Assembly (NCBI RefSeq): GCF_017948455.1
Contig: NZ_JAFFSU010000001.1
Location: 806,001 to 870,000, forward strand
Reading direction: 5' to 3'
DNA length: 64,000 nt
Origin: Streptomyces sp. GESEQ-4
Lineage (GTDB): Bacteria > Actinomycetota > Actinomycetes > Streptomycetales > Streptomycetaceae
Part shown: piece by piece, positions 1 to 64,000 of the stretch
Layout: the number at the start of each line of letters is the position of its first letter
Position numbering within the stretch: the first letter of the stretch is position 1
The notes under the pieces: generated by a model
The model's database searches: none
Told to the model about the DNA's origin: nothing
Seen by the model: only the letters and a program-made list of their open reading frames with translations
Made by a program: the position numbers and the translations under genes

Positions 1-166
1 GGTCGTCGTCATGGCGGCGGGCCCCGGGCGCATCCACCGCGTCATCGATGTGGACCTGCCCTATCCGCGTACGGAGGAGATCCGGCTGTCCGCCGAGTTC
101 CGCCGCATCCGCAACGAAGTCTGGACGTCCGTCTATCACCAGGACGAAGCCGCCTCGGCCGCATAA
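1..166 (+). CDS. ABC transporter ATP-binding protein, C-terminal fragment (sulfonate/nitrate/taurine type)
   Basis: Only the last 54 codons are inside the window (frame begins at base 2, TAA at 164-166). The fragment reads like the tail of SsuB/TauB/NrtD-type ATPases, with a GPGRI stretch, the VDLPYPR segment and a final helix around EFRRIRNEVW. In this family the ATPase energises uptake of sulfonates, sulfate esters, nitrate or similar small anions. The next gene is a matching substrate-binding lipoprotein 66 bases downstream, and a sulfatase follows, so a sulfate-ester or sulfonate importer is the likely role. The Walker motifs are outside the window. Confidence 0.75.
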   Translation, partial: VVVMAAGPGRIHRVIDVDLPYPRTEEIRLSAEFRRIRNEVWTSVYHQDEAASAA

Positions 167-232
167 CCGCCGGTCGGCTTTCCGTTCCCCACCCTTTACT
201 GCCTCGTACTGCACCGAGAGGATCCACCCACC

Positions 233-1219
233 ATGTCCCGAAGCACGGTCAGGCACGCCCTCAGGACACTGCCCGCCGTAGTCATGCTATCGCTGTCCGT
301 GAGTGCGTGTTCCGGGAGCGGCTCCGGCGACGACTCCACGGTCAAGTTCGGCTACATCGGCGACTACAACGGGGCCAGCCTGCTGGCGATAGCCGAGGAG
401 CAGGGCCTGTGGAAGGAGGCCGGACTGACGGCGGAGGTGAAGGCGTTCAACAACGGTCCGGTGCAGATCCAGGCGCTCGGTGCCGGCGACCTGGACTACG
501 GCTACATCGGCCCCGGCGCCGTGTGGTTGCCTGCTTCCGGCCAGTCCAAGATCATCGCCATCAATACGCTCACGTACGCGGACCGGGTCATAGGCCAGCC
601 CGGGATGGAGTCCATGAAGGACCTCAAGGGCAAGCGGATCGGCGTGCCCGAGGGCACCTCCGGCGACATGATCCTCAACATCGCGCTGGAGGAGGCCGGG
701 ATGACCGACAAGGACATCTCCAAGGTCAACATGGATCCGTCCACGATCGTCTCCGCCTTCTCGTCCGGGCAGATCGACGGCGCCGGCTTCTTCTATCCGG
801 CCATCGACACCATCAAGCAGAAGGTGCCGGACCTGGTGGAGGTCGCCAGCACCAAGGACACCGGGGACTCCTTCCCCACCGCGTTCGTCGCCGGCAACAA
901 GGTGCCCGAGGAGAAGAACAGCAAGGTGGTCAAGGTCCTTCAGCAGGCCAACGACTGGCGTCAGGAGCACCCCGAGGAGACCATCGCGCTCACCGCGAAG
1001 ATGCTCGAGGTCTCCGAGGCCCAGACGAAGGCCGACGCCTCCCACGTCGAGACCCTCTCCACCGCGGACCTGGTCGCCAAGTCGGAGAGCGGTGAAGTGG
1101 ACAAGTGGCTGAAGACACTTGGCGACTTCTTCGTACGCAACAAGCAGTTGGACGAGAACCCCGATCCGGCCGAGTACTACGCGGGCGAGCTCTACGAGAA
1201 GGCGCAAAGCGGCGAGTAG
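233..1219 (+). CDS. ABC transporter substrate-binding lipoprotein (SsuA/TauA/NMT1-like)
   Basis: 328-residue exported lipoprotein. It has a basic N-terminus, a hydrophobic stretch and a lipobox LSVSAC ending at Cys26, so it should be anchored outside the membrane. The body begins with the family opening VKFGYIGDYNGASLLAIAEE and contains GAGDLDYGYIG and the hinge-like KGKRIGVPEGTSGD, typical of the aliphatic sulfonate/taurine/nitrate binding-protein superfamily. The ATG at 233 is preceded by GAGAGGAT. It follows the ATPase fragment and precedes a sulfatase and its activating enzyme, so the inferred ligand is a sulfate ester or another organosulfur compound. The ligand itself cannot be read from sequence. 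Confidence 0.85.
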   Translation: MSRSTVRHALRTLPAVVMLSLSVSACSGSGSGDDSTVKFGYIGDYNGASLLAIAEEQGLWKEAGLTAEVKAFNNGPVQIQALGAGDLDYGYIGPGAVWLPASGQSKIIAINTLTYADRVIGQPGMESMKDLKGKRIGVPEGTSGDMILNIALEEAGMTDKDISKVNMDPSTIVSAFSSGQIDGAGFFYPAIDTIKQKVPDLVEVASTKDTGDSFPTAFVAGNKVPEEKNSKVVKVLQQANDWRQEHPEETIALTAKMLEVSEAQTKADASHVETLSTADLVAKSESGEVDKWLKTLGDFFVRNKQLDENPDPAEYYAGELYEKAQSGE

Positions 1220-1295
1220 GGCGGGCTCCTGCACCGTCCCGACCCGCCCGCGAGGCAACGCGAGTACGCCTCGTACGACCCGAAAGGCAGCAGTC

Positions 1296-2792
1296 TTGCG
1301 CCACAACATGCTCTTCCTCATGACCGACCAGCATCGCGTCGACACCCTCGGTGCCTACGGCAACCCGCACGTACGCACCCCCAACCTGGACCGGCTCGCC
1401 GCGCAGGGCACCCGCTTCGACAGCTGCTACACACCGACCGCCATCTGCACTCCGGCCCGGGCCAGCCTGCTCACCGGCGCGGCCCCCTTCAGACACAAGC
1501 TGCTCGCCAACTACGAGCGCAACGTAGGGTACTTGGAGGACCTGGCCGACGGCCAGTTCACCTTCGCCGAGCAACTGCGCAGCGAGGGCTACAACCTGGG
1601 CCTCCTCGGCAAGTGGCACGGCGGCGTCCGGCGCACCGCCGCCGACTACGGCTTCCAGGGCCCCGACCTCGTCGGCTGGCACAACCCCGTCGATCACCCC
1701 GACTACCTGGCCTACCTCAAGGAGAACGGCCTGCCCGGCTACGCCATCAGCGACCGGATGCGCGGCACGACCCCCAACGGCAGCCCCGGCAACCTCCTCG
1801 CGGCCCGGCTGCACCAGCCCGTCGAGGCCACCTTCGAGTACTACTTGGCGACCCGCACCATCGAGATGCTCCACCGCTTCGCCGGGAACGAGCAGGCCGG
1901 GGAGGGCGTCCCGTTCTTCCTCGCCACCCACTTCTTCGGCCCGCACCTGCCGTACATCCTCCCCGACGAGTACTTCGACCTGTACGACCCGGACCTGGTG
2001 GAGCTGCCCGCCTCCATCGGCGAGACCTTCGCGGGCAAACCACCCGTGCAGAGCAACTACAGCAAGCTGTGGGCGTTCGACACCATGCCGATCGAGGACA
2101 GCCGCAAACTCATCGCCGTCTACTGGGGGTACGTCACGCTCATCGACGAGCAGATCGGCCGCATCCTCGACGCCGTACGGGAGCTGGGCCTGGACGAGCG
2201 CACCGCGGTGTGCTTCACCGCCGACCACGGCGAGTTCACCGGCGCCCACCGGCTGCACGACAAGGGCCCCGCCATGTACGAGGACATCTACCGCATCCCC
2301 GGGCTGCTGCGGGTGCCGGGCGCCGTACCCGGCCAGGTGCGCGAGGAGTTCGTCTCCCTCACCGACTACACGGCCACCATCCTGGAACTCGCCGGCAGCG
2401 ACCCCGCCCCGGCCGTCGACAGCCGCAGCCTGCTGCCCCTCGCCCGCGGCGAACGACCGGCCTGGGACGAGCACCATCTGGCCGAGTACCACGGCCACCA
2501 CTTCCCCTACCCGCAGCGAATGCTCCGCACCCGGCGCTACAAGCTGGTCGTCAACCCCGAGTCGCACAACGAGCTGTACGACCTGCAGACCGACCCGGAC
2601 GAGCTCCTCAACCGCTACGACCACCCCGAACTCCGGGACATACGCACACAGTTGATGCACCGCCTGTACCGCTTGCTACGGGACCGCGGCGACAACTTCT
2701 TCCACTGGATGACACCCATGTACGACGTGCCGACCGACCACGACACAACCCTGTCGTCGTTCGAGACCGAGAAGGCCGGCGGCGCGGGATGA
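1296..2792 (+). CDS. Type I (formylglycine) sulfatase
   Basis: About 498 residues, alkaline-phosphatase superfamily. Near the N-terminus FLMTDQHR supplies the first metal ligands (Asp11, Gln12), followed by the PNLDRLAAQG signature and the CTPAR active-site motif at Cys51, which is converted to formylglycine. The second metal cluster is FTADHGEF (Asp310, His311). The C-terminal YKLVVNPESHNELYDL and DPDEL are typical of choline- and aryl-sulfatase-like enzymes. No signal peptide is seen, so it is probably cytoplasmic. I chose TTG 1296, which has AAAGG 8 bases upstream; ATG 1308 is the alternative. The stop overlaps the next start (ATGA), coupling it to its activating enzyme. The sulfate ester hydrolysed is unknown. 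Confidence 0.88.
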   Translation: MRHNMLFLMTDQHRVDTLGAYGNPHVRTPNLDRLAAQGTRFDSCYTPTAICTPARASLLTGAAPFRHKLLANYERNVGYLEDLADGQFTFAEQLRSEGYNLGLLGKWHGGVRRTAADYGFQGPDLVGWHNPVDHPDYLAYLKENGLPGYAISDRMRGTTPNGSPGNLLAARLHQPVEATFEYYLATRTIEMLHRFAGNEQAGEGVPFFLATHFFGPHLPYILPDEYFDLYDPDLVELPASIGETFAGKPPVQSNYSKLWAFDTMPIEDSRKLIAVYWGYVTLIDEQIGRILDAVRELGLDERTAVCFTADHGEFTGAHRLHDKGPAMYEDIYRIPGLLRVPGAVPGQVREEFVSLTDYTATILELAGSDPAPAVDSRSLLPLARGERPAWDEHHLAEYHGHHFPYPQRMLRTRRYKLVVNPESHNELYDLQTDPDELLNRYDHPELRDIRTQLMHRLYRLLRDRGDNFFHWMTPMYDVPTDHDTTLSSFETEKAGGAG

Positions 2793-3790
2793 GCAGCACA
2801 CCGAGCGCGAGCCGGGCCCATCCCTCCTGCTGCGCCCCCTCCCGCGCCGGCGCCGATGCCGCCGGCGCGGGGCCGGTCGCCCTCGTGCCGACGCCACCCA
2901 CCGCACGCACGCGGCCGCCCGGCCACGACACCCGCGTCACCCTGCCCGGCGGAACCTTCCGTATGGGCACCGAGGACGCGGACGCCAACCCCGGCGACCG
3001 GGAGGGCCCCATCCGTGAGGTGGCCGTGGACGCGTTCGCCATCGACGCCTACGCCGTCACCACCGCCCGCTTCGCCGCCTTCGTCGCGGACACCGGGCAC
3101 CGCACCGAGGCCGAGCGCCACGGCTGGAGCTACGTCTTCGCCCGCTTCCTGCCGGGCGACTTGAGACGCATCTCCCCCCGCCCCGACGCCACCCCGTGGT
3201 GGTGCGGCGTGCGGGGAGCCACCTGGCGCACCCCGGAGGGACCCGGCAGCGACCTCGAAGGGCGCTGGGATCATCCCGTCACCCACGTCGGCTGGTCCGA
3301 TGCCAAGGCGTTCGCCGAGTGGGCCGGCGGACGGCTGCCCACCGAAACCGAATGGGAGTACGCCGCCCGCGGCGGCCTCGACCAGGCCCGCTACCCATGG
3401 GGCGACGAACTCACCCCCGACGGCGAGCATCGCTGCAACATCTGGCAGGGCACCTTCCCCACCAAGAACACCGCCGAGGACGGCTACACCGGCACCGCGC
3501 CCGTCCACGCCTTCCCGCCGAACGCATACGGGCTCTACAACGTTTGCGGAAACGTGTGGGAGTGGTGCGCCGACCCGTGGGACACCGAGTCCCCGGAGCT
3601 GAGGGTCATGCGCGGAGGCTCGTACCTGTGCCACGACTCGTACTGCAATCGCTACCGCGTCGCCGCCCGCACGGCCAACACCGCCGACAGCACGACGGGC
3701 AACCTCGGCTTCCGGGTCGCCTTCTCGGACAGCGCGCGCATGCGGAGCAACACTGGGATCCTGAGGAGGAGAGAGCTGCCCATGACCTGA
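2789..3790 (+). CDS. Formylglycine-generating enzyme (sulfatase-modifying factor, SUMF1 family)
   Basis: 333 residues. Copper-dependent FGE oxidises the sulfatase active-site Cys in a CxPxR context to formylglycine. After a low-complexity 45-residue N-terminus the FGE-sulfatase domain begins at LPGGTFRMGTED. It continues through HPVTHVGWSDAKAFAEWAGG, RLPTETEWEYAARGG and NVWEWCADPW, and ends with the catalytic pair C281-HDSY-C286, then NRYRVAAR and GNLGFRVA. The C-x4-C spacing matches characterised Streptomyces FGE. The start overlaps the sulfatase stop by 4 bases, so enzyme and substrate are translated together. It is followed 6 bases later by a LuxR regulator. Confidence 0.93.
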   Translation: MSSTPSASRAHPSCCAPSRAGADAAGAGPVALVPTPPTARTRPPGHDTRVTLPGGTFRMGTEDADANPGDREGPIREVAVDAFAIDAYAVTTARFAAFVADTGHRTEAERHGWSYVFARFLPGDLRRISPRPDATPWWCGVRGATWRTPEGPGSDLEGRWDHPVTHVGWSDAKAFAEWAGGRLPTETEWEYAARGGLDQARYPWGDELTPDGEHRCNIWQGTFPTKNTAEDGYTGTAPVHAFPPNAYGLYNVCGNVWEWCADPWDTESPELRVMRGGSYLCHDSYCNRYRVAARTANTADSTTGNLGFRVAFSDSARMRSNTGILRRRELPMT

Positions 3791-3796
3791 CGGACC

Positions 3797-6466
3797 GTGG
3801 GGGTGACCGACGTGTCCGGCACCGAGGACGAAGGGGCGGGACCGGCCACTCCCTGCGCCGATCCGCTGGGAGATCCCTTCCTGGCCGCGAGTTTCGCCGT
3901 GCCTGCGCGGCCGGCCACCTTTCTCCGGCGGGACAGGCTGGTCCGGCATCTCGACCAGGCTCTCCTGACGCCGTTGACGATGGTCAACGGAGCCGCCGGC
4001 GCGGGCAAGACGCTGCTGGTCGCCGACTGGGCCACGGGGCTGGACCGGCCTGTCGCCTGGCTCACCACCGACGCGGTGGACCAGGGTCCCGGGATGTTCT
4101 GGGCGTATCTGACGCAGGCCCTGCACGCCTCCGGCACCGCGGTACCCGCGTCGGTCGGCCGGCCCTCGGACGCGCACCACGTGGACCACACGCTGCTGGC
4201 CCGTCTCGCCGCCGATCTGAGCACCCGCGACCGTCCTGTGATCGTCGTGCTCGACGAGTACGACCGTGTGTCAGCGCCGGAGATCGCCGATCAGCTGGAA
4301 TTCGTCCTGCACCACGCGGGTGCGGGCCTGCGTCTGATCCTGGTCACCCGCACCGAACCGCTGCTCCCCCTGCACCGCTACCGGGCCGTCGGCGCCATGA
4401 CGGAGATCAGGGGAGCGGAGCTCGCCTTCACTCCCGAGGAAGCGGCGACGCTGGTGGCCCGGCACGGCTTGCGCCTCGGCGTCAGCGCGGTGCGCGCGCT
4501 CGTCGAGCGCACCCGGGGCTGGGCCGCCGGGCTGCGCCTGTGCGCTCTGGCCGCGCTCGACAGCCCGGACCCCGAGCTCTACCTGAAGGAGTTCGAGGCG
4601 GACCGCAGCGCGGTGGCCGACTTCCTGCTGGCGGAGGTGCTCAAGCGGCAGAGCGCACCGACGCAGGACCTGCTGCTGCGGGTCAGCGTCCTGGAGCGCT
4701 TCTGCCCCGACCTGGCGAACGCGCTGACGGGGCGCACCGATGCCGAGCCGCTGCTGGCCGGGCTGCACCGCGCGAACGCGTTCGTCGAGCACCTCGGGCA
4801 CGCCTGGTACCGCCTCCACCCGCTGTTCGGGGAGATCCTGCGCGCACACCTGCGGGAACGTGCTCCCGGACTGGAGCCCGAACTCCATCGGCGAGCGGCA
4901 CGGTGGCTGCGGCACTCCGGGTTCCTCTCGGAGATGCTCGCGCACGGCATGGCCGCCGGCGACTGGGAGTTCACCGCCAACGCCCTGGTCGAGGAACTCG
5001 CGATCGGCCAGCTCTTCACGGGCCCGCGCTCCGCCGACCTGGCCGAGCTGGTCTCCCGGACGGGCCCCGAGGCCGAGAGCCCGGCCATGAGCCTGGTCCG
5101 CGCGGCCCGTGAGCTGTCCCGGAGCGACCTCGACCGTGGCCTGCCCCATCTGCGCCACGCCGAGGAAAGCCTGGCCGCGGACGACGCCCCCGGAGCCGCG
5201 GCGGCCCGGCTGAGCTGGGCCCTGCTGGAAGTCCTGGCGGCCCGGCTGACCGGATCGCCGGGACGTGCGGAGCAGGCCGCGGAAGCGGCCCGGCACCTGC
5301 GCACGGAGGTCCCCGAGCACCTTCTGGACAAGCATCCCGAGCTCAACGCGCTCACGCAGACCCATCTGGGCTCGGCACGGCTGTGGGCCGGACGCTTCGA
5401 GGACGCACGAGCCGCCCTGTCCCCGGTGGCCGGCACCACCGGTGGAGCGGCCACGGCCCTCCCGCGCGAGGAGTCCCTGGGACACCTGGCGTTGATCGAC
5501 TACCTGAACGGCTGGCCCGGCAGGGCGGAGCGCAAGGCCCTGGCGGCGATGAGCGAGACGGAACGGCTCAGCCGGGACCCCCCGTCCGGCTCCGGCATCG
5601 ATCGGATGGTCCTTGCCGCGGTGGCCGTGGACCGCAACGAGCTCGCGCAGGCCCAGTCCCTCCTCGACGCCGCGGCAGACTCGCCTCCCGCGCTGCGGGA
5701 CCCGGTGACCGAGGCGGGCCGGATGATCGCCACAGCGCGGCTGCTGCTGGCCCGCGGCCACCCACGGGCCGCCCTGGAAGCGGCGGAACCGGCGGTCCCG
5801 GCGGATGTCGTCTCACCCTGGGCGGAGGGCCAGACGGCGCTCGTCGCCTCAGCCGTACACCTGGCCGAAGGCCGACCGGAAGCCGCCGCCAGGATCCTGC
5901 GGGCGGTGCCCCACAGCCACCCGGCGTGCACCGTCGGGGCCGCGCGGGCCGAACTCGCCGCGGGGCGACCGGACGTGGCGATGGACCTGCTCGACGGTGC
6001 GCGCCCTGAGGGCCGCGCCGGCCCCGCGGTGACCGTCCGGGCCGCGCTGCTGAGGGCGCAGGCCGCCGACGGCGCGGGGGACTCCGCCACCGCGCGCAGA
6101 CACGTCGGCCAGGCCCTCCTCGAGGCCCGGCGAGAGCGGCTGCGGCGCCCCTTCCTCGAAGCCGGACCCTGGCTGCGGCCCCTGCTGAGCACGGAACCCC
6201 TGCGCGGGCTGGGCGCCGGCTGGCTCACCCCAGGCCCCTCATCCGCCCAGGCGCAGCCGTGGGCGCCGGTCGTGGAGGAGCTGAGCGGACGCGAGCGCGA
6301 TGTCCTGCGACGGCTGGCCCAGATGATGTCGACCGAGGAGATCGCCGCTGATCTGTACGTGTCGGTGAACACCGTGAAAACGCACCTCAAGAGCGTCTAC
6401 CGCAAGCTCGCGGTGAACCGGCGCAACGACGCGGTCCGCCGGGCCCGCGAGTTGCGGCTGCTGTGA
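3797..6466 (+). CDS. LuxR-family transcriptional regulator, large ATP-binding (LAL/MalT-like) type
   Basis: 889 residues. An N-terminal P-loop ATPase has Walker A GAAGAGKT at residues about 65-72 and a Walker B-like VIVVLDEYD. A long helical TPR-like middle follows. The C-terminal LuxR helix-turn-helix runs from LSGRERDVL through IAADLYVSVNTVKTHLKSVY. Family members bind an inducer through the ATPase/TPR part and activate adjacent genes. GTG 3797 starts 6 bases after the FGE stop; GTG 3803 and 3812 are alternatives. Its position suggests control of the sulfatase/transport operon or of the downstream MFS gene; this is inference. Confidence 0.9.
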   Translation: MGVTDVSGTEDEGAGPATPCADPLGDPFLAASFAVPARPATFLRRDRLVRHLDQALLTPLTMVNGAAGAGKTLLVADWATGLDRPVAWLTTDAVDQGPGMFWAYLTQALHASGTAVPASVGRPSDAHHVDHTLLARLAADLSTRDRPVIVVLDEYDRVSAPEIADQLEFVLHHAGAGLRLILVTRTEPLLPLHRYRAVGAMTEIRGAELAFTPEEAATLVARHGLRLGVSAVRALVERTRGWAAGLRLCALAALDSPDPELYLKEFEADRSAVADFLLAEVLKRQSAPTQDLLLRVSVLERFCPDLANALTGRTDAEPLLAGLHRANAFVEHLGHAWYRLHPLFGEILRAHLRERAPGLEPELHRRAARWLRHSGFLSEMLAHGMAAGDWEFTANALVEELAIGQLFTGPRSADLAELVSRTGPEAESPAMSLVRAARELSRSDLDRGLPHLRHAEESLAADDAPGAAAARLSWALLEVLAARLTGSPGRAEQAAEAARHLRTEVPEHLLDKHPELNALTQTHLGSARLWAGRFEDARAALSPVAGTTGGAATALPREESLGHLALIDYLNGWPGRAERKALAAMSETERLSRDPPSGSGIDRMVLAAVAVDRNELAQAQSLLDAAADSPPALRDPVTEAGRMIATARLLLARGHPRAALEAAEPAVPADVVSPWAEGQTALVASAVHLAEGRPEAAARILRAVPHSHPACTVGAARAELAAGRPDVAMDLLDGARPEGRAGPAVTVRAALLRAQAADGAGDSATARRHVGQALLEARRERLRRPFLEAGPWLRPLLSTEPLRGLGAGWLTPGPSSAQAQPWAPVVEELSGRERDVLRRLAQMMSTEEIAADLYVSVNTVKTHLKSVYRKLAVNRRNDAVRRARELRLL

Positions 6467-6610
6467 CCGCACACCGAGGAGCGGCTCGCCCGTGACGGGT
6501 GAGGCGCCCGGCGGTCGGTTCGGCTGCCATGGAATCGGCGGCAGGCCCAGACCGGCCGCTGCCCGGCCGATTCCGCCGGCATCCCGGGCCGACTCGGCGA
6601 GGGAGACACC

Positions 6611-8227
6611 GTGAACCACTGGCGGGCTCTGATCGTCCTGGGTACCGCCCAGTTCCTGATGGTCCTGGACACCTCCGTCATGAACGTGTCCATCAGCCAA
6701 CTGGTCGAGGACTTCGACACCGAGGTCACCGCCATCCAGGCCGTCATCACGCTGTACGCGCTGGTCATGGCGGCGTTCATGATCGTCGGCGGCAGACTCG
6801 GAGACATCTTCGGACGACGTCGCCTGTTCTTCCTCGGCCTCGTCGTCTACGGCACCGGATCGGCCCTGACCGCCGTCGCGCCCACCCTGTGGGTGCTCAC
6901 GCTGGGCTGGTCGGTCATCGAAGGACTCGGCGCCGCGATGGTGCTGCCCGCCATGGTGGCCCTCGTCGCCGAGTCCTACCGGGGCAGGGACCGGGCCGTG
7001 GCCTACGGCGTCATCGGCGGACTGGCCGGCGCGGGGATCGCGGTCGGCCCGCTGCTCGGCGGCTGGGTGACGACGTATCTCACCTGGCGGCTGGTCTTCG
7101 CCGGCGAGGTCGTGGTCGTCGCGGCCATGCTGTGCTTCCGCCGGGTGATCACCCAAGCGCCCCGGACCGGTCCGCGCACCCGGCTGGACGGGGTCGGCGC
7201 CGCGCTGTCGGCGGCCGGGCTGGCGCTGGGCGTGCTCGGGGTGCTGCAGAGCGGCTCATGGGGATGGGTGCAGCCCCGCAACCCGCCTTTCACCGTGCTG
7301 GGATTCGCGCCGACGCTGTTCGTCATCGGCGCCGGAGCGGCCGTACTCGCCGTCTTCGCCCACTGGGAGCGGCGACGCGAGGCGCACGGCACCGAACCGC
7401 TGGTGCATCTGGCTCTGCTGCGCAAGCCCGCGCTGCGGGCCGGCCTGATGTCGTTGCTGAGCCAGAACCTCATCCTGCTGGGACTGTTCTTCGCCATCCC
7501 GCTGTATCTGCAGGTGGTTCAGGGATTCGACGCCTTCGAGACGGGTCTGCGGCTGCTGCCGGTGTCCGCCACCATGCTCGCGGCCTCCCTGATCGCCGCG
7601 CGGCTGGGGCGGCTGGCGGGACCGCGCCGGGTGGTCCGGCTGGCCCTGGTGACCCTCGCCGCGGCCATCGTGTGGCTGCTGGCCACCATCGATCCGGTCA
7701 TCGACGACGCACAGTTCGCCGGGGCGATGGCGCTGCTCGGCGTGGGCATGGGTCTGCTCGCCTCGCAGCTGGGCAACGTCGTTCAGTCCAGCGTCGGCGA
7801 GGAGGAACGCAGCGAGGCCGGCGGACTGCAGTTCACCGCCCAGCAGTTGGGCTCCGCGCTGGGCACCGCGCTCATCGGATCGCTGCTCATCGGAGCCCTG
7901 GCGCACGCCTTCACCGCGCAGGTGGAGAACGACCCGCGGCTGTCGGAGGAGGCACGCCAGCAGACCGGCATCGCCCTCAACGCCGGCATCACCTTCGTCC
8001 CGACCGAGCAGGCGCGCTCGGCCGCCGAACGCGCCGGGCTGCCACCGTCCGAGGTCGACGCCCTCGTGGAGTCCTACGCGTCGGCTCAACTCGACGGCCT
8101 GAAAGCGGCGATCCTCGCCACCGGGGGCATCACCCTCGCGAGCTTCCTCGTCACGCGGCATCTCCCGACCCGGACCGGGCGGCCGGAGAAGGCGGCACCG
8201 GCCGACGCGACGGGCCCGTCCCGCTGA
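6611..8227 (+). CDS. MFS drug efflux transporter, DHA2 (EmrB/QacA) family
   Basis: 538 residues, strongly hydrophobic, with the 14-helix family layout. The first helix contains FLMVLDTSVMNVSI (motif D1). The loop between helices 2 and 3 has GGRLGDIFGRRR (motif A), and helix 5 has GIAVGPLLGGW (motif C, the antiporter motif). It likely exports a drug-like or toxic metabolite by proton antiport. It follows the LuxR regulator by 144 bases in which I see no strong hairpin. A small membrane protein gene follows 15 bases later and may be cotranscribed. The substrate cannot be assigned. Confidence 0.88.
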   Translation: MNHWRALIVLGTAQFLMVLDTSVMNVSISQLVEDFDTEVTAIQAVITLYALVMAAFMIVGGRLGDIFGRRRLFFLGLVVYGTGSALTAVAPTLWVLTLGWSVIEGLGAAMVLPAMVALVAESYRGRDRAVAYGVIGGLAGAGIAVGPLLGGWVTTYLTWRLVFAGEVVVVAAMLCFRRVITQAPRTGPRTRLDGVGAALSAAGLALGVLGVLQSGSWGWVQPRNPPFTVLGFAPTLFVIGAGAAVLAVFAHWERRREAHGTEPLVHLALLRKPALRAGLMSLLSQNLILLGLFFAIPLYLQVVQGFDAFETGLRLLPVSATMLAASLIAARLGRLAGPRRVVRLALVTLAAAIVWLLATIDPVIDDAQFAGAMALLGVGMGLLASQLGNVVQSSVGEEERSEAGGLQFTAQQLGSALGTALIGSLLIGALAHAFTAQVENDPRLSEEARQQTGIALNAGITFVPTEQARSAAERAGLPPSEVDALVESYASAQLDGLKAAILATGGITLASFLVTRHLPTRTGRPEKAAPADATGPSR

Positions 8228-8242
8228 CTCGAGGAGGCCGCG

Positions 8243-8758
8243 ATGTCCAGGACCGGGCATGTCGCGCAGAGCGCTGCCGAGCGCCGGGCCCGCGCCGACT
8301 ACACCGGCGGCGTCTACGGCTCGATGCTCGCCGCCTCAGTGGTCGTCGGGGCCGGCGGCACCCTGGACCACTTTCCCCGCGTGGAACTGGTGCTGCTGCT
8401 GTTGCTCACCGGGGTGGCGTTCTGGATCGCGCACGTGCACGCCCAGCTCTTCGGTGCCCGTCTGGCACAGCGGCGGTTGAACCGCCGTACCGTGCTGGAG
8501 GTGTGCCGTGAGGAGTGGCCGATCGTCAACGCCGCCATCCCGCCCGCCACCGCCGTGGCCATCAGCCCTCTGCTCGGCCTCGATGTTCCGGGTGCGCTCT
8601 GGCTGGCGCTCTTCGTGGCCGTGGCCGGGCAGGTGGGCTGGTCGGTGGCCGCGGCGCGACGGGCCGGTGCCTCCCGGCGGCTGATGGTCACCACCGCCTC
8701 GGTGAATCTGGTGCTCGGTCTGCTGATCATCTCGTTCAAGATCTACCTGACCCACTGA
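8243..8758 (+). CDS. Small integral membrane protein, unknown function
   Basis: 171 residues with about four hydrophobic helices: GSMLAASVVVGAG, VLLLLLTGVAFWIA, a PPATAVAISPLLG to VGWSVAAA stretch, and a C-terminal LVLGLLIISFKIYL. There are no catalytic motifs. The ATG at 8243 is preceded by GAGGAGG-like sequence and lies 15 bases after the MFS stop, so the two are probably cotranscribed. The final codons and stop are duplicated in the DNA as a 19-base tandem repeat (8741-8778). I do not recognise a named family. Confidence 0.75.
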   Translation: MSRTGHVAQSAAERRARADYTGGVYGSMLAASVVVGAGGTLDHFPRVELVLLLLLTGVAFWIAHVHAQLFGARLAQRRLNRRTVLEVCREEWPIVNAAIPPATAVAISPLLGLDVPGALWLALFVAVAGQVGWSVAAARRAGASRRLMVTTASVNLVLGLLIISFKIYLTH

Positions 8759-8778
8759 TATCTACCTGAACCACTGAT
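8741..8778 (+). repeat. 19-bp tandem duplication across a stop codon
   Basis: Two adjacent copies of ATCTACCTGA(C/A)CCACTGAT, at 8741-8759 and 8760-8778, differ by one base. The first copy encodes the last residues and the stop of the membrane protein; the second lies just after it. This looks like a recent small tandem duplication, probably by slippage. Confidence 0.9.
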
Positions 8779-8903
8779 CGGGCGCGGCCGCGACGAAGCC
8801 GTCACTTCACCTGCGGCGGGTGAGGGCGGGCGTCGCGGCGACGCGGACGATCGCAGGTGAGGACGGACTCCGCCCATCCCAGGCCGCCGCGGGAGGGCAG
8901 CTC

Positions 8904-9101
8904 ATGCGCTACGAGATCCGCGTCGAAGGCCATGTGTCTCAGACGCTGGCCAAGGCCTTTCCGGAGCTGGACCATGTGGTGATGGCCGGTCAGACCGTCC
9001 TGTTCGGCCCCGTCGTCGACGAGGCGCAGCTGTACGGTCTGCTGGCCCGCTGCCAGTCGCTGGGGCTGCGGGTCGTGGAGATGCGCCAGTTGCCGGAGTG
9101 A
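8904..9101 (+). CDS. Small conserved hypothetical protein (65 aa)
   Basis: 65 residues starting MRYEIRVEGHVS and ending VVEMRQLPE. ATG 8904 is chosen because GGGAGGG lies about 8 bases upstream; a longer in-frame extension to 8820 has no ribosome site. The protein is soluble and alternates short beta and helical segments, like a small ferredoxin-like fold. I recognise similar short proteins in Streptomyces but know no function. It converges with the DUF2252 gene, whose stop lies 3 bases away. Confidence 0.65.
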   Translation: MRYEIRVEGHVSQTLAKAFPELDHVVMAGQTVLFGPVVDEAQLYGLLARCQSLGLRVVEMRQLPE

Positions 9102-9104
9102 CCC

Positions 9105-10514
9105 TCACAGGCTCTGCGTACGCACCCGCCCGGAGCGGGCCGCGGCGGCCAGCGCCTCGAAGTCGCGCTCGTTCCGGTCGGCGTAGGCCTGGGCGAAGCC
9201 CGTGAGTGCGCGGTCGAAGCGGTCGCTCCCGCCGAGGTAGGCGGCGATGGCGACGGGGTCACCGGAGCGGGCGTGGGCACGCGCCAGGCTGCCGCCGCAC
9301 AACTGCCCGAACAGGCGCAGCAGATAGGGGTCCATGGTCTCCGGCCGCGCGATGCCCTTCCAGTCCCGCAGCTGCCGTACGTAGAAGTCCCGGCCGCGCC
9401 CGTCGAGGCCCACGACGTGCGTCCAGCCCAGGAAGATGTCGCTGGTCGTCTGGATCAGCCGCTGCCCGGTCACCACACGGCGGCCCTGGTTGTCGTAGGA
9501 GGTACCGCCCGTGTGGGCCGCGAGCACCGACTCCTGCGCCTCCTTGGCCTGCAGCAGCAAGGGATCGTCGTCGTCCCGGCCGAGCAGTAGCAGGACCCAG
9601 CACCGCGTGCCGACACTGCCGACGCCCACCACTTTCCGGGCCATGTCGACCAGGCGGTAGTGGCGCAGCAGGTGCCGGCGCTCGGACGACAGGGTGTGCG
9701 CGTAGTCCTCCACGAGGGTCTGGAGTTCCTTCTCCTGCGCGTCGTCCGACGGGTCGGTCAACAGGTCCTGGAGCGGGGTGATCAGCGGCGGGTCCGGTGC
9801 GATCCGGCGGCCTTCCTCGGTGATCCGGGTGAGTTTGTCGACGGCTTGGAGATAGGTGCGGGTACGGGCGCGTGCGGTCGCTTCGGCGGTACGGCGCCGG
9901 GCCCGCTTGCTCATCGACTCGGCCATCAGCTCCCCCAGCCGGTCGGCGTCGTCCTGCGCGTACCAGATGTCCAGGGTGCGCATGCCGGCGAACTCCCGGA
10001 GGCGCTGCCGATAGGCGCGTACGCAGGTCAGGACCGCTTCGTCCTGCTCTCCGACCGAGAACCCGTTGGCCCGGCCGGCGATCGCGAAGCTGGCCGCCAG
10101 CCGTTTGACGTCCCACTCGAAGGGCCCGGGCAGGGTCTCGTCGAAGTCGTTGATGTCGAACACGAGACGGCGCTCGGGCGAGGCCAGCAGCCGGAAGTTC
10201 AGCAGGTGGGCGTCGCCGCAGAGTTGGACCGTCAGCCCGCTGTTCGGGAGAGGGCCGAGGTCCGCCGCCATGATCGCTGCCGCGCCCCGGTAGAAGCGGA
10301 ACGGGGACTCGAGCATGCGGCCGTACCGGATCGGGACCAACTCCGGCACCCGCGGGGCCGATTGGCGCTCGATCACATCGATCGGGTCGGGGCGCTCCGG
10401 TCCCGTCTCGAACCACGCCTGGCGCGAACGAGGGGCGCGCTTGCGCGCGTTCCTGCCGTACGCCGCTCTGTCGGCGGGGGACAGGGAGGCCGTGAAGTCG
10501 CTGGGTGTGGTCAT
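9105..10514 (-). CDS. DUF2252 family protein (kinase-like fold)
   Basis: 469 residues. The diagnostic block is LCGDAHLLNFRLL, followed about 20 residues later by VFDINDFDETLPGPFEWDVKRLAAS. This resembles the GDxHxxN and DFD catalytic elements of aminoglycoside phosphotransferase-like kinases, as usual for DUF2252. Near the C-terminus are RQLRDWKG and LRLFGQLCGGSLARAHARSGD. The start at 10514 is fixed by GGAGGTGGAGCC immediately before ATG. The substrate and reaction are not established for the family. It is convergent with the 65-aa gene and divergent from the HdeD-like gene across 219 bases. Confidence 0.85.
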   Translation of the reverse strand: MTTPSDFTASLSPADRAAYGRNARKRAPRSRQAWFETGPERPDPIDVIERQSAPRVPELVPIRYGRMLESPFRFYRGAAAIMAADLGPLPNSGLTVQLCGDAHLLNFRLLASPERRLVFDINDFDETLPGPFEWDVKRLAASFAIAGRANGFSVGEQDEAVLTCVRAYRQRLREFAGMRTLDIWYAQDDADRLGELMAESMSKRARRRTAEATARARTRTYLQAVDKLTRITEEGRRIAPDPPLITPLQDLLTDPSDDAQEKELQTLVEDYAHTLSSERRHLLRHYRLVDMARKVVGVGSVGTRCWVLLLLGRDDDDPLLLQAKEAQESVLAAHTGGTSYDNQGRRVVTGQRLIQTTSDIFLGWTHVVGLDGRGRDFYVRQLRDWKGIARPETMDPYLLRLFGQLCGGSLARAHARSGDPVAIAAYLGGSDRFDRALTGFAQAYADRNERDFEALAAAARSGRVRTQSL

Positions 10515-10733
10515 GGCTCCACCTCCGACAGGAGCAGCCCGCCCGCCGGCTGTCCAGGCATCGTCGCGCGCATCTCCGCTCCCACCCACCTCATCGCCCC
10601 GGTGGTGTGCCCGGATCACCCGCCGCGGGTGACCCGGCCGCCGGCGCAGGGCGGGACGCTGGCCCGTGAGGTCTCCGCACGCCGCCCCGCCGGCGGTCCG
10701 GGAGCGATCCGCCCGATCACGCGAGGAGGAGCC

Positions 10734-11396
10734 ATGACCGTGTCGCGTGGTCCGGCGCCGCGCACCGGACCGGAGCACATGCCGGGCGGGGCGGTCCCCG
10801 GACCGACGGGTGACCCCGCGGAGGCCCTCGCGTCGCTCGGACGCTCCTGGACGTGGCCCCTCGGCTCGGCGATCGCCACGCTCGTGCCGGGCATTCTCAT
10901 CCTGGTCTGGCCGGACGAGACCCTGCACGTCCTGGCGGTCCTGATCGGCCTGTATCTGCTCGTGATGGCGGCCTTCCGGTTCGTCGAGGCGTTCGCCCGC
11001 GAAGAGCCGGGCGAACGGGTGACCCGGCTGCTCCTCGCCCTGCTGTACGTCCTGGCGGGGGTGCTCTGCCTGAGGAACCCGCTGCAGACCATCGCCGCGC
11101 TCTCGCTGATCGTCGGGGTCGTCTGGCTGGTGTCCGGCATCCTCACCCTCCACACGGCCATCGCCGCCAGAGACCTGCCGCACCGTGGCTTCGTCGTCGG
11201 CGTGGCGGTGATCGGCATCGTCGCGGGGATCGTGGTGCTGGCCCTGCCGTCGGAGTCGGCGCGCGCGCTGACCCGGCTGCTCGGTCTCTGGCTCGTCCTG
11301 CTCGGCCTCGCCGAGGCAGCGGTCGCCTTCGCCTGGCGGGCCGCACTGCGCAGGGCGGGCGTCCCGGTGGCCGGTGGCGCCGCGGGAACTCCATAG
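10734..11396 (+). CDS. HdeD/DUF308 family membrane protein
   Basis: 220 residues with six hydrophobic helices after a 40-residue polar N-terminus. Typical DUF308 features are the paired helices around PGILILVWPDETLHVLAVLIG, VLAGVLCLRNPLQT and LIVGVVWLVSGI. Members are annotated as HdeD-like acid-stress membrane proteins, but the role in actinomycetes is unproven. GAGGAGGAGCC precedes ATG 10734. The stop codon lies inside a 39-base tandem duplication (11373-11450). A 447-residue membrane protein follows 71 bases later and is likely cotranscribed. Confidence 0.82.
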   Translation: MTVSRGPAPRTGPEHMPGGAVPGPTGDPAEALASLGRSWTWPLGSAIATLVPGILILVWPDETLHVLAVLIGLYLLVMAAFRFVEAFAREEPGERVTRLLLALLYVLAGVLCLRNPLQTIAALSLIVGVVWLVSGILTLHTAIAARDLPHRGFVVGVAVIGIVAGIVVLALPSESARALTRLLGLWLVLLGLAEAAVAFAWRAALRRAGVPVAGGAAGTP

Positions 11397-11450
11397 CCCT
11401 CGGGGGAGGCCGGTGGCTCCGCGGGAACTCCGTAGCCCTCGGGGGGAGAC
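11373..11450 (+). repeat. 39-bp imperfect tandem duplication spanning a stop codon
   Basis: Copy 1 (11373-11411) and copy 2 (11412-11450) both run GGTGGC or GGTGGCT, then CCGCGGGAACTCC, a TAG, then CCCTCGGGGG, differing at a few positions. Copy 1 carries the C-terminal codons and stop of the HdeD-like gene. The period is 39 bases (13 codons), so copy 2 keeps the same frame and its own TAG. It is the second stop-codon duplication within 3 kb. Confidence 0.88.
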
Positions 11451-11467
11451 AGGACCCGGGAGGATCC

Positions 11468-12811
11468 ATGGCCCCGGACAAGATCCCCGACGCGCCCCAC
11501 ACCGGCGGAACCGGCCACATCCTGAGCCAGGAGGAGCGCGCCGAGTACGAGCGGCTGCGCCGGGCCGCGACCGTACGGCACCGGCGAGCGCGCAAGGCGG
11601 GCGCCACGGTCCTGTTCCTGCTGACCCTCCTGCTCGCACCGCTGGCCGTCGTCGCGGCCTGGGTCGACGACGAGGTCTCCGACACCGATCGGTACGTCCA
11701 GACCGTCGCGCCGCTGGCATCCGAACCCGCCGTCCAGAAGGCCGTGACCGACCGGCTGACCAAACGCGTGGTCGATCAGGTCGACGTCGAGGCGGTGGCC
11801 GCCGCGCTGTCGAAGACGCTTGCCGACGCCGGCGCGCCACCCCGCGTGGTGGAGGCGTCGCGGTACCTCGCCGGTCCGCTGCGCTCCGCGGTGACGACCG
11901 TCGTGCACAACAACGTCGAGCGCGTGATCACCAGCGACGCGTTCCAGCAGGCCTGGGAGACCTCCAACCGAGAGGCGCACGCCGCCGTCGTGAACGTACT
12001 CACCGGAGAGCGCGAGGGCCCGCTGCGGGCGACGGGCGACACCGTCCAGCTGGACATCGGAACCGTCGTCGACCAAGTACGGCAGCGCCTGGTCGACCAG
12101 GGCTTCGACAAGGCCGCCGCCATCCCGGACGTCGACCGCACCGTCACGCTGTTCCACACCGAGGAGCTGAGCCAGGCACAGGACGCGATGCGGCTGCTGG
12201 ACATCATGGGCACCTGGCTGCCCGTGCTGACCGTCGCCCTGGCCGCCCTCGCCGTGTGGACCGCTCCCGCACACCGGGTGATGCTGATGATCACGGCCGT
12301 CGGCATCGGCGTGATGATGGTGGTGCTGCTCGTCGCGCTGGCCGTCGTACGCCGGGTCTACCTGGACTCGGTCCCCTCGGCGACGCTGCCGACCGACGCC
12401 GCCGCGGCGATCTTCGACACCTTCCTCCGCTTCCTGCGCGACAGCGCCCGCACGCTCCTCGTCGTCGCCGTGATCACGGCCCTGGCCGCCTACATGTACG
12501 GTCCGGGCCGGGTGGCCCGGGGTGTACGGAGCCTGGCCCGGCGGGGTGCCACAGCGGCAGGGCGGGCGCTGAGCGGTACCCCCGTGGTGCGCACCGGTTC
12601 GACGGGTCGCTGGCTGGACGCGCACCGCTCGTGGACCGGCGGCGCCGTCATCGGGGCGGGTGCCCTGGCGCTCCTGCTCTGGAATCACCCCACGGTGGGT
12701 GTGGTGGTGCTCGTTCTCGTCCTGGTCCTGGTGGTGCTGGCCGTCATCGAGGTGCTCGCCGCGACGGGCGCGGCCGACGGCGAACCGGGCCGGGCGGAAG
12801 CAGGAACCTGA
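11468..12811 (+). CDS. Large integral membrane protein, unknown function
   Basis: 447 residues. A cytoplasmic 45-residue N-terminus contains HILSQEERAEYERLRR. The first helix is TVLFLLTLLLAPLAVVAAW, followed by a roughly 190-residue extracytoplasmic domain beginning VDDEVSDTDRYVQTVAPLA. Two to three helices follow (LPVLTVALAALAVW, MMVVLLVALAVV, LLVVAVITALAAYMYG) and a C-terminal pair ending in VVVLVLVLVLVVLAVIEVL. The DTDRYVQTVAPLASDPAVQ-type motif is common in Streptomyces membrane proteins of unknown role. The start follows GGGAGGATCC. It lies in a run of envelope-type genes. Confidence 0.78.
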   Translation: MAPDKIPDAPHTGGTGHILSQEERAEYERLRRAATVRHRRARKAGATVLFLLTLLLAPLAVVAAWVDDEVSDTDRYVQTVAPLASEPAVQKAVTDRLTKRVVDQVDVEAVAAALSKTLADAGAPPRVVEASRYLAGPLRSAVTTVVHNNVERVITSDAFQQAWETSNREAHAAVVNVLTGEREGPLRATGDTVQLDIGTVVDQVRQRLVDQGFDKAAAIPDVDRTVTLFHTEELSQAQDAMRLLDIMGTWLPVLTVALAALAVWTAPAHRVMLMITAVGIGVMMVVLLVALAVVRRVYLDSVPSATLPTDAAAAIFDTFLRFLRDSARTLLVVAVITALAAYMYGPGRVARGVRSLARRGATAAGRALSGTPVVRTGSTGRWLDAHRSWTGGAVIGAGALALLLWNHPTVGVVVLVLVLVLVVLAVIEVLAATGAADGEPGRAEAGT

Positions 12812-12924
12812 TGACCCCCACGCTCACCCGCCTCGGGTGAGGCCACCCGATCCTTGCCGTGGGCACGCTGAAACCGAACGGCTGCCGGGCGAGCGCCGGC
12901 GAGCGCCCTGGACGGAGGAGAGAC

Positions 12925-13377
12925 ATGAGCGCACAGACGTACCTCGCGTACGACTATCCGCTGTTGAGCGCCTTCTGGACCATCTTCGTGGTCTTCCTGT
13001 GGATCCTGTGGTTCGTCCTGCTCTTCCGGGTCATCGTCGACATCTTCCGTGACGACGACCTGAGCGGCGGGGTCAAAGCCGGCTGGCTGGTGTTCTGCAT
13101 CGTCCTGCCCTTCCTCGGTGTCTTCGTCTACGTCGTCGCCCGCGGCAAGAACATGGGGCACCGCGAGGTGGCGCAGGCCCGTGCACAGCAGGAGGCCTTC
13201 GACAAGTACGTCCGGGAGACCGCCGGCGCCGGTGAGCACCGGCCCACCAGCGCGGACGAACTCGCCAAGCTGTCCGAGATCCGTGCCCGCGGTGACATCA
13301 CGGACGAGGAGTTCAGCAGGGCGAAGGAACTGGTCCTGAGCGACTACGGACCCCCGTCACCCCCCTCCGGCCGCTGA
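12925..13377 (+). CDS. PLDc_N and SHOCT domain membrane protein
   Basis: 150 residues. Two N-terminal helices (FWTIFVVFLWILWFVLLFRVI and AGWLVFCIVLPFLGVFVYVV) form a phospholipase D-nuclease N-terminal-like anchor. A linker leads to a C-terminal SHOCT helix pair, ADELAKLSEIRARGDITDEE then FSRAKELVL, usual at residues about 115-140 in this family. GGAGGAGAGAC precedes ATG 12925. The function is unknown; SHOCT domains are thought to mediate oligomerisation. It is followed 39 bases later by another membrane protein. Confidence 0.85.
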   Translation: MSAQTYLAYDYPLLSAFWTIFVVFLWILWFVLLFRVIVDIFRDDDLSGGVKAGWLVFCIVLPFLGVFVYVVARGKNMGHREVAQARAQQEAFDKYVRETAGAGEHRPTSADELAKLSEIRARGDITDEEFSRAKELVLSDYGPPSPPSGR

Positions 13378-13416
13378 GCGACGCCGGACCACACCACACC
13401 GAATCGAGGCAGCAGG

Positions 13417-13863
13417 ATGACCGCCACACACCCCGCACACCCGCGGACGGCCGGCCAGGCATGGGCCGGCGGCCTGACCGTCTTCGCAGCCGTCATGCTC
13501 ATGATTGGGGGCGTCCTCGACATCCTGCGAGGCATCGCCGCGATCGCTGAGGACGACGTCTTCGTCACGACCCAGGACTACGTCTTCGAGTTCGACCTCA
13601 CCAGCTGGGGCTGGATCCACCTGGCCCTCGGCGCGGTCGCCGTCCTCATCGCCTTCGGGCTGTTCCAGTCCGCGATGTGGGCACGCGTCGCGGGTGTGGC
13701 CATCGCCGGGCTGGTCCTCATCGCCAACTTCCTTTCCCTGCCGTACTACCCGGTCTGGTCGGTCGTGATGATCGCGATATCCGGCTTCATCATCTGGGCC
13801 CTGTGCGTGTCCCGTGACAACCAGTCCGCCGCATCGGCCGAGGGCTCGCCCCGGCAGCTCTGA
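13417..13863 (+). CDS. DUF7144-like four-helix membrane protein
   Basis: 148 residues, four helices. The first contains GLTVFAAVMLMIGGVLDILRG, followed by an AIAEDDVFV loop and DLTSWGWIHLALGAVAVLIA. This SWGWIHL segment is characteristic of a widespread small actinobacterial membrane family (DUF7144, previously unnamed). No catalytic residues are visible and the function is unknown. GAGGCAGC precedes ATG 13417. A GC-rich hairpin of the recurrent element described at 13888 follows the stop. Confidence 0.78.
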   Translation: MTATHPAHPRTAGQAWAGGLTVFAAVMLMIGGVLDILRGIAAIAEDDVFVTTQDYVFEFDLTSWGWIHLALGAVAVLIAFGLFQSAMWARVAGVAIAGLVLIANFLSLPYYPVWSVVMIAISGFIIWALCVSRDNQSAASAEGSPRQL

Positions 13864-13887
13864 GTCCAACTCCGCTGGGGTTCGGCA

Positions 13888-13973
13888 GCGCCCCGAAGGG
13901 GCGCGGGGAACTGCGCGACCAGCCACAACGGACCCGAGGCCGATTGCTGGCGCCACTTCCCGCGGAGCGCCTA
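13888..13973 (-). terminator. Recurrent GC hairpin element, copy 1
   Basis: Perfect stem GCGCCCC-GAA-GGGGCGC at 13888-13904, followed by the conserved GGGGAACTGCGCGACCAGCC and, after about 35 variable bases, GCGGAGCGC abutting the stop of the minus-strand DoxX gene. The same arrangement occurs at 40887-40986 and 49834-49926. In all three the conserved end touches the stop codon of a minus-strand gene, so it probably acts as that gene's terminator. Confidence 0.8.
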
Positions 13974-14321
13974 GCGTGCGACCCCCAGCACGAGCGCAGC
14001 GACAGCCAGCGCCAGGAAGCCGCCCGGAAACACCATCGTGGCAAACACGCGGGCCCGGACATGCGCGGCCACGGCGCCCACGTAGAACAGCACGAGCCCC
14101 GCGGCCGCGGCGATCCCGACGCCCGGGACCCCGAGCAGCCCGAGGAGCAGACCGGCGGCTCCCGTGGCCTTGAGCGCACCGAGCCACGGAAGCCACGACC
14201 GCGGCACCTCCACCGCGGCCGAGTTCGCCAGGACGAACCGGGCCCTCGCGAAGTCGGCGCCCGCGATCGCCGCGTTGGCCAGGATCGTGACGACGGTGAC
14301 GAACACGTAGGCGGTGACCAT
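13971..14321 (-). CDS. DoxX-like family membrane protein
   Basis: 116 residues, four helices: YVFVTVVTILANAAIAG, ALKATGAAGLLLGLLG, GIAAAAGLVLFYVGAVAAHV and a C-terminal FLALAVAALVLGVA. The polar segment PRSWLPWLGALKATGAAGLL fits small DoxX-like proteins. Some relatives act in quinone- or thiol-linked redox chemistry, but no specific role can be given. It is divergent from a LysR-type regulator that starts 118 bases away, a common regulator/target layout. Confidence 0.75.
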   Translation of the reverse strand: MVTAYVFVTVVTILANAAIAGADFARARFVLANSAAVEVPRSWLPWLGALKATGAAGLLLGLLGVPGVGIAAAAGLVLFYVGAVAAHVRARVFATMVFPGGFLALAVAALVLGVAR

Positions 14322-14439
14322 GTATCCCGCCCTCCCTTCGATGCCGTTGCTTCGATGTCGTCCCTTCGACCGGGGCTCGCTGAACAGCCTCGTCGCGCCC
14401 TACGGCGACGTCCAATACCTGCGTCCATAACCTGACGGC

Positions 14440-15336
14440 ATGGATGTGGACACCCGGCTGCTGCGCTCCTTCGTCGCCGTCGCGGAGGACGGCACCCTCA
14501 CCCGCGCCGCGGAACGCCTCTACGTCTCCCAACCGGCGCTGACCAAACAGATCAAGCAACTCGAAACACAGCTGGGCGTACGGCTGTTCACACGCTCCCG
14601 CACCGGCATGACCCTCACCGCGTCGGGCCGTGCCCTGGCCGAGCGGACGCCCGCCCTGCTGGCCGCGTGGGACCAGGTGCTGCGGGAGACCAAGAGCACC
14701 GCCAGCCGGGCCGCCCGAGTGCTGCGCGTCGGCTTCCTCGCCAGCGCCGCCAACGAGGCGACCCCGCGTATCGTCGCGGAGTTCTCCCGGCGCCGCCCCG
14801 GCTGGCGCGCGGACATGCGCCAGGCCTCCTGGTCCGACCCGAGCGGCGGCCTCGCCGACGGAGAGGTCGACGTGGCACTGCTACGGCTCCCTTTCCCGGG
14901 ACAGGACACACTGCGCACGGAGCCGCTCTTCACCGAACCGCGCTGGGTGGCCCTGCCCGCGGACCACGCCCTCGCCGCCCACGACGAGATCCGCTTCCAG
15001 GACCTGTGGGACGAGCCGTTCGTCGCCGCACCGGCCGAGACCGGCCGGTGGCGTGAGTACTGGCTGGCCATGGACGAACGCGAGGGCCACCCCGTCCGCA
15101 TCGGCGCCGTCACCGACCTGCCCGACGACTGGCTGAACGCCATCGCCAACGGCTACGGCGTAGCCCTCGCCCCCGCGTCCGCCGCCCGCTTCTACGCTCG
15201 CCCCGGCATCGTCTACCGCCCCGTCAGCGGCATCGGCCCCAGCCAGGTGGCCGTCGCCTGGGCGCCCGCCGACGACACCCATCCGGCCGTCCAGGACTTC
15301 GTCCACTGTTGCCTGGAGTACGGCGTCGCGGACTGA
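14440..15336 (+). CDS. LysR-family transcriptional regulator
   Basis: 298 residues. The N-terminal winged helix (residues about 1-60) has LLRSFVAVAEDGTLTRAAER and LYVSQPALTKQIKQLETQLG, the LysR DNA-binding signature. The rest is a periplasmic-binding-protein-like effector domain from about residue 90, with VLRVGFLASA at its start. It is divergently arranged with the DoxX-like gene, so it likely controls that gene and itself through the 14322-14439 interval. The co-inducer is unknown. Confidence 0.92.
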   Translation: MDVDTRLLRSFVAVAEDGTLTRAAERLYVSQPALTKQIKQLETQLGVRLFTRSRTGMTLTASGRALAERTPALLAAWDQVLRETKSTASRAARVLRVGFLASAANEATPRIVAEFSRRRPGWRADMRQASWSDPSGGLADGEVDVALLRLPFPGQDTLRTEPLFTEPRWVALPADHALAAHDEIRFQDLWDEPFVAAPAETGRWREYWLAMDEREGHPVRIGAVTDLPDDWLNAIANGYGVALAPASAARFYARPGIVYRPVSGIGPSQVAVAWAPADDTHPAVQDFVHCCLEYGVAD

Positions 15337-15372
15337 CCGCTGCAGGGCCCCGGGCCCCTCCTTAAGCCTTGC

Positions 15373-15382
15373 CTTATATAAG
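15373..15382. promoter_or_regulatory. AT-rich palindrome upstream of ArsR gene
   Basis: CTTATATAAG is a perfect 10-base palindrome, preceded by CCTTAAGCCTTG, about 24 bases before the GTG start of the ArsR-type gene. It is conspicuous in this G+C background and well placed to be the promoter -10 region and an operator for autoregulation. Confidence 0.5.
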
Positions 15383-15405
15383 TCGACGATGGCATAGTCG
15401 TTCCC

Positions 15406-15768
15406 GTGCACGCCTTCGACGTCCTTGGGGATCCGGTCAGGCGCCGGATATTGGAGCTACTCGCATCCGGTGAGCAGGCGTCGGGCGAGATCAGTGCCGT
15501 GATCCGGGGCGAGTTCGGGATCTCCCAGCCGGCCGTCTCGCAGCACCTGCGGGTGCTGCGGGAGAGCGGCTTCGCGTCCGTGCGCGCGGAAGGCACCCGG
15601 CGGCTGTACGCCGTCGACGCCGCGCCGCTGCGCGAGGTGGACGCCTGGCTGGAGCGGTTCCGGGGGTTCTGGGATCAGCGGCTCGACGCGCTCGGGACGG
15701 AGCTCGCGCGGGGCAAGCGCGAGCGCAGGCTGAGAGAGGAAGAAAAGGGAGTGAGCGGGGATGAGTGA
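15406..15768 (+). CDS. ArsR-family (winged-helix) regulator of an SRPBCC gene
   Basis: 120 residues. It opens HAFDVLGDPVRRRILELLA, then GEFGISQPAVSQHLRVLRES as the recognition helix, then a wing with GTRRLYAVDAAPLREVDAWL. This subtype (no metal-binding Cys, C-terminal RFRGFWDQRLDAL helix) usually sits with an AHSA1/SRPBCC gene, as here: the downstream start overlaps its stop by 8 bases. GTG 15406 is used as start. It probably represses its own operon. Confidence 0.9.
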   Translation: MHAFDVLGDPVRRRILELLASGEQASGEISAVIRGEFGISQPAVSQHLRVLRESGFASVRAEGTRRLYAVDAAPLREVDAWLERFRGFWDQRLDALGTELARGKRERRLREEEKGVSGDE

Positions 15769-16393
15769 CATCGTCGACGAGATCAACCGTCGCCACCGTG
15801 AGGTCGGCGCCCGCCAGGTCGAGGCGGGCGAGGCGAAGACGGTGCTCCTGCGGCGGACCTTCGACGCCGACATCGTCGACGTGTGGGACGCCGTGACCTC
15901 GCCCGAGCGGATCAGCCGCTGGTTCCTGCCGGTCAGCGGTGAGCTCAAGCTCGGCGGGCGCTACCAACTGGAGGGCAACGCCGGCGGCGAGATCCTCGAG
16001 TGCGCCGAGCCGACCCGGCTGCGCGTGAGCTGGTTGTACGGGCCCGACCCCGGCTTCAGTGAGGTCGAGGTGCGACTCACGCCGGACGGCGCGGACCGCA
16101 CGGTGCTGGAGCTGGAGCATGTGGCCGTGGTGCCGGACGACTTCTGGGACCAGTACGGGCCCGGCTCGGTCGGTGTCGGCTGGGACCTGGGGCTCCTCGG
16201 ACTCGACAGGCACCTGGCGGGCGGCGAGATCAGCAGGGAGGAGGCGGAGGCCTGGGACACCTCGCCCGAGGGCAGGGAGTTCGCGACGCGCTCGGGGGAG
16301 GCATGGGGTGCCGCGTACGCCGCATCCGGTGCGGAGGCCGAGGTCGTGGCGGCCACGACGGCTGCGACGATCGCGTTCTATACGGGAGCGTAG
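15761..16393 (+). CDS. SRPBCC / AHSA1-like (START superfamily) protein
   Basis: 210 residues. The helix-grip fold is recognisable from VLLRRTFDADIVDVWDAVTSPERISRWF at residues about 28-55, then GGRYQLEGNAGGEILECAEPTRLRVSW and a C-terminal helix. Members bind hydrophobic ligands, but no ligand is known for this subgroup. It is translationally coupled to the preceding ArsR regulator and converges on a lipoprotein gene across a hairpin at 16395-16435. Confidence 0.85.
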   Translation: MSDIVDEINRRHREVGARQVEAGEAKTVLLRRTFDADIVDVWDAVTSPERISRWFLPVSGELKLGGRYQLEGNAGGEILECAEPTRLRVSWLYGPDPGFSEVEVRLTPDGADRTVLELEHVAVVPDDFWDQYGPGSVGVGWDLGLLGLDRHLAGGEISREEAEAWDTSPEGREFATRSGEAWGAAYAASGAEAEVVAATTAATIAFYTGA

Positions 16394-16394
16394 A

Positions 16395-16435
16395 AGGCCC
16401 GGATCGTCACCGGCCCCGGTCGCCGCGCCGGGCCT
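16395..16435. terminator. Bidirectional hairpin between convergent genes
   Basis: Inverted repeat AGGCCCGG (16395-16402) and CCGGGCCT (16428-16435), 8-base arms with a 25-base loop that contains a smaller GC-rich pairing. It lies between the SRPBCC stop (16393) and the lipoprotein stop (16442), so it can terminate both. Confidence 0.6.
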
Positions 16436-16441
16436 CCGTGC

Positions 16442-17089
16442 TCAGTTGCCGCGCAGGGTCCGCTTGGCGAGCTGATACGCCGGGAGCATCTCCTCGTGTT
16501 CCTCGGTGTCCATGCCTCCGAGATGCATGACGACCGGTCCGTCGGATGTGACGACGGCGAGGGCGCGCTCCTTCTTCGTCTCGTCCAGGAGTTCGCTGGT
16601 GTAGAGGTACTCCACCTCCGCGCCGTCGAGACCGCCCGTCTTGAACGTCCGGTACGTCTCCTTGCTCGCGCCGGCCTCGGCCTCGACGAATGCCTCCAGT
16701 ACGGCGCGCGCGTCGCCCTTGGCCGGGGTGCCGGTCCAGACGCGCAGGTAGCCGATGTTCCCCGCGGGCTTGGCGTCGATCTCGCAGGTGAGGGTGACCG
16801 GGCCCCGACGGAGAAGCTCGTCGGCGATGTCCCCGGCGGCAGGACCGACGTCCACGGTCTCGGCCGTCCACTCCTCGGCGATGTCGAAGGTGACCGGGAG
16901 TGCGCAGGAGGAGCCCTTCGCGCCGATGGTGCCCCCCTTTGCGGCGACCGTCCCGTCGGCGCTCGCCGACGCCGAGGCCCGCTTGTCCTCAGGCTTCTGA
17001 GGCGTGGCCTGCGAACACCCCGTCAGCACCCCCGCCAGCAACGCCACATGCACCGCACCACGCCCCGCGATCCCCGCCCTGACCTGCAT
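16442..17089 (-). CDS. Putative secreted lipoprotein, unknown function
   Basis: 215 residues from ATG 17089, which has GGGGAGGGGA upstream; a longer in-frame start at 17122 is less likely. The signal peptide ends in the lipobox VLTGC (Cys25). The mature part has an Ala/Ser/Lys-rich linker, then SSCALPVTFDIAEEW and VTLTCEIDAKPAGNIGYLRVW, with a probable Cys-Cys pair and mixed beta structure. Similar lipoproteins are common in Streptomyces; none has a known function to my knowledge. Confidence 0.75.
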   Translation of the reverse strand: MQVRAGIAGRGAVHVALLAGVLTGCSQATPQKPEDKRASASASADGTVAAKGGTIGAKGSSCALPVTFDIAEEWTAETVDVGPAAGDIADELLRRGPVTLTCEIDAKPAGNIGYLRVWTGTPAKGDARAVLEAFVEAEAGASKETYRTFKTGGLDGAEVEYLYTSELLDETKKERALAVVTSDGPVVMHLGGMDTEEHEEMLPAYQLAKRTLRGN

Positions 17090-17156
17090 CGAATCCCCTC
17101 CCCAGTGATCCCGGCGGGACACTGTATCGGAGGCCCGTCGGCGACGCTCGCGGACG

Positions 17157-17540
17157 TCATACTGCCTGGTCGTGGACGGCAGCGGGCCTTCCCCGGCGGA
17201 GGAGCTCGCGCGGTGACAGTCCGCCTGACAGGCACCACAGCGCGATGACGGGATCGCAGATGGCGCACCCCAGCGACGAATCGTGCAGGAAGGGGATCAG
17301 AGGGCTGCCCTTGATGAGGTGGATGACGTCCCACACCGTGTGCAGCAGCCAGCCGATGCCGATGAACGTCCACGAGTCCAGGCCACGGAAGGCGACGTAA
17401 GTGACGAGCGCGGTGAAGGCGAACTCCCACCCGCCCAGACCGCCGGTCCCGAGGTAGGCGGCACCGGCTCCGGCGACCATGACCGCGTTGAAGCGGCGCC
17501 GGTGGGGACGGTACGTCGGCCGCGCGGCGGGACGGCTCAC
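17157..17540 (-). CDS. Small membrane protein (DUF6010-like)
   Basis: 127 residues. About three helices are present, with GGLGGWEFAFTALVTYVAFRGL, TFIGIGWLLHTVWDVIH and the cysteine-containing SSLGCAICDPVIALWCLSGG. These motifs fit a family I associate with DUF6010. The start is uncertain: GTG 17540 has no good ribosome site, and the polar N-terminus lacks the first helix expected in longer relatives, so it may be truncated or start differently. Confidence 0.6.
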   Translation of the reverse strand: MSRPAARPTYRPHRRRFNAVMVAGAGAAYLGTGGLGGWEFAFTALVTYVAFRGLDSWTFIGIGWLLHTVWDVIHLIKGSPLIPFLHDSSLGCAICDPVIALWCLSGGLSPRELLRRGRPAAVHDQAV

Positions 17541-17636
17541 ACGCTAGGTCCGTACCGGGTCGCGCCCCAGGGGGATTACCGACACCTTCCGACGGGATGC
17601 CGCCACCGTAAGGCGAAGTCGAATGGTCCAGGTGAT

Positions 17637-17666
17637 TTGCCTAAGAGCTTTAGGCAAGTGCATAAT
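17637..17666 (+). promoter_or_regulatory. Promoter and TetR operator
   Basis: An inverted repeat with perfect 8-base arms TTGCCTAA and TTAGGCAA around a 5-base centre spans 17637-17657. TTGCCT doubles as a -35 element and CATAAT at 17661-17666 as a -10, 18 bases apart. Transcription would begin near 17673, fitting ATG 17693 with its GAGAGG site as the start of the adjacent TetR gene. The repeat overlaps the promoter, implying autorepression. Confidence 0.75.
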
Positions 17667-17692
17667 CGATTTCGGTGAACGAGAGGACGGTT

Positions 17693-18271
17693 ATGGCACG
17701 AGTGGGGCTGACAACAGAACGCCTGATCCGGGCAGGCGCGGAACTGGCCGACGAGGTCGGCTTCGATCAGGTGACTGTCTCCGAGCTCGCCCGTCGGTTC
17801 GACGTCAAGGTCGCGAGTCTGTACTCGCATGTGAAGAACTCCCAGGACCTCAAGACCCGGATCGCCCTGTTCGCGCTGGAGGAACTGGCCGACCTGTCCG
17901 CCGACGCGGTGGCCGGGCGGGCCGGCAAGGACGCCCTGACCGCGTTCGCGAACGTCTACCGCGACTACGCCCACGAGCACCCCGGCCGGGCCGCGGCCGC
18001 CCGGATGAGACTCGATCCCGAGACGGCGGCCGCCAGTGCCGGGGTCCGGCACGCCCGGATGATGCGGGCGATCCTGCGCGGCTACGACCTGGCGGAACCC
18101 GACGAGACCCACGCCGTGCGGCTGCTGGGCAGCGTCTTCCACGGCTACGCGAGCCTCGAAGGCGCGGGCGGTTTCAGCCACAGCGCCCCCGACAGCGAGG
18201 AGTCCTGGGCGCGGGTCCTGGACGCCCTCGACACCCTGCTGCGCAACTGGCCCGCCCACCCCACCTCTTGA
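17693..18271 (+). CDS. TetR-family transcriptional regulator
   Basis: 192 residues. The N-terminal helix-turn-helix is RLIRAGAELADEVGFDQVTVSELARRF, followed by the recognition helix VKVASLYSHVKNSQDLK. The C-terminal ligand domain contains YRDYAHEHPGRAAAARM and VFHGYASLEGAGGFSH, as in the TetR subgroup whose C-terminal domain carries a WHG-like motif. GTG 17675 is an alternative start but would be almost leaderless. The SGNH hydrolase begins 16 bases after the stop, so both are probably controlled by the palindromic operator upstream. Confidence 0.9.
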   Translation: MARVGLTTERLIRAGAELADEVGFDQVTVSELARRFDVKVASLYSHVKNSQDLKTRIALFALEELADLSADAVAGRAGKDALTAFANVYRDYAHEHPGRAAAARMRLDPETAAASAGVRHARMMRAILRGYDLAEPDETHAVRLLGSVFHGYASLEGAGGFSHSAPDSEESWARVLDALDTLLRNWPAHPTS

Positions 18272-18287
18272 TCGACAGGCTGAGGAC

Positions 18288-19472
18288 ATGAACACCGAGC
18301 ACGACTGGATCACCACGCCCGTCACCGCCGGCCTCCTGCGCGGCGCCCTCGACGTGGAGCGCACCGAGCACGGGGTACTGCCGCACCGGCTGCCCGCGTG
18401 GGCCCGTGCCCAGAACACCGACGCCCAGCTGGCCATGGTCGAGTCCCAGCCCTCCGGCGTACGGCTGGTCTTCCGTACCCGCGCCACCGCGGTCGAGCTG
18501 GACACGCTGCCCACCAAGCGGGCCTACGTGGGCGCGCCGCCCCGCCCGGACGGGGTGTACGACCTCGTCGTCGACGGCCGCCCGGCCGGACAGGCAAGCG
18601 TCACGGGCGGCAACACCGTGACCATCGACATGACCGCGGGCACCGCCGAGATACAGCCCGGCCCACCCGGAACGGTCCGCTTCACCGGTCTGCCCGAGCG
18701 TGACAAGGACGTCGAGATCTGGCTGCCGCACAACGAGACCACCGAAGTCCTGGCCCTGCGCACCGACGCCCCCGTCGAGCCCGCGCGGGATTCGGGCCGC
18801 AGGGTGTGGCTCCACCACGGCAGCTCCATCAGCCACGGTTCCGACGCGGCCAGTCCCACCACGACCTGGCCCGCGCTGGCCGCCGGCCTCGGCGGCGTGG
18901 AGCTGATCAACCTGGGCCTGGGTGGCGGCGCCCTGCTCGACCCGTTCACCGCACGCACCATGCGCGACACCCCCGCCGACCTGATCAGCGTCAAGATCGG
19001 CATCAACCTGGTCAACGCCGACCTGATGCGCCTGCGCGCCTTCGGTCCCGCGGTCCACGGCTTCCTCGACACCCTCCGCGAGGGCCACCCGACCGTGCCC
19101 CTGCTGGTCGTCTCGCCCATCCTGTGCCCCATCCACGAGGACACGCCGGGCCCCGCCTTCCCCGACTTCAGTGAGATCAGCGAGGGGCGGCTGCGGTTCG
19201 CGGCCCTGGGCGATCCGGCGGAACGCGCGAGCGGGAAGCTGACGCTGCGCGTGATTCGCGAGGAGCTGGCCCGCATCGTGGCGCAACGGTCGGCGGACGA
19301 CCCGAACCTGCACTACCTCGACGGCCGCGAACTCTACGGCGAGGCCGACTACGCCGAACTGCCGCTCCCCGACGAGCTCCACCCGGACGCCGCCACCCAC
19401 CGCCGTATGGGCGAACGCTTCGCCGCACGCGCCTTCACCGCCGACGGCCCCTTCGCTGACGACGGCGCCTGA
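18288..19472 (+). CDS. SGNH/GDSL-type hydrolase (lipase/esterase family)
   Basis: 394 residues. An N-terminal beta domain of about 170 residues (carbohydrate-esterase-like jelly roll) precedes the SGNH domain. Block I is WLHHGSSISHGSD with the nucleophile Ser, followed by INLGLGG (Gly block), VKIGINLVNADLM (Asn block) and LPDELHPDAATHRR with the Asp-His pair. There is no signal peptide, so it is likely intracellular. Related Streptomyces proteins are annotated as GDSL lipases, but the substrate is unknown. It lies downstream of and probably in the operon of the TetR regulator. Confidence 0.85.
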   Translation: MNTEHDWITTPVTAGLLRGALDVERTEHGVLPHRLPAWARAQNTDAQLAMVESQPSGVRLVFRTRATAVELDTLPTKRAYVGAPPRPDGVYDLVVDGRPAGQASVTGGNTVTIDMTAGTAEIQPGPPGTVRFTGLPERDKDVEIWLPHNETTEVLALRTDAPVEPARDSGRRVWLHHGSSISHGSDAASPTTTWPALAAGLGGVELINLGLGGGALLDPFTARTMRDTPADLISVKIGINLVNADLMRLRAFGPAVHGFLDTLREGHPTVPLLVVSPILCPIHEDTPGPAFPDFSEISEGRLRFAALGDPAERASGKLTLRVIREELARIVAQRSADDPNLHYLDGRELYGEADYAELPLPDELHPDAATHRRMGERFAARAFTADGPFADDGA

Positions 19473-19498
19473 GGCCGACAAGTGGCTGTAAGGAGACG

Positions 19499-20200
19499 TC
19501 AGTCGCGCAGCTCTTCAAGGCGCTCGAGGTCGTCGTGAACCGACTCCCGTTCCTCGGCGGTGAGTTGGACCGCGGCGGCCTCGGCGAGCGCCGTCGTCGC
19601 GGTCTCTTCGTCGCCGAGGCGCCCGGCGACGTCCGCTCGCAGCACGAGGAGGCGCAGCAGTTGTACGGGCGTGGGCCGCTCGTCCTCCAGGTGAAGCACC
19701 CGGTCAATGATCTTCGCGGCGCCCGCCGGGTCTTCCTTCGAGTCCGCGAAGAGGGAGGCATGGTGCAGGGCGCGGGCGAAGGTCTCCTCGGGGGCGGGCC
19801 GGTGGTGCTGGTCCTCGCTCGTCGGCTGCCCGATGCGGATGCAGTTGCCGCCCGGATCGGTCATGAGGAACTGCCGCACGCCGTACGACATGTCCTTGAG
19901 CGGCCCGATACGCGGCAGTCCTCGGGTGGGGATCCTTCCGTACGCCGCCTTGAGCCCCGTCCGGAAGGCGGCATGCAGTCCGTCGACGTCATCGGTGAGG
20001 ACGTAGCACGTACTGAAGGACTCGGCCGGCTCGTACTGCTTCATGCCGAAGAACTGGAGCTCGATGCCGCCGCGCTCCACGACGGCGTAGGGGTTGGGGC
20101 TCTTCTGCTGGAACGTCACCTCGAACCCGAGGGCGGTGTAGAAGTCGAGAACGGGCTGAAGGGTCTGGCACGGCAGGATCGGAATGGTTCTCTCAGTCAT
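19499..20200 (-). CDS. VOC-family (glyoxalase/bleomycin-resistance-like) protein with helical C-terminal extension
   Basis: 233 residues. Residues 1-125 form a VOC domain: PILPCQTLQPVLDFYTALGF, GIELQFFGMK and FLMTDPGGNCIRIGQ. A further roughly 100 residues are helical and TPR-like (LLRLLVLRADVAGRLGDEET, ERESVHDDLERLEELRD). Single VOC domains act as dimers for antibiotic binding or metal-dependent chemistry. The extension is unusual in my experience. It follows the beta-propeller gene by 43 bases on the same strand and could be cotranscribed from the Zur-box promoter; the link is uncertain. Confidence 0.78.
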   Translation of the reverse strand: MTERTIPILPCQTLQPVLDFYTALGFEVTFQQKSPNPYAVVERGGIELQFFGMKQYEPAESFSTCYVLTDDVDGLHAAFRTGLKAAYGRIPTRGLPRIGPLKDMSYGVRQFLMTDPGGNCIRIGQPTSEDQHHRPAPEETFARALHHASLFADSKEDPAGAAKIIDRVLHLEDERPTPVQLLRLLVLRADVAGRLGDEETATTALAEAAAVQLTAEERESVHDDLERLEELRD

Positions 20201-20243
20201 GGGCCCACTCTAGTCAAACTTGAATAGATCGTGCTGGTGATTG

Positions 20244-21443
20244 TCACCGGCCCACAGGATCGCCTTCGGCGCCGTCGGTCTGCGTGCGCAGCATCATGTG
20301 GCCGCCGTGATGCAGGGGTGTGTCCAGCTTCAATCGGGCTGCTTCGCCGCCTGTTCCGGCGTCGACGATGTGGACTTCGCCGTGGCCGCCGCGGGTGACG
20401 GCTATCCAGTCCGCGCCCGGTGAGGCGGCCACCGCGCGGCGTTGGACGCCTTCCCAGGGGGTGCCGCCGCGGCGGGGTGCGCCGTCCATGGCGGGGAGGG
20501 GGACGTGACGGGCGGTGTCGTCGGCGTCCAGGAGGATCAGTTCGTCGCCGTCCGGGTGGATACGGGTGAATGCGGTGTGGTGTCGGGCGAGGGTCAGCCG
20601 GAAGACCAGGCCGGGGCCGAGTCCGGTGACAGTCGTGCGGTTCGTCTCCAGGTCGTGGCGCCATGCCTGGTTGGTCCACTCCGGCCAGCGCAGCGCGTCT
20701 GCCGGGCCGCCCCGCAGCGTCGACCACAGCGCCCGTCGTCGTGGGTCGAGTCGTAGGTACCAGCCCCGGGCGGGCGAATCCCAGGGGATCGTCTGCTCCC
20801 GTACCAGTGCGTCGCCCTCGCGGCGTGCCCGGTGCACCCCGTCGCTCGTGGCCGCGAAGACGTGGCCGGAGCGCGGGTCCTGGGCGTCCCCGTGTCCGTC
20901 GTCCGGCAGCGGAAGGTGTGCGTGCGGCGTGACCGGCGGGCAGCCGGGCGGTGCCTCGAGCAGGTCGGCGAACCGATGGGCGGCCAGCGCGCCGGGTTCA
21001 CGGTGGCGCAGGACGACCAGCGGATCGCCATTGCCCAGGACCGTGACACCCGGTTCGCCGACGCGGGTGCGTACCCGGGCCGCGTCGCCCGTGGTGAGGT
21101 CGACGACCGTCAGCAGGTCCGACCACGGCTCGGCGTTCTCGCCCAGGCCGGCGGTGACGGCGACCCACCGTCCGGACGGGTCGCACGCGAGGTGCTCGGC
21201 CGGGGCGGCGACCGGGACCGCGGTTTCCACCAGTTCATCGCCGAAGGGGTCGAGCACCAGGAGCTCGCCCCTGCGGTCGTCGACGCAGGCCGCCCGCCCG
21301 CCGGGCAGCGCCAAGAACCCGGCGTGCTCGGAGAGGTGACGGCCGGTGAGGCGGCCCGTCTCGGTGCCGTCCGGCACGGTCAGTACGTGGACGGATCCCT
21401 CCATGTGGTCGGAGATGAGCAGTAGGGGAGAGGTGGCGGTCAT
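20244..21443 (-). CDS. Beta-propeller (WD40/YVTN-like) protein, possible zinc metallochaperone (AztD-like)
   Basis: 399 residues without a signal peptide. Repeating blades are visible, for example LISDHMEGSVHVLTVPDG, LACDPSGRWVAVTAGLG, LLTVVDLTTGDAARV, GHVFAATSDGVHR and GEVHIVDAGTGGEAARL. GGAGG lies 6 bases before ATG 21443; in-frame extensions upstream would run through the promoter. The gene is divergent from a FecB-type binding protein, with a Zur-like box in between. The known zinc chaperone AztD is a beta-propeller next to a zinc ABC system, so an AztD-like role is a reasonable but unproven inference. Other possibilities are a metal- or peptide-binding scaffold. Confidence 0.7.
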   Translation of the reverse strand: MTATSPLLLISDHMEGSVHVLTVPDGTETGRLTGRHLSEHAGFLALPGGRAACVDDRRGELLVLDPFGDELVETAVPVAAPAEHLACDPSGRWVAVTAGLGENAEPWSDLLTVVDLTTGDAARVRTRVGEPGVTVLGNGDPLVVLRHREPGALAAHRFADLLEAPPGCPPVTPHAHLPLPDDGHGDAQDPRSGHVFAATSDGVHRARREGDALVREQTIPWDSPARGWYLRLDPRRRALWSTLRGGPADALRWPEWTNQAWRHDLETNRTTVTGLGPGLVFRLTLARHHTAFTRIHPDGDELILLDADDTARHVPLPAMDGAPRRGGTPWEGVQRRAVAASPGADWIAVTRGGHGEVHIVDAGTGGEAARLKLDTPLHHGGHMMLRTQTDGAEGDPVGR

Positions 21444-21471
21444 CGATGCCTCCAGGCAATCGGGGTGATGT

Positions 21472-21486
21472 TGAAAACGATTATCA
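21472..21486. promoter_or_regulatory. Zur box between beta-propeller and FecB-type genes
   Basis: TGAAAACGATTATCA matches the actinobacterial Zur consensus TGAnAATnATTnTCA at 11 of 12 fixed positions (C instead of T at position 7). It sits 28 bases from the minus-strand ATG and 48 bases before the plus-strand ATG, so one site could repress both divergent genes when zinc is sufficient. Confidence 0.72.
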
Positions 21487-21534
21487 TGTATCTTCGGGTC
21501 GTTCCGGGGTCCCTGAGAAGAAGCGAGGGCATCG

Positions 21535-22512
21535 ATGCTGCGCTCACCGTCACGATTCGTCCGAAGCTGGATCACCGCAGCCCTGGTGGGTTCGGTGCTG
21601 GCCGGGTGCGGCTCGTCCACCGAACCGGCGAGCGAGAAGGCCGCCGCGGCGGGTCCGAAGACCGATGTCACCGTCGAACCCATCAAGGCGACACGGGAGT
21701 TGACCGACACGGGCGGCGTCAAGCTCTCCCTCAAGGAGGAGCCCAAGAGCATCGTCTGCCTGTTCGCGCTCTGCGACGACATCCTGACCGAGCTGGGCAT
21801 CGTCCCCACGGCCACGAACAGCGTGCTCCTCGCCCAACCCGGCTTCCTGGGGGAGCAGAAGGCGAAGGAGGCCGACGTCATCCCCGGCGGGTTCATCGCG
21901 CCCGAGGTGGAGGCGATCCTCTCCCACAAGCCCGATCTCGTGATCGGCCTCAAGGACACCCACGGCAAGCTGGCCCCGGCCCTGAAGGGCGCCACCACCT
22001 TCTGGCCCATGCAGCCCGAGACATGGGAGGACAGCGTGGGCTACCTGCGGGATGTCGCCGCGCTCACCGGCCGCACCGCCGAGGGAGAGAAGGCCGAGAA
22101 GACCTTCCGTACCAAGCTCGCCGAGGCCGAGAAGACCAGGAGCGACAAGACCGCGCTCATCATCTACGGCAGCGACGAGAACTTCGGCGTCGCCACGCCC
22201 GAGACGGACGTGGGCGCCAGCCTGTTCCCGAAGCTGGCCGACTACCCCTGGAAGTCCCGCGGCGTGGAGGGGAGTTACAGCCTCGAGGAGATCCTCGCGG
22301 CGGACGTGGACGTGCTGTTCGTCGAGACGTTGAGCTTCGGCGAGGCGGACGGCAAGCTGTCGGAGAAGCTGGCGAAGAACCCCCTGTGGAGCAAGATCCC
22401 GGCTGTCAGGAACGGGGACGTCCACGAGGTGAACTCCGAGGTATGGGCGAAGGGACGCGGTACCCGATCGCTGGGCATCATCCTCGATGAGGCCACGGCC
22501 GCGCTGCGGTGA
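21535..22512 (+). CDS. FecB/BtuF-type metallophore-binding lipoprotein
   Basis: 325 residues, cluster-A-III substrate-binding fold (periplasmic binding protein 2 family). The signal peptide ends in the lipobox VLAGC at Cys25. Family features include EPKSIVCLFALCDDILTELG, HKPDLVIGLKD and the C-terminal IPAVRNGDVHEVNSEVWAKGRG. Members capture siderophores, haem or cobalamin rather than bare Zn2+ (unlike ZnuA). It heads an importer operon with two FecCD permeases and an ATPase and is preceded by a Zur box. With the adjacent peptide cluster, I infer uptake of a zinc-loaded metallophore. Confidence 0.86.
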   Translation: MLRSPSRFVRSWITAALVGSVLAGCGSSTEPASEKAAAAGPKTDVTVEPIKATRELTDTGGVKLSLKEEPKSIVCLFALCDDILTELGIVPTATNSVLLAQPGFLGEQKAKEADVIPGGFIAPEVEAILSHKPDLVIGLKDTHGKLAPALKGATTFWPMQPETWEDSVGYLRDVAALTGRTAEGEKAEKTFRTKLAEAEKTRSDKTALIIYGSDENFGVATPETDVGASLFPKLADYPWKSRGVEGSYSLEEILAADVDVLFVETLSFGEADGKLSEKLAKNPLWSKIPAVRNGDVHEVNSEVWAKGRGTRSLGIILDEATAALR

Positions 22513-23678
22513 GCGCGCCCACCACGACGCCCATCACGGCAGGTGACCCGGCATCGGGCACACGGCGGTCCGTGCGCCCCACGGCAGTGTGGCAACTGCC
22601 CGTCGTGGTCGCCCTGTTGGTCGCCGCGTCGGCCTGTGCGCTGACCCTGGGCACGCCCTACGTCCCGCTGCACCAGTTGCCCGGTGCGGTGCTGGACGCG
22701 GACAGCACTCTCGCCGGGATCGTCGTCACCGAACTCCGCGTGCCCCGGCTGGTGCTGGCGCTCGTCGCCGGTGCCTGTCTGGGTGCGGCGGGGCTCGTGC
22801 TCCAGGAGGCGCTGCGCAACCCTCTGGCCGTCCCCGAGATGCTGGGCGTGTCGTCCGGGGCAGCGCTCGGAGTGGCAGCGCCGCTGGTGCTGGCCGTGTC
22901 TCTCCCCGCCGCCGTCCAGCCCCTGCCGGCCATCGGCGGGGCCGCGCTCGGCGGCGGACTCCCCCTGCGGGCCGCGGGGTGGGGGCGCAGCCCGTCCGCC
23001 GTACTGCTGACCGGCGCCGCGGTCGCCGCCGCCCTGCAGGCCGCGCTGCTCGTGCTGATGGTGATGGCCGACCAGCTCGACCTCCAGCTGATCTACCGCT
23101 ACTTGCTGGGTTCTCTGTCCGCCCGTACCTGGGACGACGTCACCGGGCTGTGGCCGTGGCTGCTCGTCGCGGTGCCCGCGCTCGTACTGTGCGCGCCGGT
23201 GCTGTCCGTGCTGCGGCTGGGGGACGAGGACGCCGAGGCACTGGGGGTGCGCGCTCAGCGGGCACGGCTGGCCGCGCTGGCCATCGCCGTCGTCCTGATC
23301 GCGCCCGTGACGGCCGTGTGCGGGCCGGTGGCCTGGGTCGGGTTCCTCGCTCCGCATCTGGCGCGGTGGTTCAACCCCGCGGCGGGTGCGGTGCGTTGGC
23401 TGCCCTGGTCTGCCGCGTGGGGCGCTGTCGTCGTAGCCGTCGCCGACGTACCGGCCCGGCTGGCGCTGGCGCCCGTGGAGACACCGGTCGGTGCCTGGAC
23501 GGCCCTGCTCGGCGTGCCCGCCGGGGTCGCCCTGCTCCGGTCGGCCGACCACAGACCGGCGGCCCGGCGCGAGGCGGCGGACGCGGCTGTCGCGGGCTCG
23601 GCGCCGCAAGGTGCCGAAGCGGTGCCTTCAGGCCCTTCCGGAGTTCCCGCCGACCACCATGAGAAGGAGACCCGGTGA
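22509..23678 (+). CDS. FecCD-family ABC transporter permease (first)
   Basis: 389 residues with about 8-10 helices. Hallmarks are TELRVPRLVLALVAGACLGAAG followed by GLVLQEALRNPLAVPEMLGVSSGA, and near the end VAWVGFLAPHLARW. These are the BtuC/FecC coupling and core motifs. The GTG start overlaps the binding-protein stop by 4 bases and the stop overlaps the next GTG, so the operon is translationally coupled. The hydrophilic C-terminal tail after LLRSADHRPAARR is longer than usual. It should form a heterodimeric channel with the next permease. Confidence 0.9.
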   Translation: MSAPTTTPITAGDPASGTRRSVRPTAVWQLPVVVALLVAASACALTLGTPYVPLHQLPGAVLDADSTLAGIVVTELRVPRLVLALVAGACLGAAGLVLQEALRNPLAVPEMLGVSSGAALGVAAPLVLAVSLPAAVQPLPAIGGAALGGGLPLRAAGWGRSPSAVLLTGAAVAAALQAALLVLMVMADQLDLQLIYRYLLGSLSARTWDDVTGLWPWLLVAVPALVLCAPVLSVLRLGDEDAEALGVRAQRARLAALAIAVVLIAPVTAVCGPVAWVGFLAPHLARWFNPAAGAVRWLPWSAAWGAVVVAVADVPARLALAPVETPVGAWTALLGVPAGVALLRSADHRPAARREAADAAVAGSAPQGAEAVPSGPSGVPADHHEKETR

Positions 23679-24682
23679 GCCGGCGCTTCGTGGTGCTCGC
23701 CGCACTCGTCGTCGTATGCGCCTGCGTGGAGCTGGTGGCCGGGCGGGGCATGTCCCCGTCCGTCGTCTGGGACGTCCTGGGCGGGGGCGGCGACAGGACG
23801 GAACGGCACATCCTGCTCCAACTCCGGCTGCCCCGGCTCCTGGTGGCCCTCGGTGCGGGGGCGTGCCTCGGCGTGGCGGGTCTGGTCCTGCAGTCGGCGC
23901 TGCGCAACCCGCTGGCCGGGCCCGAGGTGACGGGTGTGACTCCGGGTGCGGTGCTCGGGGCCGTCACCGCGACCAGCCTCGGACTCGCGGGGTGGGAATC
24001 GCCTCTCGCGGTGGTCGTCGCCGCGTGTGCGGGCGGCTGCGCCGGTGCGGCGCTGCTGTGGCTGCTCGCCGGGCGCGGCCGCAGCGACCCCGCGCAGACC
24101 GCCGTGCACGGGGTGCTGGTGTCGGCGGTGCTCGGCGGGCTCACGGCCATGGTGCTGCTCGTCGATCCGGGCGAGCTCGGCAGCGTCGTGCAGTGGCTCG
24201 TCGGCACGACAGAGGGCCGGGTGTGGCAGCACTGGCATCTGCTGTGGCCGTGGGCGCTGGCCTGGGGAGTGGCGGCGTGGCTGCTGACCGGGCCGCTGAC
24301 CCTGCTGCGCTGCGGGGACGAACTCGCCCTCGCCGCAGGGCTCTCCGTGCGGCGGGCCCGGACCCTCGCCCTGCTGTGCGCGGTGGCGCTGACGGCGGGT
24401 GCGGTGGCCGCCGTAGGGGCGCTGGGGTTCGTCGGGCTGCTCGTACCGCACCTCGCCGTGGCCGTCTTCGGGGCCGACCTGCGGGTGACGCTGCCCGGCG
24501 CCGCCCTGGTGGGCGCGGTGGTGGTGTGCGGGGCGGACGCGCTGGCACAGCTGTCCTCGCGGCTGCTGGCGGCCGCTCTGGACTCCGGTCGGCTCACGCT
24601 GCCGGTCGGGGCCCTCACCGCCTGCCTCGGGGCCGCGCTGCTGCTGGTCGTCGTACGCCGCGCGCCGAGCCGTACGTTCTGA
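23675..24682 (+). CDS. FecCD-family ABC transporter permease (second)
   Basis: 335 residues, with about nine to ten helices. It repeats the family motifs: LQLRLPRLLVALGAGACLGVAG, LVLQSALRNPLAGPEVTGVTPGA and AAVGALGFVGLLVPHLAVAVFG. The GTG start at 23675 overlaps the preceding stop. It is about the standard family length, shorter than the first permease. Together the two form the membrane domain of a metallophore importer whose ATPase is 20 bases downstream. Confidence 0.9.
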   Translation: MSRRFVVLAALVVVCACVELVAGRGMSPSVVWDVLGGGGDRTERHILLQLRLPRLLVALGAGACLGVAGLVLQSALRNPLAGPEVTGVTPGAVLGAVTATSLGLAGWESPLAVVVAACAGGCAGAALLWLLAGRGRSDPAQTAVHGVLVSAVLGGLTAMVLLVDPGELGSVVQWLVGTTEGRVWQHWHLLWPWALAWGVAAWLLTGPLTLLRCGDELALAAGLSVRRARTLALLCAVALTAGAVAAVGALGFVGLLVPHLAVAVFGADLRVTLPGAALVGAVVVCGADALAQLSSRLLAAALDSGRLTLPVGALTACLGAALLLVVVRRAPSRTF

Positions 24683-24702
24683 TGTCGACTTAAGGACAGA
24701 GC

Positions 24703-25524
24703 ATGACCGAGTCCGTGGGGATCCGCGTCGAGGGGGTCCACTTCGGCTACCCCGGCCAACCCGTGTTGCGGGGCGTCGACATGACCGTCGAGCCGGGTGA
24801 GCTGACCGCTCTCATCGGCCTCAACGGCTGCGGCAAGTCGACCCTGTTGCGGCTGGCCGCCGGGCTGCTGCGGCCGGACCAGGGGCGCGTGCTGCTCGGC
24901 GGGGACGACCTCGCCCGGCTGTCCCGGCGGGCCACCGCCCGACGGGTCGCGCTGCTGCACCAGTCGGCCCCGGCCGTACCCGGCATGACGGTGCGTCACC
25001 TCGTGCGGCAGGGGAGATACGCGGCGCGCGGCCCGCTCGGCATGCTGCGCGAGGGCGACGACGCCGTCGTACGCCGCGCACTGCGCGACGTCGGCGTGGA
25101 GCAGTGGGCTGAGCGGGACGTCGACGCCCTGTCCGGGGGAGAGCGGCAGCGAGTCCGGCTCGCGATGGCGCTCGCCCAGGACACTCGCGTCCTGCTGCTG
25201 GACGAGCCGACCACCTATCTGGACCTGCACCACCAGCTCGACGTGCTGCAGACGGTGGTCCGGCTGCGGGAGGAACGGGGCCTCACCGTCGTGATGGTGC
25301 TGCACGACCTGGCCCACGCCGCCCGGTTCGCCGAGCGGATCGTCGCGCTGCGCGACGGCCGCGTGGTGGCCGACGGGACACCCAAGGAGGTGGTCAGGCC
25401 CGGGCTGCTCGCGGACGTTCTCCGGGTGGCCGGCCGGGTCGGCCGGGACCCCGAAGGGGGCTGGCCCGTGTGTTACCCAGATCACCCTCTCCCAGCACTA
25501 GAATATGAAAATCATATTCATTAG
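24703..25524 (+). CDS. FecE/BtuD-type ABC transporter ATP-binding protein
   Basis: 273 residues. Walker A is GLNGCGKST (residues about 43-51), the signature LSGGERQRVRLAMALAQ, Walker B VLLLDEPTTYLDL, and the H-loop VVMVLHDLAHA. This is the usual FecE layout of metallophore importers. AAGGACAG precedes ATG 24703. The last codons, ending in EYENHIH, are encoded by DNA that also forms the Zur-box palindrome before the peptide gene, so the coding end and the operator overlap. Confidence 0.92.
   Translation: MTESVGIRVEGVHFGYPGQPVLRGVDMTVEPGELTALIGLNGCGKSTLLRLAAGLLRPDQGRVLLGGDDLARLSRRATARRVALLHQSAPAVPGMTVRHLVRQGRYAARGPLGMLREGDDAVVRRALRDVGVEQWAERDVDALSGGERQRVRLAMALAQDTRVLLLDEPTTYLDLHHQLDVLQTVVRLREERGLTVVMVLHDLAHAARFAERIVALRDGRVVADGTPKEVVRPGLLADVLRVAGRVGRDPEGGWPVCYPDHPLPALEYENHIH
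25501..25520. promoter_or_regulatory. Zur box before the peptide gene
   Basis: TGAAAATCATATTCA (25506-25520) matches 11 of 12 fixed positions of TGAnAATnATTnTCA. It lies in a perfect 8-3-8 palindrome GAATATGA-AAA-TCATATTC at 25501-25519. It overlaps the 3' end of the ATPase gene and ends 61 bases before the ATG of the 37-residue peptide gene. It is the most AT-rich spot in this region and the only evident operator for the downstream biosynthetic operon. Confidence 0.78.
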
Positions 25525-25581
25525 AGTCAGCGACGGCGCTCACCCGAACGCCGTATCTCCCCTGACGAACAAGGAGAGTTC

Positions 25582-25695
25582 ATGGACAACGAGCAGATCT
25601 TCACCCCGATCGCCGACCAGGGCCAGCTGGCCCACGCCTCGGCCTCCCACTCCAACGCTCTCGTCGAGAACCCCTTCGAGGACACCGAGGAGTAA
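25582..25695 (+). CDS. RiPP (azol(in)e/TOMM-type) precursor peptide candidate
   Basis: 37 residues, too short for most gene callers. AAGGAGAG precedes ATG 25582 by 6 bases and TAA ends at 25695. The peptide begins MDNEQIFTPIADQGQLA, a plausible leader, then HASASHSN at residues 18-25 and an acidic tail ending NPFEDTEE. There is no Cys; Ser20, Ser22 and Ser24, next to His18 and His23, are the candidate residues for oxazol(in)e formation. Immediately downstream lie genes for a leader-binding protein, a YcaO, a SagB-type dehydrogenase and a peptidase-like hydrolase. It is the inferred substrate of these enzymes; the core boundary and the final structure are unknown. The Zur box upstream implies induction in zinc starvation. 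Confidence 0.82.
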   Translation: MDNEQIFTPIADQGQLAHASASHSNALVENPFEDTEE

Positions 25696-25718
25696 GCGAG
25701 GGTCCAGCTCCCTCGACC

Positions 25719-25752
25719 GTGGGCCCGCCCGTCACTGTGCGGGCGGGCCCAC
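25719..25752 (+). terminator. Strong hairpin (attenuator) between precursor and enzyme genes
   Basis: Perfect 13-base arms GTGGGCCCGCCCG (25719-25731) and CGGGCGGGCCCAC (25740-25752) around an 8-base loop, 24 bases after the peptide stop. A smaller CGAGGG/CCCTCG hairpin precedes it. There is no T-run. It probably stops or pauses most transcripts, or protects the precursor mRNA, giving excess peptide over enzymes. Confidence 0.75.
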
Positions 25753-25785
25753 GCCGTACCAGGCCCTTCCCACAGGAGGATCGAC

Positions 25786-26622
25786 GTGTCCCGCAGCCAG
25801 CTCGCCCCCGGTGTCGAGGTCGTCGCCGTACCCGGGCGGGGTCTCGCCGTCCGTACGGCCGAGGGGGAGTTCCTCAGCGTCAGGACGAGCGACGCGGACG
25901 AGCACGCCCTGCTCTCCCGCCTCTCCGGTACGATGACCGAAGGCGGGCCGGACGACGAACTCGACCGCATCGTCCGGGCCTTCGAGGGCGCCGGGTACCT
26001 GGCGGACGGACCACGCAGCCCGCGATGGCCCGCCGACCGCCGGGACATCCGGCTGCTGGGCGACCCGGTCCTGACCGAGCAACTGGCCGCACTCCTGCGC
26101 GCACTGGGCGCCGAGCCGACGCGACCAGCGCCCGACGCCACGGCTGACGATCTGCCCGCCGACGAACCCGCCGCCGTCGTGTGGTGCCTCGACGGGCCCG
26201 TGCCCGACGGGCTGTGGGACGCCGCCGACCGGCTGCCCGAGCGCGGCGTCGCCTGGCTGCGCTGCCACCGCGAGGGCTGGCAGGCGTACGTCGAGCCCCT
26301 CGCCGCCACTCCCGGCGACGTCACCTCGGCACACGTCCGGGCCCGCCGGCTCGCCGCCACCCCCGCGCACCGCGAGCTGGCCGCCTACTGGAGCGGGCCC
26401 CGCACGTCCGGCGCGCCCGTCCACCTCACCGCCCCCGCCGCGGGGCTGCTGGCCGCCCTGCTCGCCGACGACCTGAGCCGGTGGGCCACCGGCGCACCCG
26501 ACACCGGCGACCTGCCCGCGCGGCGGCGGCTCCGGTGCGTCGACCTGCGCACGCTGACCGTCACCGAGCACCCCGTGCTGCCCGTGCCCGACGTCGCCCG
26601 GATACCTAAGAAGGCCGGATGA
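25786..26622 (+). CDS. TOMM leader-peptide-binding protein (RRE plus reduced E1/ThiF-like domain)
   Basis: 278 residues. Residues 1-70 resemble a PqqD-like RiPP recognition element: PGVEVVAVPGRGLAVRTAEG, FLSVRTSDADEHALLSRLSG and a helix ending AFEGAGYLAD. A Rossmann-like segment follows (RDIRLLGDPVLTEQLAALLRA), then REGWQAYVEPL, as in the E1-like C protein that presents the leader to a YcaO. The paired CxxC zinc motifs common in such proteins are absent, so it is a reduced form. AGGAGG precedes GTG 25786, and its stop overlaps the next start. Inferred role: bind the precursor leader and activate the YcaO. Confidence 0.72.
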   Translation: MSRSQLAPGVEVVAVPGRGLAVRTAEGEFLSVRTSDADEHALLSRLSGTMTEGGPDDELDRIVRAFEGAGYLADGPRSPRWPADRRDIRLLGDPVLTEQLAALLRALGAEPTRPAPDATADDLPADEPAAVVWCLDGPVPDGLWDAADRLPERGVAWLRCHREGWQAYVEPLAATPGDVTSAHVRARRLAATPAHRELAAYWSGPRTSGAPVHLTAPAAGLLAALLADDLSRWATGAPDTGDLPARRRLRCVDLRTLTVTEHPVLPVPDVARIPKKAG

Positions 26623-28100
26623 CGCCGTTCACCGTGGCCGTCGCAGGGCTCGCCACCGACGTCCGTCTCCCGGACGGCGACGGTCCCTTCCCGGCCGTCC
26701 TCATCCGCACGCCCTACGACCGCGGACGGCACCGGGCCGAGCTGCGCGGCTGGGCCCACCGCGGGTTCGCCGCGCTGGTCCAGGACGTACGGGGCCGGCA
26801 CGCGTCGCCGGGGGAGTGGCACCCGTACGCGAACGAGGCCGCCGACGGAGCGGCGACCGTCCGCTGGATTCGCGGGCAGTCATGGAGCGACGGGCGGTTG
26901 GTCGCCGTCGGCGCCTCCTACGCCGCCCACTGCGCCCTCGCCCTCGCGCTCGACGCGCCCACGGAGGCCCGGCCCGACGCCGTCATCGCCGCCGTGCCCG
27001 CGCTGGGCCACGCCGAGACGGCTCGCGAACCCTCTGGCGTGGAACGGCTGCTGGCCCGCGCCGGGTGGTGGGCGGCGCACGGCGACCGGCCGGACTCCGA
27101 CGAGAGCGCCCTGGGCAAGGCCCTCGCCGCGGACCCCGGTCTGCTCACCCATCTGCCGCTGACCGGCCTCCCCGAGCGGCTCGCCCGGAGCCTGCCCTCC
27201 TGGCCAGGCCTGTGGCGGCAACGCGAGCGCGGCCGGCTCGTCTCGGCGGCCGAGCACGCCGGGATGCCTCTGCTCGCGGTGGGCGGCCACCACGACCACT
27301 TCACCGACGACACCGTCGCGCTGTGGCGCCGCTGGGGCGGTCCGTCGGCGCGGCTGCTGCTGGGCCCCTGGGGACACGGCCTCGTCGCCGAGCCCGGCCC
27401 CGACGCCGAGCCCGCGCACCGGCTGAGTCTCGGCGAGCTCTACGTACGCTGGGCCCGCCGTGCCCTCGCCGGGGACCTCGGCCCCGGGCACCGTGGAGCG
27501 GTGGGCCTGGGCGGCAGCCCCCTGTGGATGCCCGCCGACACCGAAGGAGAGCCGCGTACGCAGAATGTACGGCTGCTGCACGGCTCCTCCTTCACGGCCG
27601 ATCCGGAACGCCCCGTGTCCTCCGAGGACCTGGCCGTCCCCACGGACGGTCACCCCGACCGCTGTCTGCTGGCCACCCCGCCACTGCCGCGTCCGCTGGA
27701 CGTGGTCGGCCCCGTAGAGGTGCGGCTGCGGGCCACCGCACACACTCCGTCCGCCGACTGGGCCGTCCGGCTCGTCGCCATCACGCCGGCCGGAGTGGCC
27801 CAGCGGCTCGCCGTCGGCGTCGTCCGACGCGACGAACCACCAGGTAGGGACGCCGAGTTCACCGTAGGACTCGGCCGGATCGCGCGGCGACTGGCCGCGG
27901 GCACCCGGCTCCGCCTGGAGATCGCCGGCCACCACTTCCCGGCCCACGCCCGCAACCCCCACACCGGCGACGACCCGGTCACGGCCACCCGGCTGCTGCC
28001 CTCCCGGCGTGAGGTCGACGCCGCGAGTGTGACGCTCCGGCTGCCCGTGCTCCGGTCCCGTCCCACCCCCACCGATCCCGCACAGGAGATCCTGCGATGA
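26619..28100 (+). CDS. CocE/NonD (peptidase S15-like) alpha/beta hydrolase
   Basis: 493 residues. The N-terminal alpha/beta domain has PFPAVLIRTPYDRGRH, VQDVRGRHASPGEWHPY and the nucleophile elbow VGASYAAH. The acid and His are likely in GGHHDHFTDD and LLGPWGHG. The C-terminal half is the jelly-roll of X-Pro dipeptidyl-peptidase and cocaine-esterase relatives. It is shorter than many family members. It is coupled by ATGA overlaps to both the leader-binding protein and the YcaO. In this setting it may trim the modified peptide (leader or tail); ester or amide hydrolysis of another substrate is also possible. Confidence 0.85.
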   Translation: MTPFTVAVAGLATDVRLPDGDGPFPAVLIRTPYDRGRHRAELRGWAHRGFAALVQDVRGRHASPGEWHPYANEAADGAATVRWIRGQSWSDGRLVAVGASYAAHCALALALDAPTEARPDAVIAAVPALGHAETAREPSGVERLLARAGWWAAHGDRPDSDESALGKALAADPGLLTHLPLTGLPERLARSLPSWPGLWRQRERGRLVSAAEHAGMPLLAVGGHHDHFTDDTVALWRRWGGPSARLLLGPWGHGLVAEPGPDAEPAHRLSLGELYVRWARRALAGDLGPGHRGAVGLGGSPLWMPADTEGEPRTQNVRLLHGSSFTADPERPVSSEDLAVPTDGHPDRCLLATPPLPRPLDVVGPVEVRLRATAHTPSADWAVRLVAITPAGVAQRLAVGVVRRDEPPGRDAEFTVGLGRIARRLAAGTRLRLEIAGHHFPAHARNPHTGDDPVTATRLLPSRREVDAASVTLRLPVLRSRPTPTDPAQEILR

Positions 28101-29476
28101 CGGCGCTGCCGCTGGAAACCCTCGTCGACCCCGTCTGCGGCATCGTCCGCGCGGTCAAGCCCGTGGAGCACCCCGAGGGCGCACCGCCCCGCTACACCGC
28201 GCTCACCGCGGAGATCGCCGACGCCCGGCGGCTCGGTCTGTGGCCCGCCGACCGGGTGTCGCTCGGCACCACCTTCGGTGACCCCGAGGGTGCCCGAACA
28301 GCCGCCATAGCGGAGGGGATCGAGCGGTACTGCGGCAACCGCGTGCCGCCGCCCGGCCGCCCCGACGCCCCCCTGCGCGCCACGGCCACCGACCTGGCCG
28401 AGAAGGGCCTGCGGCTGTACGGTCCGGGCGAGCTGCCGGCGTACGCCGACTGGCAGTACGCCCGGGAGAAGTTCCCCTATCGCCCCCTCACCGCCGACAC
28501 GCCGTCCCTGTGGACGCGCGGCACGGAACGGCTGCCTGGCGGCGGCACCGCCGAGGTCTGGGCGCCCGTCGCGCTCACCCACCTCAACTGGCGCCAGGGC
28601 GACCTGCGTTCGCTGCCGCGCACCCACCACCTCAACTACGCCGGGATCGCCACCGGGCAGGGTCTCGACGACGCCGTGGAACGCGGCCTGCTGGAGATCG
28701 TCGAACGCGACGCCCTCGAACTGTGGTGGCACCTGGACGGCCCGACCCGCGGCATCGACCCGGCGAGCGTGCCCGGCCTCGCCGACGACCTCGCCGGATC
28801 CGCGTTCGACGTCCATCTCGTCGAGATGCCCTCGGAGTTCGCCCCGTGCATGGCCGCGCTCGTCCACGACCGCCGGCTCGGCCTGTACGCCGCCGGGTTC
28901 GCCTGCAAGTACGACCCAGCCGAGGCCGCCCGCAAGGCCGTGCTCGAAGCCGTCCACACCTGGGTCTTCACCCAGGGGCTCACCGGCCCCGACGGCTGGG
29001 TGTTCCGGGCCGTCGAGGCAGGGCTGCTCGCCCGCGGACTGTATCTGGACCACCGCGAGGACGGCCGCTATCTCGACGTCTGTGGCGAACAGTTCGAGCA
29101 TGTACGGGACTTGGGCGCGCACGTCCAAGTGTGGCTGGACGAGCGGATGGCGTCCGAGGCCCGGCGGTTCACGGACCCCGCGCACGGGACTGTCTCCATC
29201 GACGCGGTCGAGCCCGGCAGCCGGGACCGGCTGGAACGTGCCCTCCACGAGGGCGGCCACCGCGTCATGACGTTCGACCTCACCACCGAGGACGTGGCCG
29301 AAACGGCGCTGCGCGTGGCCCGGGTCCTCGTCTCCGGCCTGATCCCCAACGCCCCTGCGGCTTTTGGGTACTTCGGCTCCCCGCGCCTCGGCGACGCCGC
29401 CGTCGCCCGTGGCTGGCGTACGACCGCGCCGAGCGCACCGGAGGACTTCACGCTGGCTCCTCCGCCGCACATGTGA
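28097..29476 (+). CDS. YcaO-domain azoline cyclodehydratase (TOMM D protein)
   Basis: 459 residues. ATP-binding motifs of YcaO are visible: GARTAAIAEGIERYCG (residues about 70-81) and GLDDAVERGLLEIVERDALE (about 190-208), followed by EAARKAVLEAVHTWVFTQG. The C-terminus ends in APPPHM, close to the Pro-rich tail typical of azoline-forming YcaO enzymes. These enzymes use ATP to cyclise Ser, Thr or Cys onto the preceding carbonyl. There is no fused E1 domain, fitting a separate partner at 25786. The precursor contains no Cys, so oxazolines from Ser are expected. Confidence 0.9.
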   Translation: MTALPLETLVDPVCGIVRAVKPVEHPEGAPPRYTALTAEIADARRLGLWPADRVSLGTTFGDPEGARTAAIAEGIERYCGNRVPPPGRPDAPLRATATDLAEKGLRLYGPGELPAYADWQYAREKFPYRPLTADTPSLWTRGTERLPGGGTAEVWAPVALTHLNWRQGDLRSLPRTHHLNYAGIATGQGLDDAVERGLLEIVERDALELWWHLDGPTRGIDPASVPGLADDLAGSAFDVHLVEMPSEFAPCMAALVHDRRLGLYAAGFACKYDPAEAARKAVLEAVHTWVFTQGLTGPDGWVFRAVEAGLLARGLYLDHREDGRYLDVCGEQFEHVRDLGAHVQVWLDERMASEARRFTDPAHGTVSIDAVEPGSRDRLERALHEGGHRVMTFDLTTEDVAETALRVARVLVSGLIPNAPAAFGYFGSPRLGDAAVARGWRTTAPSAPEDFTLAPPPHM

Positions 29477-29487
29477 GGGACCTCCCT

Positions 29488-30621
29488 GTGGACCTCACTC
29501 ATGAGCCCGTGGATCTCGTCACCGCCCTCGCCCGCGCCCGTTCCCCCGAGCGGCCCGGACCGGACACGCCCGCCGGGCCCGCCGTACGCCCGTGGCCGGG
29601 ACCCTCGCGTCCCCTGCCGGAGGCAGGCCCGGGGGAGCTGGACCTGGACCGGTTGCTCCGCCTCTCCCTGGCGGCCTCGGACGGCTCCGGGCGGCTGCGG
29701 CCCGCACCCTCGGCGGGCGCGCTGCACCCGGTGGACGCGGAACTCGTCGTAGGCACCGGCTGTCCGCTGCCGCCCGGGCGCTACGGCTACGACCCGCTGC
29801 GCCACCGCGTGCACCGACTCGGCAGGGAACCCGACGGCACCCTGCCCGGAGTGACGGTCGAACTGTCCGTCACCCCGCAGCGCACGGTCTCGCACTACGG
29901 CCACCGCGCCTGGCCGCTGATCCTGCTGGACACCGGGCACGTTGCCGCGGCGCTGTGGCTCGCAGATCACGCCTTGGGCATGGCAGAGCCGGTACTCCGT
30001 TTGGACGGGCTGCCCGAACATCCCCTGGCCGCACTGCACTTCGCCCCGCCTGAGAAGAGGGGCCACGTTTCTCAGTCCCAGGAGGTGGGCCCACCCATGG
30101 ACATGCCCGCTCCCCGCGAACTGCTGGCCCGCCGCAGCGCCCAGCCACCGCTCACCGGCGCCCCGCCCCCGGACGTTCTGCGTGCGGTGCTCGCAACAGC
30201 CCTCCAGGCGAGCGCCGGTGAGCTCGCCTGGTGTGCGGCCGTCGGCGAACCGCGGCCCGAACTGGTCGAGTTGGCGCCCGACGGCACACTGCGGCGGCTC
30301 GCGGCGGGGGAGGCCCGGCCGACGCTCGCCGTATGGGCCGCCGGCCAGGCATGGATCGCGGACGCGGGCGCCGTACTGCTCGCGTACCGGTGCCCGGCAG
30401 ACGCCGACGCTCCACGGATCCGCCGAGCGCACCTACGGGCCGGTTTCGCCGTTCACCTCGCCCATATGGCCGCCGTACGGCACGGGTCGGCCGCCCGCCC
30501 CGTCGGCTCCTGGCAGCAGGCGGACCTGGGCGCCGCGCTCGGCGCCCCACCGGGCCGGGACTGGATCGTCCACGGCCTGGCCCTCGGCACCACCCACTCC
30601 GACCAGGAGAAGACCTCGTGA
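29488..30621 (+). CDS. SagB-type flavin dehydrogenase (nitroreductase family)
   Basis: 377 residues from GTG 29488, with GAGGGA 7 bases upstream. The nitroreductase/ThcOx fold is shown by LRLSLAASDGSGRLRPAPSAGALHPVDAEL (FMN-binding PSAGALHP, residues about 75-83), PLPPGRYGYDP and a second similar half from about residue 210 with GAVLLAYRCPADAD. FMN-dependent SagB enzymes oxidise azolines to azoles. Sequence similarity is lower in the second half, where the usual GGFxG-like loop is not evident. It directly follows the YcaO, completing the cyclodehydratase/dehydrogenase set. Confidence 0.82.
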   Translation: MDLTHEPVDLVTALARARSPERPGPDTPAGPAVRPWPGPSRPLPEAGPGELDLDRLLRLSLAASDGSGRLRPAPSAGALHPVDAELVVGTGCPLPPGRYGYDPLRHRVHRLGREPDGTLPGVTVELSVTPQRTVSHYGHRAWPLILLDTGHVAAALWLADHALGMAEPVLRLDGLPEHPLAALHFAPPEKRGHVSQSQEVGPPMDMPAPRELLARRSAQPPLTGAPPPDVLRAVLATALQASAGELAWCAAVGEPRPELVELAPDGTLRRLAAGEARPTLAVWAAGQAWIADAGAVLLAYRCPADADAPRIRRAHLRAGFAVHLAHMAAVRHGSAARPVGSWQQADLGAALGAPPGRDWIVHGLALGTTHSDQEKTS

Positions 30622-32357
30622 TCGTCCACCCCGAGCTGCTCCGCGCCGCACGGCACGCACGGCGCCCCCTGCTCGCGGCCACCCTCCTCCAGGCGGCCGT
30701 CACCCTCACCCACCTTGCGCAGGCCGTACTCCTGGCGTTCGCCCTCGCCGACCTGGCCCGCGGGGACACGGACCGGCTCCCGCTGCTCCTCGGCGCGGTG
30801 CTCGGCGTCGTCGCCGCCCGCGCCGGACTCGGCAACTGGCAACGGCGCACCGCCACCCGCGCCGGGGCCAGGGTCAGGGCGGCTCTGCGGGACGAACTCC
30901 TCGCCCACCTCGGACGACTGGGGCCCGCCCACCTGACCACCGCACGCGCCGGGGCCGTCCGCACCACCCTCGTCGACGGGGTGGAGGGCGTCGACGCCTA
31001 CGTCTCCCGCTACCTGCCCCAGCTCCTGATCACCCTCACCGTGCCGCCCCTGCTGCTGGCGGCCTTGGCAATCATCGAACCGGCCGCCCTCCTCGCCCTC
31101 GTCCCCGCACTGCTGCTCGCCCTCGTCGGGCCGCGCGCCTGGGACCGGCTGCTGGCCCGTCGCGGCAAGGAACACTGGGACACCTACGAGGAACTGGGCG
31201 CCGACTACCTCGAGGCCCTGCAGGGCATGCCCGCCCTGCGGGCCGCCGGCGCCGTCGGGCGCACCCGGGAACGGCTGGAGAAGCGGTCGGCGGCGCTGCA
31301 CCGGGCGACCGTCGCCAAGTTGCGCGTGTCCCTCGTCGACACCGGCATCACCGATCTGGCCATCCAGGGCGGCACCGTGGCCGCCGCGCTCCTCGCCTGC
31401 TGGTCGGCCGTCACCGGATCCACCATGGCGACCGGCACCTACCTGGTGCTGCTCCTCGCCTCCGAGTGCTTCGGGCCGGTCCGCGACCTGGCCCGCGAAT
31501 GGCACGCCGGATACCTGGGTGTGTCGGCCGCGGACGGACTCGCGGCTCTGCGCACCGCCGAACCCGCCGTCCCCGACACGGGCACGGCTCCGGCGCACTG
31601 GCCGGGCCCGCCCGAACTGCGCTTCGAGGACGTCGAGTTCACCTACGACGGCGCCGAGACGCCCGCGCTCAGCCACGTCACCTTCACCGCCGAAGCGGGA
31701 CGTACGACCGCGATCGTCGGCCCGTCCGGAGCCGGCAAGTCCACACTCCTCGCCCTGCTCCTGCGCCACCACGACCCGCAAAGCGGCCGGATCACCCTCG
31801 ACGGCCGCGACGTGACCACGTACGCACTCGACTCGCTGCGGCGGGGCATCGCCGTCGTCTCCCAGGAGACGTACCTCTTCCACGCCACCATCGCCGACAA
31901 CCTGCGCCTGGCCCGGCCGGACGCCACGGACGACGCGCTGATGCGCGCGGCACGCACCGCCGGCATCCACGACGAGATCGCCGCCCTCCCCGACGGCTAC
32001 GCCACCGTCCTCGGCGAACGGGGTGCCACCCTGTCCGGCGGCCAGCGGCAGCGGCTCGCCCTCGCCCGAGCCCTGCTGGCCGACGCCCCGGTGCTCGTCC
32101 TCGACGAGGCCACCAGCGCGGTCGACGAACGCCGTGAGGCGGACATCATCCGTGAACTGCTGGACGCCGCGGGCGGCCGGACCGTCCTGGTGGTCGCCCA
32201 CCGGCTCGCCGCCGTCCGGCACGCCGACCGCATCGTCGTCCTCGACGGCGGACGCGTGGACGCCGTCGGCGAGCACACCACCCTCGTCGAAGCCGGGGGC
32301 GTCTACGCGGAGCTCGTCAAGGCGGGCCACGCTCACCAGGGAGGGCTCGCCGCATGA
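30618..32357 (+). CDS. ABC half-transporter, exporter fold (first of pair)
   Basis: 579 residues: six helices (residues about 15-300), then an ATPase domain with GPSGAGKST, LSGGQRQRLALARALLADAP and VLVLDEATSAVD. GTG 30618 overlaps the SagB stop. The membrane part, with RRGKEHWDTYEELGADYLEALQGM, resembles CydD and YbtP/IrtA-like half-transporters. Such heterodimers export peptides, or, despite the exporter fold, import metallophores (YbtPQ, IrtAB). In this operon it could secrete the modified peptide or release metal after uptake. Confidence 0.85.
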   Translation: MIVHPELLRAARHARRPLLAATLLQAAVTLTHLAQAVLLAFALADLARGDTDRLPLLLGAVLGVVAARAGLGNWQRRTATRAGARVRAALRDELLAHLGRLGPAHLTTARAGAVRTTLVDGVEGVDAYVSRYLPQLLITLTVPPLLLAALAIIEPAALLALVPALLLALVGPRAWDRLLARRGKEHWDTYEELGADYLEALQGMPALRAAGAVGRTRERLEKRSAALHRATVAKLRVSLVDTGITDLAIQGGTVAAALLACWSAVTGSTMATGTYLVLLLASECFGPVRDLAREWHAGYLGVSAADGLAALRTAEPAVPDTGTAPAHWPGPPELRFEDVEFTYDGAETPALSHVTFTAEAGRTTAIVGPSGAGKSTLLALLLRHHDPQSGRITLDGRDVTTYALDSLRRGIAVVSQETYLFHATIADNLRLARPDATDDALMRAARTAGIHDEIAALPDGYATVLGERGATLSGGQRQRLALARALLADAPVLVLDEATSAVDERREADIIRELLDAAGGRTVLVVAHRLAAVRHADRIVVLDGGRVDAVGEHTTLVEAGGVYAELVKAGHAHQGGLAA

Positions 32358-34096
32358 GCAGCAGCATCCGAACCGATCTGCCCGCGCGCGGCTCACTGCG
32401 CGCCCTGCTCCCCGCCCTCGCCGGGCACCGGATCATGATGGCCCGCACCTGCGGTGCCGCACTCATCGAACAAGGCTCACTCGTCACGTTGCTGACGCTG
32501 GCCGCGCACACCGTCGGAACCGCCGTCATCGAGGACCGCGCCCCCTCGGCCGGTACGGTCACCGCGCTCGTCGTCCTCGTCCTCGTACGCACCCTGATGA
32601 CCTGGCGCGAGATGGACCTCAGCCACGACCTGGCCTACCGGGTGCTGGCCGAACTGCGCGTGCGCGTCTTCGACGGGCTCGCCCGCAGCGCGCCCGCCCG
32701 CGTCGCCGGCCGGCGCAGCGGGGACCTGGCCGCCACCGCCATGGCCGACGTCGAGGCACTGGAGTTCTTCTACGCCCACACCACCGCTCAACTCCTCGCA
32801 TCCGGGGTGGTGTTCACCGGCGGGTCCGCTGTTCTGGCCACGGTGGAGCCGTGGTTGCTGGTGGCGGTGGTGCCGGTGGCCGCGCTGCTCGCCGTGGCGC
32901 CCTTCGCCGACGCAGGCGGACGCGCGGCGCGCGGGGCCCGCACCCGGGCGGCGGCCGCGAAGCTGTCGGCCGACACCGTGGAGACAGTCGACGGGTTGCG
33001 TGAGCTGCTCGCCTTCGGAGGGCTTGCCGAGCGGCGCGGCCGTCTCGCCGAACAGGGCCGGCAGGTGGGTGACGCCCAGCGGGCCGAAGCCACCTGGGAA
33101 GCCATGGCCGCCGCTGTCCGCGACCTTCTCATCGTCCTCGCGGTCCTCGGCGTGGTGGCTGCCGCGGCGCAGTCCGTGACCTCCGGGCGGCTGCACGGCG
33201 CATGGGCGCCGGCGGCGATGGCGCTGGCCCTGTCGGTGCTGGGCCCGGTCGCCGAATCGGCCAGGGCACTGAGCCAGGCAGTGGGACTGCGCGCCGCGGC
33301 CGCCCGGGTCGACGCGGCCCTGAAGGCCCCCGCTCTCGCCCCGCCGCCCGCCTCACCCCGCCCGCTCCCTTCCGGCCCGCTGGGCGTCCGGCTGCACCAG
33401 GTGAGCTTCGACTACGGAGGCAGGCCCGTGCTGGACGGAGTCGACCTGACGGTCCGCTCGGGACAGACCTTCGCACTGGTCGGCGCCTCGGGGGCCGGCA
33501 AGTCGACCTGCGCCCACCTGCTGGCCCGCTTCTGGGACCCGTCCGAGGGCACCGTCCACCTGGTGCCCGGCACCGGCGATCCCGTCGACGTACGTGACCT
33601 GGACGATGCCGAACTCCGCCGTGCCCTCGCCGTGGTGGGCCAGGACACCCCCCTCTTCCACGGCACCCTCGCCGACAACCTGCGGCTGGCCGCGCCCGAG
33701 GCGGACGACGACCTCCTCACCGAAACGGCCCGGCAGTGCGGCGTCGACCGGATCGCCCCCATGGACACACTCGTCGGCGAGCGCGGCTACACCCTCTCCG
33801 GCGGCCAGCGCGCCCGGATCGCTCTCGCACGCGCGTTGCTGGCCGAACCGAGCGTCCTCGTGCTCGACGAGACCACCGCCCACCTGGACAACGCGAGTGA
33901 CGCCCAACTCGCCACCGCTCTCAGCAAGGAAGGCCGCACCACGATCGTCATCGCCCACCGCCCCGCCACCATCCGCCGCGCCGACCGCATCGCCGTCCTC
34001 GAAGCCGGCCGCATCACCGAGGAAGGCACCTGGGACGAGCTCACCAGCCGCCCCGACAGCGCACTCAACCGCGTCCTGGCCGTCACTCCCCAGTGA
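32354..34096 (+). CDS. ABC half-transporter, exporter fold (second of pair)
   Basis: 580 residues: six helices, then an ATPase domain with GASGAGKST, LSGGQRARIALARALLAEPS and VLVLDETTAHLD. The signature and H-loop (IVIAHRPATIRRAD) are intact. Asp after the Walker B is followed by Glu, so this half should hydrolyse ATP. The ATG overlaps the preceding stop (ATGA). It is the last gene of the run that starts at the precursor, and likely forms a heterodimer with the preceding half-transporter. Confidence 0.86.
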   Translation: MSSSIRTDLPARGSLRALLPALAGHRIMMARTCGAALIEQGSLVTLLTLAAHTVGTAVIEDRAPSAGTVTALVVLVLVRTLMTWREMDLSHDLAYRVLAELRVRVFDGLARSAPARVAGRRSGDLAATAMADVEALEFFYAHTTAQLLASGVVFTGGSAVLATVEPWLLVAVVPVAALLAVAPFADAGGRAARGARTRAAAAKLSADTVETVDGLRELLAFGGLAERRGRLAEQGRQVGDAQRAEATWEAMAAAVRDLLIVLAVLGVVAAAAQSVTSGRLHGAWAPAAMALALSVLGPVAESARALSQAVGLRAAAARVDAALKAPALAPPPASPRPLPSGPLGVRLHQVSFDYGGRPVLDGVDLTVRSGQTFALVGASGAGKSTCAHLLARFWDPSEGTVHLVPGTGDPVDVRDLDDAELRRALAVVGQDTPLFHGTLADNLRLAAPEADDDLLTETARQCGVDRIAPMDTLVGERGYTLSGGQRARIALARALLAEPSVLVLDETTAHLDNASDAQLATALSKEGRTTIVIAHRPATIRRADRIAVLEAGRITEEGTWDELTSRPDSALNRVLAVTPQ

Positions 34097-34283
34097 CCAC
34101 CCATGCCTGCCGGAGGTGCCGGGAGCAGCGACGACGGTTGGTGCCGAGGGCGAGAGCGAACGGAAAGTGCGCCTGAGGCAGCCACCAATGGGCGGATGCG
34201 ACGTTCTTGAGGGTGGGTAGGCCTGGCCGGTGGTGCGGCCGGCAGATCATGACCAGACTGATGGCGGACGCGAGGAGAAGCCC

Positions 34284-35972
34284 ATGGACTACTACGATCT
34301 CGGCACCCACTCCCGCCCCGTGACGACCTCGTCCGCCGAGGCCCAGCTGTGGTTCGACCGCGGCCTGGTGTGGACGTACGCCTTCCACCACGAGGAAGCC
34401 GTCCGCTGCTTCGAGGCCGCGGCAGCGGCGGACCCGGGCTGCGCCATGGCCCAGTGGGGCATCGCCTACGCGCTCGGCCCCAACTACAACAAGCCGTGGG
34501 AGGCCTTCGACGGCGACGACCTGGAACGCACCGTCGACCGGACCCACGCCGCCGTGGAACTCGCCCACGACAGGGCGGCCGGCGCCACCCCCGTCGAGCG
34601 GGCCCTGATCCAAGCCCTGCGCGCCCGCTATCCGCAGGCCGAGGCGGTGGAGGACTGCTCGGTGTGGAACGCGCCCTACGCCGACAGCATGCGCGCCGTC
34701 TACGACCTCGCTCCCGACGACCTGGACGTGGCCACGCTGTACGCGGACGCCCTCATGAACCTCACGCCCTGGCAGTTGTGGGACCTGCCCACCGGAGAGC
34801 CCGCCGAAGGTGCCCGCACGAGGGAAGCCAGGGCCGTCCTGGAACGCGCACTGGCCACCGAGGAGGGGGCACGCCACCCGGGCCTGCTGCACCTCTACAT
34901 CCACCTGATGGAGATGTCCCCGACCCCGGAGACCGCCCTTCCCGTCGCCGACCGGCTGCGCGACCTGGTGCCGGACGCGGGGCATCTGCAGCACATGCCC
35001 TCGCACCTGGACGTGCTGTGCGGCGACTACCGGCGCGTCGTGTCGGACAACACCCGTGCGATCGCCGCCGACGAGAAGTTCCGCGCCCGCTCCGGCGCGA
35101 TGAACTTCTACACCCTGTACCGATCGCACAACTACCACTTCAAGATCTACGGTGCGATGTTCCTCGGCCGGTCCCGAACCGCCCTGGAGACGGCCGCCGA
35201 ACTCGAGGCCTCCCTCCCCGAAGAACTGCTGCGGGTGCAGAGCCCGCCCATGGCCGACTGGCTGGAGGGCTTTCTGGCCATGCGGGTCCACGTCCTGATC
35301 CGCTTCGGCCGCTGGGCGGACATCCTCGAACTGCCCCTGCCCGCCGACCCGGAGCTCTACAGCGTGACCACCGCGATGCTGCACTACGCCCGCGGCGTGG
35401 CCCTCTCGGCGACCGGCCGCATTCCGGAGGCCGAGACCGAACGCGAGCTGTTCCACGGCGCGCTCGCCCAAGTCCCGCCCACCCGCATGCTGTTCAACAA
35501 CACCTGCGCCGACATCCTCGCCGTCGCCTCGGCGATGCTGGACGGGGAGCTGGAGTACCGCAAGGGCAACCACGACACCGCCTTCGCCGCCCTGGAACGG
35601 GCCATCGACCTGGACGACAACCTCCCGTACGACGAGCCCTGGGGATGGATGCAGCCCACCCGGCACGCGTACGGCGCCCTCCTCCTGGAACAGGGCCGCG
35701 TCGCGGAGGCCGAAGCGGTCTACCGCGCCGACCTGGGCCTGGACGACTCCCTCCCGCGCGCCCTGCAGCACCCCGGCAACGTCTGGTCCCTGCACGGTTT
35801 CCACGAGTGCCTGCTCCGCCTCGGCAAGCTGGGGGAGGCGCGCATCGTCGCCCAGCAGCTGAAGATGGCCGCCGCCATGACGGACGTTCCCGTCGCGGCG
35901 TCCTGCTTCTGCCGCCTGGAGCGGGCGTCGGACGGTGATGCCAAGGGTGACTGCTGCGCCACGGAACACTGA
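34284..35972 (+). CDS. TPR-repeat protein with Cys-rich C-terminus, unknown function
   Basis: 562 residues. Repeated helical hairpins with TPR spacing occur from residue about 10, for example WFDRGLVWTYAFHHEEAVRCFE, AAAADPGCAMAQWGIAYALG, AGHLQHMPSHLDVLCGDYRR and RHAYGALLLEQGRVAEAEAV. His/Trp-rich helices such as LLHLYIHLMEM recur. The C-terminus SCFCRLERASDGDAKGDCC has a CxC and a CC pair that could bind metal or form disulfides. GAGGAGAAG precedes ATG 34284. The 187-base gap before it contains nothing I can assign. Whether it belongs with the zinc genes is unknown. Confidence 0.75.
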   Translation: MDYYDLGTHSRPVTTSSAEAQLWFDRGLVWTYAFHHEEAVRCFEAAAAADPGCAMAQWGIAYALGPNYNKPWEAFDGDDLERTVDRTHAAVELAHDRAAGATPVERALIQALRARYPQAEAVEDCSVWNAPYADSMRAVYDLAPDDLDVATLYADALMNLTPWQLWDLPTGEPAEGARTREARAVLERALATEEGARHPGLLHLYIHLMEMSPTPETALPVADRLRDLVPDAGHLQHMPSHLDVLCGDYRRVVSDNTRAIAADEKFRARSGAMNFYTLYRSHNYHFKIYGAMFLGRSRTALETAAELEASLPEELLRVQSPPMADWLEGFLAMRVHVLIRFGRWADILELPLPADPELYSVTTAMLHYARGVALSATGRIPEAETERELFHGALAQVPPTRMLFNNTCADILAVASAMLDGELEYRKGNHDTAFAALERAIDLDDNLPYDEPWGWMQPTRHAYGALLLEQGRVAEAEAVYRADLGLDDSLPRALQHPGNVWSLHGFHECLLRLGKLGEARIVAQQLKMAAAMTDVPVAASCFCRLERASDGDAKGDCCATEH

Positions 35973-36024
35973 CTGACGGGGGATGGCCCTCATCGTCGCG
36001 GCGATCCCACCATGGCCAAAATGT

Positions 36025-36042
36025 AAGTCAGTTGATTGACGT
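36025..36042. promoter_or_regulatory. Palindromic site upstream of the monooxygenase
   Basis: AAGTCA-GTTGAT-TGACGT is an imperfect inverted repeat in an AT-rich stretch, 30 bases before the ATG at 36072. TTGATT/TTGACG could serve as a -35. No regulator gene is adjacent, so the binding protein would be encoded elsewhere. Confidence 0.4.
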
Positions 36043-36071
36043 AAATGATCGCGGCCCGATTGACTGCGCCC

Positions 36072-37901
36072 ATGACCTCCCCCCACGCCTCACCCGGCCC
36101 CGACGCGCCCGGCCTCGACCTCGAGTCTCTGCGCGCCCGCTACCGAGCCGAGCGGGACCGCAGAATCCGCCCCGACGGCCGCGGCCAGTACCAGCGGCTC
36201 GCCGGAGAGTTCGGCTACTACGCCGACGACCCCTACGCCGAACCCCTGTCGGTCCGTGAGCCATTGACCGACGGGGTCGAAGTCGCCATCGTCGGCGGCG
36301 GGTTCGGCGGACTGCTCGCCGGCGCCCGGCTGCGGCAGGCGGGCGTCGAATCGATCCGCGTGATCGAGAAGGGCGGCGACTTCGGCGGCACCTGGTACTG
36401 GAACCGGTACCCCGGCATCCACTGCGACATCGAGTCGTACATCTACATGCCGCTGCTGCAGGAGGTCGGCTACGTCCCGCAGTGGAAGTACGCCCCCGGC
36501 GAGGAGATCCGCCGCCACGCCCAGGCGATCGGGCGTACTTTCGACCTGTACCGCGACGCCTGCTTCCAGACCCAGGTCACCGAACTGCGCTACGACGACG
36601 CCGAGTCGGAGTGGATCGTCACCACCGACCGGGGCGACCGGATGCGGGCACGCTACGTCGTCACCGCCAGCGGCACCCTCAGCGAGCCCAAGCTCCCCGG
36701 CATCCCCGGCATCACCGACTTCAAGGGCCACACCTTCCACACCAGCCGCTGGGACTACGCGTACACCGGAGGCGACGCCGACGGAAACCTCCACCGGCTC
36801 GCCGACAAACGCGTCGGTCTGATCGGCACGGGCGCGACCGCGATCCAGTGCGTCCCGCATCTCGGCGCCGACGCCCGGCAGTTGTACGTGTTCCAGCGCA
36901 CGCCCTCCTCGGTCGACGTACGCGGCAACCGCCCCACGGATCCCGACTGGGCCGAGTCGTTGACGCCGGGCTGGCAGCGTCGCCGTATGGAGAACTTCCT
37001 CACCCTGGTCACGGGCGGCCCGGTGGAGGAGGACCTCGTCGACGACGGCTGGACTCACACCGCCCGGCTGCAGCAGAAGCTGATCCCCAGCGACAGCCAC
37101 CGCCGGCAGCTGCCGCCCGAGGAGCGGGAGCGGGCGTACGAGATCGCCGACTTCCAGAAGATGAACGAGATCCGGGCCCGGGTGGACGCCCTGGTCGACG
37201 ACGGGGAGACGGCCGAGCTGCTCAAGCCCTGGTACCGCTACATGTGCAAGCGGCCCACCTTCAGCGACTCCTACCTGCAGACCTTCAACCGGCCGAACGT
37301 CACCCTCGTCGACACGGCCGACAGCCACGGCGTGGAGCGGATCACCGAGGGCGGGGTCGTCGTCTCAGGCCGGGAGTACGAGGTCGACTGCATCATCTTC
37401 GCCACCGGCTTCGACGTCGGTGTGTCCGGCGTATTCTCCGGACGGCTCCCCGTCCACGGCAGGGGCGGCGTCTCTCTGACCGAGGCGTGGCGGCAGGGCC
37501 CCAAGACCCTGCACGGCTTCTACAGCCACGGTTTCCCCAACCTCTTCCAGCTGGGCCCGCTGCAGAACGCCAGCTCCGTCAACTTCGTCCACGTCCTGGA
37601 CGAACAGGCCACCCACGTGGCCGCCGTGATCCGCGCCGCACGCGACCGGCGGGCGCCGCGGGTGGAGCCGAGCGCCGAGGCCGAGGCCGCATGGGTGGCG
37701 ACGATCCGTCAGAAGGCGGCCGACCTCTACCGCTTCCAGGCCGAGTGCACCCCCGGCTACTACAACAACGAAGGCCGGCCCAGGGAGCGCAGCGAGTCGT
37801 ACGGCGACGGACCGGTGGCCTTCCACGCCCTGTTGGCCAAGTGGCGCACGAACGGCGGCCTGAGCGAGGTCCTCGTCGACGGCGACGGAGGCACGGCGTA
37901 G
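36072..37901 (+). CDS. Type I Baeyer-Villiger monooxygenase (FAD/NADPH)
   Basis: 609 residues. The FAD dinucleotide fold is VAIVGGGFGGLLAGARLRQAG, then GGDFGGTWYWNRYPGIHCD. The BVMO fingerprint FxGxxxHxxxW is present as F217-KG-HTF-H223-TSR-W227. A second Rossmann motif, RVGLIGTGATAIQCVPHL, binds NADPH. The C-terminal ATGF reads IIFATGFDVG. Such enzymes insert oxygen into ketones to give esters or lactones. ATG 36072 is chosen rather than the in-frame 36045. The 70-residue N-terminus is like that of phenylacetone/cyclododecanone-type BVMOs. The substrate is unknown; it converges on a DUF4177 gene 8 bases away. Confidence 0.92.
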   Translation: MTSPHASPGPDAPGLDLESLRARYRAERDRRIRPDGRGQYQRLAGEFGYYADDPYAEPLSVREPLTDGVEVAIVGGGFGGLLAGARLRQAGVESIRVIEKGGDFGGTWYWNRYPGIHCDIESYIYMPLLQEVGYVPQWKYAPGEEIRRHAQAIGRTFDLYRDACFQTQVTELRYDDAESEWIVTTDRGDRMRARYVVTASGTLSEPKLPGIPGITDFKGHTFHTSRWDYAYTGGDADGNLHRLADKRVGLIGTGATAIQCVPHLGADARQLYVFQRTPSSVDVRGNRPTDPDWAESLTPGWQRRRMENFLTLVTGGPVEEDLVDDGWTHTARLQQKLIPSDSHRRQLPPEERERAYEIADFQKMNEIRARVDALVDDGETAELLKPWYRYMCKRPTFSDSYLQTFNRPNVTLVDTADSHGVERITEGGVVVSGREYEVDCIIFATGFDVGVSGVFSGRLPVHGRGGVSLTEAWRQGPKTLHGFYSHGFPNLFQLGPLQNASSVNFVHVLDEQATHVAAVIRAARDRRAPRVEPSAEAEAAWVATIRQKAADLYRFQAECTPGYYNNEGRPRERSESYGDGPVAFHALLAKWRTNGGLSEVLVDGDGGTA

Positions 37902-37908
37902 TACTCCG

Positions 37909-38124
37909 TCAGCCGCGCGGCCGCTCCAGCGTCAGCAGCAGCCCCTCCACCGCGCCGGGTCCCACGCGGCCCTTGACGTCGGCGGACGTGATGGCCTTGA
38001 GCGCCCAACCGTCCTCGGCGTGCTTGTTGAGGACCTTCTCCAGCTTGTCCCCGTCCAGTGCGTCGCCGATCAGCGACTCCCGGAAGGTGACGACCTTGTA
38101 CTCGTACGTCTGAGGGCTGCTCAT
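37909..38124 (-). CDS. DUF4177 domain protein
   Basis: 71 residues: TYEYKVVTFRESLIGDALDG, then KLEKVLNKHAEDGWALKAIT and a final strand VEGLLLTLERP. This is the small alpha/beta DUF4177 layout, where the Trp in EDGWALKAI is characteristic. AGGAGAG lies about 11 bases before ATG 38124. The function is unknown. It follows the Fur-family gene on the same strand, 47 bases after it. Confidence 0.85.
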   Translation of the reverse strand: MSSPQTYEYKVVTFRESLIGDALDGDKLEKVLNKHAEDGWALKAITSADVKGRVGPGAVEGLLLTLERPRG

Positions 38125-38171
38125 GGCTACGGGCTCTCCTGTGCGTCGGTCGGCGTGTCCGGGCCACCCAA

Positions 38172-38648
38172 TCACACGCCGGAATCCCAGAGGCCTGACG
38201 GCAGTTTCCCTTCGTCCGCGCTGGTCTGACAGCCGGCGCAGACCCCGGTGAGTTCGACGGTGTGCTCCACCGCCGCGAATCCGGAGCCGGCGGCGATCCG
38301 TCCGGCCCACTCCTCGACCACCTCGGAGTCCACGGGCCGGCTGCTGCCGCAGGCGCGGCAGATCAGATAGTGGCGGTGTCTGCCGGCGGGCCGCCATCGG
38401 TAGAGCCGTTCACCGGCGCCGGCCTGCACGACATCCACCGCGTCCGCGGCCTCCAGGTCGCGCAGGGCCCGGTACACGGTGGTCAGTCCGATCCGCGCGC
38501 CGTCCTCGGTCATACGAGCGTGCAGGTCCTGTGCGGAGACGAAGTCGTGGCAGCTCGCGAGAGCTGAGAGGAGGGCCGACCGCTCCAGGAAGGCAGGCCC
38601 TGGGAGTGCACCTGGTGTGAGCAACCCGACGAGGCAACAGCGGCCCAC
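38172..38648 (-). CDS. Fur/Zur-family metalloregulator
   Basis: 158 residues. The winged helix shows FVSAQDLHARMTEDGARIG and LTTVYRALRDLEAADAVDVV, followed by the metal region RHRHYLICRACG and, near the end, GVCAGC. The two CxxC pairs are the structural zinc site, and His residues in RHRHY are typical regulatory ligands. The pattern is closer to Zur than to iron Fur in actinobacteria, but the metal cannot be proven from sequence. The N-terminus lacks the usual TRQR segment, so the GTG start at 38648 or the gene itself may be unusual. It lies 9 bases after the P-type ATPase gene, so they are likely cotranscribed. Confidence 0.82.
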   Translation of the reverse strand: MGRCCLVGLLTPGALPGPAFLERSALLSALASCHDFVSAQDLHARMTEDGARIGLTTVYRALRDLEAADAVDVVQAGAGERLYRWRPAGRHRHYLICRACGSSRPVDSEVVEEWAGRIAAGSGFAAVEHTVELTGVCAGCQTSADEGKLPSGLWDSGV

Positions 38649-38657
38649 CTGCCAAAG

Positions 38658-40868
38658 TCAGCGCACGCGCCGCTCCTCCAACGGCGCGGCGCGCAGCCGT
38701 GCTGTGGCGTCGCTCGGCAGGTGGGGGGTGTGGCCCACCAGCCGGGCGGAGTTGGCGACCACGGCGATGCTGCTGGTGTTGTGGAGCAGGGCGGCCAGCA
38801 CGGGGTTGATGGAGCCGCCGGCGCCCGCGATGAGGCCGACGAGGTTCACGCCGATGGACAGGGTGTAGTTCTGCCGTACGACGCGCAGGGTGTGCCGGCT
38901 GAGTTCCACGACGGCGGCGACATTGCGCAGGTCGTTTCCGGCCAGGGCGATGTCGGCGGTCTCGAGGGCGACGTGGGAGGAGTGGGCACCCATGACGATG
39001 CCGACGTCGGCGAGCGCCAGCGCCGGGGCGTCATTGGTGCCGTCGCCGACCATCGCGACGCTGTGGCCCTCGGCCTGGAGGTCGCGGATCAGCTGGAGTT
39101 TGGCCTCGGGCAGCGCGTGGGCGTGCACCTCGGTGATGCCGAGGGCGTCGGCCACGGCCTGGGCGGTCTCGGGCGCGTCGCCGGTCAGCAGCGCGATGCG
39201 GGTGACCCCGAGGTCGGTCAGCTGGCGGACGACGGTGTCGGCTCCGCCGCGTACGGCGTCGGACAGGCCGAGCATGCCGATCAGCCTGTCGTCGTGGGCG
39301 AGGCAGATGACGGTCTCGCCGGCGGTGCGCAGTCGGCTCGTCCAGTCCTGGGCGACGTCGGAGAGTTCCAGGCCGTGGCGGCGCAGCAGGGCGGGGCTGC
39401 CCACGAGCAGGCGGGTGCCGTCGAGTTCGGCGCGTACGCCCATCCCGAGCACGACCTCGCAGGCCTGGTGGATCGGGATGTGCAGGTGCTGTTCCTCGGT
39501 GCGCCGGACGATGGCCTCGGCGAGCGGGTGCCGGGCGTGGAGTTCGCCGGAGGCCGCCAGGCTCAGCACCTCGTCGGCGGTGACCGCTTCGTCGAGCGTG
39601 ACCACGCTGGTGACCAGGGGGCGGCCGAGGGTGAGGGTGCCGGTCTTGTCGAAGACCACGGCGGTGACGCGGCCGATCCCTTCCAGGTGGGTGCCGCCCT
39701 TGATGAGGGTGCCCCTGCGGGCGCCGTTGCCGATGGCCGCGCTGATCGCGGTCGGGGTGGCCAGGCCCGCGGCGCAGGGGCAGGCGATCAGCAGCATCGT
39801 CATCGCCCGCCGGGCGTCCCGGGTCAGCACGTACGTGATCCCGGCGAGGGCGAAGGAGACGGGCACGAAGCGGCGCGTGAAGGCGGCGGCGACGGTCTGG
39901 ATCGGGGCCCGGTCGGCCTGCGCCTCCTCGACCCTGCTGATGATCCGCCCTACGACCGTGTCCTGCCCGACCGAGGTGGCCCGGACGGTGATCGAACCGG
40001 TGGAGACGAGGGTGCCCGCGTACACCTCGGTGCCCGGCTGCACGTACACCGGAAGCGCCTCGCCGGTGATCGCCGCCTGGTCCACCAGCGCCTCGCCGGA
40101 CTCGGCGGTGCCGTCGACGGGGATGCGGTGGTGCTCGTAGACCGCTACGACGTCCCCGGTCCTGACCTCCGTGAGGTCGGCCTCCACCTCCACGCCGTCG
40201 CGGACCAGCCAGACCCGCTCCTCGCCGATGGAGAGCAGTTCCTCGATGGCGCGACGGGTCCGCCGCAGGGTGATGGCCTGCAGGAACTCACCGATGTTGA
40301 GCAGCCACAGCACCATGAGCGCGACCACGTTCTCGCGCAGGACCAGCGAGATCACGGTCGCGGTCGTCACCAGCAGATCGGTGCCCGCGTGGCGTCTGCC
40401 GCCGAGACTGCGTGCGGCGCCGCGGAAGAACGGCAGCCCGGTGAAGACGGTGACCGCGCCGAGCAGGCCGGCCGAGCCCGCCGGGGTCCACGGGGGCCGG
40501 CCGAGCAGTCGCCGCAGGGCCACCACAGCGAGCACCGCACCGCCGACGACCAGCCGCGCGACCTCCCCCGTGGAGGAGTCGGCCACGGACCGGCTGTCCC
40601 TGGCCGGCACTCCCGGTGGCGGCGCCTCGGCGAGGGCGGCGACGAGCCGGTCCACGTCGACCAGGTCGGGCTGCACCCAGACGATCACGGCGCCGGTCCG
40701 CGGGAAGATCCGCAGCGCCCGGAAACCCGGCAGATCCGTGAACCGCTCATCGACGATCCCGGCACAGCCCGGCCGCGCGCGCAGCCAGGGAACCAGCAGC
40801 CGTACGCGGCCGGCGGCGGCGGACCGCACCACCACCCCGGAACCGGATCGCGGGCTTGTGCCGGACAT
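38658..40868 (-). CDS. P1B-type metal ATPase, CtpC-like (Zn/Mn efflux)
   Basis: 736 residues from ATG 40868, with GAGAGG upstream. It lacks a CxxC metal-binding domain; the roughly 90-residue N-terminus has a degenerate domain. Key motifs are TGEALP, the intramembrane LIACPCAAGLATPT, DKTGTLT with the phosphorylated Asp, HPLAEAI, and GDGTNDAPAL. The last helices contain HNTSSIAVVANSARL, like mycobacterial CtpC. CtpC-type pumps export Zn or Mn with a PacL partner, and a DUF1490 gene lies just upstream on the same strand. It is therefore assigned to metal efflux across the membrane. Confidence 0.88.
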   Translation of the reverse strand: MSGTSPRSGSGVVVRSAAAGRVRLLVPWLRARPGCAGIVDERFTDLPGFRALRIFPRTGAVIVWVQPDLVDVDRLVAALAEAPPPGVPARDSRSVADSSTGEVARLVVGGAVLAVVALRRLLGRPPWTPAGSAGLLGAVTVFTGLPFFRGAARSLGGRRHAGTDLLVTTATVISLVLRENVVALMVLWLLNIGEFLQAITLRRTRRAIEELLSIGEERVWLVRDGVEVEADLTEVRTGDVVAVYEHHRIPVDGTAESGEALVDQAAITGEALPVYVQPGTEVYAGTLVSTGSITVRATSVGQDTVVGRIISRVEEAQADRAPIQTVAAAFTRRFVPVSFALAGITYVLTRDARRAMTMLLIACPCAAGLATPTAISAAIGNGARRGTLIKGGTHLEGIGRVTAVVFDKTGTLTLGRPLVTSVVTLDEAVTADEVLSLAASGELHARHPLAEAIVRRTEEQHLHIPIHQACEVVLGMGVRAELDGTRLLVGSPALLRRHGLELSDVAQDWTSRLRTAGETVICLAHDDRLIGMLGLSDAVRGGADTVVRQLTDLGVTRIALLTGDAPETAQAVADALGITEVHAHALPEAKLQLIRDLQAEGHSVAMVGDGTNDAPALALADVGIVMGAHSSHVALETADIALAGNDLRNVAAVVELSRHTLRVVRQNYTLSIGVNLVGLIAGAGGSINPVLAALLHNTSSIAVVANSARLVGHTPHLPSDATARLRAAPLEERRVR

Positions 40869-40886
40869 GGCAACCACCTCTCAGAT

Positions 40887-40986
40887 GCCCCCTAGGAGGC
40901 CGCAGGCCTCTTAGGGGCGCGGGGAACTGCGCGACCAGCCCCCACCGGCCCGCGGAATCCCCACTGTCCTTCCAGCGGAGCGCTCA
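40887..40986 (-). terminator. Recurrent GC hairpin element, copy 2, between pacL and the ATPase gene
   Basis: The stem GCCCCCTAGGAGGCC pairs with GGCCTCTTAGGGGC (about 40887-40918), followed by the conserved GGGGAACTGCGCGACCAGCC and, 40 bases on, GCGGAGCGCTCA touching the stop of the DUF1490 gene. On the minus strand it lies after the DUF1490 gene and ends 19 bases before the ATPase start, so it may reduce pump expression relative to its chaperone. Confidence 0.75.
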
Positions 40987-41298
40987 GTGCTCGTGGTCGT
41001 GGGCGTGCCCCTCCACACCGACCGCCGAAGGCGGCGGCGCCTCCTCGCCCAACTGCTCCCTGGCCTCCGCCAGCAGGTCTCCCGCCTTCAGGCGAGCCTC
41101 CTCGGCGGTCTCCCCGAGCCGGCGCCCCGTCGTGATCCCACCGGCGATGCCGCTGACCAGCAGCCGGCGGGCCACGGGTTTCGCCTTGGGGGCGGCCTTG
41201 GCGGCTCCCCGCAGAACCAGTACGCCGGCGGTTCCGGACAGGGCGTAGTGCGTGATGCGGCCCACGACCACACCCGCGAAAGCGGCGGGATGCATCAT
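40984..41298 (-). CDS. PacL-like (DUF1490) metallochaperone/scaffold of a P1B-ATPase
   Basis: 104 residues. One N-terminal helix (FAGVVVGRITHYALSGTAGVLVL) is followed by GAAKAAPKAKPVARRLLVSG, GRRLGETAEEARLKAGDLLA, EAREQLGEEAPPP and a His-rich tail GHAHDHEH. Mycobacterial PacL1 is a DUF1490 protein with an acidic/His C-terminal metal-binding motif that stabilises and activates CtpC, so this pair matches that system. AAGGAGG lies 2 bases before ATG 41298 and 5 before a second ATG at 41295, which may be used. A likely partner of the downstream ATPase. Confidence 0.86.
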   Translation of the reverse strand: MMHPAAFAGVVVGRITHYALSGTAGVLVLRGAAKAAPKAKPVARRLLVSGIAGGITTGRRLGETAEEARLKAGDLLAEAREQLGEEAPPPSAVGVEGHAHDHEH

Positions 41299-41426
41299 GG
41301 CCTCCTTCCGCGGAGCCCGCGAAGGGGATTCATCCTTCTTCGGCGCGGTATGTCCATTCTCGTCCCGCGGCGGCTGTCGCGCATCAGCCGTACCGCGCCG
41401 ACCCAAGGCGACAGAGGGTCATTTCC

Positions 41427-41446
41427 CGGTAATGATTGTCATATGG
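41427..41446. promoter_or_regulatory. Operator-like site upstream of znuA (AATnATTGnCATATG motif)
   Basis: AATGATTGTCATATGGAAT begins at 41431. The right half AATGATTGTCA fits a Zur box at 9 of 12 fixed positions, with the left end degenerate. The run ATTGTCATATG is shared with sites at 44695 and 44301. It is about 105 bases before ATG 41551. Confidence 0.5.
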
Positions 41447-41550
41447 AATGGCTGGAAGGCCTTCTTGACATCCGTTTCCATCTAGCGTGGTGCTGACGCC
41501 GGGACGGTTCGAGCTCGGTGGACGTCCCCCTGGTTGCGGAGGAATCATTC

Positions 41551-42492
41551 ATGCCTGCGTCCTCACCCCGGCGCCTGGCGCCGCTCATCACCGGTGCTTC
41601 CCTGGTCCTGCTGGCCGGTTGCGGCGGCTCGTCCGACTCCGGCAGCGACACCGCCGCAGGGCAGAGCCCCGTATCCGCGTCCGCCGTCGCCGTGGTGGCC
41701 TCGACGAACGTCTACGGCGACATCGTCAAGCAGATAGGCGGCGGGAAGGTCGACATCACCTCGATCATCAGTGATCCCGACCAGGACCCGCACTCCTACG
41801 AGGCCAACACGCAGAACCAGTTGGCGCTGTCCAAGGCGAAGGTCGTCGTCGAGAACGGCGGCGGTTACGACGACTTCATCGACCGCATGCTGAAGAGCAG
41901 CGACAACTCGTCCGCCGAAGTGATCAACGCCGTCAAGGTCTCCGGGAAGACCGCCCCGGCGGGCGGGGAACTCAATGAGCACGTCTGGTACGACTTCCCC
42001 ACGACCGCCAAACTCGCCGACCGCATCGCGGCAGCCCTGACCAAGGCCGACCCGGACGATGCCGCCACCTTCACCAAGAACGCGGGCGCCTTCAAGGCGA
42101 AGCTGAAGCCGCTGGAGGCGAAGGAAGCGCGGATCAAGGCCGGCCACGGCGGCGAGCCGATCGCCATCACCGAGCCGGTGCCGCTGTACCTGACCGAGGC
42201 GAGCGGCCTGGTGAACAAGACGCCCGAGGAGTTCAGCGAAGCCATTGAGGAAGGCGACGACGTCTCCCCGAGGACCCTGCAGGAGACGCTGGCGCTGTTC
42301 ACCGACAAGAAGGTCCAGGCGCTGGTCTACAACGACCAGACCTCCGGTCCGCAGACCGAGAAGGTCGAGCAGGCGGCCAAGACCGCCGGGATTCCCGTCG
42401 TCCCCGTCACCGAGACCCTGCCCGAAGGCAAGGACTACATCGGCTGGATGACCGCCAACGTCGACGCGCTCGCGAGCGCGCTGGGCAAGTGA
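41551..42492 (+). CDS. znuA: ZnuA-type metal-binding lipoprotein
   Basis: 313 residues, cluster A-I substrate-binding fold (ZnuA/TroA). The signal peptide ends at the lipobox LLAGC (Cys24). Metal ligands expected for this family are His81 in DPDQDPHSYE and His144 in LNEHVWYD; His199 (AGHGGE) is a further candidate. A His-rich loop is absent. The C-terminal half has VYNDQTSGPQTEKVEQAAKT. GGAGG precedes ATG 41551 by about 9 bases. It is the binding protein of the ABC importer formed with the next two genes, so it likely delivers Zn2+ (possibly Mn2+). Confidence 0.88.
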   Translation: MPASSPRRLAPLITGASLVLLAGCGGSSDSGSDTAAGQSPVSASAVAVVASTNVYGDIVKQIGGGKVDITSIISDPDQDPHSYEANTQNQLALSKAKVVVENGGGYDDFIDRMLKSSDNSSAEVINAVKVSGKTAPAGGELNEHVWYDFPTTAKLADRIAAALTKADPDDAATFTKNAGAFKAKLKPLEAKEARIKAGHGGEPIAITEPVPLYLTEASGLVNKTPEEFSEAIEEGDDVSPRTLQETLALFTDKKVQALVYNDQTSGPQTEKVEQAAKTAGIPVVPVTETLPEGKDYIGWMTANVDALASALGK

Positions 42493-43370
42493 GGCGGCCC
42501 ACGGTGACCTCCTTGCCCCGTGCCCGCGAGAGCAGGACCGAGGACCGCGGCACGGACGCCGCGGTGATCAGCTTGCGCGGTGCGGCCCTGTCCTACGGCG
42601 AGCGGGTGCTGTGGCAGGACCTCGATCTCGACGTCCGGACAGGGGAGTTCCTGGCCGTGCTCGGGCCCAACGGATCGGGCAAGACCAGCTTCGTACGCGC
42701 CCTGCTGGGCCAACGACAGCTGTCCGCAGGGAAGTTGACCGTTCTGGGCCGTCCGCCGCACAAGGGCAGCAGGCACATCGGCTACGTCCCGCAGCAGGCC
42801 ACGCTGTCCGAGCAGGCGATGCTGCGCGCCCGGGACCTGGTCCGCTTCGGCATCGACGGACACGGCTTCGGACCCCGGCTGCGCTCCGGCGCCGTACGCC
42901 GCCGCGTGGACGAGGTCCTCGCCTCGGTCGGGGCCGCCGCGTACGCGGATGTCCCCGTCGCCCTGCTCTCGGGCGGCGAACGCCAGCGCGTCCGCATCGG
43001 GCAGGCGCTGGCGACCGACCCGCGCATCCTGCTGTGCGACGAGCCGCTGCTCTCCCTCGACCTGCACCATCAGCGAGCCGTGACGGAACTGGTGGACGCC
43101 CGGCGCCGCTCGCACGGCACGGCGGTGGTGTTCGTGACCCACGAGATCAACCCCGTGCTGGGACTGGTGGACCGCGTGCTGTACCTCGCCCGCGGGGGCT
43201 TCCGGGTCGGCACCCCCGACGAGGTGCTGACGTCGGAGGCGCTGTCGCAGTTGTACGGCACACAGGTCGACGTCATCCGGGTCCGGGACCGGATCACGGT
43301 CGTCGGCGTGCCCGACGAGGTGGCGGTACCACCGCATCACTCCGAACTGCCCCACGGAGTACGGCCATGA
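42489..43370 (+). CDS. znuC: ZnuC-type ABC transporter ATP-binding protein
   Basis: 293 residues. Walker A is GPNGSGKTS, the signature is LLSGGERQRVRIGQALA, Walker B ILLCDEPLLSLDLHHQ, and the H-loop FVTHEINPVLG. Its closeness to the ZnuC/MntB family is supported by order and by coupling: the start overlaps the znuA stop and its stop overlaps the permease ATG. An N-terminal 27-residue extension before VISLRGAALSYG is polar and unremarkable. Confidence 0.9.
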   Translation: MRRPTVTSLPRARESRTEDRGTDAAVISLRGAALSYGERVLWQDLDLDVRTGEFLAVLGPNGSGKTSFVRALLGQRQLSAGKLTVLGRPPHKGSRHIGYVPQQATLSEQAMLRARDLVRFGIDGHGFGPRLRSGAVRRRVDEVLASVGAAAYADVPVALLSGGERQRVRIGQALATDPRILLCDEPLLSLDLHHQRAVTELVDARRRSHGTAVVFVTHEINPVLGLVDRVLYLARGGFRVGTPDEVLTSEALSQLYGTQVDVIRVRDRITVVGVPDEVAVPPHHSELPHGVRP

Positions 43371-44248
43371 CGATCGCCGAGGGGATCTGGCAGCAGATCT
43401 TCAACTTCGACAACTACGGCGAACTGCTCGCCCTGGTCCGCAACTCCCTCATCGCCGGCGTCGCACTCGGCCTGGTCGGCGGCCTGGTCGGGGTCTTCGT
43501 CATCATGCGGGACCTGCCGTTCGCCGTGCACGGGATCAGCGAGCTGTCGTTCGCCGGGGCCTCGGCCGCGCTGCTGCTGGGTGTGAACATCGTGGGCGGC
43601 TCGATCGTCGGCTCGCTCATCGCCGCGGGAGCCATCGGGCTGCTCGGTTCGCGTGCGCGGGACCGCAACTCGGTGATCGGGACCCTCATGCCCTTCGGCC
43701 TCGGCCTTGGCGTGCTCTTCCTCGCCCTGTACAAGGGCCGGGCGGCGAACAAGTTCGGCATCCTCACCGGGCAGATCGTCGCCGTCGACACCCCGCAGAT
43801 GTCCTGGCTGCTCGGCACGTCGGCCGTGGTGCTCGTAGCGCTGATGGTGATGTGGCGCCCGCTCGCCTTCGCCAGCGCCGACCCGGAGGTGGCCGAGGCC
43901 CGGGGGGTGCCGGTCCGGGCCTTGTCGTTCGCCTTCATGCTCGTGCTGGGGCTCGCGGTCGCGCTGTCCGTGCAGATCGTCGGCGCGCTGCTGGTCCTCA
44001 CCCTCGTCGTCACGCCAGCGGCCGCCGCGGCCCGGATCACGGCGTCTCCCGTACTGCTGCCCGCGCTGAGCGTGCTCTTCGCGGTGGTTTCCATCGAGGG
44101 CGGGATCCTGCTGGCCCTGGGCAGCAGCATCCCCATCAGCCCCTACGTGACCACCATCTCGTTCGCGATCTACCTGGTCTGCCGACTGGTGGGCACGTAC
44201 CGGACCCGGCAGTGGGGAACGCGGGAAACCGTTCCCGAGTCCGCCTGA
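43367..44248 (+). CDS. znuB: ZnuB-type ABC transporter permease
   Basis: 293 residues with about 8-9 helices. Family motifs include ISELSFAGASAALLLG and AVALSVQIVGALLVLTLVVTPAAAA, a stretch shared by all ABC-3/ZnuB permeases. It completes a znuA-znuC-znuB operon. No fur/zur gene follows immediately; instead a His-rich protein and an SmtB-type repressor lie downstream, and a Fur-family gene is 3 kb upstream. Confidence 0.9.
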   Translation: MTIAEGIWQQIFNFDNYGELLALVRNSLIAGVALGLVGGLVGVFVIMRDLPFAVHGISELSFAGASAALLLGVNIVGGSIVGSLIAAGAIGLLGSRARDRNSVIGTLMPFGLGLGVLFLALYKGRAANKFGILTGQIVAVDTPQMSWLLGTSAVVLVALMVMWRPLAFASADPEVAEARGVPVRALSFAFMLVLGLAVALSVQIVGALLVLTLVVTPAAAAARITASPVLLPALSVLFAVVSIEGGILLALGSSIPISPYVTTISFAIYLVCRLVGTYRTRQWGTRETVPESA

Positions 44249-44300
44249 CCGACCGTCATCGGCTGCCCGAAGACCGCACCTGCCGGGCAGGATGCATGCA

Positions 44301-44320
44301 GGAATTGCTATATGTTAATG
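44301..44320. promoter_or_regulatory. Operator-like site before the His-rich gene
   Basis: GAATTGCTATATGTTAATG aligns with sites before znuA and smtB: the shared pattern is ATTGnC/TATATGnnAAT. It lies about 58 bases before ATG 44378. A candidate SmtB or Zur target; the identity of the binder is not settled by sequence. Confidence 0.5.
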
Positions 44321-44377
44321 TCGCAATGGATCGGCCGGCATGAGTCCGCGGCCGGTAGGAATGCGCAAGGAGCCCCC

Positions 44378-44680
44378 ATGAGCACTGCCACCGACCACCG
44401 CACGCACCAGGACCACGTACACACCCACGGTGAGGGCTGCGGACACGTGGCCATCCCGCACGGCGACCACACCGACTACGCCCACGACGGCCACATTCAC
44501 CGGGTCCACGGCGACCACGTCGACGAATGCGCCGCCGGCGGTCATGCCGCCCACGAAGACCACGACCATCAGCACGGTGAGGGGTGCGGACATGTCGCCG
44601 TCCCGCACGAGGACCACACCGACTACGTCCACGACGGTCACCGTCACGCCGTCCACGACGGGCACTGGGACGACCACTGA
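44378..44680 (+). CDS. His-rich metal-binding protein with internal duplication
   Basis: 100 residues, more than a quarter His. Two near-identical halves each contain HGEGCGHVAxPHxDHTDYxHDGH: the first ends RVHGDHVDEC, the second AVHDGHWDDH. There is no signal peptide. AAGGAG precedes ATG 44378. Sequences with this DHxDYxHDGHxH pattern recur in actinobacteria next to metal-responsive ArsR genes. An intracellular zinc buffer or chaperone is a reasonable inference; nickel or cobalt are alternatives. It lies between the zinc importer operon and a zinc-sensing repressor. Confidence 0.83.
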   Translation: MSTATDHRTHQDHVHTHGEGCGHVAIPHGDHTDYAHDGHIHRVHGDHVDECAAGGHAAHEDHDHQHGEGCGHVAVPHEDHTDYVHDGHRHAVHDGHWDDH

Positions 44681-44694
44681 GGATCCGCGGCGCT

Positions 44695-44725
44695 GGGAAT
44701 CATTGCCATATGCTAATTTGTGCAT
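44695..44725. promoter_or_regulatory. Operator/promoter region of the SmtB-type gene
   Basis: TGGGAATCATTGCCA (44694-44708) fits the Zur consensus at 10 of 12 fixed positions. It merges into CATATGCTAATTTGTGCATG, which contains ATGC-TAATTTGT-GCAT, a short inverted repeat. The ATTGCCATATG core is shared with the znuA site. The site overlaps the first possible start codons of the repressor gene, implying autoregulation. Confidence 0.58.
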
Positions 44726-44731
44726 GTGGCG

Positions 44732-45037
44732 ATGACTTCCCCTTCCCCAGCCCGTGAGCCGCTGGAGACTCTCCAGGCGGCCAGCGACCTGCTGCGCGCG
44801 CTGGCCTCACCCGTGCGCGTCGGCATCGTGCGCGAACTGGCCGGGGGCGGGAAGTACGTCCACGAACTCGTCGCCGCGCTGGGCGTGAGTCAGCCGCTGG
44901 TCTCCCAGCATCTGAGGGTGCTGCGCACCTCGCGCATAGTCACGGCCCGGCGCCAGGCCCGCGAGACCCAGTACAGCCTGACCGACGACCATGTGGCGCA
45001 CATCGTGCTGGACGCCATCCGGCACGCACAGGAGTAG
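44732..45037 (+). CDS. smtB: ArsR/SmtB-family zinc-sensing repressor
   Basis: 101 residues from ATG 44732; GTG 44720 and 44726 are alternatives, and the mRNA may be almost leaderless because the promoter lies immediately upstream. The winged helix is ASDLLRALASPVRVGIVREL and GVSQPLVSQHLRVLRTSRIV. The last helix carries Asp85-x-His87 and His98-x2-Glu101, matching exactly the alpha-5 zinc site DxHx10HxxE of SmtB/CzrA. It should release DNA when zinc is bound, and likely controls itself and the His-rich gene. Confidence 0.88.
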   Translation: MTSPSPAREPLETLQAASDLLRALASPVRVGIVRELAGGGKYVHELVAALGVSQPLVSQHLRVLRTSRIVTARRQARETQYSLTDDHVAHIVLDAIRHAQE

Positions 45038-45060
45038 GCACACCGCCCGCGAAACGAGAC

Positions 45061-45103
45061 ACGTCGACGGCCGCCCGGCTTCCCGCCGGGCGGCCGTCGA
45101 CGT
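45061..45103. terminator. Bidirectional terminator with 19-bp perfect stem
   Basis: Arms ACGTCGACGGCCGCCCGGC and its exact complement (45061-45079, 45085-45103) around a TTCCC loop. It sits between the convergent ArsR (stop 45037) and TetR (stop 45106) genes and is the strongest simple hairpin seen in the window. Confidence 0.9.
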
Positions 45104-45105
45104 CT

Positions 45106-45699
45106 TCACTGTGGTCGGCGCAGGCCCGCGATGAGGAGTGCGACCAGTTGGCGGGCGTCGTAGCGGGGATCGCTGTCCGCGCCGATGCAGAGGTTGCCGA
45201 CGCCGCGCATGAGCGCGTAGGCGTCCACGTCGGTACGGATCTCCCCAGTGGAGGCCGCGGCTTCGAGCAGTTGCGTGCAGACGGGCACGAGGCGGTCGAG
45301 GAAGTAGGCGTGCAGCGTGTCGAAGCCGGAGTTGTCGGACTGCAGCACGGCGGCGAGTCCGTGCTTGGTGACCAGGAAGTCGACGAAGAGGTCGATCCAC
45401 TGTCCCAGTGCGGCATGCGGGGTCGGGGCGGCCGAGAGAAGGGCCGGTCCCGCCTCGGCGCAGGCGTCGACCTGGTGCCGGTAGACGGCGATGATGAGAT
45501 CCGCTCGGGTGGGGAAGTGGCGGTAGATCGTGCCCATCCCGACGCCGGCCCGGGCCGCGATATCGCGTACCGGCGCGTCCACGCCCGCGGTGACGAAGAC
45601 CGCTGCGGCCGCGTCTAGCAGGGTCTCCTTGTTGCGCCGGGCGTCCGCCCGCTTGGGGCGTGCCGGGCGTGCCACGCCCTCCTCGCTGCTGTTCCCCAC
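45106..45699 (-). CDS. TetR-family regulator of the divergent aldo/keto reductase
   Basis: 197 residues from GTG 45699, with GGAGGA 6 bases upstream; the longer in-frame start at 45798 is rejected because it would read through the operator. The DNA-binding helices are TLLDAAAAVFVTAGVDAPVR and DIAARAGVGMGTIYRHFPTR. The rest is a helical ligand domain. Its promoter region contains two copies of an inverted operator (45736-45780) shared with the divergent reductase gene. Confidence 0.88.
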   Translation of the reverse strand: MGNSSEEGVARPARPKRADARRNKETLLDAAAAVFVTAGVDAPVRDIAARAGVGMGTIYRHFPTRADLIIAVYRHQVDACAEAGPALLSAAPTPHAALGQWIDLFVDFLVTKHGLAAVLQSDNSGFDTLHAYFLDRLVPVCTQLLEAAASTGEIRTDVDAYALMRGVGNLCIGADSDPRYDARQLVALLIAGLRRPQ

Positions 45700-45735
45700 G
45701 CCATGTCCTCCACTGATCTGCCGGCCGGACTTGCT

Positions 45736-45780
45736 AAGCGGAACATCGCTCCGTATCGTTAACGGAGCAGCGTTCCGCTT
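45736..45780. promoter_or_regulatory. Double TetR-type operator in a divergent promoter
   Basis: Outer arms AAGCGGAAC (45736-45744) and GTTCCGCTT (45772-45780) are perfectly complementary. Two subsites, GCGGAACATCGCTCCGT and ACGGAGCAGCGTTCCGC, are inverted copies of each other with 14 of 17 positions matching. They cover the region between the TetR gene and the aldo/keto reductase gene, the expected place for repressor binding to both. Confidence 0.82.
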
Positions 45781-45812
45781 ATTCATCATATCCGCCATGG
45801 AGGCATACGGTC

Positions 45813-46832
45813 ATGCAGTACCGCACCTTGGGCCGCACCGGCGTGCAGGTCAGCTCCCTCGCGCTCGGCGCGATGAACTTCGGCAGGATCGGACGTACCA
45901 CTCAGGACGAGGCCACCGCCCTCGTCGATGCCGCACTCGAGGGCGGGATCAACGTCATCGACACCGCGGACATGTACAGCGCGGGCGAGTCGGAGGAGCT
46001 GGTCGGCAAAGCCATCGTCGGCCGCCGCGACGACATCGTGCTGGCCACGAAGGCGAGCATGCCGATGAGCGACGAACCCAACCACCGAGGCAGCTCACGC
46101 CGTTGGCTGGTCACCGCCCTGGACGACAGCCTGCGCCGCCTCGGCGTGGACCACGTCGACCTCTACCAGATCCACCGGTGGGACCCGACCACCAGCGACG
46201 AGGAGACGCTGTCGGCGCTGACCGACCTGCAACGCGCGGGAAAGATCCGCTACTTCGGCTCCTCGACATTCCCCGCCCACCGCATCGTGCAGGCTCAATG
46301 GGCCGCCCGCGAGCATCACTTGAGCCGCTACGTCACCGAACAGCCCAGCTACTCGATCCTCCAGCGCGGCATCGAGACCCATGTGCTGCCCGTGACCGAG
46401 CAGTACGGGCTCGGGGTGCTGGTGTGGAGCCCGCTGGCCTCGGGCTGGCTGTCGGGCGCGGTCCGCGAGGGCCGGGAGGTCACCACCAGCCGCTCCACGT
46501 TCATGCCCGACCGATTCGACCTCTCCCTCCCCGTCAACCGGGCCAGGCTGGAGGCCGTCGAGCAGCTGGCCAAGGTCGCCGACGAGGCCGGGCTGACCAT
46601 GATCCAGCTCGCGCTCGGATTCGTGACCGCGCATCCCGGCGTGACGAGCGCGCTCATCGGCCCCCGCACGCTGGACCACCTGCACGCGCAACTCGCCGCC
46701 GCGGACACCGTGCTCTCCGCCGATGTGCTCGACGCGATCGATGCCATCGTCGCCCCCGGCACCGACCTCGCCCCGCACGAGAAGCACGACACCCCGCCCG
46801 CGCTGCTCGACCCGTCACTGCGACGCCGCTGA
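45813..46832 (+). CDS. Aldo/keto reductase
   Basis: 339 residues, TIM barrel. MQYRTLGRTGVQVSSLALGAM opens the fold. The catalytic set is Asp50 and Tyr55 (DTADMY), Lys in LATKASM and His in LYQIHRWD. The NADPH-binding C-terminal part contains SALIGPRTLDHLHAQLAA. It is close to the YhdN/oxidoreductase group that reduces aldehydes or ketones. ATG 45813 is preceded by ATGGAGGCAT. It is divergent from its probable TetR regulator. Confidence 0.92.
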   Translation: MQYRTLGRTGVQVSSLALGAMNFGRIGRTTQDEATALVDAALEGGINVIDTADMYSAGESEELVGKAIVGRRDDIVLATKASMPMSDEPNHRGSSRRWLVTALDDSLRRLGVDHVDLYQIHRWDPTTSDEETLSALTDLQRAGKIRYFGSSTFPAHRIVQAQWAAREHHLSRYVTEQPSYSILQRGIETHVLPVTEQYGLGVLVWSPLASGWLSGAVREGREVTTSRSTFMPDRFDLSLPVNRARLEAVEQLAKVADEAGLTMIQLALGFVTAHPGVTSALIGPRTLDHLHAQLAAADTVLSADVLDAIDAIVAPGTDLAPHEKHDTPPALLDPSLRRR

Positions 46833-46992
46833 TCACCCGAAGCGGCTCTTCCTCCTTGGTCGAGCGGGTCGGTGACTCCCCGCGTGGTCACCGACCGCTG
46901 CCCCCACGGTGTGGCGTGAATGTGGACGGGAACCTTGCGAGAACCTTGCTTCACTGGTGAGGGGCTCGTGCACGGTGACCTCGGGGGAGCGC

Positions 46993-49830
46993 ATGACGGA
47001 CTTTCTGCTGTTGGGCACGGTGGAGTTACGAGGCGCGGACGGCGCGGTGCTGGACGCCGGTCCGGCCAAGCAGCGCACGGTACTCGCGGCGCTGCTGGTG
47101 GATACGGGCCGCTGGGTGGCTACGGACACGCTGATCGACCGGGTCTGGGGAGAGGACCCGCCGGCCCAGGTGCGTCCCTCGCTCTACGCGCACATCGCCC
47201 GGATCCGACGGATGCTGGCGAGCACGGGTGCGCCCGTCGGCTCGGGCGAGGGCAGCCCAGTACCGCAGCTGCGGCGCGGCCCCGGCGGCTACCTGCTCGA
47301 CGTACCGCCCGACCGGGTCGACGTGCACCGGTTCCGGCGCCTGCTCGAACAGGCCCGGGAGGCGGGTCGCACCGATGCCGAGCGGGTGGCGATGCTGCGT
47401 GAGGCGGTCGGGTTGTGGCGCGGTGAGCCGCTGGCCGGGCTGGCCGGTGCGTGGGCGGACCGCACCCGGGAGAGCTGGGAGCAGCAGCGTATCGAGGCGG
47501 TGCTGGCCTGGGCCGATGCCGAGTTCCGGGTGGGCCGGCACGCCAGGGTGATCGGCACGCTGACCGCTTTGGTCGCCGAGCATCCCCTGGTCGAGCCGCT
47601 CACCGTGGCGCTGATGCGGGCGCTGCAGGCCGCCGGACGCGGTCCGGAGGCCCTGGCCCGCTACACCGACCTGCAGAAGCAACTGTCCGAGGAGCTGGGG
47701 ACGGACCCGGGGGCCGGGGCGCAGCGGACGCATCTGGCCATCCTGCGCGGCGAATCCGCCTCGGCGACGGCCCGTGACGCGCTGCCGTCGGCCGAGGCGG
47801 GGCCCGGTCGCCGGGCGGTCCCGGCGCAATTGCCTTTAGTCGCAAGGGGGTTCACCGGGCGGGAGGAGGAACTGGCGCGGCTGGACGGGATCCTGGCCGC
47901 AGCCGCGGAACGGCCGGCCGCGATCGTCATCTCGGCCATCGCGGGCGCGGGCGGCATCGGCAAGACCTGGCTGGCGTTGCACTGGGCACACGGCCACACC
48001 GAACACTTCCCGGACGGTCAGCTCTTCGTCGACCTGCTGGGCTTCAATCCGTCCGTGCCGCCCATGGAACCGGCCACGGCCCTGCGCGGCTTCCTGGAAA
48101 CGCTGGGCGTGGCCCCGCACGCCGTGCCGTCCACGCTGCAGGGCCAGGCCGGCCTGTACCGGAGCCTGCTGGCGGACAAGCGGATGCTGGTGGTGCTGGA
48201 CAACGCCGGCAGCCCGGACCAGGTCGTCCCCCTGCTGCCGGGCAACCCGGACTGCGTCGTCCTGATCACCAGCCGCCGCAGACTGACCGAACTGGTCACC
48301 CGTCACGGTGCCCGCCCCGTCGTCCTCGACCCGCTGAGCGCGGAGGAATCGCGCCGCGTCCTGGACGTGCGCCTGGGCACCGCACGGGCTGCCGCCGAGC
48401 CGGACGCCGTCGAGGAACTGCTCACCTGGTGCGGCGGATACCCCCTCGCGCTGGGCATCGTCGCCGGCCGCGCCGGCTGCACCCCACGCCTTCCCCTGGT
48501 CCGGATCGCCGCCGAACTCCGCGAGGCCACGACCAGGCTCGACGCCCTCGACGACGACACGCCCGCGGCGAGCCTGCCGAAGGTGCTGTCATGGTCGTAC
48601 GACGCCCTGACCGCCGTACAGGCACGGCTGTTGGCCCTGCTGGGCCTTGCTCCCGGACCCGACATCGGGCTGTCCGCGCTCGCTTCCCTCGCCGGCCTGC
48701 CCACGCCGGAGGCCCGCGCGGCGTTGCGTGCGCTGGAGGACCTGCATCTTGTCGAGCAGCACGAGCCCGGACGCTGGCGCATGCACGACCTGGTGCGTCT
48801 CTACGCCGCCGAGCGGGGCCGGCAGGACCTCGCGGCCGATGAACGGGACGCGGCGCTGCGGCGACTGGTCGAGTTCTACCTGCACACCGCGTGCGCGACC
48901 CGCGGCCTGATGGTGCTGGAACTGGACGACGCACCTCCCCAGCTGGGCCCGCCCGGCCCCGGATGCCGGCCGCAGCAGCTGACCACGCAGGCCGAGGCGG
49001 TGCGGTGGCTCGCCGACGAACTGCCCAATCTGCTCGCCGCGCAGGAACTGGCGGCCGACCGCGGCTGGCGCCGGCTCGTGTGGCAGCTCGCATGGAGCCT
49101 GGACCACTTCCAGAGCCTGCTGGGCCATGTTCACGACCGAGTGGCGATGTGGCGGGCCGCACTCGCCGCGCTCGATCCGGACGACTCGCTCGACGTGCAC
49201 GTGCGGGCCCAGTGGCGGCTCGGGCACGCCGCCGCCTATGCCGGAGCACACGAAGAGTCCGCCAAGCAACTGGAGCATGCGCTGAGCCTGGCCGAGCAGG
49301 CCGGTGATCACGGCACCCAGGCCCGCATCCACATCGCGCTGGCACAGGGGCACGGGCGCCAGGATCACCTGCGCGCGGCGCTGGACCACGCCACCCTCGC
49401 CGTACAGCTGGAGCGGGAAGCGGACCTGCCGGCGGTCAGGGCCGCCGCGCTCAACTCGGTGGGCTGGTACAGCGCCCGGCTCGGGGACTACGACCAGGCG
49501 CGCGTCCACTGTGCGGCAGCGCTGCCGTTGGCCCGCCGTATCCGGCACGAGGGCGTCGAAGCCGACATCCTCGACAGCCTCGGCTACATCGCCCACCACA
49601 CCGGCCACCACGACGAAGCGGTGGGCCACTACCGGCTCGCCGTGGCCCGGTACCGCGGCATCGGCGGAGACTACTGGGCCGCCGACACGCTCGACCGCCT
49701 GGGCCACGCCTACCACACGCTCGGCAGCCCCGAACAGGCCCGCACCACCTGGCAGGAGGCAGCCGCGATGTACCGAGACCAGCACCGCCACCAGCCCGCC
49801 GAACGCGTCCAACGCCAACTCGACGCCTAA
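46993..49830 (+). CDS. AfsR/SARP-family regulator with NB-ARC and TPR domains
   Basis: 945 residues. Residues 1-95 are an OmpR-like winged helix (FLLLGTVELRG, RVWGEDPPAQVRPSLYAHIA), followed by a BTAD domain to about 260 (HPLVEPLTVALMRALQAAGR). An NB-ARC ATPase begins near residue 290, with Walker A GAGGIGKTW and a Walker B-like RMLVVLDNAG. A C-terminal TPR region follows, with repeats such as ALSLAEQAGDHGTQARIHIA and HDEAVGHYRLAVARYRGIGG. ATG 46993 is favoured over the upstream in-frame codon at 46909. It is an AfsR-type activator with no obvious biosynthetic target next to it. A recurrent hairpin element follows. Confidence 0.9.
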   Translation: MTDFLLLGTVELRGADGAVLDAGPAKQRTVLAALLVDTGRWVATDTLIDRVWGEDPPAQVRPSLYAHIARIRRMLASTGAPVGSGEGSPVPQLRRGPGGYLLDVPPDRVDVHRFRRLLEQAREAGRTDAERVAMLREAVGLWRGEPLAGLAGAWADRTRESWEQQRIEAVLAWADAEFRVGRHARVIGTLTALVAEHPLVEPLTVALMRALQAAGRGPEALARYTDLQKQLSEELGTDPGAGAQRTHLAILRGESASATARDALPSAEAGPGRRAVPAQLPLVARGFTGREEELARLDGILAAAAERPAAIVISAIAGAGGIGKTWLALHWAHGHTEHFPDGQLFVDLLGFNPSVPPMEPATALRGFLETLGVAPHAVPSTLQGQAGLYRSLLADKRMLVVLDNAGSPDQVVPLLPGNPDCVVLITSRRRLTELVTRHGARPVVLDPLSAEESRRVLDVRLGTARAAAEPDAVEELLTWCGGYPLALGIVAGRAGCTPRLPLVRIAAELREATTRLDALDDDTPAASLPKVLSWSYDALTAVQARLLALLGLAPGPDIGLSALASLAGLPTPEARAALRALEDLHLVEQHEPGRWRMHDLVRLYAAERGRQDLAADERDAALRRLVEFYLHTACATRGLMVLELDDAPPQLGPPGPGCRPQQLTTQAEAVRWLADELPNLLAAQELAADRGWRRLVWQLAWSLDHFQSLLGHVHDRVAMWRAALAALDPDDSLDVHVRAQWRLGHAAAYAGAHEESAKQLEHALSLAEQAGDHGTQARIHIALAQGHGRQDHLRAALDHATLAVQLEREADLPAVRAAALNSVGWYSARLGDYDQARVHCAAALPLARRIRHEGVEADILDSLGYIAHHTGHHDEAVGHYRLAVARYRGIGGDYWAADTLDRLGHAYHTLGSPEQARTTWQEAAAMYRDQHRHQPAERVQRQLDA

Positions 49831-49833
49831 GTA

Positions 49834-49926
49834 GCGCCCCGAAGGGGCGCGGGGAACTGCGCGACCAGCCACGACGGCGCCGCAGCGAACCGACGGCACA
49901 TCGCGGCACGTCCCGCGGAGCGCTCA
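49834..49926 (-). terminator. Recurrent GC hairpin element, copy 3
   Basis: Stem GCGCCCC-GAA-GGGGCGC at 49834-49850, then GGGGAACTGCGCGACCAGCC, a variable stretch and CCCGCGGAGCGCTCA touching the stop of the minus-strand cysteine dioxygenase gene. It lies between the convergent SARP and dioxygenase genes and can terminate the latter. Confidence 0.82.
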
Positions 49927-50424
49927 CGCGGCCGAGTTGTCCAGCGGCCGCAGTTCGTCCGCGTAGGAGACGGAGATCCGGCGCATCACACCGTCCGCGG
50001 TGATGTCGTACTGCCCGAGGCGCCACAGCGGCGGCGAGTACGCGTGGATCGAGACCGTGTCGTCGGTGGCGCCGGTGAGACGGTGAATGTGCTCGGGCCC
50101 GAAGCAGAACGCTCCGCCGCCTCCGACCGTGCTGGACAGGTGGCTGCCGCCGATGCGCGGGTTGGACTCGTTGAGCGCGCCCTGGACGACACGGACCGCG
50201 CCCGAGGAGATGTCGTGGTCGTGCCAGCCGGTGTCGTTCTGCCGGGTCCAGCACAGCAGCCATACGTCGACGTACTCGTCCCGGTACAGGGAGGCGTAGT
50301 GCCGCTGCTCGTCCGAGAAGGCGATCTGCTCGCGCCAGAGCTCGGGGCGGGCGGCGAGTTCGTCGACGAGGGCCCGGAGTTCGTGCTTGTCGAGCGTGCG
50401 GTCCGGGAGGGACTCGTAGGTCAC
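49924..50424 (-). CDS. Cysteine dioxygenase family protein (cupin)
   Basis: 166 residues. The cupin iron ligands are His68 and His70 (GWHDHDISSG) and His112 or His114 (EHIHRLTG). The order HxH, then GGxxFCFGPEHIH and HAYSPPL, matches type I cysteine dioxygenases, which oxidise cysteine to cysteine sulfinate. The GTG start at 50424 has AAAGGAG 6 bases upstream. It follows the amidohydrolase gene on the same strand by 34 bases, so they form an operon. A broader thiol dioxygenase role is possible. Confidence 0.82.
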   Translation of the reverse strand: MTYESLPDRTLDKHELRALVDELAARPELWREQIAFSDEQRHYASLYRDEYVDVWLLCWTRQNDTGWHDHDISSGAVRVVQGALNESNPRIGGSHLSSTVGGGGAFCFGPEHIHRLTGATDDTVSIHAYSPPLWRLGQYDITADGVMRRISVSYADELRPLDNSAA

Positions 50425-50458
50425 GGGTGGCTCCTTTCTGTCTTTGCGTCGGCGAGGC

Positions 50459-51349
50459 TCATGTGCGGCCTCGCAGCAGGCGGTCCGGGTTGGTGGTGCG
50501 CAGGGCGTGGACGGCGGCGTCCGTGCCGATGTCGGGGATGACGGGCGACGCGTAGGGGCGGTCGCTGCCGTTGACGATCACGTCGATGCCGACGGCCCGG
50601 ACGAGGGCGTCCACGGCGCGGGTCCCGTAGGAGGACGTCTCGTAGAAGACGTCGAAGTCGATCTCGCCGCGTCCGCCGCCCCGGGCCGCCAGCCGCTCGC
50701 CGTGCAGCGGGGCCAGACCTGCGAGGGCGGCGAAGCAGACGCGCAGGCGTGGATGGCGGGCGCGGCCGAAGGCGCGGAACGCGAACCATGACGCGTGCAT
50801 CTGGTGCAGGTAGGGGACCAGCGCGGGCCACCACGGGGGCGTGTCCTGGGTGGTGGGGGCGGCACCCGGGTGAATGAACAGGGGCTTGCCGAGGCGGGTG
50901 AGGAGGTCCAGGAGCGGGGCGCACTCCTGCCAGCCCGCGGCGTCGAGCAGTGCGGTGGCGGGGAGTTGGAGGCCGACGCAGCCCCGGCGCAGCTCGTGTT
51001 CGACGGCCTCGGGGTCCGGCTCGGACAGACAGGGCGAGGCCCAGACGCCGAACGGGGCCGGGAGCGCGAGGGCGCCGTCGTGGAACGCGGTCAGCAGCTC
51101 GGTGGCCTCGGCGGGCGGCAGGTACTCGATGCCGAGCGGGCTGGAGAGGGAGACCAGCGCCAGGCCGAGCCCGTCGGCGACGGCGAGGCGGGCGCGCGCG
51201 GCGACGTCGTGATCGGCGGGGTCGACCACGTACGGCGGCTCGCCCGCGAGGTGCAGGGTGCAGCCGTCCAGACACGGCGGCGTGGTGCGGGCGCGCAGCA
51301 CCTCGATGAAGGCGGGTGGCCAGATGTGCTGGTGGACGTCGATGAGCAC
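50459..51349 (-). CDS. Amidohydrolase (TIM-barrel metal-dependent hydrolase)
   Basis: 296 residues. LIDVHQHIWPP gives the first metal His pair; GKPLFIHPGAAP and VNGSDRPYASP supply the later His and Asp ligands typical of the amidohydrolase_2 family. Such enzymes act as decarboxylases or lactonases on small carboxylates. The GTG start at 51349 is used; a LacI regulator is divergent with operator-like repeats between. It is cotranscribed with the cysteine dioxygenase. The substrate is unknown. Confidence 0.82.
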   Translation of the reverse strand: MLIDVHQHIWPPAFIEVLRARTTPPCLDGCTLHLAGEPPYVVDPADHDVAARARLAVADGLGLALVSLSSPLGIEYLPPAEATELLTAFHDGALALPAPFGVWASPCLSEPDPEAVEHELRRGCVGLQLPATALLDAAGWQECAPLLDLLTRLGKPLFIHPGAAPTTQDTPPWWPALVPYLHQMHASWFAFRAFGRARHPRLRVCFAALAGLAPLHGERLAARGGGRGEIDFDVFYETSSYGTRAVDALVRAVGIDVIVNGSDRPYASPVIPDIGTDAAVHALRTTNPDRLLRGRT

Positions 51350-51396
51350 GCTGCAGTCCTCGGGAAGCGCAGGTCGGCGGGGTTACGGCAGGGCTG

Positions 51397-51435
51397 TTAA
51401 GCGCTTCAGTGATGCGGTTAACTTAAGCGGTTAAC
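51397..51435. promoter_or_regulatory. LacI-type operator repeats
   Basis: TTAAGCGCTTCA (51397-51408) and TTAAGCGGTTAA (51423-51434) are similar palindromic sites, and GCGGTTAAC occurs twice (51414-51422 and 51427-51435). They stand in the 144-base divergent region of the amidohydrolase and LacI genes. Confidence 0.7.
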
Positions 51436-51493
51436 CAGATGTGGTGTCAAGCGTGCGCCCACAGTGCGGACAGGGCCCGGTAGGCTTCCCGCC

Positions 51494-52498
51494 ATGGCCA
51501 GGCCCAATAAGCGCACCACCCTCCGTGAGGTGGCCGAGGCCACGGGCCTTTCCACCGCAGCTGTCTCCTATGCCCTGCGCGGCAAGCAGGTCTCGAAGGA
51601 GACCGAGGAGCGGGTACGCAGGGCGGCGGCCGAGCTGGGCTACGAGGCCGACCCCATCGCCCGTGCCCTGGCCAGCGGCCGCACCAGCATGGTCGGAGTC
51701 CTCGCCGGCGATCTCCAGGACCTGTGGCAGCAGCAGCTGATGGCGGCCATCGGCCGGGAACTGCTGGCCAGCGACCACTACGCGTTGATCCTGGACGCGG
51801 GCGGCGACCCCGAACGCGAGCTGGCGCTCGCCAAGCAGCTGCGCGACCAGCGCGTCGACGCACTGCTCGTCTCGCCCGTCAACCCCTCGGCGGAGAGCTG
51901 GGCCGCGATCGCCGACGCACTCCCGGTGGTGGCTGTCGGGGACTCGCTGAGCCGGGCCCGCACGGCCGGGCAGGTCATCTTCGACAACCGGGCCGGCATC
52001 GACGCCGTACTGGAGTATCTGCACGGACTCGGCCACCGCCGCGTGACCGTGCTGACCCCGACCCGGCCCAGCACACCCGGCCGGCCCGCCGACGTGTACG
52101 TCCGCGAGGCGGCCGACCGGCTGGGGCTGTGGGTCGAACTGGTGCCGTGCCCGCAGGAGTTGGGCGAGGCGACGGCGGTGGCCCGGCGCGTCCTGGACGG
52201 CGACTGGTCCGCGACCGCCGTGTTCTGCTTCTCCGACTCCCTGGCGTACGGCGTGTACGGCGCGGCGGCCGAGGCCGCCCTGGAAGTGGGCCGGGACGTG
52301 TCCGTGGTCGGCTTCGACGACCACCCGGTGTCACGGGTGCTCACGCCGCCCCTGACCACGGTGGACTGGGGGCTGGCCGAGATCGCCGTGGAGGCGGCCC
52401 GGCTGACCGTCGCGGCGATCGAGGGGAAGCGGGTGCGCAGGAAGCGGATCCTGTGCGCGCCGCGGATGAGCGAGCGGGGGTCGGCGGTCCGGGTGTGA
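51494..52498 (+). CDS. LacI-family transcriptional regulator
   Basis: 334 residues. The N-terminal helix-turn-helix is TLREVAEATGLSTAAVSYAL, then VSKETEERVRRAAAELGY and the hinge helix ARALASGRTSMVGVLAG. The ligand domain ends with VSVVGFDDHPVSRVLTPPLT. ATG 51494 is chosen over in-frame 51464. Divergent repeats TTAAGCGG(T/C)T fit LacI operators. It probably controls the amidohydrolase-dioxygenase operon. Confidence 0.9.
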   Translation: MARPNKRTTLREVAEATGLSTAAVSYALRGKQVSKETEERVRRAAAELGYEADPIARALASGRTSMVGVLAGDLQDLWQQQLMAAIGRELLASDHYALILDAGGDPERELALAKQLRDQRVDALLVSPVNPSAESWAAIADALPVVAVGDSLSRARTAGQVIFDNRAGIDAVLEYLHGLGHRRVTVLTPTRPSTPGRPADVYVREAADRLGLWVELVPCPQELGEATAVARRVLDGDWSATAVFCFSDSLAYGVYGAAAEAALEVGRDVSVVGFDDHPVSRVLTPPLTTVDWGLAEIAVEAARLTVAAIEGKRVRRKRILCAPRMSERGSAVRV

Positions 52499-52633
52499 GC
52501 GGCCTCGCCCCTGCTCACCTTGTCGGCCCAACGACGGTGGACCACCGGCTTGGCTGGCCCCGGCCCGTTTTCGCCACGGCGTCAGCCGAAACCGCACAGA
52601 TGATCCGAACGGAAACCGCCTAGGCTGGCCGGC

Positions 52634-54034
52634 ATGAGCGCACATTTTGACGTGGTGGTCCTGGGCGCCGGCCCCGGGGGATATGTGGCAGCGATCAGAG
52701 CGGCCCAGCTCGGCAAGAGCGTGGCGATCGTCGAGGAGAAGTACTGGGGCGGCGTGTGCCTGAACGTGGGGTGCATCCCGTCGAAGGCGTTGCTGCGCAA
52801 CGCGGAGCTGGCCCACATCTTCACCCAGGAGGCCAAGACCTTCGGCATCCAGGTGAACGGCGACGTGACCTTCGACTACGGCGCGGCCTTCACCCGCAGC
52901 CGCAAGGTGGCGGACGGACGCGTCAAGGGCGTCCACTACCTGATGAAGAAGAACAAGATCACCCAGTTCACCGGCCGCGGCACCTTCAGCGACGACCGCA
53001 CCCTCCAGGTCTCCCTCACCGACGGCGGCACGGAGACCGTCACCTTCGGCCACTGCATCATCGCCGCCGGCGCCACCACGAAACTGCTGCCGGGCACCTC
53101 GCTCAGCGAGCGCGTGGTGACGTACGAGGAGCAGATCCTGTCCGACACGCTCCCGGAGAGCGTCATCATCGCGGGCGCCGGCGCCATCGGCGTCGAGTTC
53201 GCTTACGTCCTGCACAACTACGGCGTCCAGGTCACCCTCGTCGAGTTCCTCGACCGCATCGTCCCGCTGGAGGACGAGGAGGTCTCCGCGGAACTGACCC
53301 GCCGTTACAAGCGGCTCGGCATCAACGTGCTGACCTCCACCCGGGTCGAGGCGATCAACGACTCGGGCGACTCGGTCAAGGTCATGGTGACCACGGGCGG
53401 CCAGCGGCAGACACTGCAGGCCGGAAAGGTGCTCCAGGCGATCGGCTTCCAGCCGCGCGTGCAGGGCTACGGCCTGGAGAAGACAGGCGTCAAGCTCACC
53501 GACCGCGGGGCGATCGACATCGACGCCCGCTGCCGCACGAGCGTCCCGCACATCTTCGCCATCGGCGATGTGACGGCGAAGCTGATGCTCGCCCACGCCG
53601 CCGAGGCGATGGGCATCGTGGCCGCCGAGACGATCGCCGACGCCGAGACGATGGAACTCGATTACGTCATGATTCCGCGGGCGACCTACTGCCAGCCGCA
53701 GATTGCCAGCTTCGGCTGGACCGAGGCCCAGGCCCGCGAACAGGGCTACGACGTCCAGGTGGCGAAGTTCCCGTTCACCGCCAACGGCAAGTCGCATGGC
53801 CTGGGGGACACCGCGGGCTTCGTGAAGATCCTCAGCGACGCCAAGTACGGCGAACTCCTCGGCGCCCACCTGATCGGCCCCGAAGTCACCGAACTCCTCC
53901 CGGAGTTGACCCTCGCCCAGCAGTGGGACCTGACCGTCCACGAGGTCGCGCGCAACGTCCACGGCCATCCGACGCTGGGCGAGGCGGTCAAGGAGGCCAT
54001 CCACGGGCTGGCCGGCCACATGATCAACATGTGA
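52634..54034 (+). CDS. lpdA: Dihydrolipoyl dehydrogenase
   Basis: 466 residues. The FAD fold is [21 protein letters not shown]; the redox disulfide is in [16 protein letters not shown]. The NAD fold is [20 protein letters not shown], and the C-terminal His-Glu dyad is [13 protein letters not shown]. Length and all motifs match E3 of the 2-oxo acid dehydrogenases. It may instead serve other lipoamide systems. It stands alone, converging on the FG-GAP gene. Confidence 0.93.
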
Positions 54035-54068
54035 CCGGGGGCGTAGGGAGGAACGGTACGACTCCGTC

Positions 54069-55613
54069 CTAGCGGGCGATCCCCCAGCCCATCAGGAGGG
54101 ACGGCACGCCCTCAGCATCGCCGAAGGAACTGCCGTGCAGGCGGGTGACGCCCTGGGTGGACGGGCCGTCGGCGGAGCCGGGCAGCAGCCACGCCGAGCT
54201 GGGGGCGGTGTCGTCGCCCGGTGCCGACACGACGAGTTCGGCCCGGTGGTCGCCGTCGAGGTCGGTGAGGCCGACGGCCTGCCCGAAGGCGTGGTTGCGG
54301 CCCGGGTCGCCCCGGACGTCGCTCTCGTCGAGCACGCGGGCGCCGCGGCCCGTCAGTCCCTGCCGTCCGCCCAGGAAGAGCAGCACCTCCTCCGGGCCCG
54401 CCTGCGCGTACACCTCGGCCCGGGGTGCCCCGGCCACGACATCGGCGTAGCCGTCGCCGTTCACGTCGCCGGCGTCCAGGGACGTGAAGACGGCGTCCTC
54501 GTTCTGGGGTTCCTTGCCGGGCACGCCCGGGGAGTCCCGGTCGAGGGTGGTGGTCCGAGGCCCCGGGCCGTTCTCGGTGCCGTATGCCACCGTCACCGAG
54601 CTGCGGCTCGCCCGGCCGCCCCGAGGGCTGACGATCAGGTCGCCGTAGCCGTCCGCGTCCACGTCGCCGACCGTGGCCGTCGCCCCGGTGGGGACGTGCG
54701 TGGCGTCGGGCCGCGCGAAGCCGTCGCGGCCGCCCCGCAGGTAACTGCCGGACCAGTGCAGGTCGGACCACCCTTCCTCGCCGCCGGTGTCGTCGTCGTG
54801 GAAGCTCACCAGATCGTCGATGCCGTCGCCGTTGAGGTCCCCGGCGACGAGATCCCGGTACGCCGCCTCGCGCGCGAAGTCGGCAGGCATCCGCGGTGCG
54901 GGCACCGGACCGGTTCCGGCGGGAGTGCCGTCCCGCCGGAACGGGCCCTTCAACAGCCCCTTGTCGGAGCCGAGTCCGAACACGAGGTCGGCGTGCCCGT
55001 CACCGTCGAAGTCACCGGCGGCGAGCTGCTCCTCGAGGAGGGGCTCCTGCACTCCGGGCACATGGCTGCCGTCCGTCCCCGGCACCCGTGCGGCGCGCGT
55101 CAGCCCTTGCGGTGAGCCCCACATGACGATCACGCGGGCGCCGTCCCCTTCGAACACGGAGGCCGCGAGGTCGGTGTAGCCGTCGTCGTCGAAGTCCCGG
55201 GCCACCGCGTCGGACCCGAACATCGCCTCGTCGCGCGCCGTGCCGGGTATGCCGGGGTCGTTCTGCGTGAGGTACTGGCACCGCTCCAGGCCCGTCCCGG
55301 AACCCGAGCCGTACGCCACCTGGATGCTCCCGCCGAGGTATCCGTTCTCGACGTCTCCCGGGCCCGCGGTGAAGGCCATGTCGGGGTGGCCGTCGCCGTC
55401 GAAGTCGGGTGTGGGGGAGGCGGCGGCGGGCGGCTTGGCGCGCGCGGTCCCGTCGAGGGGTGCGGTGCCGCCGACGGTGGTCCGGCAGGCGTGCGGCGCG
55501 GCGATCTCCGGCGGCTCGTCGTCCGCGAGTACGGACCCCACGACCAGCACCACCGCCAGACCTGCCGCACCGCCCCCGATCGCCAACTGCCGTTTGCCGA
55601 TACGTCCCCGCAC
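54069..55613 (-). CDS. FG-GAP/integrin-alpha-like beta-propeller protein (exported)
   Basis: 514 residues. The N-terminal helix IGGGAAGLAVVLVVGSVLA acts as an uncleaved anchor or signal. Seven-odd repeats carry Ca-binding DxDGDGxxD loops, for example DFDGDGHPDMAFTAGPG, DFDDDGYTDLAASV, DFDGDGHADLVFGLG, DLNGDGIDDLVSF, DVDADGYGDLIVS and DVNGDGYADVVAGAPRAEV. These are FG-GAP repeats of the integrin-alpha family, common in secreted Streptomyces proteins. Adhesion or ligand binding is inferred. Confidence 0.9.
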   Translation of the reverse strand: MRGRIGKRQLAIGGGAAGLAVVLVVGSVLADDEPPEIAAPHACRTTVGGTAPLDGTARAKPPAAASPTPDFDGDGHPDMAFTAGPGDVENGYLGGSIQVAYGSGSGTGLERCQYLTQNDPGIPGTARDEAMFGSDAVARDFDDDGYTDLAASVFEGDGARVIVMWGSPQGLTRAARVPGTDGSHVPGVQEPLLEEQLAAGDFDGDGHADLVFGLGSDKGLLKGPFRRDGTPAGTGPVPAPRMPADFAREAAYRDLVAGDLNGDGIDDLVSFHDDDTGGEEGWSDLHWSGSYLRGGRDGFARPDATHVPTGATATVGDVDADGYGDLIVSPRGGRASRSSVTVAYGTENGPGPRTTTLDRDSPGVPGKEPQNEDAVFTSLDAGDVNGDGYADVVAGAPRAEVYAQAGPEEVLLFLGGRQGLTGRGARVLDESDVRGDPGRNHAFGQAVGLTDLDGDHRAELVVSAPGDDTAPSSAWLLPGSADGPSTQGVTRLHGSSFGDAEGVPSLLMGWGIAR

Positions 55614-55760
55614 GCGCCCCTCCTGTTCGCCTCACGCGTCCCGTAAGCGCAAGAACGCCTCAGCGGCGGCCGCGGTTCCACACAGTCGCATCGCGGCGCC
55701 TGCGTCGGCGCGACGTCAACGCCCATCTCCCGGGAAGGCCAACGGCTCGTCATCGTGGCC

Positions 55761-56189
55761 TCAGTCCGGAGACTTGAGCATCTCCTGAAGGATGCGCTGC
55801 AGCTCGGTGCGGTCCCGCGGGGTGATCCTCGCCAGCCTGCGGTCGAACTCCGCCGCAAGCGCTGAGAGCGCGCGGTCACGTGCCGCCTCGCCCTCGGCAG
55901 TCAGTATGAGCCGATGCCGCCGCAGGTCCTCGTCGTCGATCTCGCGCCGGATGAACCCCTTTGCGACGAGGTTGCGGACGTAGACCGTCACGCTCGCTTT
56001 AGGGATCATCAGCGCCGCCGCGAGTTCGGCAGGGTATGGCGACGCGGCCACCTCGGCCAGAACGAAGAACTCCTTCGTCTCCAGCCCGAGCGCGGCCAGT
56101 TCGGCGCCGCAGGCATCCATCACGACGCTCAGCAGACGGTGGTTGAGCGTCCACAGCTGTGCCCCGTCGACCGCCACGCAAGCCTCCAT
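55761..56189 (-). CDS. MarR-family regulator
   Basis: 142 residues. The winged helix includes AALMIPKASVTVYVRNLVAK and GFIRREIDDEDLRRHRLILT, with the wing DDEDLRRHRL. The N- and C-terminal helices form the dimer. A clear inverted repeat with 9-base arms stands immediately upstream (56195-56226), shared with the divergent hydrolase gene, typical of MarR autoregulation. Confidence 0.9.
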   Translation of the reverse strand: MEACVAVDGAQLWTLNHRLLSVVMDACGAELAALGLETKEFFVLAEVAASPYPAELAAALMIPKASVTVYVRNLVAKGFIRREIDDEDLRRHRLILTAEGEAARDRALSALAAEFDRRLARITPRDRTELQRILQEMLKSPD

Positions 56190-56194
56190 CTGGT

Positions 56195-56226
56195 GGTACA
56201 GTTCTGAATTAGTTCGAAACTGTACC
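56195..56226. promoter_or_regulatory. MarR operator
   Basis: Arms GGTACAGTT (56195-56203) and AACTGTACC (56218-56226) are perfectly complementary, with a further TTCTGAA/TTCGAAA symmetry in the 14-base centre. It lies directly before the MarR start and about 60 bases before the divergent hydrolase start. Confidence 0.82.
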
Positions 56227-56285
56227 AGAGTGCGTTTCGTACTGGACCGTTATGGAACAAGCACCGACCCGAAAGGTGTCATCAG

Positions 56286-57200
56286 TTGCTTCAGCACATC
56301 ACGATCCCGCGTGGGCCGATCGATCTCGCGGCCGACCTCTACCTGCCCGACAGCATCGACGGCGCGGCGCCGCTGCGCGCCGTGGTGCTCTCCACGCCCG
56401 GCAGCAGCGTGAAGGAGCAGATCGGCGCGAACTACGCATCCCGCCTCGCCGTCCGCGGCATCGCGGCGCTCGTGTTCGACCCCGCCCATCAAGGTCAGAG
56501 CGGCGGAGAGCCCCGCGACCTCGAAGACCCCTACCGCCGCGGTGAGGACATCTCCTACGCGATCGACGCGCTCAGCGTGATCCCCGGCATCGACCCGGAA
56601 CGCATCGGCGTCCTCGGTATCTGCGCCGGCGGAGGCTACGCAGTGCACACGGCCCGTACGGACCACCGCATCAAGGCGGTCGGCACGGTCGTCCCCGGCA
56701 ACATGGGCACGTCGTTCCGCGGCTTCCAGCCGGACGGCGCGGTGGCCGCACTCGACACCATGGCCGACGCGCGCATCGAAGAGACCCGCTCCGGCGAGCT
56801 GACCCGTGTGAACTGGCTGCCCGACACCTTGGCGGAAGCCGCAGCAGTCGGGCTGACCGATATCGACACGACCCAGGCCATCACCTACTACCGCACGGAG
56901 CGGGGCAGGAGCGAACACTCCACGAACCGCCGCCTCTCGCGCGGCGACTCGCTGCTGCTGGGCTACGACGCGTATCACCTGGTCGACCAGCTCATGACCC
57001 AGCCCCTGCAGGTCATCCTCGCCGGCCGCATCGGCAACACCGGCTCCTACGAGTCCGGCATGCAGCTGTGGAAGCTGGCCCCCAACCCGGTCGACCTCAT
57101 GGTGATCGACGGCGCCGGCCACTACGAGATGTACGACGAGCCTGCGTACGTCGATGCCGCTGTCGACCGGCTCGTCACCTTCTACTCGAACAACCTGTAA
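56286..57200 (+). CDS. Alpha/beta hydrolase with Cys nucleophile elbow (dienelactone hydrolase-like)
   Basis: 304 residues. TTG 56286 is used, with AAAGGTG about 8 bases upstream. The N-terminal segment is IPRGPIDLAADLYLPDS; the nucleophile elbow reads GICAGGGY with Cys113 instead of Ser, as in dienelactone hydrolase. The C-terminal GAGHYEMYDEPAYV has the catalytic His. The family includes xylan esterase-like and DLH-like enzymes. It is likely regulated by the divergent MarR protein. Confidence 0.82.
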   Translation: MLQHITIPRGPIDLAADLYLPDSIDGAAPLRAVVLSTPGSSVKEQIGANYASRLAVRGIAALVFDPAHQGQSGGEPRDLEDPYRRGEDISYAIDALSVIPGIDPERIGVLGICAGGGYAVHTARTDHRIKAVGTVVPGNMGTSFRGFQPDGAVAALDTMADARIEETRSGELTRVNWLPDTLAEAAAVGLTDIDTTQAITYYRTERGRSEHSTNRRLSRGDSLLLGYDAYHLVDQLMTQPLQVILAGRIGNTGSYESGMQLWKLAPNPVDLMVIDGAGHYEMYDEPAYVDAAVDRLVTFYSNNL

Positions 57201-57297
57201 ATCATCCAGCCGCAGTCGCCTTGCCCTGCACCAGGTGCCTACCACCTGATACGACCGGCTTCCGGCCCTTCTCAGGACCAGTCGCCGGCCGTGTCTG

Positions 57298-57807
57298 TCA
57301 GGACGATGGCGTCGCCGCTGTGGCGGGCGGGAAGGTGGGAGGGACGTAGATCGGGGGCTCCGCTTCGTAGTAGCAGCGTGCGATCTCGTCGTCGTCGCCC
57401 TGGATGGAGCAGTAGTCCGGGAAGCTGTCGGCATCCCATGAGTCGTCGTTCAGTTCCAGGCGGAGCTCGAGCCCTGACGTCCAGTCCCCTGCGCACGACG
57501 TTCCCGCCATGCAGGTGTACGTCCCGGTGGTGGTCGAGGTGGCGCAGTCGTCCTCGTCGTCCGAGGTGCAAGTGTCCGTGTCCACGGAGACGCGCGTCGT
57601 GTCATGGCGCACGTACAGCTTCGACTTGATGCTCTTGATGTCCGGATCGCATTCGACGCGTCCGTCGGCCTCGGCTTCGACCTTGGTCAGGGTGTACTCC
57701 TTCCAGAGCGGAAGCCGACGAAGGGTGTCGTAGGCGTCGTCCAGCCGCCCGCGTCTCCGGGAGGCGAAACGACATGAGTAGGGACGTCTCACAAGGTCGT
57801 CCTCCAC
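57298..57807 (-). CDS. Orphan Cys/Asp-rich protein, unknown
   Basis: 169 residues from GTG 57807, with GGAGGAGAA about 8 bases upstream. No signal peptide is seen, though the body has eight Cys and Thr/Asp-rich stretches (VDTDTCTSDDEDDC, TYTCMAGTSCAGDW) that look like an extracytoplasmic protein. It is therefore either oddly localised or lacks its true N-terminus through a frameshift. I recognise no family. The codon use is typical of the neighbourhood. Confidence 0.6.
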   Translation of the reverse strand: MEDDLVRRPYSCRFASRRRGRLDDAYDTLRRLPLWKEYTLTKVEAEADGRVECDPDIKSIKSKLYVRHDTTRVSVDTDTCTSDDEDDCATSTTTGTYTCMAGTSCAGDWTSGLELRLELNDDSWDADSFPDYCSIQGDDDEIARCYYEAEPPIYVPPTFPPATAATPSS

Positions 57808-57865
57808 GTTCGAGTTCTCCTCCTCGGCCCTGACCGTGGAGCGAGCTCGGCGGCGGCTCGAGAAG

Positions 57866-57884
57866 TAGGACACTTTTCGTCCTA
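57866..57884. promoter_or_regulatory. Inverted repeat before the NmrA-like reductase gene
   Basis: TAGGAC-ACTTTTC-GTCCTA has perfect 6-base arms and lies 64 bases before ATG 57948, between two divergent genes. A regulator operator (possibly HxlR- or TetR-like) is plausible; no regulator is adjacent. Confidence 0.5.
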
Positions 57885-57947
57885 GATGCACCCTAGCGTC
57901 GGCTCCTCGGCAGGAAAGTCTGCTGACCCCATCGAGAGGGAGCCCCC

Positions 57948-58814
57948 ATGACGATTCTGGTGACCGGCGGGACGGGAACTCTGGGCCGTCACATCGTGGA
58001 GCGATTGCTCCGCACGGGCCGGACGGTCCGCGTGCTGACCCGCGATGCCGGCGCCGCCCGACTGCCGCAGGACGTCGAGGTGGTGGAGGGCGACGTGACC
58101 CAGCCGGCATCACTGGCTGCGGCGCTGGACGGCGTCGGCGCCATGCACCTGCTCGGCGCCACCGGGGCGGACCACACACCGTTGCGGACGGGAGGCGAGA
58201 TCCTGGCGATGGCATACCAAGCGGGCGTGCGCCGGATCACCGTCCTGTCGCCCGGCGACGGGCAGGAGCTGGACGATGCGGTGCGTGGAAGTGACCTGGA
58301 GTGGACGTTCCTTTGGCCGATCGACCTGATGGCAAACACCTTGGCATGGGCCGACACGATCCGAGCCGAAGGGCGGGTGTGCGAGCCGTACGGGGACCGG
58401 CGTACCGCCTCAGTGCACGAGGAGGACGTCGCTGACGTCGTCAGCGCCGTCCTGACCGACGGCGGGCACGCCGGCCGCAGCTATGTCCTGACCGGACCCG
58501 AGCCACTCACCCCTGCAGACAAGGCCGCCACCCTCGCGGTGGCGACCGGCCGCGGGATCCACTTCACGCACCTGACGGACGACCAGGCGCGCGAGAGGTG
58601 GCGGGCAGAGGGGTGGCCGGAGGAGGGCATCGACTTCATGCTGCGTATGTGGGCGACGGCGCCCCCCACAGTGGCCGATGTGACGTCTTCGGTGGAGCGT
58701 GTCACCGGCTGCCCTCCGAGGAGTTTCGCGCAGTGGGCCACCGCACACGCCGAGGTGTTCCACGGCATCCACGCCGACGGCCTCGCCGCGCCCCTGAAGA
58801 CCGTGAGCGCCTGA
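57948..58814 (+). CDS. NmrA-like / NAD(P)-binding atypical SDR
   Basis: 288 residues. The Rossmann motif is ILVTGGTGTLGRHIVERLL, then VEVVEGDVTQPASLAAAL, as in NmrA/HSCARG-type NAD(P)H sensors and quinone or azo reductases. A late segment with FAQWATAHAEVFHG closes the fold. GAGGGAGCCCCC precedes ATG 57948. The function is a redox or regulatory one that cannot be specified. Confidence 0.85.
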   Translation: MTILVTGGTGTLGRHIVERLLRTGRTVRVLTRDAGAARLPQDVEVVEGDVTQPASLAAALDGVGAMHLLGATGADHTPLRTGGEILAMAYQAGVRRITVLSPGDGQELDDAVRGSDLEWTFLWPIDLMANTLAWADTIRAEGRVCEPYGDRRTASVHEEDVADVVSAVLTDGGHAGRSYVLTGPEPLTPADKAATLAVATGRGIHFTHLTDDQARERWRAEGWPEEGIDFMLRMWATAPPTVADVTSSVERVTGCPPRSFAQWATAHAEVFHGIHADGLAAPLKTVSA

Positions 58815-58827
58815 AGTGACCGTCCCG

Positions 58828-59397
58828 TCACCCGGCATCCGCCGGCAGCGGGACGTCGAAGGCGTTGAGTATCACGGAGATGCTGGAGTACTGCGCGATC
58901 AGGAAGACGAGTTCCGCCGTCCCCTGCTCGCCGAAGGACTCGATCGCGCAGCGGTAGAGCGCTCCCGGAAGCGGCGCGCCCGCGTGGAGGCTCGCTGCCA
59001 CATCGTGAGCGACCAGTTCCTCCGGCGTCAGAGCCGACGGCCGTTGTCCGGCGACCAGAGCTGCGACGACGCTCTCGGACAGGCCGACCGCCAACGCGAC
59101 TCGGCTGTGCGAATAGAGTTCGTAGGCCGCGCCGTACCGTGAACCGACGGTGAGGATTGCTACTTCGCGCACGCGCGGCGCGAGCACGCTGCCGCTGGTG
59201 ACGGTCGTGAACCACTCCAGCAGGGGCCGGGCAAGGCCGGGAAAGCGCAGCATCACGGGGAACGGGCCGATCAGCGCGCCGTTCTCGTCCGTCGCGGTGA
59301 AGGGTGTCCGCAGCCCGTCCATCATCCGCCGGACATGCTCGTCGAGCACGCGCTGCTCGTCCGAGAGGGCACTTGGCTCGATGGCGGGCATCCTCAT
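58828..59397 (-). CDS. Carboxymuconolactone decarboxylase-like protein
   Basis: 189 residues from ATG 59397, with AGGAGGAAGCC upstream. FTATDENGALIGPFPVMLRF and PRVREVAILTVGSRYGAAYE are the usual CMD-fold helices, followed by HSRVALAVGLSESVVAALVAG. The CxxC of AhpD-type peroxidases is absent, so the protein is a non-thiol CMD-like protein. It converges with the NmrA-like gene. The 285-base gap to the next gene (59398-59682) contains only a weak ACAC/GTGT repeat near 59457-59470. Confidence 0.82.
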   Translation of the reverse strand: MRMPAIEPSALSDEQRVLDEHVRRMMDGLRTPFTATDENGALIGPFPVMLRFPGLARPLLEWFTTVTSGSVLAPRVREVAILTVGSRYGAAYELYSHSRVALAVGLSESVVAALVAGQRPSALTPEELVAHDVAASLHAGAPLPGALYRCAIESFGEQGTAELVFLIAQYSSISVILNAFDVPLPADAG

Positions 59398-59682
59398 GGC
59401 TTCCTCCTGCGAAGTGGACCTGCCGACCACCATCCGTCGACGTGATGTCGTAAAGTACACCGGCTAGTGTGATTTTAGGAATGGTGAGTGCGCCGCGGCT
59501 CATGGCGTGCCCGCGTACTGCCTGCGCAGAGGTGGGCGGCCTCGTAGTTCTCACGGCGGAGGGCAGCGGTGAGCCGTACTTGAATCTCAGTAGGCGGATT
59601 GCCGCAGCACCGATGACGACTCGGAATGGTGCTTGTCGGGAGGCTGATGGGGTTCCCGACACGAGATACGGAGACTCCTTCG

Positions 59683-62007
59683 ATGGCGACCTTCTTGTAC
59701 CAACTGGGCCAACGGGCCTTCCGACGGCGTCGGTTGGTGGCCCTGCTGTGGGTGGCTGTGCTGGCTGTCGTCGGCATGGGTGCCCTCAGCGCCGCGGAAG
59801 CCCCTGACGATTCGTCGTCGATGCCGGGGATCGAGTCCCAGAAGGCGTTCGACCTCATCAACGAGCGGTTCCCCGGCAGTGAGGCGAACGGCGCGAGTGC
59901 CCGGATCGTCTTCGTCGCGCCGGACGGCCAGAAGATCACCGCGATGGGCCATCGGTCGGCCGTCGACCGGTTCCTGACGGAGGCGGCCGACGGGCCACAG
60001 GTCGCCGACGTGTCGAGCCCGTTCGACGGGCCGGGGCTGAGCAAGGACAAGAGCACGGCCTACGCCACGGTCACGTACGAGACCAAGGACGACGAACTCA
60101 CCGATGCGAGCAAGAAGGAACTGGAGGGGGCCATCGAGGAGGTTCGCGACACCGGCCTGACCGTCGAGGTCGGCGGAAGCGCGCTGGCCACCGAGGCTCC
60201 CGCCGGAATGGGCGAGATCGTCGGCGTCCTCGTCGCGGCGGTCGTACTGCTGATCACCTTCGGCTCCTTGGCCGCGGCAGGGCTTACGCTGACCACCGCC
60301 GTCATCGGCGTCAGCATCAGCCTGGCTGGGATCACCGCTCTCGCCAACGCCTTCGGACTGTCCTCGACCAGTGGCGAGTTGGCCATGATGCTCGGCCTCG
60401 CGGTCGGTATCGACTATTCCCTGTTCGTGGTCTCCCGCTACCGGGAGGAACGGGCGAAGGGGAGTGGTCCGGAGGAGGCCGTCGGTCTGGCCGTGGGCAC
60501 CGCTGGTTCCGCGGTCGTCTTCGCCGGCCTCACGGTCGTCATCGCGCTGGCCGGGCTCTCGGTGGTCGGTGTACCGATGCTGACGAAGATGGGGCTGTCC
60601 GCCGCAGGCACGGTCGTTGTCGGCGTACTGATCGCGCTCACTCTGGTTCCCGCACTGCTCGGCTTCTGTCCGAACGCCGTCCTTGCCCGTCAGACCCGTA
60701 GGGGCCGGGCCCGCACGTCCGAGCGCGGCACGCGCATCCCCAGGATCAGGATCCGCCGTCGCGGCCGGTACCTGAGCAGGAGTCAGGAACACGGCGAGAG
60801 CCAGGCACCCGGCACGAACCGGGAGCCCCGCAAGCGCGAGGCGACCGGAAGCTGGAGCGTCCGCTGGGCGAGTTTCGTCCTGCGACGGCCCGCAGCGGTC
60901 CTGCTCGTCACCGTCGTCGGCCTGGGCGCTCTCGCCGTGCCTGCCCTGGATCTGCGGCTGGGCATGCCGGGTGACGAGGCCAAGCCCACCTCGACCACTG
61001 AGCGCCGTGCCTACGACGCCCTCGCGGAGGGTTTCGGCCCCGGCTTCAACGGTCCGCTGACGATCGTCGTGGACGCGCGGGACGCCGATGACCCGAAGGC
61101 CGCGGTGGAGACGGTCGCCGAGAGGATCGGCGCCACCAAGGGCGTCGTATCGGTCTCCCCGGCCCAGTTCAACGAGGCCAAGGACACCGCGGTGCTGTCT
61201 GCCACCCCCTCCACCGCTCCCACCAGCGAACAGACCAAGAATCTCGTCCACACCATCCGCGATGAGCGCTCGGCGACGGAGACCGAGACCGGTGCCACCT
61301 TCGAGGTCACCGGCACCACGGCGTTGAACATCGACATCGCCAAGAAGATGCAGGACGCGCTGATCCCCTACCTCGTGGTCGTCGTGGGCCTGGCCTTCCT
61401 CCTGTTGCTGGTGGTCTTCCGCTCCCTGCTGGTGCCCCTCAAGGCGGCTCTCGGCTTCCTCCTGTCGGTTCTCGCGTCCTTCGGTGCCGTGGTCACGGTC
61501 TTCCAGCACGGCCACGGGGCCAGTCTCCTCGGAGTCGACCAGACCGGGCCGATCATGAGCCTGATGCCGATCTTCCTGGTGGGCATCGTCTTCGGACTCG
61601 CCATGGACTACCAGGTGTTCCTGGTGTCACGGATGCGCGAGGCCTACGTCCACGGGGAAGGGGCCGGCCAGGCGGTCGTCGCCGGCTTCCGCCACAGCGG
61701 CCGGATCGTGGTGGCGGCCGCGCTGATCATGATGGCCGTGTTCTCGGGCTTCATGACGGCCGGCGATTCCATGGTCAAGATGGTCGGCTTCGGCCTCGCC
61801 ACCGCTGTGCTGTTCGACGCGATCGTCGTCCGGATGGTCCTGGTTCCCGCTGTGCTCGCGCTGCTGGGCAAGCGGGCCTGGTGGCTCCCCGGCCGGCTGG
61901 ACCGACTTCTGCCGCGGGTGGACATCGAGGGCGAGGCCCTCAACCGCCGGGCCGCTGGACTCCCTGCCCCGACCGGCGAATCACACCAGGACATGGTGCG
62001 TGTCTGA
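59683..62007 (+). CDS. MMPL-family (RND) membrane transporter
   Basis: 774 residues. Two RND halves each have one helix, a large extracytoplasmic loop and five helices. The transmembrane signatures are GLAVGIDYSLFVVSRYREE and FGLAMDYQVFLVSRMREAY, with the conserved Asp-Tyr pairs of proton-coupled MMPL proteins. A long basic loop between halves contains RIPRIRIRRRGRYL. MMPL proteins export lipids or small hydrophobic molecules. ATG 59683 is chosen over the in-frame start at 59626. It lies 26 bases before a histidine kinase, so the three genes are likely cotranscribed. Confidence 0.9.
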   Translation: MATFLYQLGQRAFRRRRLVALLWVAVLAVVGMGALSAAEAPDDSSSMPGIESQKAFDLINERFPGSEANGASARIVFVAPDGQKITAMGHRSAVDRFLTEAADGPQVADVSSPFDGPGLSKDKSTAYATVTYETKDDELTDASKKELEGAIEEVRDTGLTVEVGGSALATEAPAGMGEIVGVLVAAVVLLITFGSLAAAGLTLTTAVIGVSISLAGITALANAFGLSSTSGELAMMLGLAVGIDYSLFVVSRYREERAKGSGPEEAVGLAVGTAGSAVVFAGLTVVIALAGLSVVGVPMLTKMGLSAAGTVVVGVLIALTLVPALLGFCPNAVLARQTRRGRARTSERGTRIPRIRIRRRGRYLSRSQEHGESQAPGTNREPRKREATGSWSVRWASFVLRRPAAVLLVTVVGLGALAVPALDLRLGMPGDEAKPTSTTERRAYDALAEGFGPGFNGPLTIVVDARDADDPKAAVETVAERIGATKGVVSVSPAQFNEAKDTAVLSATPSTAPTSEQTKNLVHTIRDERSATETETGATFEVTGTTALNIDIAKKMQDALIPYLVVVVGLAFLLLLVVFRSLLVPLKAALGFLLSVLASFGAVVTVFQHGHGASLLGVDQTGPIMSLMPIFLVGIVFGLAMDYQVFLVSRMREAYVHGEGAGQAVVAGFRHSGRIVVAAALIMMAVFSGFMTAGDSMVKMVGFGLATAVLFDAIVVRMVLVPAVLALLGKRAWWLPGRLDRLLPRVDIEGEALNRRAAGLPAPTGESHQDMVRV

Positions 62008-62033
62008 CCGACAGGCCAGAGGGGAGGGGCCCC

Positions 62034-63239
62034 ATGCCGGACATGGGGCCCCTCCCCGCTCCACCCCCAGCGGAGAGACTCATGCGCGCGACTTGGCGGC
62101 GGTACGCCGGCCGACACCCCCGGCTCGTCGAGGCGGGATTCCTGCTGCTGGTGTACGCGGCCACCAGCAACCAGTACAACGAAGGAGGGCAAGGCCGGTG
62201 GCCCGGGCTTCTCTTCGCCACTGCCGCGTGTCTTTCGCTGCTGTGGCGGCGCAGCCATCCGGGCGCGGTCGTCGCGGTCACCTCGGTCTGCGCCGCGATC
62301 TCCGGCAGCATCGGCCATCTGATCAGCCCTCTCCTGCTGCTCCCCGTGATCGTGGCGCTCTACGAACTCACCCTGCGCACCCCGCAGAAGACCGCGCACG
62401 CCTACGGCACCGCCGTGATCGCGCTGATCGTCCTGACGGCCCTTCTCTCCGACGACAACAACCAGCCCTGGGGACTCAAGACGGTCAGTCCCGCCTTCTG
62501 GATCATGCTTCCGGTCGTTCAGGGCTCGGCGGTCCGGGCAAGGCGGGCCTACCTGGAAGCCGTTCACACACGAGCCGAGCACGCCGAACGTACGCGGGAG
62601 GAGGAGGCACGCCACCGTGTCGCCGAGGAGCGGATCCGCATCGCCCGCGAACTCCACGATGTCGTCGCCCATCACATGGCCCTGGCCAATGCGCAGGCCG
62701 CCACCGCGGCGCACCTCGCCCGAACCCGACCGGAGCAGGCGCAGACGATTCTTGCCGAGCTCGGCACCACGACCTCATCGGCGCTGCGCGAACTCCAGGC
62801 CACCGTCGGCCTTCTGCGCCAGTCCGACGACGCCGAGGATCCCCTGGAGCCGAGTCCCGGGCTTGGGCGTCTACCCGAGTTGGCATCCGCTTTCGGTGCC
62901 GCCGGACTCACCGTCCTCGTCACGGTGCACGGCGAGGCACTGTCCTTGTCACCCGGAGTGGACCTGACCGCGTTCCGGATCGTGCAGGAAGCGCTGACCA
63001 ACGTGGCCAAGCACGCCGGTGCGAGCACGGCCCGAGTCGAACTCGCCTACACCGCCGACCGTCTGACCCTGACCGTCAGCGACGACGGCGGCACCGTCCC
63101 GCGCGCACCTGCCCCCAGCGGCGGGTTCGGCCTCATCGGAATGCAGGAACGCGCACAGTCTGCCGGCGGCCGTCTCCAGGCAGGGCACCGACCTGAAGGC
63201 GGCTTCGCCGTCACCGCTCACCTGCCCATTCACGCCTGA
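62034..63239 (+). CDS. Sensor histidine kinase (NarL-type, DesK-like)
   Basis: 401 residues. About six hydrophobic helices in residues 30-160 form the sensor, then the DHp helix RIARELHDVVAHHM with phosphorylated His208, and an ATPase domain with EALTNVAKHAGAS (N-box), VSDDGG and GGFGLIGMQERAQ (G-boxes). It pairs with the response regulator 16 bases downstream. GGGGAGGGG precedes ATG 62034. The signal is unknown; the adjacent MMPL gene is a possible target. Confidence 0.92.
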   Translation: MPDMGPLPAPPPAERLMRATWRRYAGRHPRLVEAGFLLLVYAATSNQYNEGGQGRWPGLLFATAACLSLLWRRSHPGAVVAVTSVCAAISGSIGHLISPLLLLPVIVALYELTLRTPQKTAHAYGTAVIALIVLTALLSDDNNQPWGLKTVSPAFWIMLPVVQGSAVRARRAYLEAVHTRAEHAERTREEEARHRVAEERIRIARELHDVVAHHMALANAQAATAAHLARTRPEQAQTILAELGTTTSSALRELQATVGLLRQSDDAEDPLEPSPGLGRLPELASAFGAAGLTVLVTVHGEALSLSPGVDLTAFRIVQEALTNVAKHAGASTARVELAYTADRLTLTVSDDGGTVPRAPAPSGGFGLIGMQERAQSAGGRLQAGHRPEGGFAVTAHLPIHA

Positions 63240-63255
63240 CTCCGGAAAGACCCCG

Positions 63256-63924
63256 ATGACCATCCGTGTACTGCTCGCCGACGACCAGGCCCTCCTGCGG
63301 GCGACATTCCGCATCCTGATCGACTCCTGTGACGACCTGGAGGTGGTGGGGGAGGCAGCCGACGGTGCCGAAGCCGTCGACCTCACACGCGCCCATCACC
63401 CCGACGTCGTCCTCATGGACATCCGTATGCCCGGCACCGACGGCCTCGCCGCGACCTCTGCCATCTGCGCCGACACGGATCTGCAGAACACTCGCGTCCT
63501 CATCCTCACCACGTTCCAGAGCGATGAGCATGTGGCCCGGGCCCTGCGCGTGGGCGCCAGCGGCTTCCTCGGCAAGAACGTCACTGCTGATGAACTCCTC
63601 GGCGGAATTCGCACCGTGGCCTCCGGAGACGCGCTTCTGTCCCCCGCGGCGACACGCTCCCTCATCGCACGCTTCCTCGCCACGCCCGACCGCGGGGACG
63701 GCCCGACCCCGCGGGTTCTGGAGAACCTCACCCCTCGCGAGCGGGAGATGGTGGTTCTCGTAGCGGAGGGGAAATCTGACGACGAGATCGCCGAGGAGGT
63801 GTGCCTCAGCCCATTGACGGTCCGGACGCACGTGCAGCGGGCGAAGATGAAGATGGAGGCACGCAGCCGCGCCCAGTTGGTTGCCATCGCCTACCAGGTG
63901 GGTCTGGCGCGACCTCTTCCGTGA
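63256..63924 (+). CDS. NarL/LuxR-family response regulator
   Basis: 222 residues. The receiver domain has the acidic pair in VLLADDQALL, phospho-acceptor Asp55 (VVLMDIRMPG) and Lys in FLGKNV. The C-terminal LuxR helix-turn-helix is LTPREREMVVLVAEGKSDDE then IAEEVCLSPLTVRTHVQRAK. It is paired with the preceding kinase. Confidence 0.93.
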   Translation: MTIRVLLADDQALLRATFRILIDSCDDLEVVGEAADGAEAVDLTRAHHPDVVLMDIRMPGTDGLAATSAICADTDLQNTRVLILTTFQSDEHVARALRVGASGFLGKNVTADELLGGIRTVASGDALLSPAATRSLIARFLATPDRGDGPTPRVLENLTPREREMVVLVAEGKSDDEIAEEVCLSPLTVRTHVQRAKMKMEARSRAQLVAIAYQVGLARPLP

Positions 63925-63957
63925 GGCGCCACCAGGAGCCAGGCGGTACGGCGACCG

Positions 63958-64000
63958 TCACGGCTCGGACGGAATGCCGATCGCGTCGGCCCACACGTGA
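63958..64000 (-). CDS. Possible C-terminal fragment of a minus-strand gene
   Basis: Reading from the window edge on the minus strand gives HVWADAIGIPSEP followed by TGA. It is only 13 codons, with no independent evidence of coding beyond an open frame and Streptomyces-like base use. It may be the end of a gene that converges on the response regulator. Confidence 0.3.
   Translation of the reverse strand, partial: HVWADAIGIPSEP

What the first reader, a model, noticed from the sequence alone, without database searches (positions are those of the whole stretch)
20244..34096. Zinc-starvation-type azol(in)e RiPP cluster with its own uptake system
Seen: a 37-residue peptide gene, leader-binding RRE/E1-like protein, YcaO, SagB-type dehydrogenase, S15-like hydrolase and two exporter-fold ABC half-transporters follow a FecB-FecC-FecD-FecE importer. 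The only evident operators are two Zur-like boxes. Known: YcaO plus SagB make oxazoles and thiazoles; coelibactin shows that Streptomyces Zur can control a zincophore cluster. Inference: this makes a ribosomal, azole-containing zincophore taken up by the FecBCD-type system. I know of no described RiPP zincophore with this gene set.
Basis: partly seen in the sequence, partly recalled or inferred. Interest (0 to 1): 0.93.

Follow-up and report, generated by a model that had tools for sequence, protein, structure and literature searches.

The report
Streptamidine gene cluster under zinc control
This is a streptamidine gene cluster, a known peptide pathway whose purpose is unknown, and it and its Streptomyces relatives carry DNA sites of the type bound by the zinc-starvation switch Zur, so the peptide is likely a zinc scavenger.

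Summary
The genes are as described, but the gene set is not new. The 37-aa precursor passes the streptamidine model NF040714 (65.9 bits, cut-off 40), and the order is the published ami cluster F1-F4/A/B/C/D/E/T1/T2 (PMC8442711). That family makes a six-membered amidine, not azoles. Its discoverers detected no metal binding (zinc included), no metal-starvation phenotype and no antibiotic activity, and left its role unknown.

The Zur observation is right and stronger than claimed. Only six distinct places in the 9.24-Mb genome lie within 2 mismatches of the Zur box; two are these, and three of the other four stand at zinc genes. A box within 4 mismatches lies upstream of amiA in 50 of 50 same-genus loci (background 7 of 4076 windows), and one upstream of amiF1 in 48 of 50. 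Sister families have weaker, similarly placed boxes, with exceptions. The divergent gene 20244-21443 occurs in all 50 cluster-bearing genomes and in 7 of 342 others; its modelled fold is nearest to AztD zinc chaperones, without sequence homology.

Verdict: a Zur-linked streptamidine cluster; a zincophore role is the best reading, not shown. The searches made found no report of this link.

The parts
20244..21443 (-). amiX-position gene: 399-aa protein modelled as a beta-propeller, nearest fold AztD
   Evidence: Model pLDDT 89.8; PDB comparison; present in 50 of 50 precursor-positive genomes; no Pfam or NCBIfam family
21472..21486 (.). Zur-type box between amiX and amiF1, TGAAAACGATTATCA
   Evidence: a site within 4 mismatches upstream of amiF1 in 47 of 49 loci and in L098
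21535..22512 (+). amiF1, lipoprotein-like substrate-binding protein of metal-complex type
   Evidence: PF01497 62.1 bits; PDB relatives; lipobox seen by eye
22509..23678 (+). amiF2, FecCD-type permease
   Evidence: PF01032 225.4 bits
23675..24682 (+). amiF3, FecCD-type permease
   Evidence: PF01032 237.7 bits
24703..25524 (+). amiF4, importer ATPase
   Evidence: PF00005 118.1 bits
25506..25520 (.). Zur-type box upstream of amiA, TGAAAATCATATTCA; overlaps the last codons of amiF4
   Evidence: Best match in the genome; within 4 mismatches in 49 of 49 loci and in L098; overlap with amiF4
25582..25695 (+). amiA, 37-aa streptamidine-family precursor
   Evidence: NF040714 65.9 bits, cut-off 40
25633..25650 (+). 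Predicted core peptide HASASH within amiA
   Evidence: Alignment to the published core HLSATH (PMC8442711) and to 39 distinct precursors
25786..26622 (+). amiB, E1-like/leader-binding partner
   Evidence: TIGR03882 23.3 bits, below cut-off; role by homology to published AmiB
26619..28100 (+). amiC, S15/CocE-type hydrolase, predicted leader removal
   Evidence: PF02129 121.9 bits; TIGR00976 188.3 bits over cut-off 66.3
28097..29476 (+). amiD, YcaO
   Evidence: PF02624 137.9 bits; profile relatives MusD, TruD, LynD
29473..30621 (+). amiE, SagB-like dehydrogenase
   Evidence: PF00881 31.3 bits; TIGR03605 42.2 bits, below cut-off 78.4
30618..32357 (+). amiT1, exporter-type ABC half-transporter
   Evidence: PF00664 and PF00005
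32354..34096 (+). amiT2, exporter-type ABC half-transporter
   Evidence: PF00664 and PF00005

Best explanation
The locus is a streptamidine-family (ami) peptide cluster with two conserved Zur-type boxes; it is predicted to be silenced by Zur when zinc is plentiful, and its amidine peptide likely scavenges zinc. Shown here: family membership, gene order, the boxes and their conservation, and the companionship of AmiX with the cluster. Inferred: under zinc starvation Zur would leave both boxes. AmiB and the YcaO AmiD (with AmiE) would act on the HASASH core, and AmiC would free His1, whose amine closes a six-membered amidine on the carbonyl of residue 2 (chemistry known for streptamidine, assumed here). 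AmiT1/T2 would export the peptide. Its two invariant His side chains (plus Asp2 in the commonest natural core, HDSASH) would hold zinc, and the metal-complex-type importer AmiF1-F4 would bring it back. AmiX, whose fold is nearest to the zinc chaperone AztD but which shows no signal peptide by eye, would receive or release metal or peptide, probably in the cytoplasm.
Against: PMC8442711: no metal binding by streptamidine (zinc included), CAS negative, amiD mutant unchanged under metal starvation. Streptamidine was made in amounts in ordinary production cultures, not expected of a tightly zinc-repressed cluster (media zinc unknown to me). The follower of AmiA is as invariant as the His residues, so these may serve recognition. 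Motif-B relatives with Zur-like boxes lack the two-His core. L109 has no box and L210 only a 5-mismatch one. AmiX has no sequence homology to AztD, and by Foldseek E-value AztD barely leads other propellers (3.9e-11 against 7.4e-11). No promoter hexamers were recognised at the boxes. Zur binding and expression were not testable here.
Confidence: 0.6

Rival explanations
1. Zur-controlled but not a zincophore: the peptide is a zinc-starvation signal, a modulator of a metalloenzyme or a competition molecule, and AmiF1-F4 recaptures the free peptide.
For: Published negative metal binding and metal-starvation tests, authors favour signalling or development (PMC8442711). Motif-B relatives share Zur-like boxes but not the two-His core.
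Against: Importer, exporter and Zur box together are the usual layout of a metallophore locus (established knowledge); AmiF1 relatives bind metal complexes. The published test used only the Leu2 core; no antibacterial activity was seen.
Confidence: 0.27
2. One reading: the mature product is an azole zincophore, and streptamidine is a breakdown product of it.
For: AmiE (SagB-like) is essential though streptamidine carries no oxidation, and oxazoline-like shunts appear in its mutant (PMC8442711). AmiD relatives in the PDB are azoline-forming enzymes.
Against: Streptamidine is the major product in two hosts and has unmodified Ser/Thr. Azole-enzyme models are below cut-off.
Confidence: 0.06
3. An iron siderophore locus, as the FecBCDE names suggest.
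For: AmiF1 relatives are mostly iron-siderophore binders.
Against: No iron box within 8 mismatches of 19 better than chance in 49 loci (best 8-10, consensus recalled); Zur-type boxes instead; CAS assay negative.
Confidence: 0.03
4. The boxes are not Zur sites: they are kept for coding or for another regulator, and the cluster is unrelated to zinc.
For: The amiA box overlaps the 3' end of amiF4 in 46 of 48 loci, in one frame in 39.
Against: Seven loci end amiF4 at the box's own TGA and two end before it; L070 lacks amiF1-F4 and keeps box-like sites; the amiF1 box is non-coding; the same motif stands at ZnuA, L33 and the Azt operon in this genome.
Confidence: 0.04

Closest known systems
Streptamidine (ami) cluster of Streptomyces albidoflavus J1074 (PMC8442711)
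   Same: Same gene order and precursor family; core HxSA[ST]H and the SNALVENPF follower
   Different: Core HASASH instead of HLSATH; Zur boxes and an AztD-like fold of the amiX-position gene are not mentioned in the paper (term search; parts 1-3 of 5 read)
Coelibactin, the Zur-controlled zincophore cluster of S. coelicolor (recalled; named in PMC12161575 passages)
   Same: Zur control of a specialised metabolite cluster
   Different: Non-ribosomal; different genes
[S,S]-EDDS genes of Amycolatopsis japonicum, found through Zur sites (cited in PMC12161575)
   Same: Zur sites used to recognise a zinc-linked chelator pathway
   Different: Small non-peptide chelator
Methanobactin (recalled)
   Same: Ribosomal peptide metallophore
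   Different: Copper, other enzymes and rings
AztABCD zinc importer with the chaperone AztD (PMC6689063)
   Same: AmiX fold is nearest to AztD; both lie by Zur-type boxes
   Different: AmiX has no sequence homology to AztD and no signal peptide by eye
Klebsazolicin and bottromycin
   Same: YcaO-made amidine rings (PMC8442711)
   Different: Klebsazolicin blocks the ribosome tunnel; no zinc link known to me

Membership tests
Streptamidine (ami) RiPP cluster | Precursor of the AmiA family (NF040714) | tested here: met
   65.9 bits, cut-off 40; 64.6 bits in the genome search
Streptamidine (ami) RiPP cluster | Gene order amiF1-F4, A, B, C, D, E, T1, T2 | tested here: met
   against PMC8442711
Streptamidine (ami) RiPP cluster | Six-membered amidine between His1 amine and carbonyl of residue 2 | not testable with these tools
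   Core HASASH keeps His1, Ser3 and His6
Azol(in)e RiPP (LAP/TOMM) | Curated azole-enzyme models TIGR03604, TIGR03605, TIGR03882 | tested here: not met
   197, 42.2 and 23.3 bits against cut-offs 219.25, 78.4 and 36.9
Zur regulon | Zur-type operator upstream | tested here: met
   11 and 10 of 11 defined positions; genome-wide and family-wide tests
Zur regulon | Zur binds and represses with zinc | not testable with these tools
   Needs gel shift and expression data
Zincophore | Product binds zinc and restores zinc uptake | not testable with these tools
   Published tests on streptamidine were negative (PMC8442711)
Zincophore | Dedicated importer of metal-complex type beside the biosynthetic genes | tested here: met
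   PF01497/PF01032/PF00005; PDB relatives
AztD family (for AmiX) | AztD sequence model NF038015 or detectable homology | tested here: not met
   No NCBIfam hit at E 0.1; in the own genome NF038015 finds two other places, not AmiX; hhalign partial, E 0.014
AztD family (for AmiX) | Propeller fold of AztD type | tested here: met
AztD family (for AmiX) | Three-His zinc site in the pore | tested here: inconclusive
Iron siderophore locus | DmdR1/IdeR iron box (consensus recalled) | tested here: not met
   Best 8-10 mismatches of 19 in the 200 bases upstream of amiA in 49 loci

The most novel reading that the evidence does not exclude
Streptamidines are ribosomal zincophores: amidine peptides with a two-histidine core, made by actinobacteria under Zur control, re-imported whole by AmiF1-F4 and unloaded inside the cell by AmiX, an AztD-like zinc-handling propeller. 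The motif-B relatives, with two YcaOs and other cores, would be a second chemistry in the same zinc-starvation programme.
Probability: 0.45. Interest if true: 0.87.

Novelty: new variant of a known kind. Interest (0 to 1): 0.72.

Why it matters
The discoverers of streptamidine left its role unknown after metal and antibiotic tests failed. Placing the family by the Zur box says when it is probably made, and so how to test it: severe zinc starvation, in strains without the other zinc importers, and with the Asp2 and Ala2 cores that were not tested. If it holds, zincophores gain a ribosomal class. The box also offers another reading of one published result: it lies at the 3' end of amiF4, so deleting amiF1-F4 could stop production by removing the amiA control region rather than a biosynthetic function (inference; the ends of the J1074 deletion and its sequence were not seen).

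Tried and rejected
Rejected: azole product (published amidine; models under cut-off); iron control (no iron box); coding constraint as the whole cause of the amiA box; AmiX as an AztD family member, only the fold stands.

Led nowhere: the AmiF1 structure prediction gave pLDDT 58.6 and was not searched. AmiB found no PDB relative by sequence, nor did AmiX reliably (best E 0.6). The sigma-70 scans found no promoter at the boxes. Coordinates of the AmiX model were not available, so the place of its His residues is open.

Searches behind 'no report of the Zur link found': zincophore+RiPP+Zur (one paper), YcaO+zinc uptake regulator (none), streptamidine (12 papers), streptamidine+zinc (two), Zur+Streptomyces+zincophore+biosynthetic gene cluster (four), Zur+Streptomyces+regulon+zinc+coelibactin, ribosomally synthesized+zincophore+zinc (six), Zur+lanthipeptide+zinc (15 listed), YcaO+Zur (four). 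Listings only, except PMC8442711 (parts 1-3 of 5 of the main section, and a term search) and passages of PMC5472717, PMC6689063, PMC7463823 and PMC12161575. Subscription papers and preprints are not held.

Rows dropped: L098 was missed by the pattern and treated, so counts of 49 leave it out; L107-L109 were left out as another family; 4 of 80 named loci (L128, L151, L177, L186) gave no precursor and are not; its amiF1-region count covers 73 loci, 69 with a site within 4 mismatches. In one search representatives come from the 48 loci with an AmiX match.

Full report
What is there. The reading of the genes is right. The 37-aa precursor at 25582-25695 hits NF040714, 'streptamidine family RiPP', at 65.9 bits over a cut-off of 40. 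PMC8442711 (parts 1-3 of 5 of its main section read; term search over the main text) describes this order, amiF1-F4, A, B, C, D, E, T1, T2, in over 90 clusters, and characterises S. albidoflavus J1074: core HLSATH, a six-membered amidine between the His1 amine and the Leu2 carbonyl, Ser and Thr unmodified. So the gene set is described and the known chemistry is not azole. The core here is HASASH.

The genus. 

The boxes. A search of the whole genome with TGAAAATCATTTTCA gives the amiA box as the only place within 1 mismatch; six distinct places lie within 2. The four outside ami stand by ZnuA, by L33 with S14 and a CobW protein, by an ABC-3 permease, and by an SBP_bac_5 gene with a PucR-type regulator (the last is not an evident zinc gene). 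Downstream of the ABC-3 permease lies a true AztD, 483.7 bits over a cut-off of 400. The published S. coelicolor motif tGaNNatSatNNtCa (PMC5472717, passages) is met at 11 of 11 defined positions by the amiA box and 10 of 11 by the amiF1 box.

Conservation in the genus. NF040714 rings in 50 of 392 same-genus genomes and in 3 of 396 drawn across the phylum. Stretches were taken for the 49 besides the window. A box within 4 mismatches lies in the 160 bases before amiA, at -65 to -96, in 49 of 49 loci (24, 16, 7 and 2 at 1, 2, 3 and 4 mismatches) and in L098 (1 mismatch). Background windows of about the same size reach 4 mismatches in 7 of 4076. A second site within 4 mismatches lies upstream of amiF1 in 47 of 49 and in L098; the two without are L063 (contig end) and L070 (amiF1-F4 absent). 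Kinship: among 39 representatives under 90% AmiX identity the amiA counts are 19, 11, 7 and 2; among 19 under 80% they are 8, 6, 4 and 1; in the amiF1 region 38 of 39 and 19 of 19 are within 4. A PWM from six own-genome sites outside ami ranks the amiA and amiF1 boxes as the two best of the locus in 46 of 49; the exceptions are L060 (a stronger extra site), L063 and L070. Of 80 named loci, 76 could be parsed; all 76 have the amiA box within 4 mismatches, the reversed control never under 5, and 69 of 73 have a site in the amiF1 region. Some of these are the same species as in the unnamed set.

Beyond the genus. NF040714 rings in 5 of 186 genomes of another family, f5. In 6 of its 7 loci (5 genomes) the best site of the locus lies before amiA at -83 to -100, beside a divergent AmiX; these sites are weaker (12.7-15.6 bits of 32). 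L109, the third copy in one genome and at a contig end, has none. The two-YcaO motif-B relatives (NF040715, 7 of 394 genomes) have the site before amiA ranked first in 4 of 6 loci, second in L209 and fourth in L214; the seventh, L210, has 5 mismatches against 6 for the control. L209 also has a His-rich protein behind a 2-mismatch box, a heavy-metal P-type ATPase and an ArsR regulator.

Not simply coding. The amiA box overlaps the end of amiF4 in 46 of 48 loci. In 39 the frame runs through it, in 7 amiF4 ends at the TGA of the box itself, in 2 it ends before, and L070 has no amiF genes there and keeps box-like sites at -78 and -168.

Core. In 39 distinct precursors of two families positions 1, 3 and 6 are His, Ser and His throughout, while position 2 is Leu, Asp, Ala, Glu or Gln. 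HDSASH is the commonest core among named loci, 41 of 76. The published binding test used the Leu2 form. The SNALVENPF follower is equally invariant, so this does not prove a metal site.

Weighing. Control by Zur is very likely (my estimate 0.93). That the product acquires zinc is the best reading (about 0.6) against published negative tests. These may reflect the assay, redundant importers (this genome has ZnuA- and Azt-type genes) or the core tested; or the role is signalling (0.27). The azole reading is kept at 0.06 because AmiE is essential without an oxidation in streptamidine.

Noticed in passing
window 41518-43370, + strand: A ZnuA-type substrate-binding protein (PF01297, 189.4 bits) followed by an ABC ATPase, 7 kb downstream of ami; no Zur-type box within 3 mismatches lies there. 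Its metal is open.
   Followed up: partly
window 38658-40877, - strand: Heavy-metal P-type ATPase (TIGR01525, 553.7 bits) between ami and that importer.
   Followed up: partly
window 36045-37901, + strand: Flavin monooxygenase resembling pentalenolactone D synthase (765 bits, under cut-off 1100), after a TPR protein.
   Followed up: no
L209:16527-16924: Small His-rich protein behind a 2-mismatch Zur-type box beside a motif-B streptamidine-like cluster; no Pfam or NCBIfam family.
   Followed up: partly
L107, L108, L109 (one genome, G139): Three copies of the precursor locus in one 3.5-Mb genome; two have a Zur-type box, the third, at a contig end, has none.
   Followed up: partly
L070 (G509): A cluster without amiF1-F4 in which amiX and amiA are directly divergent and share box-like sites.
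   Followed up: partly
G000:C7:81131 (L008): Zur-type box (2 mismatches) upstream of an SBP_bac_5 substrate-binding protein: a possible further zinc-linked importer.
   Followed up: no
G000:C23:211872-212894 (L217): A divergent AztD-like paralogue (79.6 bits, under cut-off 400) upstream of the true AztD in the same region; its relatives pair likewise in other genomes.
   Followed up: partly
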